64,000 nt of DNA from Crambe crambe. Its lineage: Eukaryota > Porifera > Demospongiae > Poecilosclerida > Crambeidae. Shown here piece by piece: positions 1 to 64,000 of the stretch. Position 1 is the stretch's first letter. Each line of letters begins with the position of its first letter. The stretch is from positions 5,890,001 to 5,954,000 of the forward strand of contig OZ004592.1 in NCBI GenBank assembly GCA_963924555.1, in the 5' to 3' direction. Position numbers and translations under genes: made by a program. The notes beneath the pieces are model-generated. The model searched no databases, was not told where the DNA came from, and saw nothing but the letters and a program-made list of their open reading frames with translations.

Positions 1-370
1 CTTCACGAGTCTTCCTTCCATTGTATATTTTGAAGGTGTTTTTTTCCTTGAAGCGAGCAACAAGTTAAATTGCAATAATCTTTTTTTTTGCTTTTTTTCC
101 AAACACTCGCGCTTTTTAACTGCGTACGCACCGGAATTGTCATGCGCAATTCACTAATTGGATTAGGCAAGGCCAGGCTAATGAATACTCTTATACCGCA
201 TGTATATTGGAACTTCGGCCCAAAGGAAACAGTTACTTATGTGGTTGCTACCAAAGCATTGTTCTCTACATTAGCCAAGTATTAGTAAGCCTCAAACTGT
301 TCTGCATCATGCCAAAAAAAAAAAAAAAAAAATGTAGAGTTGCAGGAAAATCTGTCAAATTATATTCTAT
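1..370. other. Region downstream of NOP56, no gene seen
   Basis: This stretch follows the NOP56 stop codon on the minus strand and probably holds its 3' UTR and polyadenylation region. It contains several A/T homopolymers, including an 18-base A run at about 314-331. Short open frames here show no recognisable protein and no splice context, so I call none. Confidence 0.5.
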
Positions 371-3300
371 TCAGTCTTCAGGCATGCTCTTTCTCTTCTT
401 TTTCTTCTTCTTTAGTTTTGACATTGATACATCAAGAGACTCCTCCCCCACTGTTGTGTCTCCCTCAAGCTCCACTGATGGACTAGCCATTTCCTTCTGT
501 TTCTTCTTCTTTTTCTTTTCTTTGGCTACAGGTGTTGAAGGAGCCTCCTCCACGGCTGCAGCTGCAGTGTCAGCTTCTTCATCCTCCTCTACAACCATCT
601 GCTTCTTCTTCTTCTTCTTCTTTGGCTTGGAGGACAGAGAGATATCCATGGCAGATTCATCCATAGTTGTGTCTACTTCAGAAGCTCCCATTGCACTCGT
701 GTCCATTTCATCATCGTCTTCAATTGGCCGTTTCCTCTTTTTCTTCTTCTTTGTGTCTGCTTCTGCAGTTCCACTCTCACTTGCATCCATTTCATCTTCT
801 TCAACTTGTTGCTGCTGCTGCTTCTTCTTCTTCTTTTTCTTGGGAGTTTTCCCTTCTTCTACCCTATTAATAAAGTACACAATCTCATGTTGTTGTTGTT
901 GTTGTTGTTGTTGTTACTAGGGTCAGGGGCTGGGAGAAACTTTGAAAGTGAAGAGAACCGAAACCCCACTCTGATAATACCCAAGGGCAACCCTGGGGGC
1001 ATAGTGTGTAGTAAACATACATAGCAGTAGTTTCAGCAGCTGCAGCCTGGAGCACAGCTTCCTTCATCACATCAATATTCTTCCTTGGGACAGCCCCTGT
1101 TTCAAAAAAGTTGAGGCGTTCTTCCACTTGCTCCTTCAGACTGTCACCAAAAGCAGTGGTAGGAGTGTCTGCATAAACCCAATACAACGGCATGTGAATG
1201 TGACCTTGACCTTATTAGAACAAAGTGCACAGCATCACCTTTAAATGCAGGAGTTCAAAATATAACAAATATGACCTTTACTACCCAATCTAAGAGATCA
1301 AGCTAAGGGAAGTTTTTAAATTCTTTTGCCTCAGCACCGGAGTGCTGAAGGTGACTATATATGATGGTACGTATTAGTAGCACGCACAATGCGGTGTGTG
1401 TATCGAGCACGTGCATTAGCATGTTTTCTCTAGCTAGCTAGCCAACACAAGTACTAAAGACAAACAAACAGGCTCAGGCTTGCAATCACTACACAGTAAC
1501 TCTACACCGTGAAGAGAGTGCTGATGCTTCTTGGCTGTCTTTGTCAACAAATCAAACCCATTATGACGTGCAGAGAACTGACTAAAAAGACAGCAATGAA
1601 CCAATGAACGAAAACAACACAGACACGAACTAATGATCGTTTGAAGTGCCAAAGAGAGACCCATGGTGAAGGAGAATAAGACTTTGAGGCTTCCAATCAA
1701 TGAGAGAATCCAGTACACATGCTTCAATCAAGCTATGCGTGAGAATAACCATTCAAAACAGCAGTTTGAAAGCATTGAACAGCAAGAATACTAACTGTGT
1801 AAATACCAACCTTACTACAATAAGCCATGTTGCTCAGTGCGTATTAATAATAATAAAGGTTGCATTGAAGTCGTGCCGAGGCATTCCTAGTCTAACTTGT
1901 TAAGTGCTGACTGACACCTTCAAAATATTAGGTGATCTCATTCGTTACATTGATTACTTAATTATGGGGGGGAAGTGTACTGATGTGATTAACCAATTAC
2001 CGATTGTTCCAGTGCACCAATGAAATTAGTCCCTGTGCTTCAGTTCACAAACACAAGACTAATATGAGCAGTGACCCACATGAGGTAACTGAGCAAAATA
2101 GCAGTTGGAAAAGGATGAGGCCTCACGTCCCTTGCACCATACCATACAAATACAACAGCGGGTTTACTGATTCAGTACGGGAAAGTTTTCACTAACAAAT
2201 TGATATGTACTGACGATATCATGCTGCATTTCACTACTGTCTCCAGCTCTCTAGGTTAGACAACTTGATTGAACCCCTTATCGCTTTCAATCAAAAGACA
2301 TGGCTAGAATACCAGATGAATTGTACATTACGACATTCTGCAACTGTGTAACATCTATTCACACACAACCATTGCAAAACCTAAAGGCATTGACCAACAC
2401 AATAACAATTGTCACAGAAAATTAGGTTTTGTAATAGCAACACTCCTCTCATTCTTATTGGCCAACAAACCTAAACACTCGGAAAGCAAACAGAATGAAA
2501 CACATGGTGATCACATTGTACAATAATCATAAAAGAGGCAGTAGTTTCTCAATAAAAAAGCCAATATCCTTGTTTACTGTACATACTTCCCACTTTTATC
2601 CTCCACTATCAATATACACTGCTTAATCACAATCACTTCTTTTTTTTTTTCAGTTTTGAAAGAAGAGGGAACTGCTTCCTCTTACTGGAATGGAAGGAAC
2701 TTGTGAGGAGCCTATGACAGTGTTCTTGCTTGATTGAATTCTCACAAAATAGTTGACACTTTAGCTACCTAGAAGGGAGTGCTGTAGCGAAGCCATGCTG
2801 ACTCTTACAAGAAGGCATGCAATTACGGAACATGCATAGTATGAGGGGATTCCCCTAACTGAAACTTGATACTTTTCCCGAAAACAAGACACAATAATAC
2901 TCATTACATTGTTAGTCTCACCAGAGAAGCAGTCAATGCGAGAAGCAAGGGAGCACTTGTTTGCAAGGAATCGTGAGATGCGTCCTTTGTTCTTGGCTCC
3001 TGCCCTTCCAATGAAGGTAGAGTGGAAGATCAGTCCGTATTTAGGAGTATTACCCTTAGTCTTCAGAGCTCTAAATATGGGAAAGGGGGTGGGGTGGGGG
3101 AAATATAAATGTTTGTTTGGAGATACTCTTTCGTCATCTATAATTACTAAGAGTAATTACCCTTAGTCTTGAGAGCGGGTATGCTCATTTAGCATATGGG
3201 TTGGTGGGTGAAACATTGTGTACCCTGAAACTCTTTATGCAGACAGTCTTGATAATACATTGCTAGCATGTAAGAATCAATATTTCAAGATACTAGCTAG

Positions 3301-6300
3301 TTCAACTGCTATCTGTCAAATCAAACTTTGACCCTGGTATCCAGATGCAACGTTATTGAACGGTGAATGCTCATATTGGTCCACACAATAAATATGCATG
3401 CACGTACCATCTGATGTAGCATGTGGTGTGGCAGTACCCCCACTAGTGTGTGGGCTCACTTAGTTTGCCCAATTATGGAAAACTGTTACCATGAATATCC
3501 CTGCGTATTGTTTCCTAACCCCATCTGTCACCCTAATCACACTGCGTTATTATTTACACACCTCACTAGTAATCTGACCCACCACTTTCATGTAGTGCGT
3601 CATCTTCTACCTACAGCAGAGTTGGTTTTTAAATAGTTGCTCATTAATGAACATTGGCTTGCAAAAACATGCTATTATGATCCCTCAGGGAGTTGAACTT
3701 TCAACCCCGGGCACTAACTGCAATAAGCAAGAACAACTAACGACAACAACATCAAAGAACATCAAATTCTTTGATCCAAACATGAAATATCCAGTCAATA
3801 CCCTTTATATAACATGCTGTGCAAGAAACTCATCGACTGCCCACAGTGCCCAAGGAAAAACAATACACTCTTGCATAGACATTATCCAGAGAATAAACTT
3901 TTTTTGAAGAATTGACCACAAGAGCGTAACCTGCAATTTTATCCCCCTGTGTATGACTGCCCTGCTTTTCCGAGTGTTGGACGACGTCACACATTGCATA
4001 ACAAAAAATCACAGATGAAGGGAAAGCAATAACAGTGTGCGTCAAATATCACTTGAACCTGATTTCTCCCTGGCTGAACAAAAAACAGGTGCGACAAAAA
4101 CAACAGGAGAGGGAAAGAAATGGTCAGTCGGACACACACGATGCACAGCTGCAATAACACCGAATAGCTTCAAGCGGACTGCTGAACACAGCAATATCCA
4201 CACAGACATGTGTGCGTGCGTTCTCAAATAAATATGCAATAAACACAAAAAGACTTTTCATTGTAGTGAGCAACATCGGAGTAACAAGTTTAGGATATTG
4301 GGGTAACATACAGAATGAACTGAGGGATGGTTTGGTAAGAAGAGCAGCTACGTATAAACAAAACATGAATACCTGACGTGGTCCCCTACTTAAATAAAAA
4401 TTAGTAACTTATTCATGGAATTTTGACAACATCACTGGTTGATCACCTTGCGCTGGACAGGTGTGCAAGCACAGGATAGGATGTCTCACCTGCAGCAAGA
4501 ATGTGGCCTATTTCGTGGTGTACAGCAAACCAACTAATACCAACACCAGTTTTTAAAAAATCTTAAAAAAGACATGATAACCACCACCAGTTATTAATTT
4601 CCAATCCAATTTTAAAAATCAAAGTACTAAAAAGGAATTTTATTTGGGTTAACAGTAGCAAGTTGGCTCATCTTGGCTGTAGGCTATGAAGGACCTTATT
4701 ACAACACTTTCATCAAAGTGCAATAAGCTCACAATACTGTCTCGTTTCGAAGACGTTTTCCATGCAGTGGACACCACAAGATGCTGATGGGGAGGCCCTC
4801 ACGTCTAGAAAAGTCATAGCCTGTTTCACTCCATATTTTAGAAATCATAAATAGTTGATTGGCACGGCAATGATAAATAACTAAATTATTCTGTGTGCCG
4901 ATGGGAATATAGTGTACTAAATTATTATTAAATAACATCGTGTTCAATTAGTTTTTAATAAGTTTTGTGGTAACTTTGTTGCACTGATGATGGTAGCAGG
5001 GGAAGCCAAGGGAAGCCAGGATTACAAGTGATGATCTAATAACAACGTGGTGACATTCTTAAGTGTCTGTGGTGGTGGTCAAGAGGTAAGTCTTGCATCA
5101 TGAACCACCACACCAGGATATGAGGTAGCAAAAAGCTAACTGTTGTATATGAATCTAGTAGGAAGAAAACTAGAAAAAATAAACTGTCATTCGAGGAAGG
5201 AACTACCTTGCGTACTTAATTAACCAGGAAGAGGAATGGGTTTTGTCAGTAGGAAGAAAATTAGAAAAAAGAAACTATGATCATTCGAGGAAGGAACTAG
5301 CTTGCGTACTTAACCAGGAAGAGGAACGGGTTGTCGTATTTGAGTTCTGGATTGACAATTAAAGGACACTTTCTAAGAGCTCAACATAACTGATAATTAT
5401 TTTCTTTCCTTCTTTGGTCACTAGTTAGTTCACATTACTAGTAGCAAATTTGTGATGCAATAAATTTGATTTGCTATAATTAGCCCAATGGTGAACCTTT
5501 TGTTAATTTCACGCCCTTGCACTACAATGTCTCAACATACCCCCCCTCCCCCCCCCCCCCAATTTCCTCCTGCACAGTTCCCTGGGAATCTAGGTGAACA
5601 GGTTCAATACAACAGATTTCAGAACATGGCAAAATTGAAAACCAGCACTGCACATATGAATTTTGAAATTGGTATTGGGCTACTTGCACATGCTGCAGTA
5701 CAAGTTTCAAATTGCAAAGTGTGCTGTATTATGTTAAATAAAAATTCCTTCTTTTGATGTACTAAGAAGCCCACTATTGGGCATCTCAACATTCCTTGTG
5801 CACCTGTAATAAACCATTTGAAGTATACAGCCCTGCACGATAAAGAATTTTACTGCTCATCAGCTTAATTGGACTGCCATATAAAAATATCAATAATAAG
5901 CACACATATGGGGCGTATACCTACATGTGTGCTTCCTCATATGCAGAACAGGAATGATGGAAAACAATATCAGGTAAACAGAGACGATGATGACCTAACA
6001 AAGTGATAGGTATGAAGCACAGACTGGTGTTTTCCACGTTGATTTTCCACTCCAATATTAGGAGATAATTTGATCTGATTATTATGATTAAGAGTTGGCT
6101 GCCCATGCTTGTGGTTGCCACATGCAGTAAACATAAACAGGAAGTTGTGGAAATATTAATTACGATACAAAAAAAAAAAAGAAGATGGCAACAGTGAAGA
6201 TAGAGAAATGGTAACATTAGAATAAAGTGAAAATAGAGAGATGGCAACATTAGAATGAAGTGAAATAGAGAAATGGCAACATCAGATGAAGTGAAGGACT

Positions 6301-9300
6301 TGCTACTAACAGACAGCATGGACTAGCTTACATTATCAACCAGCAGATTGGGGACTGTCTAAATAGGTCAGACGGCTAGCCAAACTTCCAGATGAAGCCA
6401 GAAACAATTGTCTGAGACTGATTATCATCTCAGCCAGTGACCAGCTGATCAAATAACACATTAAATGAATTACTTAGCTAACTCCCTGATTATTATCACA
6501 AGGTTCTACAGACAGTGGGGTAACCAAGGAAACACACTGAATGAAAAGAAATATGAGCTCTGCATTGCGGGCAAGATATGTAATTGATACTGTTTTATTC
6601 AAACATCATGATTTGATTACGAGAATCTATTTCACTCCCTCTTAGCACTAAGTCACATGCAAGTTCCGTCACTTCCCCGTAAAAGGTTACGTCCCCCTTT
6701 GCCCCCTCCCCTCCACCTTTCTCATACCTCCTCCCTTAAAGTAACATAATCCTCTCCTCCTAAACTCTCTCCAACTGCTTCCTTGTTCTCACTTGCCTGA
6801 GCACTGTGCCCATAGTAACAGAGACCACAATTTTGATAGACCACCAGTAGCCAAGGACCAGGATGATGTTTTGATAAGAATACAATAGCCTTATCTGTGC
6901 CGATGGTTTGCCTTGTGTAAATTGTAACACCTCTAGGCCTTGATGCTCTCACACCATAAGTATGGTCCAAAAAATTAAAATTAAAATAAAATTAAAAAGG
7001 TGTTTCCCCCCTAGAGAAAAGCTACAACATTTGCAAGTAGAACCTCTGGTTACACTAGCCTATACCAAAATAATTATAATGTGACACCACTAGGACAGAT
7101 TCCACTGCATACACATTGTAAGAGGGTTTTTAATCAGACAGTGAGAGGCAGCCAAAAGGTCTTTTCTTTGGCCACTCTCAGCAATTAGTAGCCACCCATC
7201 AGATACAAATTGACTGGCAATTATATTATTACGTTACAAAGGCCTGCATAAAGATGAAAAATCTTGAGGTATATTACTATTATGCGAAGTAATTATTTTC
7301 TTCGATAGTCCAGCAGCCAGATAGTATGCAAAGTATTGTGGGGAGCCCCCTGCTGAATAACCAATTTAGTGCAGATAATTCGTAGGAACCCCAGTCCCTA
7401 AAAAAAAAAGAGAGTAGAGTAGAGTCTTGAAGAACAGTCCCACCCAATTTTGATAGCGTAGTGAGTCCCACCCTGTGTAATTAACTTGGTCAAAGAAAGC
7501 ATGTAGCCACACTGTCCTAGTTGATTCATGGACACAATACGATGCGGTCATATCAAATAAAAAGGTATTTCAAAAATAGACGATTCCAGTGCACACATGG
7601 TATTTACATGCACTTTGGAATCAGAATGGAGACTTCAGCACACACCTGCATGGGTGACTTATGTTTGAGCCTGAGAAGTTGTTGAATATGATATAGGATA
7701 CAACAGCATCAATTCCTTCTTTTCACAAGTGTTCATTCCTACCTCATGGTAACTCATAAAGTTCAGACAAAACAAAAGCTTCTCACTAATTGAAACCATG
7801 CCATATATAATGGGAATCTGAGCTGGAGGATCAACACCACCAATAATCAAATGTAGTGTTTCATCAAAAAAGGTGCGTTGAGTACAGCATATGGGGAGAG
7901 GTCAAGACAAAAGGCCTTTCCTTGGTCAGTCTGGCTTTGCTGTGGTCACTTTATATATATATCATAATATCAAGTTAAGAGCTTGTTCACACAAGAGACA
8001 ATAAATCCTTGGCATAATTTTCTGTTTTTGAAGTACGGTTTTGTTCTAATCTGATCAGTGTTTCCCAAACATCTACGCTTTGATCTTCCAACAAATCCTT
8101 CTCTACATGTATATATGGCCATATGGCTTTTCAAGATATCTAATTGCATCCAGAGTAGATTAAGTTGCCCTTGAATCAGCCAAAGTGTCATGAGCGATGG
8201 CAGGATTCACATCCACATGTAACGAGCCTGAATGGACGTGTTAACTAAATTCAAACAGTGATAATGGCTATGATAATTATCGCTAGATGCTGGAGAGAAG
8301 ACCACATGGCACAGCAGGTCCTCATTACTTGTTGCTAGGGGTGACAGCAGTAAGTGTGCTGGACTGTGTTACTATTGATCATTTACGCATATATTGAGAC
8401 TTCTGTAAGTAAGTGGGTGGATTATTATTACGGTACTTAACTGGGCAGTTGGCCGTAGAAAACTCGAAAAGGATTATATGTTTAGCACTTCTACTGATGA
8501 ACTTTTGACCTCAGATTAAAGGATGGTAGTGCATGAGAGTGCCAGGAAGGAGTGGGCAGCTGTCAAAGGGGATTAGATATTAGATTACATGCTAATTACC
8601 AATCTATCACTAGCTAGTTTGCTTCCTATGGTTCACAGTTTCCTTTGACAAGGAACAGCTACATTTTTTTTTTCAAAGATGGTGTAACTGCAGTGTAGCC
8701 ATCCTCAATCCAATAAAAAAACATTGTGTGGGTGCACTGCAAGATATCAAAGCTCTCTGTATTGCAGCATGCAAATCACGTAGCATACACTATATTAGGT
8801 TTCTTGGTGTCTGCCATTGAAAATTTCCCTAATAGCATGCCTATTACCAGGCCTATGAAAGAGTCACTATACTTAACTCAATAGGGCTAATTACAAAGGG
8901 AGTGATTAAATCATGACTGACACACTTGATTTAATTATGTAGGGACTGACCCTTCAATAACTTGCTCAATTAACCACCTCATTTATTGCCAGCCAAGAGG
9001 GGTTATGTTTATGAATAGGACACATCCTCCTTAATTCAATAATGTGTAGCAGTACAGACACCTGCCATATAAAGGAAACAGAGGAGGGAGGGAGGGGGAC
9101 ACATTTGGTCATTAACTTGCAAATAAACACTGTCACGGTCAATTAAGCACAAATTGAGTTCATGCTGGAAGTGGCAAGGCAATAAAGTGTTCTTTCCCAC
9201 CCGTAGGCTAGCAACAGCAGTAATGGATATGTATAATTGGTCTAATTGAAGGGTTATACCATGTATAATTGCCATAATGAGCAGCATAATTATTTGATGA

Positions 9301-12300
9301 CATTTACTCTCTAATTTTCGTCATGCCTCCCACAAAACCTAATGTATACAACAACACCACATGGTACTCCTTTACCCTCCCTTGGCCTCCCGTCTGGTTT
9401 CATTTATTTGATATTAATCAAATTTGACACTTAGCCACCAACAAATGACCTATCTAATTGTCTCCCTTGATACCTGACTACTAATCAATCATGTACCCAA
9501 TTACTCCTCATTAGTTTGTGTGGGAGAAAAAGGCTGAACTTTTAGCGGTGCACATTAATCTCTAAATGCTCTTATTACACCTTAATGCCGTCAAAAACCA
9601 ACAATTAGGGAGTGAGAAAGAAACAAAAAAAAGTGTAATCCAACTGCTTAACTGTTTTAATATCAGAGGTATGACGCATACGTCACTAAATGTTAGCACA
9701 ATATCTTGTTACACCTTTCTTCTCACACTTGTTTTCATCTAATTAATTATTTTTGAAATATGATAATGTCTGTCCCAATAATATCAAAATACTGAGCAAG
9801 CCAAAAAGGAAAGGGAGAATGCAAACACAAAGTCTTTGTCTTTTCCCTTTTTTTTCTTTGGAGGTTGATTTGCGATCATGCTAAACATGAGAAGTCATGA
9901 ATCTGTTAATCGGGCATTAGTGATTCATGACCTTTTGGATGAAGTCAGTGATACTATCATCACTGCACACAGCCAGCCATGAATACCCGAATCTCACTCT
10001 GCAAAACAAAACTTACCAACCACACAAGCACACTTTTTCACTTAATTGGAACATTAATGACAAAGTGATAAAGCGTGTGTGTACTTAGTGCTGATTACCA
10101 CTGGTATGCAGCCCCACCTGCACAGAACTGTTTGTGGGTAGGTACACGTTGCTGCGATATGATTTTTGTAGGTACATCTCTGAATTCAATTAGCAAATGT
10201 AATGATTCTAAGTGTTGATGAGATGAATTAACGTACGCCAATCCCTAAATTCAATTAAGTTGCTAAAGATGATCTTTATACTAACCAAATCCCAGGCTAA
10301 ATGAGTTTTCATGTGACCCTCGAATTTCTGCAACTCATGGATTAAATCAAAGCTTTTGTCAAGATTCTTGAAAAGAATACAGAAAGTTTATAACTCTTCT
10401 CACGATGAATTTCCTAAAATCCATGACCACTATAAACAGGGACGGAGGGAGAGTGAGTGGGATGGACAACATGAATACACCTAGCCCCACGAGCAGACGG
10501 ACATCTGCACAGATAGGAAGATTTGATTAAGCAATAGATTATCGTCATAAATCTCTGGAGGGGGATAAGTCCATTTACGAGGTCTTGTGAATATCTGCTC
10601 TGCATCACCTCATCATTAATAACAAGTGCAGGTGATACTCTAAATTCGTACTCCAGTCCACACAACTACATAAACTTTGACGTTTTAAGTTACTACAGTG
10701 ATGCAAAACCAGCAATCACGCATTTGGATATGATCATGAAATAGTTACTAATTGCCAGACAAATGCTCCTACATTTTCTATCTAATAGAAGCTCTTTTTG
10801 CCATGGATGACTTAGCACCAGAGACCAAATAAAAACAAAACCAATAAAAGACGACATGCTCAAACATAACATAAGCCAAAGAAAAGATAATGGAGACAAG
10901 AACTTACTTGCTATTACGTTGTTCTCATCTCTCCCCCCTCTTGCTTAACTGATTAAGAAAGAGAATCTAGTCAGCTCTTTAAAGCTATTTTTCTCAGATG
11001 TCACTGTGGGGTTCTTGTGGGGTTCTACAGTGCTTCAAAAGGCACTGGACAGAACATGGATGCCGTATATATGAGGCATACTCAGCAGCACCTATATTCA
11101 TGAGCATGGCTTCAATAAATTGCTGATCCTTACACGATCTTGCATCATTACCACACCTGCTGGTTAGTGACCTACAAGTCCTGTTTGGTAGGAGTTCTCT
11201 CCAAAAACAACAAACTCACTTGATGAGAGATAGGAGGTGGCTAGTTTGTTTGTAAACAAACCACAGAGTGCAGAGTGCTGGAGACGGGGTTGATACGGAG
11301 TGACTATCTATGATTATTGTAGATGGGGATCTTGTGGTATGCAAGGAATGCATTCCACGACAGACACTCTGTCTAATAAGGTACTATGCACAAAGCATGG
11401 ACCTGCCCGTGAAGTGCATACCATTTATCAGAAGATTATAGTGGGCACTTCACTATCCAGTGCGTGATGTGAAATACACACCCGCATGCCCCAGGCTACT
11501 ACTTCATGATGAGTTATGTAATACAATATTGATGTAGGAATTTGATTCTCAGCTCAGGACGTGCCTTACTCGAGTCAATATTCCCAGCTGAGCTCTTAAT
11601 TGTGTGTGTGTGTGTGTATATGTATTGTGTCTCATTCTCCTACTGTTGGTTTTCCTTCTCTTCACTTCATATTATATGATCACTACATCATCACTATTAG
11701 CAAGTGGAAGGGGATTCCCCTCTTCTATATATACACGGCACACTGGAAAAATAGGCAGCTGGAAGAGTGCTCAGAAATAGTCACATCTCTATCCAATACC
11801 CAAACTTGAAGGGGGAAGCATAAGCAAAAAAGGTAACAATTGAAGGGGGCGGAGATTGGAGGAGGGGAGGGGAGAAGCATAAGCAAAAAAGTTATATTCT
11901 CCTAGAGCAGTATACTGTCCATGGGATATGAGACCCAACTGATGATACTCTCAACACATTATGTCTGTACTCACATGTAACAGAATCAAGTGCGATGTCC
12001 TTCCAGCAGCCCTACCCTCAAAGATTCATTCTTTGATGTGACTGATGGGTGGTAATCGAATCAGCTTTTATGATTGATCATATAACGACCTTGCTGCCTC
12101 CACTGTATCGGGTGAATCCTCAAGGGAAAATTCCATTATCATAATCTTACACAATATACCAGGCTACGCAGGCTTCAAAGATCACATGATTGATGCCACG
12201 TGAGGACAGTCCAACATAAGAGTATTCAAGTAATGTGATTAAGACATCCTGAAGCAGCCATTTTGTGCATCAAAGTTGTTTTATGTGATACGTTGTTGTC

Positions 12301-15300
12301 AAGGTTACCATTGGATGTAGCAAACACATGCTGAACCCAATTCTGAACAATAATTCTTTTGAAGTCGAGATTTCCACTGGACGGAGGGAGAACTAATTCT
12401 CCTAATAGGGTGTTGCTGGTGGAAACCAGGCTGCAAATGAGAATCAAATTACACAGATTTCCACCAACCGGCCAAGGGATGCCCTTCAACTTCTACACTA
12501 AGAATAGCTGTTTCGAACCAAACAAATACAATTTCATATTCCATTTAAGACTTGTTTACATAACAAATCTTGTCATAGGAAGCGGTAAGGGATGCATTTA
12601 CATGATGGCAAGAGGATATAAACCCACATTTCCTTTAAAGCTTGTACATTCTTCCCTAATCGAAGCAACTTACAAGGAATCTTTTCCAAAATTGCGATGC
12701 TCCTTGCATCATTTCCCTAGCCTATACCAGTTACATTGGTCTTCTCTCACTTGTTTGGCAATGAATGAACCTTGCCACCCAATACTACTATGGGTACTGA
12801 TCAAAGGCTCCTTAAATTACGTCATGCAGAACTAAAAATAGAACTAACCTGAAGAGAGCCTTCTCTGCCCCCAAGATCTGTACTGTGCTTGCTGGATACT
12901 TTGCTAGGTTGGTCAAACTCCCAGCATGTGATATTAATCGAGCACCAACCTAGAAATTAAAGAACATAAATTACAGAGGTCAGTAATTTCCTTCAAACCT
13001 CTGGAATAAAACCTCCAACATGCATCTCAATGTTGACAGAAGGGAGGGAGTGTTCAATGCACATGGATGGGGTTAATTAAAGACTCAACATGGAACACAG
13101 GTCAGTAATTTCCTTCAAACCTCTGGAGTAAAACCTCCAACAACATGCATCTCAATGTTGAACGGGGTTAATTAAAGACTCAGGAACAGAGGTCAGTAAT
13201 TTCCTTCAAACCTCTGGAGTAAAACCCTCCAACATGCATCTCAATGTTGATAGAAGGGAGGGAGTGTTCAACGCACATGGATGGGGTTAATTAAAGACTC
13301 AACATGGAACACAGGTCAGTAATTTCCTTCAAACCTCTGGAGTAAAACCCTCCAACATGCATCTCAATGTTGATAGAAGGGAGGGAGTGTTCAACGCACA
13401 TGGATGGGGTTAATTAAAGACTCAACACGGAACAGAGGTCAGTAATTTCCTTCAAACCTCTGGAGTAAAATCCTCCAACATGCATCTCAATGTTGACAGA
13501 AGGGAGGGAGTGTTCAACGCACATGGAGGGGGTTAATTTAACTATAAATGAGAGGGAGTTAAACTAAAGATATAAGGAGGAAGGGGGTTAAGTAAGCATA
13601 ATTAAAAATTACTAATCCTCCTCCCTAATCTTGGCTTCTGGTGGTATGGGGTGTGGGAGGAACCACGTACAAATACACGCTAATTAAAAAATGATATTCA
13701 TGATCTAGCAACCCAAGTTAATTGCATCCATTATTTTGTATTATATATCTATATAAAACCTGGAAATTTATGAGTAGAAAAATTAATTAAAGACAATTTT
13801 AAGAAATAATCTCATATCCTCCCCATCCCCCCAAGAACCAATCAGATCTACCGCCAAATAAATACAATATTTAATAAAAAATTAATCATCATTGCATAAG
13901 AACGTATCCATGGTGATTATTTACAACTCTGTTTACTTAGGTAACTAGGCCAAGAAATCCCCTTGAGGATAGCACCAGCACACTGCCACTTGTCTTTGGG
14001 AAACTACTCTCAATTCCCATAACAATGAAATAATTGTGGCATCAGAAGCAGCTGTAATCCTAGTGAATGAGCATAGGAGATGCTTTGCTAAATTTCATAT
14101 ACCTTGCTCTATCTACTGATGCTAGGATACTTATGTAGGAGAAATGGTTTCACTTAGACTAGTGTGTGTGTGCAAGTCATTATTAGATTAGAAGAAGTGC
14201 TCTAGTCTACTGAGTTTTACAAGCTGATCTGTCTTGATCACCCACCGAAATATGAATGGAATCACCATTGTTCTTCAAAGGGATGTATGCAAACTCCCAC
14301 ATACAGAGAACATGAGTACAGTTACATCAGACAAGCATTCCCGCACCACCAAGAGCAAGCGAATTTTCTTGTCATCTGCTTGCAGCAATAAACTTTCTGT
14401 GGGAAAGAGAGTGTTGGGACATGCCCAGTCACAGGTGCTAGGTACTGCCTGCAATTCTCCGTTGTCAACATTGGAAACTTTAGGCCTCTGTGTGTTCGGA
14501 CCACTTCTACATTTATTGAAATATTGACTACCAAGTTTCTGTTGAACATAATTAGGTGTCATCATGTGGCGGACACGAATTTCTTTTGTTTGTTATCTGA
14601 AGCACTTGCAGCAGCACTCATTATTGGGTTCAAAGGTAATTAAATTTTGTTCGTCTGCTTGACACATGCCAGTGAAGCCATTGATGAAAGGTGAGAAGTA
14701 GTTCCATTCAGTGATCAGACGAATTACCAAGATCTATGAATACTTTATAACATGAGAACTTGTGTGCAGTGATCTTATCATAGTCTATAAGTGACAATTA
14801 ATTGCACGTCCCATCCCCCTAATGATATTAGGCATGCACGAGTGATAACTAATCTTTGAAAACGAGTCAGTTTCAAAAACACGGTTTAGTAAGTTTTGAA
14901 AATATTAGCATACAAGAATAAGGAAACGAAACACGTGCACTAATAATAATAATAATAATAATAATAACAGATCGAATCCATTAAGACTGGTAGCCATAAC
15001 AACCATTGTTGATAAGCAGAAGCAGATTCCTCTCGCACCACTTTAAAGGTATTAATACTGCCACACCTGACACAACAGGAAGGAAAAAAGACTCCAAGTC
15101 AGTGTTCTGATATTCTGATAACAAGAAATCAAAGCATCCAAACACCACATCAAAAAAACTAGTTTTTTTTCTTTTTTATGAGGGGGTGAGGTCCATTGGC
15201 TTCTTGTATACATGAAATAAACCATAGTCAGAGATGTGACAGAGACGAAAGTAACAGGCAGGGAAAGAATTGGGTAAGATAGAAATAACCATGTGGGTCA

Positions 15301-18300
15301 TCACTAATTCAATTTGTTCCTCCCTGACAGCTGTGGGTTAATTGGATCAGAGACTGAATGTTGGTACAGGCCGAACCACACACCACCAAAGATCAACATA
15401 AGCTAATTGTTGTGTCAGGGACTTGATAAGTGAGATAAACAAGTCTGGGTTTGTTTGTGGTCACTTCTTTTCATATGTCATGCAGACTCTTGTGCCTACT
15501 TCATTCAGCATGTTCTCTATTCCTTCAGGTGGATCCAACCCTACAAGTGCCTGAAGCAGAATGCTGGAATGGCCACTTAGTCCACAATACTTCATCACCA
15601 CCCAATAGAATAACCATCATTTTCTAATCATTGGAACTACTTCAGATAACACTATCTCTTAATAGAGAATGCACAAGTGTTCTTTTAGGCTAATAATATA
15701 AAAGTGTTCACTGAAGGAAACTTACAAACTGGTTTGTTGATCATGTGATATTGGAACAATAATTTATTTATTATTGTTTGATAAACAAAACCACACCTTC
15801 TCCTCATCTCTGCACTATTATATTACCGATTCCCTCATTACATCCTCAAGGTCACACGTAGGGGAGTTTCCTCTCTTTAAACCATTCACACCCGCCCCCC
15901 CCCCCACCCTAATGCCACACCCCTCCTACAAGGTCACATGGGATCACTTTCTCCCATTGTTTGAAAAATAAACATATGATAAATGTTTATGTTATTCTAT
16001 TACAGATATCGTCATCACATTTCCTTGTTTTATGGGAAACAGGTGACTGAGTACTTTGTTTGAAAATAACACATTATAGCATTACTAACCCCCTACTTTG
16101 GTCACATGGGAATGCCTATCAAGCCCATTATTTCAACTGAATACCAAAAATAATGAGTGGGAAGTCTCCCCCTTATCCAGTGTGAATACTACACTATCAT
16201 GGGATGAGATGGACATCATAATCTCTGATTCCCATACCTACACATTGGATATTGGGTCAAATTGCCACATTAGGATGTAATTATCATACACCTATGACCT
16301 CTACACTACATGTGTCTCTATAGGATATTGATAATTCATAAGAACAAGAAACAGGGCATATCCAGTGAAAGAATACACTGTAACTAATTTAATATATTCA
16401 GAGCTCAAGTCAACCCCCCCTCCCCTCAGAAACCTATAAATTCATTTTTAAAGACAAAAGTGTCCCTATGAAAACTGCTTGAGAGCCAAAGAGATAATTA
16501 GCGTGAGATGTGACATCTCCCCAACAAACTGAAGTGGGGTCTGCCTGTTGCTTGGCAATGGTAACCACTTCATTTGATTAATAGGTGACTAGGTGAGAAG
16601 TGACGGGCCGTCAAGGGGGGGGAGTGGTACATGATAACCAACTAGGGGGTAGTAATGATAACCGTAATAATATCAAAAGGTTATCAGTCTGTTACTTAAT
16701 GATTTCTCAGTCCACAAAACACTTCCACATGACCTCTGGTACCTTGCCTTCTTTGGGTTCACTTAGGAAAACCCTATAACTATGGCCTGAGGGATACCAC
16801 AAGGCTACTTCCTTGCTTGGTAGACCTGAGATAAGCTGTGCTTGGCATGATGCAATCCGATGGAAGTGCTGGGATGTATAAAACTAAGTTACTGGTGCTA
16901 AAGATAGTACACACAAGTCATATGACCAATAGATTCATGGCAACCACCACCAAAAAAGTGATGCAGGTACTTTCACTCTGCACATGCCCAGACAAATACA
17001 AACCTTAATGATGTCAAATTAGGAGCTTTGTTGGCGAATGTATTACCAAATTTAGGTTAACTCAGGTAAGCAATCTACACGTGTGGAAGCGGATAACTTT
17101 TGGTGTTGATCGAGTGAGTGATTGTTTTAGTACACATTTGCCAGATTTTTAACCCTCAATATTTACATACTTGATGACCCTTTACCAGCTAGATCATATT
17201 CCTAACGAGATCATGATCTAAGGGTCTAAAGACTGGTCTATAATTTGATACACTTGACTAACCAAAACCAATCAACCCACTCGAATAATGTACCTTTTAG
17301 ACTATATACCGAGCAGTGTCCAATAAATTACATTCTAAAAGAACAGGTGTAATCAAACACCGACTGAGTGGGCGAATTGGTCAATTTTTCCCCCAATTAA
17401 GTTGGAAACCAATCAATTTTTACCTGCTCTCCAATGAGTGTGGTTAGATTAGGTGCCACGTTTCCCATCTTGGTTGACAGATAGCCACTCAGTTTCTTCC
17501 GGTACTCTACCAACGCAATCACTCTGGTGGCAAACATCTTGATATTGATAAGATCAATAGGAGAGATGTCCATGCCTGGGAAAAATTAAGGAGAATGTAA
17601 TGAGACACTATCACATCGTGGTGACTAGTTTTTTAAAAGCAAACAGCTGGTCCCTGGCTATTTCCTGGAAAGGCTGAAAGGCTAATGGGTTCACTTTTCA
17701 TATGAAACCAGCTGCTACTGAGGAATCATTGACTTACCCATGGACATTTTAGCAGCTTCATAGATGGCCTCTGCCTTCATGGAGTCCATGACTAACTCCT
17801 CCAGGGCATCTAACTTATCCTCTGTTAGGTCCTTACGGGAGCCTATGAACTTCACAACCTTAATGGAGAGAAAAGCAGTTTTATGATACTTGGAGGCCCC
17901 CACTCCCATGAATAAAGGTGTCTCAGAGGTTTTTGGCAGAGGTGCATGTTGACCTCTTTGAAGTACAGGATAAACTGTGTTAATTTACTAACCTTTGTTA
18001 GTAAACTGTGTTAGTTTACTAACCTTTGTGTACATGTAGTTGTCAGGCACAATCTTGACCAACTCTGGAAAATGATATGAATACCACTCCCTGTACAAAA
18101 CAGAATATTATGGTCTGAATATAGAGGGGGCAGGGAAGTGAGGGAGAGGGCATGGAGTTCTGGAGGGGAGGAAAAGAGGTCCTCTTCAATTTATGAAAAC
18201 ACACCTTATCCTCATAGAGAAAGTATTGATGTCTTTATCCATCTGATCCAACAAGCTAATGGTCTGGATTATCATGTTATCTGAGCGGTGGACGTTGAAC

Positions 18301-19198
18301 TTGACCTTAGCACGGGAGTAGCTATGTCCCAGTCCAAGCTGGGCTTGCGCAGCTGCTGGAGCCGTCAAGCCACTCACTAGCTTATGGAAGTAGAGACGGA
18401 TACCACGCAACATCTCTGCCACAGTACCACCTCAAAATAGAAACAATATATAAATGTAAAAGTTAACTGGTATGGTGACCCTTTACCCTATAGAATTTTT
18501 AACTGACCAGATGTACATGGAATGTCAAGAGTTTCTTGAATCGCAGCTCCCAATTTAGAATCTGCCACACCAAGAACAAACTTAGACTTCTTCTTCTTCA
18601 TTGGGACATTGTTCATCAGAAATACTTTCAAGTCGTCATGAACGAGTCCTAAATTAATAATTAACTAAGTGGGTGGGCAGAGGTTCACTGTTAGTATGTC
18701 CCTTTACCTAATATAGTAACGTTAATATCCTATTACCCAATATCTCCCATAGCCTTAGGTTTACTGTTAGTATGCACCTTTACCCGATATTAAGCTTACT
18801 GTTAGTATGTCCCTTACCTAATATCTCAAATACAGTAACAAGGGTATGTATTAACTTACCTTCAGAAATGCAGTTAATGTTTTCCAGTGCATTGATACCA
18901 CTCTTGAAGGGGCCGAATGCGTCCAGGGTCAGCATGGACCCAAACCGTGCAAAGTCCAGCACTGCTTCCTGCACCTCTGGGAGAAGTGCTCCAATGTCCT
19001 CCACCTCCTCACACCTGAAGATGGAATAGCCAGAGGCATGTTCAAACAGCACCAGCAGCACCTGCAGAAGTGAAAAGAAGACCATGGTATCCATGGTGAT
19101 TCAATGCACCTATGCTAACTCATACTCTCCTTCTTAACCACACCTATGCTGTAAGCTTCTCTCATACAACGCAACACGGTCAAAAGGAGACTTACCAT
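371..19198 (-). CDS. NOP56: NOP56, box C/D snoRNP core protein (11 coding exons)
   Basis: Nop56 is a nucleolar scaffold protein of box C/D snoRNPs, which 2'-O-methylate rRNA and help process it. Coding exons with consensus splice sites are 19196-19198 (ATG only), 18860-19061, 18508-18648, 18205-18430, 18024-18090, 17738-17858, 17424-17575, 12849-12949, 2922-3070, 1021-1168 and 371-863. They sum to 1803 bases, 600 residues, close to the usual size of animal NOP56. The N-terminal domain starts [20 protein letters not shown]. The NOP domain is intact ([57 protein letters not shown]), and the acidic/lysine-rich KKX tail typical of the family is present. NOP58 is excluded by the N-terminus and the [12 protein letters not shown] segment. 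Three introns of 1.75, 4.5 and 9.8 kb are far larger than any other intron in the window. It diverges from PPIH. Confidence 0.95.
1169..2921. other. NOP56 large intron (1.75 kb), no nested gene seen
   Basis: This intron lies between the exons ending SRIDCFS and beginning DTPTTAFGD, with GT and AG ends on the minus strand. It is AT-rich with short open frames that show no recognisable protein. Vertebrate NOP56 introns host snoRNAs, but I found no box C/box D pair with a closing stem here. Confidence 0.7.
5157..5330. repeat. Two direct copies of an ~85-bp block in the NOP56 intron
   Basis: The segment starting with the words GTAGGAAGAAAACTAGAAAA at about 5157 recurs at about 5250 with small indels. 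Both copies run through a shared TTCGAGGAAGGAACTA core and a CCAGGAAGAGGAA end. It is a recent local duplication of non-coding DNA. Confidence 0.8.
6190..6300. repeat. ~33-40 bp tandem repeat, three copies
   Basis: Three imperfect copies share the words GAGAAATGGCAACAT and GAATGAAGTGAAA. The array produces a spurious phenylalanine/leucine-rich 132-codon frame on the minus strand. It lies in the 9.8 kb NOP56 intron. Confidence 0.75.
12950..17423. other. NOP56 large intron (4.5 kb) with a minisatellite, no gene seen
   Basis: This intron separates the exon ending TTLIGEQ from the exon beginning [10 protein letters not shown]. Its first 600 bp (on the plus strand) are a five-copy minisatellite; the rest is AT-rich and includes an ATA/ATT-type triplet run at about 14941-14967 and a poly-C run near 15896-15906. 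Open frames of up to 97 codons have no recognisable content. Confidence 0.65.
12974..13540. repeat. Minisatellite, ~122-bp unit, five copies
   Basis: Units begin near 12974, 13096, 13187, 13310 and 13433, each marked by AGGTCAGTAATTTCCTTCAA and then CTCCAACATGCATCTCAATG. Unit two is shortened to about 91 bp by an internal deletion. Copies differ by only a few bases, so the array is young. Confidence 0.9.
17980..18024. repeat. Short duplication of the NOP56 exon 5 splice donor
   Basis: On the minus strand the donor context CAAAGGTTAGTAAACTAACA at the end of exon 18024-18090 is repeated about 24 bp into the intron with one change. Two GTTAGT donor-like sites therefore lie close together. Confidence 0.7.
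18661..18860. repeat. Tandem repeat filling a NOP56 intron
   Basis: Three or four degenerate copies of a unit containing TTACTGTTAGTATG and CCTTTACC, then TAATAT, occupy nearly the whole 210-bp intron between the exons at 18508-18648 and 18860-19061. Confidence 0.7.
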
Positions 19199-19312
19199 GA
19201 CTTAAAAAGCCTACAAACTGAACTTGGCAACCAAGTTACTAGCTCGAGTGAGGCCACGTGGTCGTTTACGCCCGTGCGTGGATTTTAAAGTGCAAAGTTC
19301 ATCTTTCTCAAC
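19199..19312. promoter_or_regulatory. Divergent promoter NOP56/PPIH with an E-box
   Basis: Only 114 bp separate the NOP56 and PPIH start codons, so the two genes must share promoter sequence. A CACGTG E-box lies at 19255-19260. Nop56 is a classical Myc target in other animals; regulation here is inferred. Confidence 0.65.
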
Positions 19313-19920
19313 ATGGCTAATGAACAGGAGCAACCCAAACAAGTAAATCCAGTGGTGTTTTTTGACATCTCCATTGGAGGGATTGATATGGGGAGGATGA
19401 AAATGGAGTTATTTGCAGACGTTGTGCCTAAAACAGCTGAGAACTTCAGGCAATTCTGCACTGGAGAGTATCGCAAGGATGGAGTGCCCCAGGGCTACAA
19501 ATCCTCTATTTTCCATCGCATCATCAAGGACTTTATGATACAGGGTGGGTTAAGCCATGAAATCATATGGAAAGAATACATGTATGGCTCCTATCTTATT
19601 CACTTTATGTAGGTGGTGATTTTGTCAAGGGAGATGGAACGGGATCTATGAGTATTTATGGAAGTATGTTTGCTGATGAGAGTTTCAAACTGAAACATGA
19701 TGCCCCTGGACTGCTCTCCATGGCCAACAGTGGGCCTGCAACGAATGGCTGCCAGTTCTTCATCACTTGTGCCAAGTGTGACTTTCTAGATGGGAAGCAT
19801 GTTGTGTTTGGTAAGGTGGTGGAGGGACTCTTAATCATGAGGAAGATAGAGAATGTACCAACAGGACCCAATAACAAACCTAAACTTCCTGTTGTCATAA
19901 CCCAATGTGGAGAGATGTAG
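19313..19920 (+). CDS. PPIH: PPIH, U4/U6 snRNP-associated cyclophilin
   Basis: Peptidyl-prolyl cis-trans isomerase H belongs to the U4/U6.U5 tri-snRNP, where it contacts PRPF4/PRPF3. Two exons, 19313-19544 and 19613-19920, join to 179 residues with a 68-bp intron. The cyclophilin fold is complete: [15 protein letters not shown] with the catalytic Arg region, then [20 protein letters not shown], then the active-site segment [11 protein letters not shown]. The H-type signatures are [13 protein letters not shown] at the N-terminus and [20 protein letters not shown] at the C-terminus, which separate it from PPIA and PPIE. The start gives the expected short leader before VNPVVFF. It runs tail to tail with the ADP-ribosylhydrolase gene, 88 bp between stops. 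Confidence 0.97.
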
Positions 19921-20008
19921 CCAAAAAACCATTGCATTTTTACACATTTCTGTAATAATACAGTCACTGTTGGAAGAATATTAATGCTGACAGCTAATCC
20001 TTTGAGTT

Positions 20009-22548
20009 TCAGACTAGGCCAGTGATTTTGAGGAAAGCATCGACTTTCTTGTCCAGCCATTCTCGATGCTTGAACTGAAGCAAGTCTTCTGGTAGAGCCT
20101 TGAATCCCAGCTTGCATCCCATCAATGCTCCACACACTGCAGCATTACTGGAAAGCAAATAACAGCACTTGCTTTAATATGTTCACACACTACAATGTTG
20201 GTATAGTAACTAGCTAGCTTATTGTTTCCCCCCCCCCTCCCCCCAGGGAATTTTGATAGATATACATACATACACTTGGGGTTTATGTATAGCGGAGATT
20301 GCAGAATCTTGGAACAATACATGGCCTTATATGAAGCTATTCATTATTTAATCTCATGCAGTTCATTTACTCTTGTGTATTTGCACACCCTTTACTTCCA
20401 TATTATAACCTTGGGGACCCAGTGTACCAGGTGAAAAATTTTGGAATCTCCCGTAGCTAAGCTACATATAGCTGCTTTGTACCTGTCAGCATCTCCACCC
20501 TCCATGATGACTTCAGTGATGGTTTTTCTGAAGTCTGTTCCTACACGCAGGCCATAAAAACCAGAGCCTAATGCCTTGAATGTGTATCCAATGGAGCTCT
20601 TTCCGTCCAGCTTCAGATTCTTCAGAGAACTGTTAATGTGTTTCTCCATTTCCTTCTGCTGATCTTTATGTTCAAGACACTTGTTAGCTTCCTATAGCAG
20701 ATATTTGAAGGGAAACAGCATGATGTAAGGTACCTACATTTGGCACAGTGGAATTTTTGAATAAAGTTGTGCATTGTAAAAATAGTGTCCCCTTCGTAGG
20801 AAGTTTCATGGCATATGTAACTCACTGCAATTGATTTCTTGATTAGAGTAGAAAGTTGATCTTTCTTCATCGGGTTATAAGCTCCTTGCAACATCAGTGC
20901 AATCTGAAAGCATCATTCAATCGTGAAACGGCAGTCGTCAATAGCTCTAAGCTATCCTATAATAACCTACTGCAGTGGTCACTGCAACACAACTCGCTGA
21001 ACATCTAGGATCTGCATGCGTGACCTTGGCAATGTTAATGGTGTTGGCTGACACTTTGGAGATGTCTATAGAGAGAGAGAGAGAGAGCTGCATGAGCATA
21101 CATTCAAGGGAATTGTCACAAATATTAACATACATCATGCCACCATACTATTACTGCATGCAATAGTCAATCAAAATTAATAGCTATAGAGTCCATGGAA
21201 AGCAAAATAGTTCCCCAGCCCATTATAACTGGTATAGTTATGTACCATTGAAATTGAATGCTCCTAATATTGAGGTCCTCATGATAGCACCATTGGCTGC
21301 AAGGTATCTCCTGCATGCATGCAGAATGGAGTTATAATTATTATTATCTTACCCATGCATGCACTCACCCTGAATTCTCCCAAACCGTTTCTGCTGCTTT
21401 TACTGGTTCCGTAAGAAAGTTATGACTTTGTAAAGTGCGTGAAACTGTTAAACCAATTCCCATTCCACCTATGGATAGGATAGGGGATTAAGAAATCAAA
21501 TTCCTCATTCCACAGATTAGGAACATGAATGATATTACCGATGTCTCCTAGTTCCTTGAAACCATGACGCATCCAGTTGTACATTCTTGAAGCAAAGTCC
21601 AATTGGTCGACCTTCCCATTCAACTCTGTCAGCATCAACATAATCAGCAACATCTACAACAAGGAAAGCACAAAGTTCTCATAAAATCATACCAGATGAT
21701 CACACTCTCATACGACTTACTTGGTCTGTATCATCTGTCCAATCCCCTTGCTCCCACCTTCAGATAAACAAAATCACTACATGAAATCTTTATAGTCCAT
21801 GGCATAGATAGCTAGCTATGGTATAGGCTACCTTGAACGATGAAAATCTTGTACTATACTGTCATAGGTCAACTCCTTCTTGTAATATCCCATTGCTTCT
21901 TTCTTGTTCATAAATTCAGTAGCCAGTCCTGCGAGAAATTATTACATATAATCCTGCTGAAGGTCTGTGTGCTCCTAGATCTAAAGATATGATGTTCTTA
22001 CCAAGGGCGTCACCAATAGCCTGCCCGTATATCACCCCCTTGATTCGATCAACAATATCCTCCCTCGTCAATTTAGACCACCTCTCAGTGTAAACATGAG
22101 AACTCGTCCCTTCTTCACCTTCTGCTTCAATCTTCTCCACTTCCATTTCTCCACTGCCATTTGCCGTCTTCTCTTCATCTCCGGCTCCTGCTCCAGTTTT
22201 CTCAACTTCCATTTCTTCATTTGCCTCCCCCTCCTCCCCCTGGTCTTGCTTACTCCCTTCATCATCTTGATTGACTCCTTCCTCACTTCTACTACTACAA
22301 TATTTCTCCTTCAAATCGTCTGCCAGTTTTGGGTCGATATTACTGACAGCTACCATTAGGACTTCAGGGAGATTCGACTGCTCCCTTTTTAGCCAGAGTC
22401 TCAGGACTTTCTCCAGATTATCTTCATCTGAGCCGCCTTCGGACTTTAAGGCCTCTATCTCCTCCTGAGGGAGACTCAAATGGCGGCTCAAGGCCTCCCA
22501 CTTGCTGGCTATGCTCTTCAACTCCTCTGAAACGACGTCTGGATTCAT
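20009..22548 (-). CDS. Death-domain + ADP-ribosylglycohydrolase (ARH) fusion
   Basis: Predicted to remove ADP-ribose from proteins or from ADP-ribose derivatives, coupled to a Death-fold interaction domain. Exons, minus strand: 22002-22548, 21832-21928, 21721-21757, 21539-21653, 21369-21468, 21246-21310, 20971-21065, about 20738-20903, about 20483-20687 and 20009-20147, about 521 residues. Residues ~5-85 look like a Death domain (KWEALSRHLSLPQEEIEAL, then KVLRLWLKRE, then VAVSNIDPKLADDL). Residues ~86-165 are an acidic linker. From ~170 the ARH fold follows: VIYGQAIGDALG, the metal-binding WTDDTDQ, GAIMRTS, and GGDADSNAAVCGALMG with the second Asp pair. All expected Mg-binding acidic motifs are present, so it should be active. 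Which ARH subfamily is unclear; the boundary between exons near 20690-20740 is the least certain splice. Divergent from the PARP gene. Confidence 0.88.
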
Positions 22549-22833
22549 GATTTTTTTGATTTTTTTTTTGGAAAGGTGGGTGTGGCAGTCAATTCAACCA
22601 CGCCCCTATGATTATATGTGATACGCCTGGTGTGTCATCTGTTAATGTTGGGTGCTGTGCTGTGATTCACACTAGCGCATCTTGACTTCTGCTGTAGAAC
22701 CTAGTTCTTCAGGTGCAGTTTTTGAGTTATTGTGTAATGCTGTAGAGTTACAGAAGTCATAGGTAGCCACATTAAACTAAATTTTTGGGAATTCTACAAT
22801 TATTAGAAACCTTTGACAGTCTTCCCCTGGATC
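22549..22833. promoter_or_regulatory. Divergent promoter, ARH eraser / PARP writer
   Basis: The 285 bp between the two start codons must hold both promoters. I see no textbook element apart from a T run near 22553-22570 and a CCACGCCCC box at about 22597. Confidence 0.55.
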
Positions 22834-25800
22834 ATGGCTGATTTACCACCATCAGTTGATGAAGGGGGAGGGGGAGAGACTAGACCTGGAATTCGCCTTC
22901 AGTGGCCTGCAAGTGACAGGCCATTCGACGTGGAGTTGGAGAAAGACCTACTGGAGTCTCGACTAGAAATGAAAATAGGAGAAGAAGACAGCGTCAAGAA
23001 GATTTCCTTCTCTGATGACAAGATCCAAGCCTATGTGGAATTGGAGAATGAGTCAGGTACTGTGCTATTATTAGTGGGTACACTTTACATGACTTCCAAC
23101 AGACATAGACAAAGTGCTCTCTAGCTCACTGAATCTGCGCAAGGGTCAGCCTCCACTAGTTATGGAGCGCTTTGACCTCTTGGAGGTGTGGCGTCCCTAC
23201 TTGATAGTGAAGGGGTTGGAAGAATGGATGATAGAGGACGTTGACATGATAAAGGATCATTTCCAAGCTGAAGCCAATGGAGCTCAGATACAGTCCATTG
23301 ATGTGCATGGATCTGAAACTATCATTATGTTTGCTAGTCCACAAGGTACAAAACCTGCTTTGGGGTCACTGGGTGTATGTGGAGGTCACTGGGTGTATGT
23401 GGAGGTCACTGGGTGTCTGTGGGGGGGTGGGTCACTGGGTGTATGTGGGGGTCAATGGGTGCTTGTGGGGTGGGGAGTCACTGGGTGTATATGGGGGGGG
23501 GGGGGGGGGGGGGGGTCACTGGATATATGTGGGGTGTATGTTTGGGTGATCAGATAATGACTGCCAACCCCTGTTGTTGTTGTTGTTACTGCTGTTGTTA
23601 TTATTTTCATGATCAAAGTATGCCATTATCACTACTGAACTCTGAACTCTGTTATTTGTCTAGTTGCTTTGAGATTTGGATCAAGCACTGAGTTACTTGG
23701 AATTGTGATTCAACTTGAAGTTGGGTATACCTCATCAGCTCCCAAGGTGGAGAAAGAGGTGTTAGCTGTGAGAGGTTTACCCAGAACAAAAATTCCTGTG
23801 GAGAAGATGGAAAATGCTTTATTGAAATACTTCTCAAGACATTCAAAATTGGAAGCAACTGAATGTCGAATAGTAAAAGGAGTTGGTTATTTAACATTTG
23901 AAGACCCTAAAGGTAAGGATAATACTGGCTACAGTTGAATATCTCAATATGGATGCTTTTTGGGGAACCTGAAAAAATGCCTTATTATTAGAAGAAGTTC
24001 CTTTTTTTTTCCTATTAATACACACTGACAATGGCAAACAGAAAAGTATCCTGATTATGGAGATGCAGGGTTTCATCTAGGAATTCACCTTGGGGGGGGG
24101 GGAAGCTCACCGATTGCGTGGGCATAGGCCACAGCAGGGGAGGGGGATGTGCCCCCTCCCACATGAAGCACGAAGGCAAAAATGCTTAAGTATCCCTTTG
24201 AAGTTGGGTCGGTTGGGGGGGGGGCAGAAGTTGAGCTGTTTGTGGGGGGAAGCTCCCCCCTCTGCGCCCCCTAGATAAAACCTTGGAGATTGGAGTCCGG
24301 TTCCATCATCAAAGACTCATTATTACACATACAGCTGTGAAGTTAATACTATCTAACTCTCCTACTGCTTCCTTTATTGCTGGGAGTGCCCTGCAGTTGT
24401 CTGCAATTCCGATATCACAGATGAAAAACTCTGCAGCTGATGATAATTCTGGAGTGTCTGCTTCTCCACCTTTGCGATCAGACTCGACTACATCCTGTGG
24501 TTCCTTGTTCTCCCCGAGTAGTTCTTCAAGTTCTATGCATATGAAGGCTGGGTTTAGCAGGGAGTTATCACGTGACTCCTTTGATTCCGTTTCCTCTTCT
24601 GAAAATCAACCTATCTTTATCTGTGATGTGTCAGATCCTGAAGATTCTCTTCGAGTTCAAGCTTCCTCCACTTCTGATAGGCAGCATAGCTTTGGACGAC
24701 CACCTTCCTCTCAACCTATTCAGGTATCTTCTACTGCCCCTCAGCAGAGACAGATCCAGAATGCTATCTCTACTCTACCACCCGTGCCAGAAAACCCCCC
24801 AAAGTTTGGTGAGTCCACTGCGCTAAGTTTGTATAATAATTCCACAGAGTTTGTATAAAGAATTCCACATATGAGTGTGTTGTTAATGGAATTAGATAAC
24901 TCAACCACAACTACCGCATGTACTAAAAGGCAATTCCCTACAATTGTTCAGCTATCAATATGTCTATTTTTGTAGCAGCTGCCCTGAAGTTATTATTATT
25001 ATTTTAATTACAGGAGTAAGCCCCATCAAATCAGATGAACACATGGCAGTTCAAGATATAGACACATCATATGATCACACCAAGGAGGTCCAATTAGAGT
25101 TCAAAAGTCATCCCACCAGAGTTCACATCGATGACGTTCCACCTCATAAGAGGGACAGGTCCTTGATTGAGCTTTACATGAAGAGCTTAGCATTTACTGA
25201 GTGTACTGTGAAGCAGTATGGGAAGTCATTCATGGCCACCTTCCAACAACCAATAGGTGATACATACTTAGTAATATGGTTGTCATTTGTATGTGGCTAT
25301 GATATGATATGGTGTCTTGTGGATGCAGATTTCCAGAAGTTGAAGGAGAAAAGTCGAAAACAACACCTGGACTCTTATGTGTTATCTTTGTATGCACTGG
25401 ATTCTACTAAACAAATCTTGGTCTCTGGACTAGGGACCACGATACCACCTTATTTCGTGAAGACTCACTTTGAACTATACTCTGGAAAAGAGTCTGTGGA
25501 CGATGTGAAGACTTTACCGTCAGATAGAGCTGTGGTCACTTTCAAAGATTCAAAAAGTAAGTTCCATGTTAGCCGAGTGACTTTATTATTAGTGTAATAT
25601 TTATAACAACAGGTGTTGATGTGATCATGAGTGAACCAAAGTGCATGCAACTTGGTGACACCAGTATCTCTATCACTGAATACTATGATTTCATGTCTTA
25701 CGATGAAGAAGACTGCAGTGACGTCTCACCATCTATGGCTGCATCACACTCTCAGCAACAAGTGATTCCTCCACCCCAACAACCCCCAAAGTATAAATGG

Positions 25801-28800
25801 GGTCCTGTAGTTGAAGTAGTCGGCAAAATGAAAGCCGCTTGGCTTGAAAGCACCTTGACAACGTTGAATAATGCCTTGAAACCTATTCAGGCTGAGGGTT
25901 CCATGGAAGCTGATTCATCGGGAACTCCATGGCTGAAGGTTGAGCCTCTTGATGGCTCTGAAGAAATGAGCGACTGGCAAAAACAAGTAAAAGATGTTCT
26001 GAATGAGCATTTTTCAGATTATAGAGAGGAAGCTATACCTCTGCCTGACTACTGTCAAGCAGACATAATGAAATCCACTGAATTGTTAGATGACGTCACA
26101 GTTACATCTGCTGGCAGTTCATTAATCATAGGTGGTGGTAGTGCATCTGTGCAAGAAACAATCCTTAAAACTAAAGACATGATAAGTGACTTTGAAGTCA
26201 GTACAGAAGAGAAAACTTACCCCAGAAAACACATAAATTATCTGAAGAAATTCTGTAAGCACGTACTAGATTCCATTCCTGACTACACTTTGGATCCAGA
26301 TTTGAAAGTGATAGTGGTTTCTGGCAACAAGAAAGTGAGAGAATGTTTTTGGTCGAAAGTTCAATCAGAGATTAGTAATATCCAAGAGAAGTCTATAACA
26401 GTCCAACATGAACACTTTAAGTTGCTGTCATCAAGTCGAGGGAAAGAGAGAATTGAAGAGATGATTGGCATGAAAGCTATCATGTTTGAGCTGGAAAGTA
26501 ATCCTCCTGACTACACCCTGTGTTTTCTTAGTCCACCACATGTTGATAAGGAAACACTAAAAAGGATAAGAGATAAATTTAAAACTTTACTTATATCCGG
26601 GTCATTCTCTATCAGCTATGAAAAGCTAAGGTTGTGTAGTGATAAAAAGTGGAGAGAACTCGTTGAAAAAATACAGAAAAATAACTTTGTTTTGGTTACA
26701 GTTGAAGATTCATCTAAAACAATCATTGTAACTGGTGAACCAATTCATATGAATGATGTGATTGACAAGATTGAAAATTTCCTATCAGAGCATACGAGTG
26801 TTGAAGAACGACTGAACATTGATTTCCACAAATGGAGTGTTATGAAGAACAACTTCAAGGATGAGCTTGATAAAATCAAGCATGCTATGGGAAAGCGTGT
26901 TAAAGTTACATGGCCTGAATCAAAGTTGCAAACTAGTGTTTATATTGTTATTCGAGGTGATCCAAACAAAGTAGATGATGTTAAACTCAAATTGGAGGCA
27001 TTGCAAAGTGAGGTATGTTCGAAAGAAGAGAAACTCTGCAATATTCCAGCTGCCATAAAAGTAGTTGAGAGCATGGAGGACAGGATTCGAGTGCTTGAAG
27101 GCCAGTATGGAGCATGTATCGATGTTTCTTTAACGTGTGATGACAGATCCGCTTCTTCTTCACAAAGTTCTTCTGTGGCTCCATTGAAACTGTGTAGTGC
27201 CACTTGTCCCAATGAAGTTCGCCTTTCAGTCTATGCCGGAGACTTTACCAAGCATAATCACGTTGACTCTATCATCACCTTTATACCCCCGAATCCCACA
27301 TATCAGGAGGAAATCATTAAAGCTCTATTTTCAGCTGGAGGTCCTCCCTTTCAAGATGACTTCAAAAGAAAGATTGGTCAGTTTATCCATCAAAGTCCTG
27401 GAGAGATATTCAAATCTTTCCATGGTCACCTGCAGTGTAATGAGCTTTTTCATTGTTTCCTGCACCCCTGGGTAAATGGGTCGTCTAATGAAGAATTCTA
27501 CCTCGAAGAGTGCCTAAACAAAGCACTCCACAGCACTAGACGCTGTAACACAATCCTTTTCACTCCGAGTTCTCTCAAATATCCTGCTGATGTCTTTGTT
27601 AAAAATATAATATCTTCGCTCTGTAGCAACTCGTCGATCTCTTCCGACATGACAGTGGCTGTGTACGTGAATGATATTTCACAGGCCCAAGAATTTGAGT
27701 GCCAACTTAAGCAGAATGACTGCCGCATAATAACCCCAGTGTCTACTCAGCTGACATTGCCAGTCAATTCATCAGCTCATCAAGTTCATCAGGTAGCAAG
27801 GTCAATTTCAAGTCCCATCAGCTCCTATATCACACTTTTAAGAGGAAGTCTTCTCGAACAACAGGTACTAGTATCTATTAGCTTCGTCATTTTTACAAAC
27901 ATAACCTTATATTTATATAATATGAACAGGCTGAAGTTTATGTCAATTCCACAAATTCAAATCTTGACCTGAAGACAGGAACCCTTTCCAATATTCTCCT
28001 GAAAACTTGTGGAGATGAGTTGCAGAAGAAGTGTTCTGAATATGCTCCTCTGAAGACAGGAGATGTAGCTGTGACTGAAGCAAAGAATCTGAAGTGTGAT
28101 TTCATCTATCATGTTGCTCTCCCTGATTTCAAGTCTGATCATAATGCTTCAAGGGTAAGTAGAATGAAGGAGTACATTGCTATTAATAACAGTAATGATA
28201 AATTTCGTAGAAATTCAGGACTACTGTACAAATGATTCTACGAACAGCGAAGGAAAAGGGTGCTAAATCTCTGGCCATTCCCTCACTTGGAGTTGGGAAC
28301 CTCAACTATCCAGCTCAAGTTTCTGCCAAAATTCTCTTTGAAGAAATCATAACATTTCATGCACGGAATCCTGGATCCGACGTTAAGTACTACTTGGTGG
28401 TGTATGAAAAGAATATTCATCAAGAATTCAGCAAGGAATATGCTCAAAAGATGAACAGTGCACCTCCTCCACGAAAGGTAATTTTATCTTATAGCTTCTA
28501 CTCTACAAAATTTGATTAATTTTGTTTAATAGAGTCTCATCAAATCTAAAAAAAGTGGTGGCAGTACTAAATTGAGTGTTGAAAAATCAGATATTTCTGA
28601 CGAAGATGTAGACATTGTTGTAAATACGACCACTGAAAATATGAAGCTCGATGAGAATGCAGTGTCAAAGGCAGTATTGAAGAAGGCAGGACCTATGCTG
28701 CAGAGTGCTTGTGATCAACTGGTCAGTAGTGGACTCAAGCTGGATCATGGTGAAATTGTCACCACTAAATCCTATGGCAGCCTCCAATGCAAGAAGATTA

Positions 28801-30594
28801 TACACGCTCACTTACCGCCTCTCAGTGCAACTTCAAAAGCAGGTATTGATCATTTTTCTCTTATTGTGGATATTGTCAAGAAATGCTTGGCTAAAGCTGA
28901 GAGTGAAGGAATGGAATCGATTTCATTTCCAGCATTTGGATTTGGCCAGGGTGGATACTCTGTCAGTCAAGTGGCAACACCCATGCTCACTGCATTTCGA
29001 GATTTCGGGCGATCCAATCCTAAGTCAGTTCGTACTATTAGAATTGTAATATTCGACTCTGCCTTGCATAAGGAATTTTTGGATTTTTTTGTCAACTTTT
29101 TTAAAGTCGATATGGCAGCTCCCCGTAAGTTGATACATAATCTTACGTCCAAATTGAGCAAAAGTGGTTCCAGTGACAATTCTGTGGAGTTACAAGATGG
29201 TGTGGATGCCACTACTACTGCTGTGGCACCTCCTAGAAGATATGATGAACCAATTAGCAATCCTCTGGTTTCGTTCAAAATATATGCCTCCTCAGATGGA
29301 AAATGTGATGAAATAGCAAGTCAACTGAAACAAGTGATCAAAGATAACTGCAAAACCGAGGAAATTAACGATCCAATCATAGCTAACCTGATCGATGATG
29401 ATATAGCAGACATTAAAGGAATAGGAAGTCAACATCAAGTGCAAGTTAATGTGATGGCTGCTATAAACCAGATACAAGTGCTTGGAGAAAAGAGTGATGT
29501 TGCACTTGCAGTGAAGGATATTACAATAATTATTACTGACATCAAAAAGGCTGAAAGTGAACTGAAATCTTATCAGTGGCAAACAGAAAGTGATAGTGAA
29601 ATCGAGCCTTACTCTGATGCAAACGGTTTCAAATTGGAGAGAGCTCACATGAAGAAACTTTCTGCACTTGAGATGATTATTGATGGCATTGAATTGGTCA
29701 TTGATCTTGACAGAATGGAGGAGAGGAGCAAAGAAACAGGCGATGTGAGAAAAGTGGCACGAGTTCCCAAGAATCCAAACAGTGGGTTATCATAGGTGCA
29801 TAGAGTAATTTGAATATGATTTCCTTCCCATTGCAGTTAAACTACCTGACACTTGGGAACCTCAACCACAGGAAGCAGGTGGTAAACCTGAAACTATGCA
29901 CATGTTTGAAGTTGCATCAGGTTCAGCAGAATTCCAAGAAGCTTTGAAGAGATTCCACGACACCATTGGTTCAACCACAGTGCAAGTTGTTAAACTTGAG
30001 AGAATCCAGAATCCTAATGAGTATCGCAGGCATAGTACCCTATTTGAGACAATTTCTCGAAAACACCACAATAAGAAGATCGAAGTGAAGCAGTTGTTTC
30101 ATGGGTGTAAGGAAGACAGCGTCAAACCAATAGCCACTCAAGGATTCAACAGGAACTTTGCTGCTGATGCAAATGGTAAATTTTATGCCTTGCTACAACT
30201 ATTCAGAAGTAGTGCATGTTGTCTCGAGGACTTGATTTGCCAAGTTGCAAACTCTTTGTTTTATCACATTGTATTTATTTCTTACACTGTAGCGGCCTAT
30301 TATGGACGAGGTGTGTACTTTGCTCTCAACTCCAGCTACTCTGCCCACCCTAATTACTCAAAGCCCAACAAGGATGGCCATCAGTTTATGTTCATCAGTA
30401 GAGTCATCATTGGTGAGTATACTGTCGGCAACAAGACTATGAAAGTGGCCCCTGCCCTCCAAGAAGGCTCTCTCGAGGTGTTTGATACTTTGGTCGAGAA
30501 GAAGGACAACCCGACAATTTTTGTGGCCATGACAGATGCACAAGCTTATCCCGAATACCTCATCACTTTCAAGATTAATAAAGGCAAAAGTTAA
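22834..30594 (+). CDS. PARP14-like mono-ADP-ribosyltransferase with macrodomains
   Basis: Predicted macro-PARP: transfers single ADP-ribose units and binds ADP-ribosylated targets. Exons: 22834-23056, 23103-23345, 23664-23912, 24335-24808, 25014-25256, 25329-25556, 25613-27864, 27930-28154, 28211-28477, 28533-29781, 29837-30175, 30293-30594; they sum exactly to 2098 codons. Residues ~1-550 hold RRM-like units (LAVRGLPRTKIPVEKMENAL, then GYLTFEDPK) and a serine-rich linker. The middle (~550-1080) resembles the KH-like array of PARP14. A degenerate macrodomain (~1085-1255) precedes two clearer ones (PSLGVGNLNYP; PAFGFGQGGYS). A WWE-like stretch (YQWQTESDSEIEPYSDANGF) leads to the ART domain: LFHGC (His), YYGRGVYFA (Tyr), and NPTIFVAM with Ile in the third triad place. 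That H-Y-I set predicts mono- rather than poly-ADP-ribosylation. The C-terminus AYPEYLITF matches PARP14/15. Confidence 0.9.
23360..23520. repeat. G-rich minisatellite and 22-base G run in the PARP intron
   Basis: About seven copies of a 20-23 bp unit built on GTCACTGGGTGTATGTGG, ending in an uninterrupted G run near 23487-23515, sit in the intron 23346-23663. The coding (non-template) strand is the G-rich one. Confidence 0.85.
24085..24265. other. G/C-homopolymer-rich intron segment
   Basis: The intron between PARP exons 23664-23912 and 24335-24808 carries several G runs of 7-10 bases (around 24092, 24213 and 24244) and CCCCTCC tracts. I see no coding content. Confidence 0.6.
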
Positions 30595-30751
30595 AAACAC
30601 TTATTCTAGCTATAGCAGTACTGATGTACTATAGAGTTTTGATAGTGTGTAGATTCAATAATTTTCAGAATGCTGTTTATAACAATTAGAGTAACAAATG
30701 TTTACAGAAAATGTACCACTATTGTAGGATGATCAATGGCTACTTATGTTG

Positions 30752-33700
30752 TCATGGATAATTTGGTATTACTATGAAGCGTACAGTTGGTCCATCATCA
30801 GTCTTGAAAGCATCGGCTATTTCACGGGCAGCTTCATGATAGGATTTCCCTCTTATCCGTGTCTTATTCACTTGTACAATTTCAAATCCGGGCTACAATT
30901 AATACAATGAGTAACCCCCTTAATTATAAGTTATAAATTCTTACCTTTATGAATCCATCTCTATCAACAGCTCCTCCTGGTCTCACATCTTTTACAAGTA
31001 CGTAATTATCTGGTGTTGTTTTTATTGCCAGTCCTATATACATATTCATGGTCACAAAATAATTTGATATCCCTAGAATCATAGACCCGTTCAGCCTTTG
31101 TTCTTACCTATAAAAGGTGCATCTTTCTTAACCTCTACAACTGCTGAGTTTCCATGTCGTCTTGAGTTCAAATTTGGACTATTCTGGGCTTGAAGAAGTT
31201 GTTCTTTTAAATTCCTTTGTCCGTATCTGTTAGACAATGTGCCTTCACTATCGTCACTGTCATACCAAGTAAGGTTGGTTTCCTTGGTCTGGACTTTGTA
31301 CAGTTCTGGTGCACTGTAACTATGAATAGAGAGACACTTGCTCACTTTTTTGGGATAATAGGAAGTTTGTACAGTACAAAGTTCTTTGTGAGGTAAATTT
31401 TCGTGGTTTTGGAAAATTAGAACACTAATAGTTTATTGTATTTCATTTGTATAGTAAACTACATATAGACGATTTTAATGAAATTCATAGCTAATCTGTA
31501 ATAGTGGACTACGTTTTGTAATAGTGGGCTAAGTGCTTGAAATAGTGCTCCGTGTAATTGACCTTCGTTACATGCAGGAATAACCACTAACTACTAGCTA
31601 CGAAAATAACAACCAACTAAGTACTAGCTACAAGAAAACTACTAGCTAGCTATGCCTGGCCTTATTCCTTCTTCTTCCCAGAAATAGTCATTTTTTGATG
31701 GGCTAAGTTAGAAGAAGAGCTACTACTTTGGCTATTATGAACAGCGTACTATTAGCATGTGATAGCATGGTTAGCTGTGGTATTTGGGATTAATAGCACT
31801 TATAATGCAGTATATAGCACTCGGCTTCGCCTCCGCTATTACCCCTGCATTACTCGTGCTATTAATCCCAAATACCACAGCTAACCATGCTATTACATAT
31901 ACAAATTTAATTTTTCAAAACCACAAAATTTTTACCATGAGAATTTCATCCACACAAAAAAATTCCCACACCTTATTGCCTGAGTAGTTCCATCAAAAGA
32001 TTTAGCTCGTTTGCTGGTATCAGGTGTCCGCTCATCTCCATTGCCATTGGAGTGTCTAGCTTGGCCATTCTGTCCTAAATAGAATAGTATTAACTAGCCA
32101 TAAAAATTTTTTAGCTCATGTTCACTTACGTTGCATTCCTGTCAGTACTACGCCATTCTCTTCATCAGATTCTACATCATTCAGTGTGTGTATTCACAGT
32201 AATATAATTGTTATAATTATGTCTCCAACCTTCCATCTCCATGTCATAGTTGAATATATCAGAGCCTGAATCAGAGTCTGAGAACCTCTCCTGAAGTGCC
32301 TTTACTTCGTGAGGAGAGATCATTTCATCAAACTTGACGATATCTGGTGGCTTGACGACAGACCTGTTCACAAAGAGCCAAATCAAGAGAGCAGCTAGCT
32401 ATAGCTAGCTATGTAGCTATGATCCATGCTGATACCTGACATCTCTCAAAAGTTCTATTTTTTCAGGTGTGTTGAAGATAGAGATGAGACAGTCCACAAA
32501 TTGTCTTATATTTCCACTGTCTTCATACTGTAGGGTATGATAGCATAATCCATTATCTAGTGTATTCATGTGAGATAGTATTGAGGCAGTCTATGAATAG
32601 TTAATTATGCACAGCACATTTTAACTTGCACATGCAGCACACATGACTATGCAGTTTACCTGCACTAAATCTTCCTTGAGGATCTCTGCATCCTCCTCAC
32701 TCAAGACTCGTCTGGCTTTATCGAATAGCAACTGCTCGGCCTGACTAGTCATGGAAGCCAGCATCACCTGTGTTCCAATTCCCTTCTCAAAAAATTTTGA
32801 TTTGACATGTAGAGGACCTGCTTCCGGACTGGAGATTGGACTTGAGACAGAAGCCCTGGCTTCGTGTGTGGCGAGGGGAGACACCACCATTTGTTTTCTT
32901 TTGCCATTAGTTTGAGATCTTTGTGAGAATTGGAGGGACCCAGGACCTAACATATGAAATCATGCATTAAATTAACATTATAATTATTCAAGCTGATTCA
33001 CACTGACTCCCAATCATGGCATAAAAGATGAAGCTAACCAGAGTTTCCACACTTCACTCACCAAATGAATTCGATCGTGCTTTCTTTGGGGAATCAACTG
33101 TGTCTCGTCCTCTTGATTGTGAGGAAGCTGACTTCCGTCGGTCACTCTCGGAACGCTTCAAACTGCTTAAGCCCGATTTGCTCCACAACTTGTCTGACGG
33201 CCCATCTGGCTCATCCGGTTCTTCCTCCTCTGTGATGGTGGCACTGGAAGGTCTCTTGGAGCCCTTGACAGGAAGCGAGATGGATTTGAAGAACTCTGCT
33301 GTCTTCCGTCTTGTGATGGGACTTTGTTCCATTACAACTGTAAGATAAAAGATCATAATTTTAAGGTTGCACAGGCATCAAACTACCTCCAGATTCTTCC
33401 TCTTTTGGAAGAGATGGAATAATACCCAGAGACTGAATGGATAACATAGCACAAGTTGAAAATCATACAGCTCAATGATTGCTTGCTCAAATATCTACCT
33501 TTATGGTCATGATTAATGTATCGTATGACCGTAGGATGTGCACAGCTTCAAAATGAAGAATTGAGAGAAAGCTGTGTCCATTGATGTCTAGGATTTGGTC
33601 GCCAACCTTTAACCCTGCCTCTTCAGAAGGAGAACCGGAGTCAACCCTGTACAGAAAGTAGTATATTTTCAATCTCTAACCAATGCGATTACTGCCAGAC

Positions 33701-34840
33701 TATATAAACTTAAAAGTATGCAAATTAACTAGCTAGCTGATTCTATGGATTGCTCACACAGATATGTAGATGCCTAGTCCATATTCATTGCCTCCTCTGA
33801 TGCTGAAGCCTAGAGGTCGCTTCTTGCTGGAATATAGCACTATCTTGTGCTTGTCAGGTGATGAGAGCAGTCGGTCTGGAGAACGCTCCTCCCTTGAAAT
33901 AGAGTGCTGCATTTTTTAAAAAAATAATAGTATGCAAATTAATTAGCTGAAGTTCTTCAACTGCTTTCTGCTATAATAGCACGAATGTTGTAGCAAGCCA
34001 AACTTTCAACTTTACATATTCATAAGCCTTAATAGCTTGTTTTTCCATCTCAAAGACAGCCTGATATGAAAGACTCACTCTGCTTTTTCTATAGCTTGGC
34101 TCCTGAATTGCTTCATCAACTTCTTTACCATGTGTATCAATCCTGCAGTACATTCCAACAGTATTATGATATTGTTAGCAACTTGTTGTAAGGAAATTGC
34201 ATTACCAAACAAAGCTGTTTCTGTTCATAGTTTGTCCCGGAACTTTGCCCGTATTTTTCACCTCAATCTTGAGATTATCGTGTGATTTAAGTACCAGCAC
34301 TGCTGAACTATGCGATACCCTCTCGAAATCAATCCCATTCACCTTCACTATCTTATCTCCAACCTGAAGCCCAGCTTTCTCTGCCATAGAAAGAGACTCC
34401 ACATGGGAGACGTAGATCCCCAAGTCATGTTCTTGCCCTCCACGGATGCTGAATCCCAAAGGAGTTCCTCTACTTCTCTGCAAGTTAACAACTCGTATGA
34501 GCTTCTTTTCAATGGAATCTCCATTTGTTCCTTCTTTGAAACCAGGAAGAGGCTCTGGCTTGATGGGATGTGCCATTCTGTTATATGGAGCCAAATGATC
34601 GAAACGTCTTTTCTCATGTTTTGGGATGAGATCTCTAATGTAAGGAAGCAGATCCAGCTTTTCTGGTGTATCCAGGCATGAATTGAGTGCCAGCATGAGT
34701 TTTGCTACACTCTTGTAGGTATTATACTCTTTCATTGCATAGAAGAGATAATCTTTATCTTCTGGAGTGAGCAACTTCTCTATTGCTCTTTGGAATTCTT
34801 TGAATTTTACAGCCTTCTCTATCTCTTTTCTCGCCGCCAT
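30752..34840 (-). CDS. WHRN: Whirlin-like scaffold (HHD + 3 PDZ)
   Basis: A multi-PDZ scaffold; in vertebrates whirlin organises actin-based stereocilia and Usher complexes. Exons run from 34206-34840 down through about 34018-34142, 33763-33899, 33503-33646, 33387-33433, 33057-33341, 32661-32948, 32436-32530, 32232-32363, 31091-31320 and 30958-31033 to 30752-30892. Order: harmonin-homology domain (residues ~10-95), PDZ1 (GTPLGFSIRGGQEHDLGIYV), PDZ2 (RPLGFSIRGGNEYGLGIYIS, then VGDQILDINGHSFLSILHFE), a basic/serine linker, a second HHD (QAEQLLFDKARRVLSEEDAE), an acidic linker, and a C-terminal PDZ3 (PFIGLAIKT, then GKSYHEAAREIADAFKT). The second HHD before PDZ3 and the residues after PDZ1 (GKVPGQT) favour whirlin over harmonin. 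Middle exon borders are approximate. Tail to tail with the PARP gene (157 bp). Confidence 0.87.
31382..31955. mobile_element. Fold-back element (nested inverted repeats) in a whirlin intron
   Basis: An outer inverted repeat pairs about 31385-31412 (GGTAAATTTTCGTGGTTTTG) with about 31912-31940 in reverse complement. Inside, a 40-bp arm at 31760-31799 (GCATGGTTAGCTGTGGTATT core) pairs with 31856-31895 at about 39 of 40 bases. The loop holds a smaller hairpin around CTCGGCTTCGCC. There is no transposase frame, so it would be a non-autonomous MITE-like element. Confidence 0.75.
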
Positions 34841-35066
34841 GCTGCAGTTTATAGAAGTGTAGCTCTATCTGTGACGTAAATCGCTGACTATGCAATTCGG
34901 TCTTACCTTGCCAAAGCTTCTCCTGAACTTGCACAAACTCGTAAAGCTCTACGCTAAAGAGAGGGGCGTGTCTAGTTTGGTTGTAAGAGGGGAGTGGCTG
35001 GTCTGACTTCAGCACTTACGCATGACGTCATTGATAAAAAAAGGTGGGGCTACATTTAGGGACAAC
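34841..35066. promoter_or_regulatory. Divergent promoter WHRN / C45 hydrolase with CRE-like sites
   Basis: 226 bp separate the two start codons. A perfect palindromic CRE, TGACGTCA, is at 35023-35030 and a near-CRE, TGACGTAA, at 34872-34879, one near each start codon. Binding by CREB/ATF factors is inference. Confidence 0.6.
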
Positions 35067-37069
35067 ATGGTGATTTTAGAGGTCCTTTTCATTCTCAGCG
35101 CTTTGACTGCTTCAAGCCTAGCAGCTGAATGTCATGGCAAGGTATCATATCATTATAGAGTAAAACCCTGCTAATTATGGCTAGCTTTATTGTAGCCTGA
35201 CCCCAATGCAAAGCCCAACATGAACCCGGTTCAGTCAGCACCTCCTGTGTTGGTTGACTCTTCAAAGAATGGGAAGCTCTATCGAGTAGGAGAAGGAGAT
35301 GATGCCATAGATATCCTTCATGTTTGGGGTAAGAGAACCACATGAATGCTACAGTCACTACAACCACTCCTATTGTATCTAGCTATTAATGAAGTATATA
35401 AAACTGTACAGGAACACCATATGAAATGGGCTATGCTCATGGAGAGTTATTGAATGAAAAAGCAAACAATATGCTAAATGACGTCTGGAAATACTTGGAA
35501 GAACAAGTGGTTAGTAAATGAGCCATGTTTCATTCATAGCTAGCCACATTCTTTCTCACTTTATGTACAGATCGAAGCCATCAATGGAACAGTTAGTTTC
35601 TTTCCCGATTGGTTTCTGACAGATGTGGCAAACTTAGGGTAAGCTTATTGCAGCTGCAATCATCGAACAGCACAATAATCAGGGCTAACATTGTGTGTGT
35701 GTCAGATTGGATGGGGCTCTTGATCTGGAGTACGATGTGACTAACAGATACACAGGAAAGTATTTTGAAGAGGAGATTAAGGGTCTGGCTGATGCATCAG
35801 GTTGCAGTGAGAAACTTATCCGACGTATACACATGATTGGAGAGCTAACGTTAGTGAAACAAAAAATGAAATCACATAAGGTTAGAATAGTCTTTCTCAA
35901 ATCCAGTAAAGGTCAGTGCTCCATGTTTGGAGCCAATGCCACAGCCACTCCAGAAGGACATCTCTTACAACTCAGAGCTCTGGACTGGGATGTTGATGGC
36001 AAGAAAAAGACTCACTTTATTAAAGCTAGCTATTACAAAAAATTTACATGCAGGGCCATTCAAGAACTACCCTCAAATTACTGTGTATCATCCAAACTCA
36101 GGCAATGGCCATGCCTTTGCTAACATTGGATGGACTGGATGGTTGGGCTCTATCACTGGTAAATATAAATGGTAGCCTAAAATTGGTTTTTTTTCCATGA
36201 TATTTTTCTAAGGAATCTCATCTCAGAAGATATCGATATCTGAAATTGGCGTTTCCTTCCCGGATGAATCATTTGGTAAAGAATCAAGATTTGGAGTGCC
36301 GTTCACAGTAATTCAATACAGATTGCAGTATTAACAACTGAATTAGCACTACCTTTATAGTATCTTCTGAGGGACATACTACAGTTTGATAACAGTTTAC
36401 AGGAGGCCATGCATAGAATCTCAACAGCTCATCGTACTTGTGACCTGATCCTTGGAGTTGGTGATGGAAAGGTAAGAATACTTGAAGTACAACACACAGA
36501 CACAGAATGACATCATTAACTTTATGAAGCCCTGGGAGTACATAATCCTATTCCAATCATGATAGAGAAATGAATTTCGTGGTGTTGAATATTCTGCATC
36601 AGTGGCTGATTTCTTCACATACAATAACCTCAGACCTACTGAAAACTGGCACCCTAAAATTCAAGACATTGTCTATTGGGGTATGTGTGAATATACCCTT
36701 GGGTATTGGTACAAAAGAGATTGGCCTTTTATGTTACAGGAATGGACTGGCTGTGTCCTGGGTACAACCAAGTGCTCGCAAAGCAGCTCACAGCTTTTCA
36801 CGGGAACCTCACAGCCAAACTAACCATCTCTAATATCGTCCCCATCGTACAGACAGGTGACCTGCACATTGCTGTCTATGATCACCAAAGTGAACTACTG
36901 TACGTGGCCAATGCCAGAGGGGATAAGGAAACAGGTCCCGATATGGCATACGACAGGTAAGGCCTATGGTAGGCTGAACAGTTCCAGTAATAAAAAACAA
37001 CTCATTTTTAGGGCATTTATTGAGCTTGATATGAAAGAAATATTTGCAGTTGAGCGTCCTATTCTATAG
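35067..37069 (+). CDS. Secreted C45-like Ntn hydrolase
   Basis: Looks like the acyl-CoA:6-APA acyltransferase/C45 Ntn-hydrolase family that includes Dictyostelium dcd1-type secreted proteins; these self-cleave to expose a catalytic Cys and cut amide bonds. Exons are 35067-35141, 35196-35328, from 35412, from 35571, from about 35705 and further short exons to 37069. The N-terminus is a signal peptide (MVILEVLFILSALTASSLAA). Then GTPYEMGYAHGELL, the nucleophile region KGQCSMFGANATATPEGHLL with Cys as candidate Ntn residue, RALDWD, and NIGWTGWLGSITG. Potential N-glycosylation sites are present (NGT, NAT, NLT). One intron apparently uses a GC donor (after DWDVD). The substrate cannot be told; acid ceramidase/NAAA relatives and phospholipase-B-like proteins are alternatives. 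Confidence 0.75.
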
Positions 37070-37137
37070 AAGCTTGCTGTTCAAGAGACATTGTCCGTAA
37101 TCTGTGTGACAAAAATATTAATTCTTTATTATATTAT

Positions 37138-39270
37138 TTATATTGTTTTATAATCACACCTTTTCCTAGGGGGTCCATCAATTTCTAGTGGAACGAAACC
37201 CTCAGGTTCAGGGGGGATAACTTCTGAACCAGTTAGAGCTGGAACAGATACTATATACAATGAAAATAAATTTGTAGCGGAACCTTTCATTCATAGTTCG
37301 TTGCATAATACCTGGTGAGAAGTCAACGATCTTTTGTTGGCAGTCAGTTGAAGATTTGAACAAATATAAACGCACAGTGTTACTCAGTGTTATGCAAGTG
37401 TAAATTTATACCTTCTCTGTATTGCTGGCTCCATTCGGTTGTAAGATTAGATCAAGGGGGAGTTCCTCCTCTTCAGAGGCAGCTATGCTCTGTGAGGGTA
37501 ATAAAATAGGTGTCTCCAGTCCAACTACATACTCAAACTCACTGGAGACCATGTATAAGGGCATACTCAAATGCCTTATAATAGAGGATAAAGCGTGTAT
37601 ATACTCAAACTCACTGGAGACCATGTAGAAAATGGTTTGGAATTGGCAAATGGGCTGGAGAGGACCTGGGAGACTGGTGCTGATGAGCTGGTGGAAACAG
37701 AGTGGCCATTAGATGTTAACAGGTTTCTCTTCTCCCTTGAAAATGAGAGCCAGCATATTCTGTTTTTACTTACCTCTGTCTCAGCTTTTCTTCTGGTACC
37801 TTTAATATGAGAACAACAGCAATAAAATTAACAAAAAAAGAACAACTCCAGTCTTGATCACATACAGTTTTCCTTGAATAAGCATTCCTGTACTCATCCG
37901 CTTCAATGTCTAGTAATTCCACATGTCTCTGGACCGAGGTCTTCCAGTATTGGTACAGTCCTTCCTTCCCACCCATCCCAACCTGGCGTAGGGATCGCTC
38001 CAGGGCATTTTGGAACCCCAGACAACTGCTGTCCCCCAAGTTATGGTCAACATTCACTCTGAGAATCTTGCCAAAGTTGGAGAGAAAACTTCCCATTATG
38101 TCTGACAGTACTGCTAGAGCACTTGGAGAAGAACCTAAGAGAAATACTAGTACTTTAAGACCCCAAGGCTGCCGATAAGGAAAGGGTCTGGTAGGGACAG
38201 CAATTTCTCACGTTCATATCCAGAAAAGGAACAAATGGCTGCTGTGCTTTTTTGCTGCAACGTGTCGAGATGATGCTGATTGAGCTGAAGGGGAGGAATT
38301 TTCCTGTGAAATTAATATAATTATTATAGTTAAAACTGAAGCATGCAGAACTTACACAGGTGAACTGAGTGGGTCGTTAGGTTGAAGTCTAGCTTTCAGG
38401 TTACTGAATCTAGTTGGCTTCTCTGGAAGGGGCTCATACGAGTCACATTCCTGTATAAGATTATTGCACCATCTACATGAATCAGTATATCCACATAAAG
38501 CGAACCATGTTTTGGTGGTCTGATAGCATTAACAGCAGCTCTTTGACCTCCTTGATATGATGCTGCAGATCAATACAGTGTAGCACTGGATTGCTTCCTC
38601 CTCTGTCTAGAGGATGGTCCAGGGCAGCAGAAACACTAGAGCCAGAGGGAAAGACACAAACATAGACTGGAGGTCATTTGAATGAAGATCCTACCCTTTG
38701 GTTTGTGTTGATAGAGGAGGGGATGGAGTGGGTTCAAAGAGTCTCGGAACGGAACAAGTAAGAGGTCCAGCTTTCCACCCCTTCTGCCATAGAGGCACCT
38801 TTGGTTCTTGCTCCCGTTTCTCTTCTATTTCCCCCATGAGCTGTACCTCTGAAAGGAGGAAATAGTGCTGTCCCTCCACACAACACCTATACATTCAATG
38901 ACATACTTTCTTCATTTCTTTGGGGGATATCTGGTGTCATGGAAGGAGAGTCATTCACAGGAGGAGTCGAGGGAAGACCTTCAAATGACGTAGGCTGTTC
39001 ATGAGACCAGTTGTCTTCGATTCTCCTGGCACTACTGCCAATACCCACACTCAATTCAAACCCACCACCACGCTGACCACTCGCACTTGAGTTTGTCTTT
39101 CCAGAACTAGAAGGTATGCTCCCATCATTTACATTACAAGAAGAGATGTTAATGGAAGAGTCCTTTTCTCTTCTGCTTCCTTTGTGTTGCTTTTTCCCGT
39201 GGTCTTTTCCATGATGGCTGGATCTCCCTCCATGGGTCTGATGGGAATGTCTGCTACCCCCACTGGACAT
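37138..39270 (-). CDS. SUPT7L: SUPT7L-like SAGA/STAGA subunit (histone-fold)
   Basis: SUPT7L is a core subunit of the SAGA/STAGA histone acetyltransferase coactivator. The gene starts with exon 38907-39270 (start MSSGGSRHSHQTHGG), then exons at about 38695-38848, 38530-38640, 38355-38455, 38200-38300, 37850-38135, 37400-37790 and a last exon ending with the TAA at 37138. The diagnostic part is a bromodomain-associated histone fold: SALAVLSDIMGSFLSNFGKI, then LERSLRQVGMGGKEGLYQYW, followed by a helix ending DIEADEYRNAY, which parallels the EVGIGSVLSLQKFW region of SUPT7L. The first ~120 residues are His/Ser/Lys-rich and disordered, unlike vertebrate SUPT7L. The C-terminus is PPRKRCDYKTI and an AATAAA signal sits just beyond the stop (37125-37130). 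Exon edges are approximate. Confidence 0.68.
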
Positions 39271-39375
39271 CTTTTTGTCTAAAATTTCATTTCGTATAAT
39301 TAGATGAACATTTGGCACGTGGCATGCCTTGATATATCTACGATCGACGATTTCTTGTTTCTTCATAAGCTTGAA
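39271..39375. promoter_or_regulatory. Divergent promoter SUPT7L/NOA1 with an E-box
   Basis: 105 bp separate the chosen start codons. A CACGTG E-box is at 39316-39321. An in-frame ATG for NOA1 at 39304 lies inside this interval and would lengthen the leader by 24 residues. Confidence 0.6.
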
Positions 39376-41766
39376 ATGAACGTCGCGGTATTCCGAGCTT
39401 TTAAGTACGCACTCTCAAGAGGGTTGAGACCTTCTCTGAATTCGTCTAGCACGCCTCTGCATATCAATCTAGGTCGAGGGTGGGTGTGGTCTCACTGCCA
39501 CGCCTCCTCTTCACTGAGAACCTTCCATCTTCGATATTTGAGCTCTTTTGGTGCTAGATACTACTCCCTAAAGGAGGTGACTCTGACATGTAAGCCAGAT
39601 TGTGAAGATCAAACTGAGAAAGAGGAAAAGCAACAAGGGAAGACTTTTTCCCGGGAACTGCCTGACAAGTACAACTGCAGTGGGTGTGGTGCTCCTTTGC
39701 AGTCAGCTTTCCCCGAACGTCGTGGGTACATTCCAGAGGAGAAGCTAAAGGAGTATTCGGAGTTGATCAATGATCCAAAAAGCGTTCTTTTGGAGGAAGA
39801 CAATGAAGAGCAAAATGTCGCTGAGCAGAGTTTGACTGAAGAGGAACAAAAGACTCAAGAGGAGGAAGATGACAATAGTGATGATATAGAAGATTACTTT
39901 CCTGAGACACTGGATGACCAGTCAGAATCAAAGCGTACTGTGACTGAGTTGATCTGCAAGAGATGTTTCTCTCTTAAACATTACAACACTGCTCAGAATA
40001 TCATTCTCGAGAGCGATGATTATCTCCGTCACCTGGCAAGTTTGAAAGACAAGAGAGCTCTTATCATCATTTTGCTTGACATTGCGGATTTTCCCAGCTG
40101 CATTTTCCCAAACTTAAACACTCTCATATCTCCTAAATCATCTGTGTTGATAGTGGCCAATAAAATCGATCTTTTCCCTAAAGGCCTTCCAATGAGCTTC
40201 TGGAATCGATTTAGGAATTATGTAGTCAAGGAGTGTAGGGAAAGCAGCCTTGGTGATTGTGATATTGTTGGTGTTCGTTTTGTCAGCGTACGGAATGGAA
40301 CTGGAGTCATTGAACTCTCAGAAGAGATAGCACGAAAATGGGGAAACCGTGGTGATGTGTATCTCCTTGGATGCACCAATGTGGGGAAGTCGTCACTCTT
40401 CAACAAATTGCTGGTGCATCTTTGCGGTTCCAAGCCTGGAGAATTGAATGAGGATAGCAACCTCCTCACTCCGAAGGCGACCATTTCCCTGTGGCCTGGG
40501 ACCACTTTGGGACTGCTGAGTTTCCCTTTGATGTCCATGGGAAAGAGGAGGAGGCTCTTGAATCAGCAGAAAAGAAGGGAGGAAGAAATAGCATTGGGCA
40601 TCAGAAGTATGTTGAATAGTAGTTTAAGAAACCCGTGTAATCTATATGTGTAAACCTCAAGAAATAGGCCTATCATATTTTTGAGTAGAGGGGTCCCTTT
40701 ATTGAGCAAAACCCCTTGATTTCGTAAAAATACTTATCATCACTGTATTATCCCTTCAGAATTCGATGAGTACCAGGAAGGGGATGACTTCAGTAGGTTG
40801 GTCCAGAAGCATGAAGATACTGAGGAAGTGGAAGCAGTGGATGTGGAGGGTCTTGTCCAAGTGGAAGTGGAGGGTGTGCTGGAGGAGTTGGGATTATGGA
40901 AAAAGAAGAAACCTGTAGTGATTAATGAACCCCCTCAGAATAGATTCTGGCTCCACGACACTCCAGGTGCCATCAATGATGCTCAGGTGATGGGAAGACC
41001 CCTTAGTATTAGTGTGGGCTGTTGGCCTTTAATAATTTGCAGATTTCTGAGGTGTCAGGTTATGTTTATTTTTTCAGCTGATCAACTACTTGACGACTAA
41101 AGAACTGACCCTGGGGCTCCCCAAGGTTCCTCTAAAGCCAAAAACATTCATACTGAAGCCAGGACAATGCATGTTCCTGGGAGGTCTTGCTAGACTAGAC
41201 TACCTTGATGTAAGAGTTAAGAATTTTAAGACCCACAATGTTAATGCTTTCACCACATTTTTATAGGGACCAGATTCTGCATATTTCACCGTGTTCACCT
41301 GGTCTTATATAAATATCCATGCAACCAAGATGGAAATGGCAGACATCCTATACCAGAGGCACATGTGTCAGCCATCTTCTCTTTTCAAAGTAAAAATTGT
41401 CTTGTTTTTAGACATTTTAAAGATTATTCCTCCTTCGTCTCTATATAGCTACCCCTGGATTCTGAAAAGCGAGGTACATCCTTTCCACCACTCGAGCACG
41501 AAACAATCTCTGTCCGAGGGACAGGATGGAAAAGAAGTGCAGCCGACATAATTCTTTCCAGTGTTGGTTGGGTGGCAGTTACCATGAGAGATGGAGGAAT
41601 AATCATGCTCAGAGCACATACCCCTAAGGGGAAGGGGATACATGTGCGACAACCAGCTCTGTTTGACGAGGCAATTAATCAGAGGGGCAAACGAGAACGC
41701 CATGGGAACAGAACAGCTTTCTTAGGTTCTGTGAAGCGAAGGAAGCGTAAAAAAATGATTCCCTAG
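39376..41766 (+). CDS. NOA1: NOA1, mitochondrial circularly permuted GTPase
   Basis: NOA1 is a YqeH-type GTPase needed for mitochondrial small-subunit ribosome assembly. Exons: 39376-40606, 40760-40986, 41078-41209, 41267-41389, 41449-41766, giving 676 residues, near the vertebrate length. A basic, Arg/Ser-rich N-terminus fits a mitochondrial presequence. A zinc-binding pair follows (CSGCGAPLQS, then CKRCFSLKHY), separated here by an unusual acidic insert. GTPase motifs come in permuted order: NKIDLFP (G4), GCTNVGKSSLFNKLL (G1), then LWPGTT (G2) and HDTPGAIND (G3). The C-terminal segment has ILKPGQCMFLGGLARLDYL and a lysine/arginine-rich end. An upstream in-frame ATG at 39304 is possible but MNVAVFRAFKYALSRG is the better presequence. 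It ends 81 bp from the PSMD8 stop. Confidence 0.93.
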
Positions 41767-41847
41767 TGTAATTATAACTCTTGCATTTTTTTTTTCATAA
41801 TAATTATAATGCAGTCATTATAACAACCTCAACCCACTCTAATCAAC

Positions 41848-42809
41848 TTAGACTATCTTCTCCAATTCTCTAGCGTAGCCTAATTCTTGGCGGATGAGAG
41901 CGTCATTTTTTATGAAATGGAGATCTTCTTTTTTTTCTTCTTGAGAGAAGAGGAAGACTTGACCAGATGAATCTGTCTGCCAGCTCCTCTGGTCAGCAAA
42001 CTCCAACAGCTGCTGGTGAGAACCAATCATCAGCATCTTTGCAGCCTCTCCCACTGATATCTGAAGGAAAGAATACCAAGGGCTCAAGTGAAAAGAAACC
42101 AACATGTATCAATCTATCCACACTTTCTTGGCAACTGAGTGGTGCTAACTACTAAATGAAGACCATAATGTATCTAATTTAACAAAGGTGCCCCCAGAAT
42201 CCTAATCCTCCTCACCTGAGAATAAGCCTTTACTGCACAGGAGGCAATCTCCAATCTAATTGTATCTATCAGAGTGTCAATGAAGAAGTTGTAATTTTGT
42301 GCAGGGATGTTACCCTTTGAGAGAAAAACCTTGTGGAAACTCCCCTCCATCAAAAACTGTTCCAACGATATGGGGTGTTTGATGTAGACATTTTTATGCT
42401 CTTCAGCTGATAGTAACTCCATTTCTGTGTGGAATTCTGCTAACCTATTCTGAGCCAGCAGACTCAGCAAATTTAAACCTAGGATGTGGTATTTGTATGA
42501 GGAGTCAGGAAGGCACTTATTGAAATCAAAATAGTAGCACTTCAGCTGAGCCACATATCTGTGAAAAGATGGAATATCCTTTATTTCAATACTCCATAAT
42601 GCTCCAATTTCCAGCGTGTTTCTTGCTAGCACCAACTCCTTGGCGTCCACAGCACCAGTCTCTTTCCCAGTGGGAAGAAAAGATAAATTTAGTAGGAGTA
42701 TTTTCATCTGAGATAATAACTGGCCCACTTTTGCCATGTCACCTGAAGTCCAGGTTGCTTCCAGACGCTGATAAACAGCCACAGCATCTTCTAAACTTTT
42801 AGAACTCAT
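41848..42809 (-). CDS. PSMD8: PSMD8/Rpn12, 26S proteasome lid subunit
   Basis: Rpn12 is a PCI-domain subunit of the 19S regulatory particle lid. Exons 42216-42809 and 41848-42060 join to 268 residues. Signature stretches are LARNTLEIGALWSIEIKDIP, YVAQLKCYYFDFNKCLPDS, LGLNLLSLLAQNRLAEFHTE, YIKHPISLEQFLMEGSFHKV, and the conserved C-terminal GYARELEKIV. The PCI winged-helix region (EAAKMLMIGSHQQLLEFA) is more divergent than the N-terminal repeats. The start at 42809 (MSSKSLEDA) matches the short form of the family. It shares a 169-bp divergent promoter with drebrin-like. Confidence 0.96.
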
Positions 42810-42978
42810 CTGTAGCTGTCTGAAGAGCACTCGTTTTCATATGGAACCTGTGGTTCGTTTTCTAATTAAAGCACAGTTTGATCACGTGCTACAGGATCGA
42901 GAAGCCATACTAGTATACAGTGGAGGTAGCTTCTGCCATTCATTAGTACTTCTCGAGCTAAATCGCAGAGGAACCGTA
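42810..42978. promoter_or_regulatory. Divergent promoter PSMD8/DBNL with an E-box
   Basis: 169 bp separate the start codons chosen here. A CACGTG E-box is at 42883-42888. The interval is also open in frame with drebrin-like from an upstream ATG at 42841, so part may be 5' UTR or an N-terminal extension. Confidence 0.55.
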
Positions 42979-45900
42979 ATGGCCATTAACCTGAAGAAGT
43001 ATGAGAGTGAGCTGCGGGAAGCTTACAATGATGTGCTGAGCGATAAAACGGACACAAACTGGTAAGGCTACAGGTGTAGCTAAATATTTTGTAACCATTT
43101 GTAACTATCTCTGGAATCCAAGCACAGCTGATCTGTGAGTGGATGTAATAATAAGTGGTCATAATTGTCATACTATTAGTGCAACTGGTGTGATTGGGTC
43201 TTGTTTCAGTGCTCTCTAACATGACCACAACAACAGTCTTGGGAGCTAATGCTATGCAGTATTGCAATGGCAAAGACACAAAATCGAATACTCGGGCAGT
43301 TTGAGGTTCTAAAGTATTTAGCAATGGGACTGGGAATGGCAAATGTGTACAAAATGATATTTCAATTGAACTCTAAACAGTTAATTCATGTCTTGTTTTT
43401 CTGCAGGGCTGTTTTTACCTATGATGGGAAATCAAATGACCTTAAAGTATCTGAAACAGGAGGTAGGTCAGTTGGTTAACTGAGTTTCTCATCAAGCTAC
43501 TTTTGAGTTCACATTATTAGTGGAATTGTTGATACAAGGATATTGACTGTTGTTCTTTTGTATACAATACACATACTATGGAATTGCCATATAAGTCCCT
43601 AGTTCTTATCTTCTGCTCCAGTTTTCCCTCTATTTGGAGAGGGTGATGTGGAAGCCTAATGAAGCATGTCAAATTAGCTCATAACTATAATACTAGAACC
43701 CCTTAATAAGTATGAAACCCCTCGATATGTGGAATCCTCAATAAGTGTGCTGGAATACCCCTATACACTTCCTGGGCCTCATGTCCACCTTTATGTGACC
43801 TTTGAACCCATTATGTAGATGGTGATTTGGATGAGATGGTGGAGGAGTTGAGTGGTGGGAAGATGATGTATGCCTTCTTCAGAATCAAAGATCCCAACAC
43901 ACAACTCTTCAAAAATGTCCTGGTCAACTGGGTGAGTCTTAACAATGTTCCTGACTATCTGCATACGACTGACAATGAGTGAGTGAATGGGGTTGTGCAA
44001 TTAGCAAGTGTTCTTTTCAAAGTGGTATGAGTAGGAATATATGTCAGCACTTTCCTCCTATATCTGTGAAAACAAAAGTCCCTCTACCTCATGGGTACAT
44101 GGGGGAGGGGGTTATTCCATAAGGCTCTTATGTCCTTGGGCGGTGTGTGGTGGCATGGTGAGTCCTATCACTGTTTCTCTCTGAACTCTCCAGTCGGGTG
44201 AAGGAGTACCGTCTGTTCGGAAGGGGAATTGTGCTCGGCATGCAACAGATGTGGCCAGGTTCTTTAGGGTGAGTTACCTATCCTACCCTGACCCCACCTT
44301 CACAGTTCATTATGTCGTGTTCTTGCAAGAGTGTATGTATCTCCATGATTATTATTTCAACTTTGTCCCCTCGTGGACTGGTTGTATGACACCCTCCTTT
44401 TCTTTGATCCTCCAGGGTGCCCATGTGACCATCAACGCCCGATCCGAGATGGATTTGGATGAGGATACCATCAAGGACAAAGTGTCCAAGGCATCGGGTA
44501 AGTATGTACACATCACATGACTAAGTATGTACACATCACATGACTAAGTATGTACACATCACATGACTAAGTATGTACACATCACATGACTAACTTTCAA
44601 GTAAACAGAGTACATATTTTATCCGTAATTCCAAGTGTCCTCTAGTGGAGGAAGGCTCCACCCAATGAGTTTTGGTGTCATTCGAACATGTGCACCCTCT
44701 TATTTTGGGTATAATCTTTGATCCTGACTTTGGCAGTCATCCAATTTTTTCATCCAATCTGACATTCCTCAATAGAGCTTAGAAGACAACCAGGCGTAGC
44801 TCCCCTGTGGGAATAGTGTTTACAAATGATATGGATTGTATGCATTACACATTAGGTGCAAATTTCAGTTTTCACAAGGAGAAAGCACGTCCCATGCCGG
44901 AATCCGGTCCAGTGGTAAGTAATGGTAATGTGCTCCATGTATGGACTTTATAAAGGTTTTCAATCAAGGGTTCTGTGTACAAGAAGGCTGATCCCAGAGC
45001 TCACATCAATAAAAGCAGAGATCAATTTTGGGAGGAGCAAGAGGTCAGTTACTGCAGATGAGTGGGATAATTATAAAAGGAGGGGGGCAGGGTAGGGAGG
45101 TTGGTGCAATCTAATTGGAGTACGTAGCTGCTGATTGGATTATGTTTGTCTGACTAGAAACTTGAAGAGCAGCGACGAAAGAGTGAAAAAAAGATGGCTG
45201 TAACAACTAAAGTCCAGGAAGAGAAGGAAAGAAGAGAGAGAGAGGTATGGTAATTTGATTTGGAATTAATCAGCGAGGAAAGAAAGTTCTCACTCCCCCA
45301 ATGTAGGCAAGAGAAACTGAAGCCCGTGAACGGGCAAACAAAGAGAAATTTCAAGACATTGATAAGCAAAAGTATGTATCTTTTTCTTTTGGAATTGAGT
45401 GAAATAAGTTATGGTGATGTTGTAGGAGACAGCAGGCTCTTACAATGAAGAAAGAGCAAGAGGAAAAGGAGGCAGAATTGGTAAGTGGTGGCTACAAGTT
45501 GTCTGTTGAGTAATGGGTCATTAGCATGTAATTATGGTGACTCTTTAGCAAGCTCGGTTGAGTCGTCGTGAGAAGGAGGTGGACTCTGAACTCCAGCAGC
45601 AGAAGACACAGCAGCAGCGGCAAAGGGTGCAGGAGCACTCAACCATTGCTGCAGGTGTCAGAGACAAGAAAGCAGCTTTTGAAAGACCTGCACCTGTTCC
45701 AAAAAAACCGGCTGCCCGACCACCAAAGAAGACTATTCCTGTTCCACGTCAGCCAGAACCTGAACCAGAACCTGAACCAGAGCCAGAACCAGAACCAGAT
45801 TATGAACAGGAGCCTGAGCCGGAACCAGATTATGAACAGGAGCCTGAGCCGGAACCAGATTATGAACAGGAGCCTGAGCCGGAACCAGAGCCAGAACCTG

Positions 45901-46937
45901 AGCCAGAACCTGAGCCAGAACCTGAGCCAGAACCTGAGCCGGAACCTGAGCCGGAACCGGAATCAATTTATGAGCAGGAGCCACCAGAGCCTGATCAACC
46001 AATGTATGATGATGTAGAGTCTGCACAACAGCCTCAAGGTAAATTCAAGCAAATTGTAGCATTTACTACATTGAAACAATCTCTTGATCTACAGATGACT
46101 ATTATGCTGAGGAACCTGAACAGCCTTTGTATGATGATGTGCAGGAACAAGCTGAACCAGAAGAGCCGGATCAGCCCATGTACGATGATGTCCAAGGAAC
46201 TGCTGAAGAGCCTGACCAAGCCATTTATGATGATGCTAATATCGTTGAGGTGTGTGTGCTGTGTGGTGGAACCTAGCACCTTTGTTTCATGGATTTACAC
46301 AGAATTGTAGTGAGATGTCAAGGCCTTCATTCAAGGCAGTGCTTGTTTATATTCCTGCACTTGAACACAGCCATAACATTGCTAATGTTTAAGTTACACC
46401 CACTTCAGTTGGAACTGAATTCAGGATATAACAGTACTGGTAGCATCCATGTAGAATGTGTGTGTAGGATGCAAGTGGAGGCATGTTTTCAATTCTATAT
46501 TCCTGACAGCTGGAAAGGTCTATAGAATTATTACTTTAAGCTATAATACATACTGTACACATAACCACCAGTGATGTTGACAATGTGTGCTATTCTTCTG
46601 TCTTATGAATGGGTCCTTTGTTTTTAAAATATTTTTTCATGTCCTTTTTCTTTATCAACTGCAGAGTACCGGGCTTACTGCAAAAACACTGTATGACTAT
46701 CAAGCCGGTATGTAACAATAATATATCATGATTCATAATACAGTTCCACTTCTGAAAGGAATGATGGCTCACAGATTTTACTCTCTCTTTACTCCAGAGG
46801 ACGAGGGAGAACTGTCATTTGATGTGGATGAGATTATCACAGACATAGAGCAGCTTGATCCTGGGTGGTGGAGGGGTACCCGTCAATTGGATGGCTCCTA
46901 TGGACTCTTCCCTGCTAATTATGTGGAACTTGTTTAG
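42979..46937 (+). CDS. DBNL: Drebrin-like / Abp1 actin-binding adaptor
   Basis: Abp1/mAbp1 links F-actin to endocytosis through an ADF-H domain and an SH3 domain. Early exons are 42979-43061, 43407-43462, 43819-43931, 44194-44268, 44416-44497 and from 44856; further small exons lead to the SH3 exons at about 46665-46708 and 46798-46937. ADF-H: residues ~1-135 ([68 protein letters not shown]). Next is a charged coiled coil rich in Glu, Arg and Gln, then a long Pro-Glu repeat with embedded DYEQ, then four tyrosine motifs (MYDDV, LYDDV, MYDDV, IYDDA). The SH3 domain is complete ([37 protein letters not shown]). Starting at 42979 gives the expected MAINL beginning; an in-frame ATG at 42841 would add 46 residues. 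Confidence 0.92.
44500..44592. repeat. 23-bp tandem repeat, four copies, starting at a DBNL splice donor
   Basis: The unit AAGTATGTACACATCACATG plus ACT repeats four times. The first copy overlaps the donor GTAAGTATGT of exon 44416-44497, so each copy carries a GTATGT donor-like word. Confidence 0.9.
45750..45965 (+). repeat. Pro-Glu codon repeat within DBNL
   Basis: Coding repeat based on CCAGAACCTGAG, encoding PEPEPE with three larger internal units that each carry PDYEQ. Units are nearly identical at the DNA level, indicating recent expansion. Confidence 0.85.
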
Positions 46938-47136
46938 TAGACACAGCTGGCTGCTATATACATGTATTGTGCATCCTCCAAATAAAATAGCCAAATAATT
47001 GAGTTCAACTCAACTTTTAGTGTATCATATTTTATTTTTTTTAAATTTGAGTGATTAAAAATTAAGAAGAATGTAATGTAATGGGGTGTGTACTACTAAG
47101 CGAGGAGTTTTAGCTGGCTGGTCAGTCCGGAGTGCC

Positions 47137-48902
47137 ATGACAAGGAGTTCCATAACGGTGCGTTGGTGTGTTCTACTTCTTGCCTTGTTCACCGTATTGG
47201 GAGTTGTCCTGATCCATCTCTACCTCAAAAACATCCGGATAAAACACTTTTACTCTCAGGTAATCTAGCGAGCAAGCAAGTTACTGGATGTGCTGCTAAC
47301 CTCATTTCCTCATGTAGCTAGTATCTACCCTATATATTTCATGGATTTTGTTTCAACTCGTGTTTTTGTCTATTCTAGCCCCCTGTTCAAAGTGAAGTTA
47401 ATTCATCCCAGTATGTCCCCACTTTTAAAGCAAAAGAAGAAGTACATAACAATCAGGATTTAGCCAGCAATTCAAACTCTGCTCCACCAGTAAACAGTGA
47501 CATCCATTATACCCCAGTCGTTTCAAGCCATCAAACTGCCACAGAACACAGATCTTCAGTTAACATATCGACAGGTGCTGCAACAGTCAAAATCCACTCC
47601 ATATTCAGAGGTCCCAGTGTTTTATATGATCTTGTGAGATGTAGTAGGTCAATGGGCATACCCGAGGAAAGATTGCAACAAAAGAAGGACCATATTGTTG
47701 AAGTGAGCAAGAGAGCTGGCACATTCTTGGAGGAAATTCGTTCCTTACTTCCAGAGAAATTTTCCACGAGATACAAGAATCCGTGCTGGTCAGCAGAACA
47801 GCCCAAGGATTATCCAGGGTGGCAACATATGGTGTTATCTTACTTCCATTATGGAGTCAGGCAGCTGAGACCTGGAAGAGCATGGAGATTTTCCCGTTTC
47901 CTTAGCAAACCAGTTAACGACAATTCAAACGGCAGCATTACTCTTTGTCTCCCTTATTTCTTCTTGGCAGGTTTTCCAAAGAGTGCCACTACCACCATCC
48001 ATAATGCTCTGGGAAAACTGCCCCAGGTTGTAACGCCCACAGAGAAGGAGCCACACTGGTGGACAAGAACTCTTAAAATTGCCAAATCCAAGACCTTCAA
48101 TTCTGAATACTTCCCCATTGCATTCGTGGCGTATACTCTTTTTTTTACCGAATTAAATTCAGAAGTGAGTAAGAAATGGGACAATACCACTCAGTTCATT
48201 ACTTATGATGGAAGTCAATCAACTCTATGGGATTCTAACTTCTACTATGATGGGCTGGACTACTGTGCAATGCCTGTAGTAATTAGCAGGGTCCTACCCA
48301 ATACTAAATTCATTGTGGTAATGAGGAATCCAATAACTAGATTGTACTCGCACTTCTTGTACAGTTTCAGATACCATTTCGGCAGTGTGAGGAACTGGCC
48401 GTCAAAGGTGAGAAGAAGGGAAGAGGAAATATTTCACACACAAGTGACTACAGAAATCACAGGTTTTCGTGAATGCCTTAAAGTTCTGTCAGTATTTGAA
48501 TGTACTAGTGTGGGAATGTACAATGCATCTAAGAGAAACGCTGAATTTATGGATGTGGAGAGCCAAGTGGGGTACAAGTTGATGATAGGTTTATACATAG
48601 TCCACATTAAAAAATGGCTCGAGTTCTACCCGATCGAGAACTTCTTGTTTATCAAGATGGAGGACATCTCAAAGGATTCTTTCGGGACCATGTCCAAGAT
48701 CACCGAGTTTCTAGGATTGAGTCCCATTACATCAAGAGAAGTTGCTGAGAATTTACTAGAGGTAAAGATGAACGTCATGCGTGAAAGTCATGTCAAGCCA
48801 ATGGCAGCTCAGACCAGATCAATGTTGGAAGAGTTTTACCAACCTTATAACCTAGAACTAGCACAGCTGCTTGAGGACCAACATTTTTTGTGGAACGAAT
48901 AG
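47137..48902 (+). CDS. Golgi carbohydrate sulfotransferase, CHST15-like
   Basis: Predicted type II Golgi enzyme that uses PAPS to sulfate a glycan, closest in feel to CHST15 (GalNAc4S-6ST). Exons 47137-47259 and 47379-48902 give 548 residues. A single membrane anchor lies at residues ~10-30 (VLLLALFTVLGVVLIHLYL), followed by a variable stem and a catalytic domain. The 5'-phosphosulfate loop is AGFPKSATTTIHNAL (about residue 238), and the 3'-phosphate motif is VVMRNPITRLYSHFLYS (about residue 353) with the Arg and Ser expected. The late segment WLEFYPIENFLFIKMEDISK is typical of the family. The acceptor sugar cannot be told from sequence. It is convergent with the fibrinogen-like gene, 244 bp apart. 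Confidence 0.87.
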
Positions 48903-49146
48903 CTAATTGCCTTTTTATATAATTATTATTTATTTAGCTATTTTGATCATTATAAACATCATCCTTGACAACAAATGTAAAATTTAAACTCCTTAACTAA
49001 AATAGCTAATGTGAAATCATGACACCAAAAGGGGGAAAATGACAAATTTACTATCATAACCAAGAGAAAATGTATACTAACTAGTTTAGTTACAGTAGGC
49101 CTAGCTATATGAACACACAATCAACTAACTGGGTTTTTTGTTTGTT

Positions 49147-50475
49147 TTACTGAACATATAACATGACCTTCTCAATTGGAGTATCTTCATCATCACGACC
49201 CTCATCTGCACACACCCTCATCTCGATATCATCAGTGGTTGGGTTTGGCAGCTGCTTATAGAACCAAGGAGGACTATTGAAGGAGCAACAAGTGCTTTGT
49301 GGTCCACAACCAGCTCCATCCCATAATGGATCACTTCCATAGAATACATTTTGAGAATGATTGTCCCTACCAGTGTCGCAGAAGTAATCTCTTCCAACAA
49401 ATGCTGGAGGACGGCTTGCATAATTCCTTGTGTTGATATTAGTACATTCACAATTGAAACGGGCACCTGCTGCACTTTCAATAACAGCTGCAGCAAAAGT
49501 CCAGATATGCTGCCTTGTTGGATTTCCATGAGTAAGACTAACGCCGTCCACATAGTAAGTGTCGATATTTTGTGGACGCAGACCATTAGAGTTACTAAAT
49601 GAGTCTGTAGTACCAAACTGGTAAGCTTTGATCATTCCACATACTTTTGTATACTGTATGGTATCAGTAGGGAATGTCACTGAAGAACAGCCTCTACCCT
49701 GTAAGCCAATTCCACATGTACGTCTCATTGAGTCAGTGCGCAATGTGAGAGTGCTAGGACACTGCGTACTGTTATTCGTCATGTCCAATTCTGCCACTCT
49801 TATCCACCCTCCAGTGACTCCACCACATGACCTGGTCATGTCACAGTATACATTAACAGCAGAACCATTGGAGGACCTGATCCAATAGTGGCCCGAGGGA
49901 GAAGAGGGAACAAATCGAAGAATAGCAGCACATGAAGCAGCAGGATATAAACCAGACTCTGTAACATGAGTTAAGTGCTGGGTTATATTTTCCAGTGCAG
50001 AATAGTTTTGACTTAGTTCTCTTAACGTGTCATTTGAAATATTCAGCATCTGTTGAATGAGTTCGTACTGATCATTCAACATTGAAAATCTCATTGCTAT
50101 TGAAGAATAATTTCTACTTAGCTCTTTTAACATATTATTATCACTTGAAATGTTCAGCATCTGTTGGATGATGAGTTCATATTGATCATTAGTTGGAGCT
50201 GATGGTAAATAGGCTATTTCAGACTTTATCTCTGAAATTTCAATGAAGGCAACTATAAAGCATGCAAAAACTGCAAAAATCAGCAAAATGATCAGAGATC
50301 CAAGAGCCAAAACACCGAGTCTAATTTTGCTTCTGGCTTTACTTTGAGTGACTTCTTCATACTTAATACCTTCAGCAGGACGCTGTGAGGCAGCTGTAGT
50401 TTGATAGCAACTGTTCTCTTGCAGCTGGAATTTTTCTCTTATGATTTCTTTCACTTCAGCATATTCTTGGTTCAT
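49147..50475 (-). CDS. Type II membrane fibrinogen-like (lectin-like) protein, copy A
   Basis: Single-exon gene, 442 residues. A cytoplasmic tail of ~52 residues precedes one membrane helix (LGSLIILLIFAVFACFIVAF), then a stalk with two copies of a unit like YELIQQMLNISNDTLRELSQ, then a Cys-rich domain from about residue 180. This begins SCAAILRFVPSSPSGHYWIR and contains YCDMTRSCGGVTGGWIRVAE, WTFAAAVIE, DPLWDGAGCGPQSTCCSF and PPWFYKQLPNPTTDDIEMRV. It resembles the start of fibrinogen-related domains and a family I associate with sponges and cnidarians; no function is known to me. Several N-glycosylation sites are present in the stalk. A surface recognition role is inference. Lack of introns is unusual beside its neighbours. 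Confidence 0.85.
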   Translation of the reverse strand: MNQEYAEVKEIIREKFQLQENSCYQTTAASQRPAEGIKYEEVTQSKARSKIRLGVLALGSLIILLIFAVFACFIVAFIEISEIKSEIAYLPSAPTNDQYELIIQQMLNISSDNNMLKELSRNYSSIAMRFSMLNDQYELIQQMLNISNDTLRELSQNYSALENITQHLTHVTESGLYPAASCAAILRFVPSSPSGHYWIRSSNGSAVNVYCDMTRSCGGVTGGWIRVAELDMTNNSTQCPSTLTLRTDSMRRTCGIGLQGRGCSSVTFPTDTIQYTKVCGMIKAYQFGTTDSFSNSNGLRPQNIDTYYVDGVSLTHGNPTRQHIWTFAAAVIESAAGARFNCECTNINTRNYASRPPAFVGRDYFCDTGRDNHSQNVFYGSDPLWDGAGCGPQSTCCSFNSPPWFYKQLPNPTTDDIEMRVCADEGRDDEDTPIEKVMLYVQ

Positions 50476-50633
50476 GATGTTATAGAATTAATACCTAGCT
50501 ACCAACTTCTACAACTGACAGTCTCACTGACCAGGGTGGATTTTTAAAGGATGTCGGAAACAAACAAATAAACAAAAAAAAATACGCATGCGCATATAGC
50601 TTGTTTGCTTTTCCATTTTACTACATTGATCTA

Positions 50634-51900
50634 CGATGATGTGCAGGAACAAGCCAAACCAGAAGAGCCGGATCAGCCCATGCTGTAGAGTAATAAAAAT
50701 AAACAAGCTGAACTCCTTTCAGGATTATCCTTGGAATAAGCAACAGGAAGCAGTGGGAGGAGCAGATTAGCATGGCTGAAGTGAGGAGGAGATGGGGAGA
50801 AGAAGAGGCAGTGGCAGAGATGGTGATGCAGCAAAGGCTAGAGTGGCTGGGTCATGTGGCACACATGCCTGACCACAGGGTCCCCAAGTCTGTTCTCTTT
50901 GGATGGGAGCCAACCACAGCCTCAGGGGGGACCATGCAGGTTGGCAAGCTATGTGCAGATTAGGGATGGAGGAGATGGCGGCAATCAAACAGACAAGCAG
51001 AGGGATGTGGAATGTGTGGGAGGAAATTTAGGAGAGAGACTGAGAGCGACAAGAAGAGACACAAAATTAATGTGTGGAGGAGAGAAAGAAGCCAGTGAGT
51101 CAACAGAAAGGAGCAGTTCAGTGTGAGACATGCAGAAAATGGTTCTGGAGCAGAGGAGGATTAGCTAGTGGTCCACACTAGCCTCCTGGCCTGGGAACGA
51201 GACTAGGTCCACACATGTAGGCCTCCAGGGACCTTAGGGATCACCATCACTTGTTGCCCATTAGTGCTTGTATGACCATTTTACGGTAAGCAATACAACA
51301 GGACAGGACAGGTGTGCAGAATTGTAGTGTGTTTTACCAGATGTCAAAGCCTTCATTCAAGGCAGTGCTTGTTTAAAAATTCCTGCAATTGAATACAGCA
51401 ATAACATTGCTATATAATGTTTCCAATAAGTGGAACTGAAGTACTGGTAGCATCCATGTAGAATGTGTGTGTAGGATGCAAGTGGAGGCATGTTTTCAAT
51501 TCTACAGCTGGAAAGGTCTGTAGCATTATTATTACTTTAAGCTATAATATAATATACTGCACACGTAACCACCAGTGATGTTGACTATTCTACTGTCCTG
51601 TGAATGGGTATTTGTTGTTGTTTTTTTTCCTTCATGTTTATCAACTGCAGAGTACTGGGCTTGCTCTATATCTCATCCACATCAAATGACAGTTCTCTCT
51701 CATCCTCTGGATTAAAAAGAGAGTAAAATCTGTGAGCCATCATTCTTTACAGAAGTGGATAATTTATGATGAATCATGATACTGGCTTGATAATGTATAG
51801 TGTCTTTGCAGGATCCTGGGTGGTGGAGGGGTACCCATCAATTGGATGGCTCCTATGGACTCTTCCCTGCTAATTATGTGGAACTTGTTTAGTAGACACA
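50634..51900 (+). pseudogene. DBNL 3'-end pseudogene in duplication copy B
   Basis: 50638-50690 copies the tyrosine-motif exon but ends in a stop after QPM. From 51319 the sequence follows the DBNL intron and reaches the last SH3 exon (GWWRG, then [11 protein letters not shown]) at about 51822-51893. Between 51668 and 51822 the upstream SH3 exon and its flanking intron are present in reverse orientation, so no SH3 domain can be made. A LINE fragment interrupts it. Confidence 0.88.
50700..51315 (+). mobile_element. Degenerate non-LTR retrotransposon (LINE) C-terminal fragment
   Basis: A frame from 50772 encodes RLEWLGHVAHMPDHRVPKSV, the typical end of LINE reverse transcriptase ORF2. After a frameshift a Cys/His finger-like end follows (MCGRKFRRETESDKKRHK, near 51010-51070). 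Stops and shifts make it inactive. It is absent from the matching site in copy A (46182-46301), so it inserted after or during the duplication. Confidence 0.8.
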
Positions 51901-51953
51901 GCTGGCTGCTGCTATACATGTATTGTGCATCCTCCAAAAAAATAGCCAAATAA

Positions 51954-52512
51954 CTAACCCTCTGCGCATGCGCAAGGGTTATATCACAACTCACTCCTCA
52001 TGAATGTGGACAGGATCCTCTCTGCTCTGTCATCATCAGAACCTGACTTATCACTTGTTATAAATCATTTTTATGTTACACCTGAGTAGCCTCCCTCAGT
52101 CACTTGACATTCTTTTTCCCCCGTTTATTTTGCATATGCCCTTTGGGCTTTACATTGCTTGATTACATAGATGCGCACTGTGCTGCCGACCATTACCTAC
52201 ATCTAGCATCTAGGCTATACTAAGCATAAATCTCATACCTAGCTGGAGTGGAGTATCTTTAGTGACAAGTCCACGGCGATTAGCTAGCTGCTACTGTCTT
52301 ATCTGCATGCTTAATCATATCTGTGCAGTTCTCCAAGCAGTATATTTCTACATGCAGGCAATTCAAAATGAGAATGTGGAGTCTGTAGTACAGACACTGC
52401 TAGCTAGTATGGAATGCTTTATGGATTATTCAAAATAAAATACTTAATACTCCTCATCGGTAATCTGCTCAATATCTGCAAATTGACTCTTAGTGTGCAC
52501 AGAGGGTTAGCA
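51954..52512. mobile_element. MITE-like insertion with 14-bp terminal inverted repeats
   Basis: The left end reads CTAACCCTCTGCGCATGCGC and the right end reads TGTGCACAGAGGGTTAG, which is the reverse complement of the first ~14 bases with one change. The ~560-bp element lies in copy B between sequences that are adjacent in copy A (near 46990-47045). No transposase is encoded. A clear target-site duplication could not be assigned. Confidence 0.72.
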
Positions 52513-52554
52513 CTTCAGTGCTTTTCATTAAATTTGAGTGATTAAAAATTAGAA

Positions 52555-53575
52555 TGTAATGTTCACCGTATTGGGAGTTGTCCTAATCCATCTCCACCTC
52601 AAAAACATTCGGATAAAACACTTACCCTCAGGTAATTGATTAATTCATGTGCATGACTCACTGCTAATGTCATATCTACATATATTTCATGGATTTTGTT
52701 TCAGCTCATGTTTTTGTCCCTATTCGAAATGAAGTTCATTCACCCCAGTATGTTCCCACTTTTAAAGCAAAGGAAGAAGTACAAAATAATCAGGATTTAA
52801 AGGTTTCTGCTTCACCAATAGACAATTATACCCCAGTCATTTCACACCATCAAACTGTCACAGAACACAGATCTTCAGTAGGTGCTGCAACACTCCATAT
52901 TCGGTGCTTTATATGAGATGTTAGTAGGCCAATGGGAGTATACCCGAGGAAAGATCACAAGGACCATATTGTTGAAGTGAGCAAGAGAGCTGGCACATTC
53001 TTGGAGGAAATTCATTCCTTACTTCCAGAGAAATTTTCCACGAGATACAAGAATCCGTGCTGGTCAGCAGAACAGCCCAAGGATTATCCAGCATATGGTG
53101 CTATCTTACTTCCATTATGGAGTCAGGCAGCGGGAAGAGGAAATATTTCACACACAAGTGACTACAGAAATCACAGGTTTTCGGTGTTTGAATGTACTAG
53201 TGTGGGAATGTACAATGTATCTAAGAGAAACACTGAATTTATGGATGCAGAGAGCCAAGTGATGATAGGTTTATACATAGTCCACATAAAGAAATGGCTT
53301 GAGTTCTACCCGATCGAGAACTTCTTGTTTATCAAGATGGAGGACATCTTAAAGGATTCTTTCAGGACCATGTCTGAGATCACCGAGTTTCTAGGGTTGA
53401 GTCCCATTACATCAAGAGAAGTTGCTGAGAATTTACTAGAGAAGAAGATGAACGTCATGCGTGAGTGAAAGTCATGTCAAGCCAATGGCAGCTCAGATCA
53501 ATGTTGGAAGAGTTTTACCTAGAACTAGCACAGCTGCTTGAGGACCAACATTTTTTGTGGAACGAATAGCTAATT
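52555..53575 (+). pseudogene. CHST15-like sulfotransferase pseudogene, copy B
   Basis: Part of the membrane-anchor exon survives at 52562-52632 but without its start codon. The stem and catalytic exon resume at about 52705. An 8-bp deletion near 53092 shifts the frame, and a 552-bp deletion at 53133 (equivalent to 47866-48417 in copy A) removes both PAPS-binding motifs. A 22-bp deletion near 53183 and an early stop after NVMRE (53466) follow. Remaining frames are relics. Confidence 0.92.
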
Positions 53576-53799
53576 TCCTTTCATATAAAGATCATTATAA
53601 ACATCATCCTTGACCACACAGATGAAAATTTTGAACTCCTTAACTGAAATAGCTAATGTGAAATCATGACATGAAAATGACAAGTTTACTATCATAACCA
53701 AGAGAAATAATATACTAACACAATTATACTAGTTAGTTACTAGTTACTAGGCCTAATATGAACACATGATCAACTAACTGGCTTTTTTGTTTATTTGTT

Positions 53800-55335
53800 T
53801 TACTGAACATATAATATGACCTTCTCAATTGGAGTATCTTCATTATCACGACCCTCATCTGCACACACCCTCATCTCGATATCATCAGTGGTTGGGTTCG
53901 GCAGCTGCTTATAGAACCAAGGAGGACTATTGAAGGAGCAACAAGTGCTTTGTGGTCCACAACCAGCTCCATCCCATAAGGAATCATTTTCATAAAATAC
54001 ACTTTGAGAATCATTGTCTCTACCAGTGTCGCAGAAGTAATCTCTTCCAACAAATGCTGGAGGACGGCTTGCATAATTCCTTGAGCTGATATCAGTACAT
54101 TCACAATTGAAACGGGCACCTGCTGCACTTTCAATAACAGCTGCAGCAAAAGTCCAGATATGCTGCCTTGTTGGATTTCCATGAGTAAGACTAACACCGT
54201 CCACATAGTAAGTGTCGATATTTTGTGGACGCTGATCATTAGAGTTACCAAATGAGTCTGTAGTACCAAACTGGTAAGCTTTGATCATTCCACATACTTT
54301 TGTATACTGTATGGTATCAGTAGGGAATGTCACTGAAGAACAGTCTCTACCCTGTAAGCCAATTCCACATGTACGTCTCATTGAGTCAGTGCGCAATGTG
54401 AGAGTGCTAGGACACTGCGTACTGTTATTTGTCATGTCCAATTCTGCCGCTCTTATCCACCCTCCAGTGACTCCACCACATGACCTGGTCATGTCACAGT
54501 ATACATTAACAGCAGAACCATTGGAGGACCTGATCCAATAGTGGCCCGAAGGAGAAGAGGGAACAAATCGAAGAATAGCAGCACATGAAGCTGCAGGACA
54601 TAAACCAGACTCTGTAGCACGAGTTAAGTGCTGAGTTATATTTTCCAGTGCAGAATAGTTTTGACTTAGTTCTCTTAACGTGTCATTTGAAATATTCAGC
54701 ATCTGTTGAATGAGTTCATATTGATTTGAAAGTCTTAATACCACAGCAGAATAGTTTTGGCTTAACTCTCTTAACGTGTCATTTGAAATGTTTAGCATCT
54801 GTTGAATGAGTTCATATTCATTTGAAAATCTTAATACCACAACAGAATAGTTTTGACTTAACTCTCTTAACGTGTCATTTGAAATGTCTAGCATCTGTTG
54901 AATGAGTTCGTACTGATCATTCAATATTGAAAATCTCATTGCTATTGAAGAATAATTTTGACTTAGCTCTTTTAAATCACTTGAAATGTTCAGCATCTGT
55001 TGGATGAGCCGTTGAATGAGTTCATATTGATCATTCAATATTGAAAATATCGAATCATTAGTTGGAGTTGATGGTAATTGGGCTATTTCAGACTTTATCT
55101 TTGAAATTTCGACGAAGGCAACTGTAAAGCATGCAAAAATTGCAAAAATCAGCAAAATGATCAGAGATGCAAGAGCCGAAACGCTGAGTCTTCTGGCTTT
55201 ACTTTGAGTAATGTCTTCATTCTTAATACCTTTAGTAGGACGCTGTGAGACACCTGTAGTTTGATAGCAACTGTTCTCTTGCAGCTGGAATTTTTCTCTT
55301 ATGATTTCTTTCACTTCAGCATATTCTTGGTCCAT
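53800..55335 (-). CDS. Type II membrane fibrinogen-like protein, copy B (longer stalk)
   Basis: Single-exon paralogue of the gene at 49147-50475, 511 residues and about 90% similar over the Cys-rich head. The cytoplasmic tail and membrane helix are conserved. The stalk has four to five copies of a ~30-residue unit (YELIQQMLNISNDTLRELSQ, then NYSAVV) against two in copy A, each with NIS/NDT/NYS glycosylation-like motifs. The head starts SCAAILRFVPSSPSGHYWIR and all Cys seen in copy A are kept, so both should fold. It is the only gene intact in copy B, which suggests selection has kept it while the neighbouring sulfotransferase decayed. Confidence 0.85.
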   Translation of the reverse strand: MDQEYAEVKEIIREKFQLQENSCYQTTGVSQRPTKGIKNEDITQSKARRLSVSALASLIILLIFAIFACFTVAFVEISKIKSEIAQLPSTPTNDSIFSILNDQYELIQRLIQQMLNISSDLKELSQNYSSIAMRFSILNDQYELIQQMLDISNDTLRELSQNYSVVVLRFSNEYELIQQMLNISNDTLRELSQNYSAVVLRLSNQYELIQQMLNISNDTLRELSQNYSALENITQHLTRATESGLCPAASCAAILRFVPSSPSGHYWIRSSNGSAVNVYCDMTRSCGGVTGGWIRAAELDMTNNSTQCPSTLTLRTDSMRRTCGIGLQGRDCSSVTFPTDTIQYTKVCGMIKAYQFGTTDSFGNSNDQRPQNIDTYYVDGVSLTHGNPTRQHIWTFAAAVIESAAGARFNCECTDISSRNYASRPPAFVGRDYFCDTGRDNDSQSVFYENDSLWDGAGCGPQSTCCSFNSPPWFYKQLPNPTTDDIEMRVCADEGRDNEDTPIEKVILYVQ

Positions 55336-56667
55336 GCTTGTAGCTGACCCAAGGCAATGTCACAAAATTAATAGTACCAACTTCTACAGCTGAGTCTCAT
55401 TGACGAGAGTGGATTGTAAAGAATAAAATCTATCACTATGTGGGCTGTTTGTGTATGTGACTGTGGTCTATGACATGATGTGATGTAGCTACAGATCCAT
55501 GGTTACTAGTTTAACCTGTGTATCGTTGCTTCATTAGATTGCAGCTGTGAAAAAAATTATTCCCTTCCCTTCAGTTATAATAACTTGACAAGTGCAAGCA
55601 AACAGAGAACCTCCAATAGCACGTTAAACAGTTATGGAACTAAAGCTGATAAAATAATAACAACACACTGTCAACAAGGGAAAAAAAACTAAGAGGATTA
55701 ACAGGTGGAAAACAAATTCACGACTTACCGTATAGCTAGCTACAGAGTTTCACCAACCTCATCTAGATGGAGAAAAATCACCTGATGATCAAATCATTTT
55801 GGTATATCTATTTCATAACTAGCTAGTGCTCCATCAGAATTAATACACTTTGAGGCATGTGCATAGAAGTATACACAGATTTTTGGGTGATGTGAATCTA
55901 ACCCTTCAAGCATGATGCCTAGATTCATTTAAAACCTAAATTGGTCAGTTAAAACTTAAATTTGACACAAAAATTAAAGATTGTTTTTCACAAAATTTAC
56001 AAGGTCGCTGCCTTGAGAAAATACAAAAAATGGCTCTTTTTTTTTCACGAGACCAATGACACTCAAATGTGAATCTAACCCTTCAGCATGAATATTATGC
56101 CAGCATTTGCATGTCCCTACCAATATGCACATCTTCAACATGAACAAATTTATATGATAATATTGATTCGCCAGATATAGGCAAGATGGCGATAAGAACT
56201 TCACACCGGCCAAATCAAAATAATGTGGCCTGAACTCATCCATTATGTCACCAGTATTCCATAACTGATGCCTAGATTCATTTTAATCCTAAATTGGTCA
56301 GTTAAAACCAAAATTTGACACAAAAAATTTTCACAAAATTTACCAGGTTCGCCCAAGAAAGAAGCACATGATACATCCATTTTGGCTTGCACTTTCAAGG
56401 TCACACATTAGATAACTCAGTGACTACTAACTGTGATTTCCTTAACCTTAACAATCACACCTATGACCTTGCAAGTGTCAATCTTTCAGAGCACTTTAAC
56501 TTCCATTTTCAAGGTCACTAGATACTGTATACCGAATGAATTTTTTCCCCACCAGTGCAAGTAAAAAATTGCATAAATTGACAGAATTGATGATAACAAG
56601 TAGAAAATGAACTCACAACTTACTGTATCTAACTGATAAAAATACTGCTGCATATAAAAATGATCTA
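55336..56667. other. Intergenic region with a duplicated ~90-bp block
   Basis: No gene is seen. A block containing GATGCCTAGATTCATTT and AAATTGGTCAGTTAAAAC, then AATTTGACACAAAAA and CACAAAATTTAC, occurs at about 55914-56003 and again at about 56269-56345. The words GTGAATCTAACCCTTC also occur twice (55890, 56070). Confidence 0.7.
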
Positions 56668-61798
<5,131 letters not shown>

Positions 61799-61987
61799 CT
61801 TAAAATTGAGAGTTGTGTTATTTGCTGCGCTCTAAAAAGGAATTAGTCATGTGACAATCATGCTCGGCGATGGATGCTGAATCAGCAGCGCAGATAGGTG
61901 GAGAACGCACATGCGCATCCTGGGCGTGGGCCGCGCCGCTTTGATGAGCTAAGAACTTACTGTGATGAATAGATAAGCAAGAAGAAT
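61799..61987. promoter_or_regulatory. Divergent promoter HPS1/PPT2 with an M-box/CLEAR-like site
   Basis: 189 bp separate the start codons. AGTCATGTGAC at 61845-61855 matches the M-box (TCATGTG) and is one base from the CLEAR palindrome GTCACGTGAC bound by MiT/TFE factors in vertebrates. A GC-rich stretch with CATGCGCATCC at about 61911-61921 resembles an NRF-1 half site. Confidence 0.62.
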
Positions 61988-64000
61988 ATGAGATTCCTTC
62001 GACTTACTCTGTTAGTGTTACTGTTGGTTACGTTAAGATGGCATCATACAGGTAAATTCACGGATGACTAAGCAAGAGATCTTATTGTAGTAGATACTTC
62101 AAAAGTAGAGTCCAATATTCAACTGCACTTTATAACGTGCACAAAGCAATATTAATTCTGTGGTTTTTTCCCCCCCTTCAATAGATGCCTATCTACCAGT
62201 AATAGTTTTACATGGGGTACTGTCAAACGCAAATGCCATGACTGATTTGACCTCCTTTGTGACAAAGGCCCACCCTGGAACTAAAATCTACAATATCGAT
62301 GGCTTTGACGACACTGAAAGTTTGGAGGGTATGTGGAAGCAGGTGGATGCATTCAAGAATAAGATGCTGCCAGTCTTTAGTTCTTCCCCTAATGGAGTTC
62401 ATATGATCTGTTTTTCTCAAGGTTGGTTGAGTTAGATCCTGCAATACATGCATACCAAGATTACGTCACAGCTGTCGCCATAAACGTGCTTCTGCACTGC
62501 CAACATTGTAACCACATCAAAGTAATCCAGTGAACTCACTGAAGCTTAGAATTTTAAAAAGTTCCAGAAACTTTATAGGATCAATTGCTGTATCCTGTAC
62601 TCCCTTATGTTGGATAATATGATCTGTATGCGTCATTCAACGTTACTCTTAAAATTGCAGGAGGTCTGGTTTGTCGGGCCATACTGGAACAGACACCAAA
62701 CCACAATGTGAAGTCCTTCATATCTCTCTCTAGTCCTCAAGGAGGCCAGTATGGAGGTATGGTTCATACAGAGTTGGTGCTATAGTTAGTAGAAAGACTA
62801 CAGATGGTTCCACATGATCAGGTTTCAAGTTACATTTGATTATGTGGCAAATCAATCCTTACAAAAAAAATTCCTGGTGATTACATCTCTAAATATTCCC
62901 ACACGCACGCACTCACACACACAGACACTACATATTTCAAACGCTTCCTACCCAATTTCACAAAGGATCATTTATACATGTAAGTGGCATCGTCCCATAG
63001 TGTTCTGGAGAGCCTTTACCTGCCGATCATTACAGGTTCTTCTACACTGAAGAAGGTCAGAAAATATCAGTGGGCAACTACTGGAGAGGTAAGTGATTTG
63101 GTAGGTTATGAGAGAGTGCTTGGATTTCTAGGAAGAAAAGGGAGCATAATATTTATAGTGTAGGATTTGGGATAGAATGTTTGTAGATGAAAACTGTGAT
63201 ACAACAAAATTTTTATAAACAGTAGACGGTCGTTGTGTAAACAGCACTTGCCTCCCAAACACTGGTCATTGTGTTCCAGTTCTTTCCCCTTCAATTCACA
63301 ATTATAGTCAGTTGACGTCCCCTTCCCCCTCCCCCAAATTAAGTCCCAAATTAGTTTCCATCCTGTCATGATGTTGTATCCTTGTTAGATCCCCACCATA
63401 TCAAAGACTACATGGAGAAGAACGAGTTCTTGCCCAAACTGGACTACCCTTCTCAGCCCAGTTACCGTAGCAACTTCCTGGAGATAGAACAGCTGGTTCT
63501 GATTGGAGGGCCTGACGACGGAGTCATAACTCCATGGCAATCAAGGTTTGTAATAAACAACCAGGAGTCATGATTCTTTTAGTGGACTTAATATCTAAAT
63601 TAACTTTCATTATTATTTTTTTGTATGCACTTATGGTATCTCAAGTGTCCCACACTAGATTATTATTGTGATTAATCTTTTAATCATTATAGCCACTTTG
63701 GCTTTTACAATGAGAATGAAGATATTGTTGACCTTCAATATCAAGAGGTATGTAGACTATGCATGTATGTATGTATGTCTGTATGAATGTAAACATTCAC
63801 ATGTAAGGCATACAAAGCCTGGCCTCCTAGTCTCGCAAGGCCATAAAATCCCCCCTCATGATAAGACATAAGACATTCTTTTCTCTCCCCCTCTCCATTG
63901 CAGTATTTTCTCAACGACACATTTGGACTCAAGACTTTGAACTCAAACAACAAACTTCGCATACACCAGGTGGATGGAGTCCACCATGTAGAGTGGCACG
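61988..64000 (+). CDS. PPT2: PPT2, lysosomal palmitoyl-protein thioesterase 2 (3' end cut)
   Basis: A lysosomal alpha/beta-hydrolase that cleaves thioesters of long-chain acyl groups. Exons: 61988-62051, 62185-62421, 62661-62756, 62925-62979, 63036-63088, 63389-63545, 63693-63747 and from 63904 past the window end. The signal peptide is [33 protein letters not shown] opens the fold; the nucleophile elbow CFSQGGLVCRA has the catalytic Ser; [23 protein letters not shown] and [17 protein letters not shown] (catalytic Asp) follow; [10 protein letters not shown] near the edge supplies the catalytic His. [13 protein letters not shown] and the DPHH motif distinguish PPT2 from PPT1. The final residues lie outside the window. 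Confidence 0.93.

Follow-up and report, generated by a model that had tools for sequence, protein, structure and literature searches.

In vertebrates PARP14, PARP9 and DTX3L make up an ADP-ribosylation circuit linked to interferon. Tri1 confers immunity to a bacterial toxin. The human PARP9 and DTX3L genes have an interferon-responsive bidirectional promoter (PMC11251048). Macrodomain 1 of human PARP14 is marked by two hydrolase motifs, N(6x)GG[VLI] and G[VIA][YF]G, and in the same study PARP14 automodification was removed by ARH3 and macroD2 and not by human ARH1 (PMC10470015). Treatment of automodified PARP14 by MacroD1, MacroD2 and TARG1 (PMC10499325) suggests glutamate links. ARH-type enzymes can also reverse phosphate-end RNA ADP-ribosylation, the substrates tested including PARP14-modified RNA (PMC11833690). 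Six PARP14-like proteins were reported from Amphimedon, and an ARH3-like protein from a sponge carries WD40 as an extra domain, which shows that sponge ARHs with added domains are already published (PMC4245714); three DraG-type genes were found in a coral proteome (PMC3750612). Literature searches aimed at a fusion of Death and ADP-ribosylglycohydrolase (ARH) domains, or at its setting, yielded no description of such a fusion.

The window (the whole 64-kb stretch of Crambe crambe DNA analysed) contains such a fusion gene, Death-ARH, on the minus strand, head to head with a PARP14-like gene on the plus strand, both spliced. Models of the two genes were built by hand, without transcripts. All introns (20/20) were GT-AG and in frame, internal stops numbered 0, and the stop codons ended on 20009 (Death-ARH) and 30594 (PARP14-like). 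In these exon-by-exon models the start codons are 285 bp apart, a figure of which transcription start sites form no part. Artefact or contamination was ruled out, as the spliced genes lie amid ordinary animal genes (cyclophilin, harmonin-like, PSMD8-like). The features of Death-ARH are:

20009..22548, minus strand: coding part of Death-ARH (10 exons, 493 aa, GT-AG introns, no internal stop)
22548-22002, 21928-21832, 21757-21721, 21653-21539, 21468-21369, minus strand: exons 1-5
21310-21246, 21065-20971, 20903-20826, 20691-20483, 20147-20009, minus strand: exons 6-10
22372..22533, minus strand: Death domain, residues 6-59 (PF00531, 26.6 bits, cut-off 22.6)
20084..22038, minus strand, through introns: ADP-ribosylglycohydrolase domain, residues 171-469 (PF03747, E 1.1e-59)
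21727..21738, minus strand: TDDT metal motif, aligned with TDDT of DraG and MJ1187
20483..20499, minus strand, with the last base of the S codon at 20147 in the next exon: GGDADS metal motif, aligned with GGDADT of DraG (2woc/2woe)

In the spliced product the ARH match covered the whole Pfam domain (203 bits, profile 1-287 of 287). The E of GDALGLATEF, TDDT and GGDADS were intact and aligned with DraG (2woc/2woe) and MJ1187 (1t5j); the E, TDD and DxD[ST] positions are taken by us to be metal ligands. DraG-type and archaeal chains led the PDB matches, ARH3 was weak (E 1.2e-4 and weaker), and ARH1 chains were not among the matches up to E 0.01. DraG and Tri1 were the only NCBIfam matches, both far under their cut-offs (DraG 82.7 bits against 337, Tri1 73.4 against 490). 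Judged from its sequence, the domain is a DraG/Tri1-like ADP-ribosyl hydrolase whose closest kin are neither ARH1 nor ARH3. It shares with the DraG/Tri1 hydrolases the whole ARH domain and the metal motifs, GGDAD[ST] included, and differs from them in its scores and in an N-terminal Death domain and acidic linker. It differs from the sponge ARH3-like/WD40 protein in carrying Death in place of WD40, on an ARH of DraG type and not of ARH3 type. Prokaryote genomes and viral contigs were scanned for the ARH domain with exact 8-residue patterns, and no close relative turned up; such scans reach close relatives only and so do not address a distant origin. The Death stretch scored 27.4 bits in Pfam when its exon was taken alone. 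In a search of PDB sequences the Death stretch matched designed helical proteins (E 0.0013) ahead of any true Death domain (E 0.4-1), so the Death assignment rests on Pfam. Because one open exon holds Death and the start of ARH, the fusion is independent of the splicing guess.

The features of the PARP14-like gene are:

22834..30594, plus strand: coding part of the PARP14-like gene (12 exons, 2097 aa, GT-AG introns, no internal stop)
22834-23056, 23103-23345, 23664-23912, 24335-24808, 25014-25256, 25329-25556, plus strand: exons 1-6
25613-27864, 27930-28154, 28211-28477, 28533-29781, 29837-30175, 30293-30594, plus strand: exons 7-12
25406..25695, plus strand, through one intron: RRM_PARP14_3 (50.1 bits, cut-off 24)
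27184..27672, plus strand: macrodomain 1, degenerate (13.8 bits alone, cut-off 22; hydrolase motifs absent)
27942..28333, plus strand: macrodomain 2, in two exons (Pfam Macro)
28620..28979, plus strand: macrodomain 3 (Pfam Macro, 65.5 bits)
29574..29762, plus strand: WWE (26.2 bits, cut-off 21.1)
29923..30594, plus strand: PARP catalytic domain, H-Y-I (PARP, 70.8 bits)

Macro reached 148.3 bits over three stretches of the spliced product, macrodomain 1 being listed as the third of them, and KH_PARP14_5 and KH_PARP14_8 gave 12.9 and 12.5 bits (cut-offs 23 and 27). Human PARP14 was the first of 47 sequences matched by the PARP domain in the PDB (E 2.1e-36), followed by PARP10 (1.2e-32). The catalytic triad reads H, Y, I, with I standing at what we take to be the third position, opposite L of PARP14; this is the mono-ART type H-Y-[ILV]. 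With the RRM, three macrodomains, WWE and PARP domain of human PARP14, the product is, on these predictions, a full-length mono-ADP-ribosyltransferase of PARP14 type. The earlier note was thereby borne out on a divergent pair with 285 bp between start codons, an ARH with intact metal motifs, a PARP14-like writer with reader-like macrodomains, and a Death domain fused to the ARH.

That the models are wrong, with Death and ARH as separate genes, for example, or the PARP gene a broken copy, is very improbable. They were made by hand, the exon 10 donor of the PARP gene was picked among alternatives, and its intron 11 (117 bp) has no stops, so that retention is possible. Against this stand the shared open exon of Death and the beginning of ARH, the uniform GT-AG introns in frame, the ARH match to the entire Pfam model, and a PARP domain that aligns to PARP14 with no insertion at intron 11.

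The sponge protein differs from human PARP14 in macrodomain 1. Compared with five sibling macrodomains by hhalign, this domain gave a probability of 93.8 and E 1.8e-7 over 83 columns, and neither N(6x)GG[VLI] nor G[VIA][YF]G occurred anywhere in the 2097 aa. The motifs are a property of human PARP14 and are not required of the PARP14-like family. In-cis erasing is unlikely because macrodomain 1 has neither motif, and the protein probably cannot erase ADP-ribose in cis. Both motifs were present in 4 of 28 macro matches (C21:2814 kb, C19:5503 kb, C15:6551 kb and C15:6566 kb), many of the 28 being exon fragments unable to show both. The sibling of the PARP14-like gene on contig C21 has kept both motifs; the sibling at C1:7388 kb has lost both as well, and contig C1 gave no match in the ARH search. 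The upstream neighbours of these two siblings were judged by eye from ORFs of at least 120 aa. On account of the motif-less C1 sibling, the lost eraser motifs were not accepted as proving the pairing.

The explanation we favour, with about even confidence, is that these are two real, intact-looking ADP-ribose genes that are neighbours in a compact genome, and that no dedicated writer/eraser relation has to be invoked; they would be adjacent because genes here are densely packed. The PARP14-like protein would write mono-ADP-ribose, and its macrodomains 2 and 3 would bind it. Death-ARH probably hydrolyses arginine-linked ADP-ribose, to judge by its nearest characterised families, and its N-terminal Death domain would bring the ARH into Death-domain assemblies. 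The two proteins would most likely act on different marks. This is consistent with DraG and Tri1 as sole NCBIfam matches, with the inactivity of human ARH1 on PARP14 automodification (PMC10470015) and with the glutamate links suggested for automodified PARP14 (PMC10499325). On the other side, the arginine preference is a family inference from matches far under cut-off, ARH3, of the same ARH fold, did remove the automodification (PMC10470015), and ARH-type enzymes can reverse RNA marks, with PARP14-modified RNA among the substrates tested (PMC11833690). If the two genes are only neighbours, they still offer a clean case of a PARP14-like protein that lacks an in-cis eraser, and of Death fused to ARH.

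The arginine assignment also bears on another reading, in which Death-ARH would work on its own as an antidote to, or sensor of, bacterial arginine-ADP-ribosylating toxins, wired to Death-domain signalling, and the PARP14-like neighbour would be unrelated. The Tri1 match is named ADP-ribosylarginine hydrolase and the genome has very large Death-domain families; the toxin target is putative only, both NCBIfam scores are low, and a separate true ARH1 is already present for arginine marks. We consider this reading unlikely. The ARH1 gene (E 6e-119) and an ARH3-like exon (E 4.3e-23) lie elsewhere in the genome, and PF01129 (ecto-ART) writers gave no match in the genome and none in the controls either, which makes that search uninformative.

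The pairing was searched for in the 143-Mb assembly, in which counts of ARH and PARP/macro loci are lower bounds. One of five ARH loci, the window's own, lay within 100 kb of a PARP or macrodomain match; for the other four the nearest match on the same contig was at 101 kb, 135 kb, 1.0 Mb and 4.2 Mb. At a partial copy of the PARP14-like gene 150 kb away, no ARH copy was present in the 13 kb searched. Amphimedon, whose genome is compact, has 45% of its genes in head-to-head order, with start sites within 1 kb for 11,379 (PMC4773876). The single occurrence, the ARH1 and ARH3-like genes elsewhere and the commonplace head-to-head layout all argue for the neighbour explanation. Against it, about 0.0013 head-to-head ARH/PARP pairs per genome are expected by chance (5 ARH and 38 PARP loci, Amphimedon gene numbers, post hoc), so that this adjacency would be unlikely by chance had the pair been named beforehand, which was not so. 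The loss of in-cis eraser motifs exactly beside an eraser gene likewise fits a functional pair.

The interval between the genes has these features:

22549..22833, no strand assigned: interval between the ATGs, candidate shared promoter (285 bp)
22578-22585 and 22598-22605: inverted boxes, GGGTGTGG and CCACGCCC, matching CCACRCCC in opposite orientation

The layout, with 285 bp between ATGs, falls within the definition of a bidirectional promoter as head to head within 1 kb. The two genes may share promoter activity, and the single co-expressing promoter of the earlier note is a candidate one. Two of the seven CCACRCCC boxes in the window lie inside the interval. No CpG-island-like promoter was seen there (CpG o/e 0.27, with 130/224 tiles equal or higher); as single-stranded DNA it folded somewhat better than shuffles (z -2.61). 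A repeat or mobile element was ruled out, since a 283-bp query matched only itself in the genome.

These data bear on a co-regulated module, in which the 285-bp promoter would drive an eraser-less PARP14-like writer together with a trans-acting, Death-recruited ARH eraser in immune signalling. The layout, the low chance expectation, the boxes and the motif loss, set against the C21 sibling with both motifs, speak for it, and human PARP9-DTX3L is a precedent, in which a macrodomain-PARP gene likewise faces a partner gene of ADP-ribose signalling (PMC11251048). The sponge partner is an ARH and not a Deltex ligase, and shared control and physical partnership are demonstrated in the human pair only (PMC11251048). 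The pairing was found once, the C1 sibling is motif-less with no ARH on its contig, the partial PARP copy has no ARH nearby, the ARH looks arginine-type and the interval is not CpG-rich. We rate the module as less likely than not.

The Death domain was weighed separately. Death candidates numbered 965 genome-wide at first look, of which 150 were scored, and for this reason "Death means immune" was not accepted as evidence. The Death-ARH query gave 14 Death-region matches elsewhere; 8 loci were fetched and 10 ORFs from 6 of them scanned (all but L036 and L038), as ORFs and not as assembled gene models. ZU5 was found at 4/6 scanned loci (2 over cut-off) and ankyrin repeats at 2/6. Death alone says little on immunity because the family is very large and the nearest Death relatives are in ankyrin/ZU5-type loci. 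The earlier note's link from the Death domain to immune signalling found no support on these grounds, nor did its view of the pairing as a system, given one ARH locus in five and the partial PARP copy, or its proposal that the ARH erases the PARP product, given the DraG/Tri1 kinship and the human ARH1 result (PMC10470015). Its writer/eraser immune module stands in part: anatomy, low chance expectation and motif loss favour it, and single occurrence, a probably arginine-type ARH, separate ARH1 and ARH3-like genes and commonplace head-to-head genes in Amphimedon do not.

A wider circuit is conceivable, although we regard it as rather doubtful. Erasing of PARP14-type marks would have shifted from the writer's macrodomain 1 to Death-ARH and to macrodomain-Death-RING-Deltex proteins, which would join a PARP9-type eraser and a DTX3L-type ligase in one chain; marks would be removed or ubiquitylated in Death-domain assemblies, as in an early-animal form of the PARP14/PARP9/DTX3L circuit. 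If the sponge couples these enzymes to Death domains, with writer and eraser in divergent genes, an older form of the circuit and a death-fold link become directly testable.

Some 640 kb away lie two genes in tandem, each with exons for a macrodomain, Death, RING and the Deltex C-terminal domain. One of the two was modelled as a single protein, which resembles PARP9 and DTX3L combined, plus a Death domain.

Both genes of the divergent pair were modelled manually, with open frames and splice signals as guides, and are predicted only:

22548 to 20009, minus strand: coding part of the Death-ARH gene (Death domain plus ADP-ribosylglycohydrolase, the putative eraser); 10 coding exons, 493 aa, 9 introns, all GT-AG
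22834 to 30594, plus strand: coding part of the PARP14-like gene (the putative writer); 12 coding exons, 2097 aa, 11 introns, all GT-AG

The start codons are 285 bp apart, and the exon models and Pfam domains bear out the head-to-head arrangement described in an earlier note. Intron 2 of the PARP14-like gene (window 23345-23663) consists of a minisatellite whose units resemble GGTCACTGGGTGTATGTGG, with a long run of G. Intron 11 (window 30176-30292, 117 bp) contains no in-frame stop; if retained, it would preserve the frame and add 39 aa inside the catalytic domain.

The 493-aa product was matched by Pfam Death (26.6 bits) and by the whole ADP_ribosyl_GH domain (203 bits); one exon holds both Death and the start of the ARH domain. 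Searched against PDB sequences, the Death stretch was led by designed helical proteins, with Death-domain chains at E 0.4-1 only, and this search by itself gives the Death call no support. The closest relatives of this Death domain were found at ankyrin/ZU5-type loci. The nearest PDB match of the ARH domain was archaeal MJ1187 (E 2.5e-18), followed by bacterial ARHs and DraG; ARH3 chains matched at E 1.2e-4 and weaker, and no ARH1 chain was among the matches up to E 0.01. DraG and Tri1 were the sole NCBIfam matches, both far below their cut-offs. The metal motifs E, TDDT and GGDADS are intact and all line up with DraG. The enzyme is DraG/Tri1-like and probably arginine-type.

The 143-Mb assembly (119 contigs), in which the window occupies C15:5890001-5954000, was searched with the whole Death-ARH protein. 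Of 23 matches, 9 fell on the gene itself; the remaining 14 were confined to the Death part, so no second Death-ARH was found by this search. The genome holds at least five ARH loci: the window gene, one locus each on C19 and C12, a clear ARH1 (E 6e-119) and an ARH3-like locus (E 4.3e-23, single exon compared).

In the 2097-aa product, Pfam matched RRM_PARP14_3 (50.1 bits), three Macro stretches (148.3 bits together), WWE (26.2 bits) and PARP (70.8 bits), and gave two matches to PARP14 KH models, both below their cut-offs. The catalytic domain was closest to PARP14 (E 2.1e-36; PARP10, E 1.2e-32). Its isoleucine opposite a leucine of PARP14 stands at what we take to be the third catalytic position, where it would be compatible with a mono-ADP-ribosyltransferase. 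Macrodomain 1 of human PARP14 is a hydrolase (PMC10470015; PMC10499325), and active macrodomains are marked by N(6x)GG[V/L/I] and G[V/I/A][Y/F]G (PMC10470015). Both motifs are absent throughout all 2097 aa. Macrodomain 1 can still be identified as such: aligned by hhalign with five sibling macrodomains, it reaches probability 93.8 over 83 columns. Among other macro-PARP genes of this genome, the first macrodomain at C21:2814 kb retains both motifs, and that at C1:7388 kb (C1:7388255-7388611) has lost both, as in the window.

PARP14 automodification is removed by human ARH3 and macroD2 but not by ARH1 (PMC10470015), and MacroD1, MacroD2 and TARG1 act on automodified PARP14, which points to glutamate links (PMC10499325). 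On this chemistry, a DraG/Tri1-like and probably arginine-type ARH would not be an obvious choice to erase what the PARP14-like protein writes. On the other side, phosphate-end RNA ADP-ribosylation, which PARP14 can produce, is reversible by ARH-type enzymes (PMC11833690).

The 285-bp interval occurs once in the genome, and CpG richness was not seen in it. It contains two inverted CCACRCCC boxes, presumably of Sp/KLF type, which occur 7 times in the 64-kb window against 1.5 expected. Folded as single-stranded DNA, the interval beat 198 of 200 shuffles, with the inverted boxes forming one stem. Start sites in Amphimedon are enriched in Sp1-like GC boxes (PMC4773876). These features are compatible with a promoter and are not proof of a shared one.

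PARP matches (42) were grouped by eye into 38 loci. With matches taken as lower bounds, a search 100 kb around each of the five ARH loci gave PARP or macrodomain matches at the window's locus only; for the other four the nearest lay at 101 kb, 135 kb, 1.0 Mb and 4.2 Mb. In Amphimedon, head-to-head orientation applies to 18,054 genes (45%), and for 11,379 the start sites lie no more than 1 kb apart (PMC4773876). On these figures, possibly those of another species, about 0.0013 head-to-head ARH/PARP pairs per genome are expected by chance, a low value that favours the pair. It is tempered by the post hoc choice of this pair among many meaningful combinations, and head-to-head neighbours are common anyway. 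The co-regulated writer/eraser module proposed in the earlier note is a testable hypothesis, though on present evidence an unlikely one.

Part of the PARP gene recurs in scrambled form at C15:6068-6074 kb (within C15:6066001-6076000), as 7 pieces of 80.9-88.7% identity, and no ARH copy was found beside it in the 13 kb searched. Stops interrupt the macrodomain-1 part of this copy; its WWE and PARP parts lie in a frame that stays open for 530 aa, and a 409-aa frame at this locus is reverse transcriptase-like by eye.

PARP14-like duplications and an ARH3 with WD40 are already in print for sponges (PMC4245714), and a 2026 review mentions PARP14 paralogues of sponges (PMC13224862). Neither a Death-ARH protein nor a divergent ARH/PARP14 pair was found in the literature searched, which left out most subscription papers. 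Both genes belong to known kinds, of which the fusion of Death with ARH and the PARP14-like protein lacking an in-cis eraser motif represent variants.

A second architecture with Death was found at two tandem loci, some 640 kb away from the gene pair in the window:

C15:6549001-6556000: L024, tandem paralogue of L025, gene at 6549-6552 kb
C15:6564001-6570000: L025, gene at 6564-6567 kb; 8 exons on the same strand, 7 introns, all GT-AG (model)

The L025 model (968 aa, starting at an open exon and lacking the 5' part) joins a macrodomain (98.9 bits), Death, RING (up to 42.1) and a Deltex C-terminal domain (DTC, 185.7). Death scored 19.9 in the whole product, below the cut-off of 22.6, and 25.3 in its exon alone. 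L024, known as separate exons, has the same order (macro, 93.1 bits; Death, 35.3 bits; RING; DTC), and both hydrolase motifs are present in both macrodomains. The nearest chains to the L025-type macrodomain were PARP14 3vfq and 3q6z, the latter presumably macrodomain 1, and PARP9 9qyd. L025 resembles PARP9 and DTX3L merged with a Death domain in one protein, whereas in vertebrates these are separate proteins with genes head to head (PMC11251048). No protein with macrodomain, Deltex and death domain was found in a literature search judged by title. Together with Death-ARH, Death stands beside ADP-ribose enzymes in two architectures here. Death candidates numbered 965 genome-wide at first look, of which 150 were scored, and with so many some such fusions are expected anyway. 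Candidates cluster on C15, C16, C17, C18 and C21.

Elsewhere in the window, 47379-50487 and 52917-55359 appear to be a local duplication, each with a sulfotransferase-like frame (the second shorter than the first) and, after it, a frame on the minus strand that contains a fibrillar-collagen-C-like stretch. Another divergent pair of genes may lie at 38887-39414 (minus) and 39304-40653 (plus, with a GTPase motif), where long opposed frames are close together and overlap.
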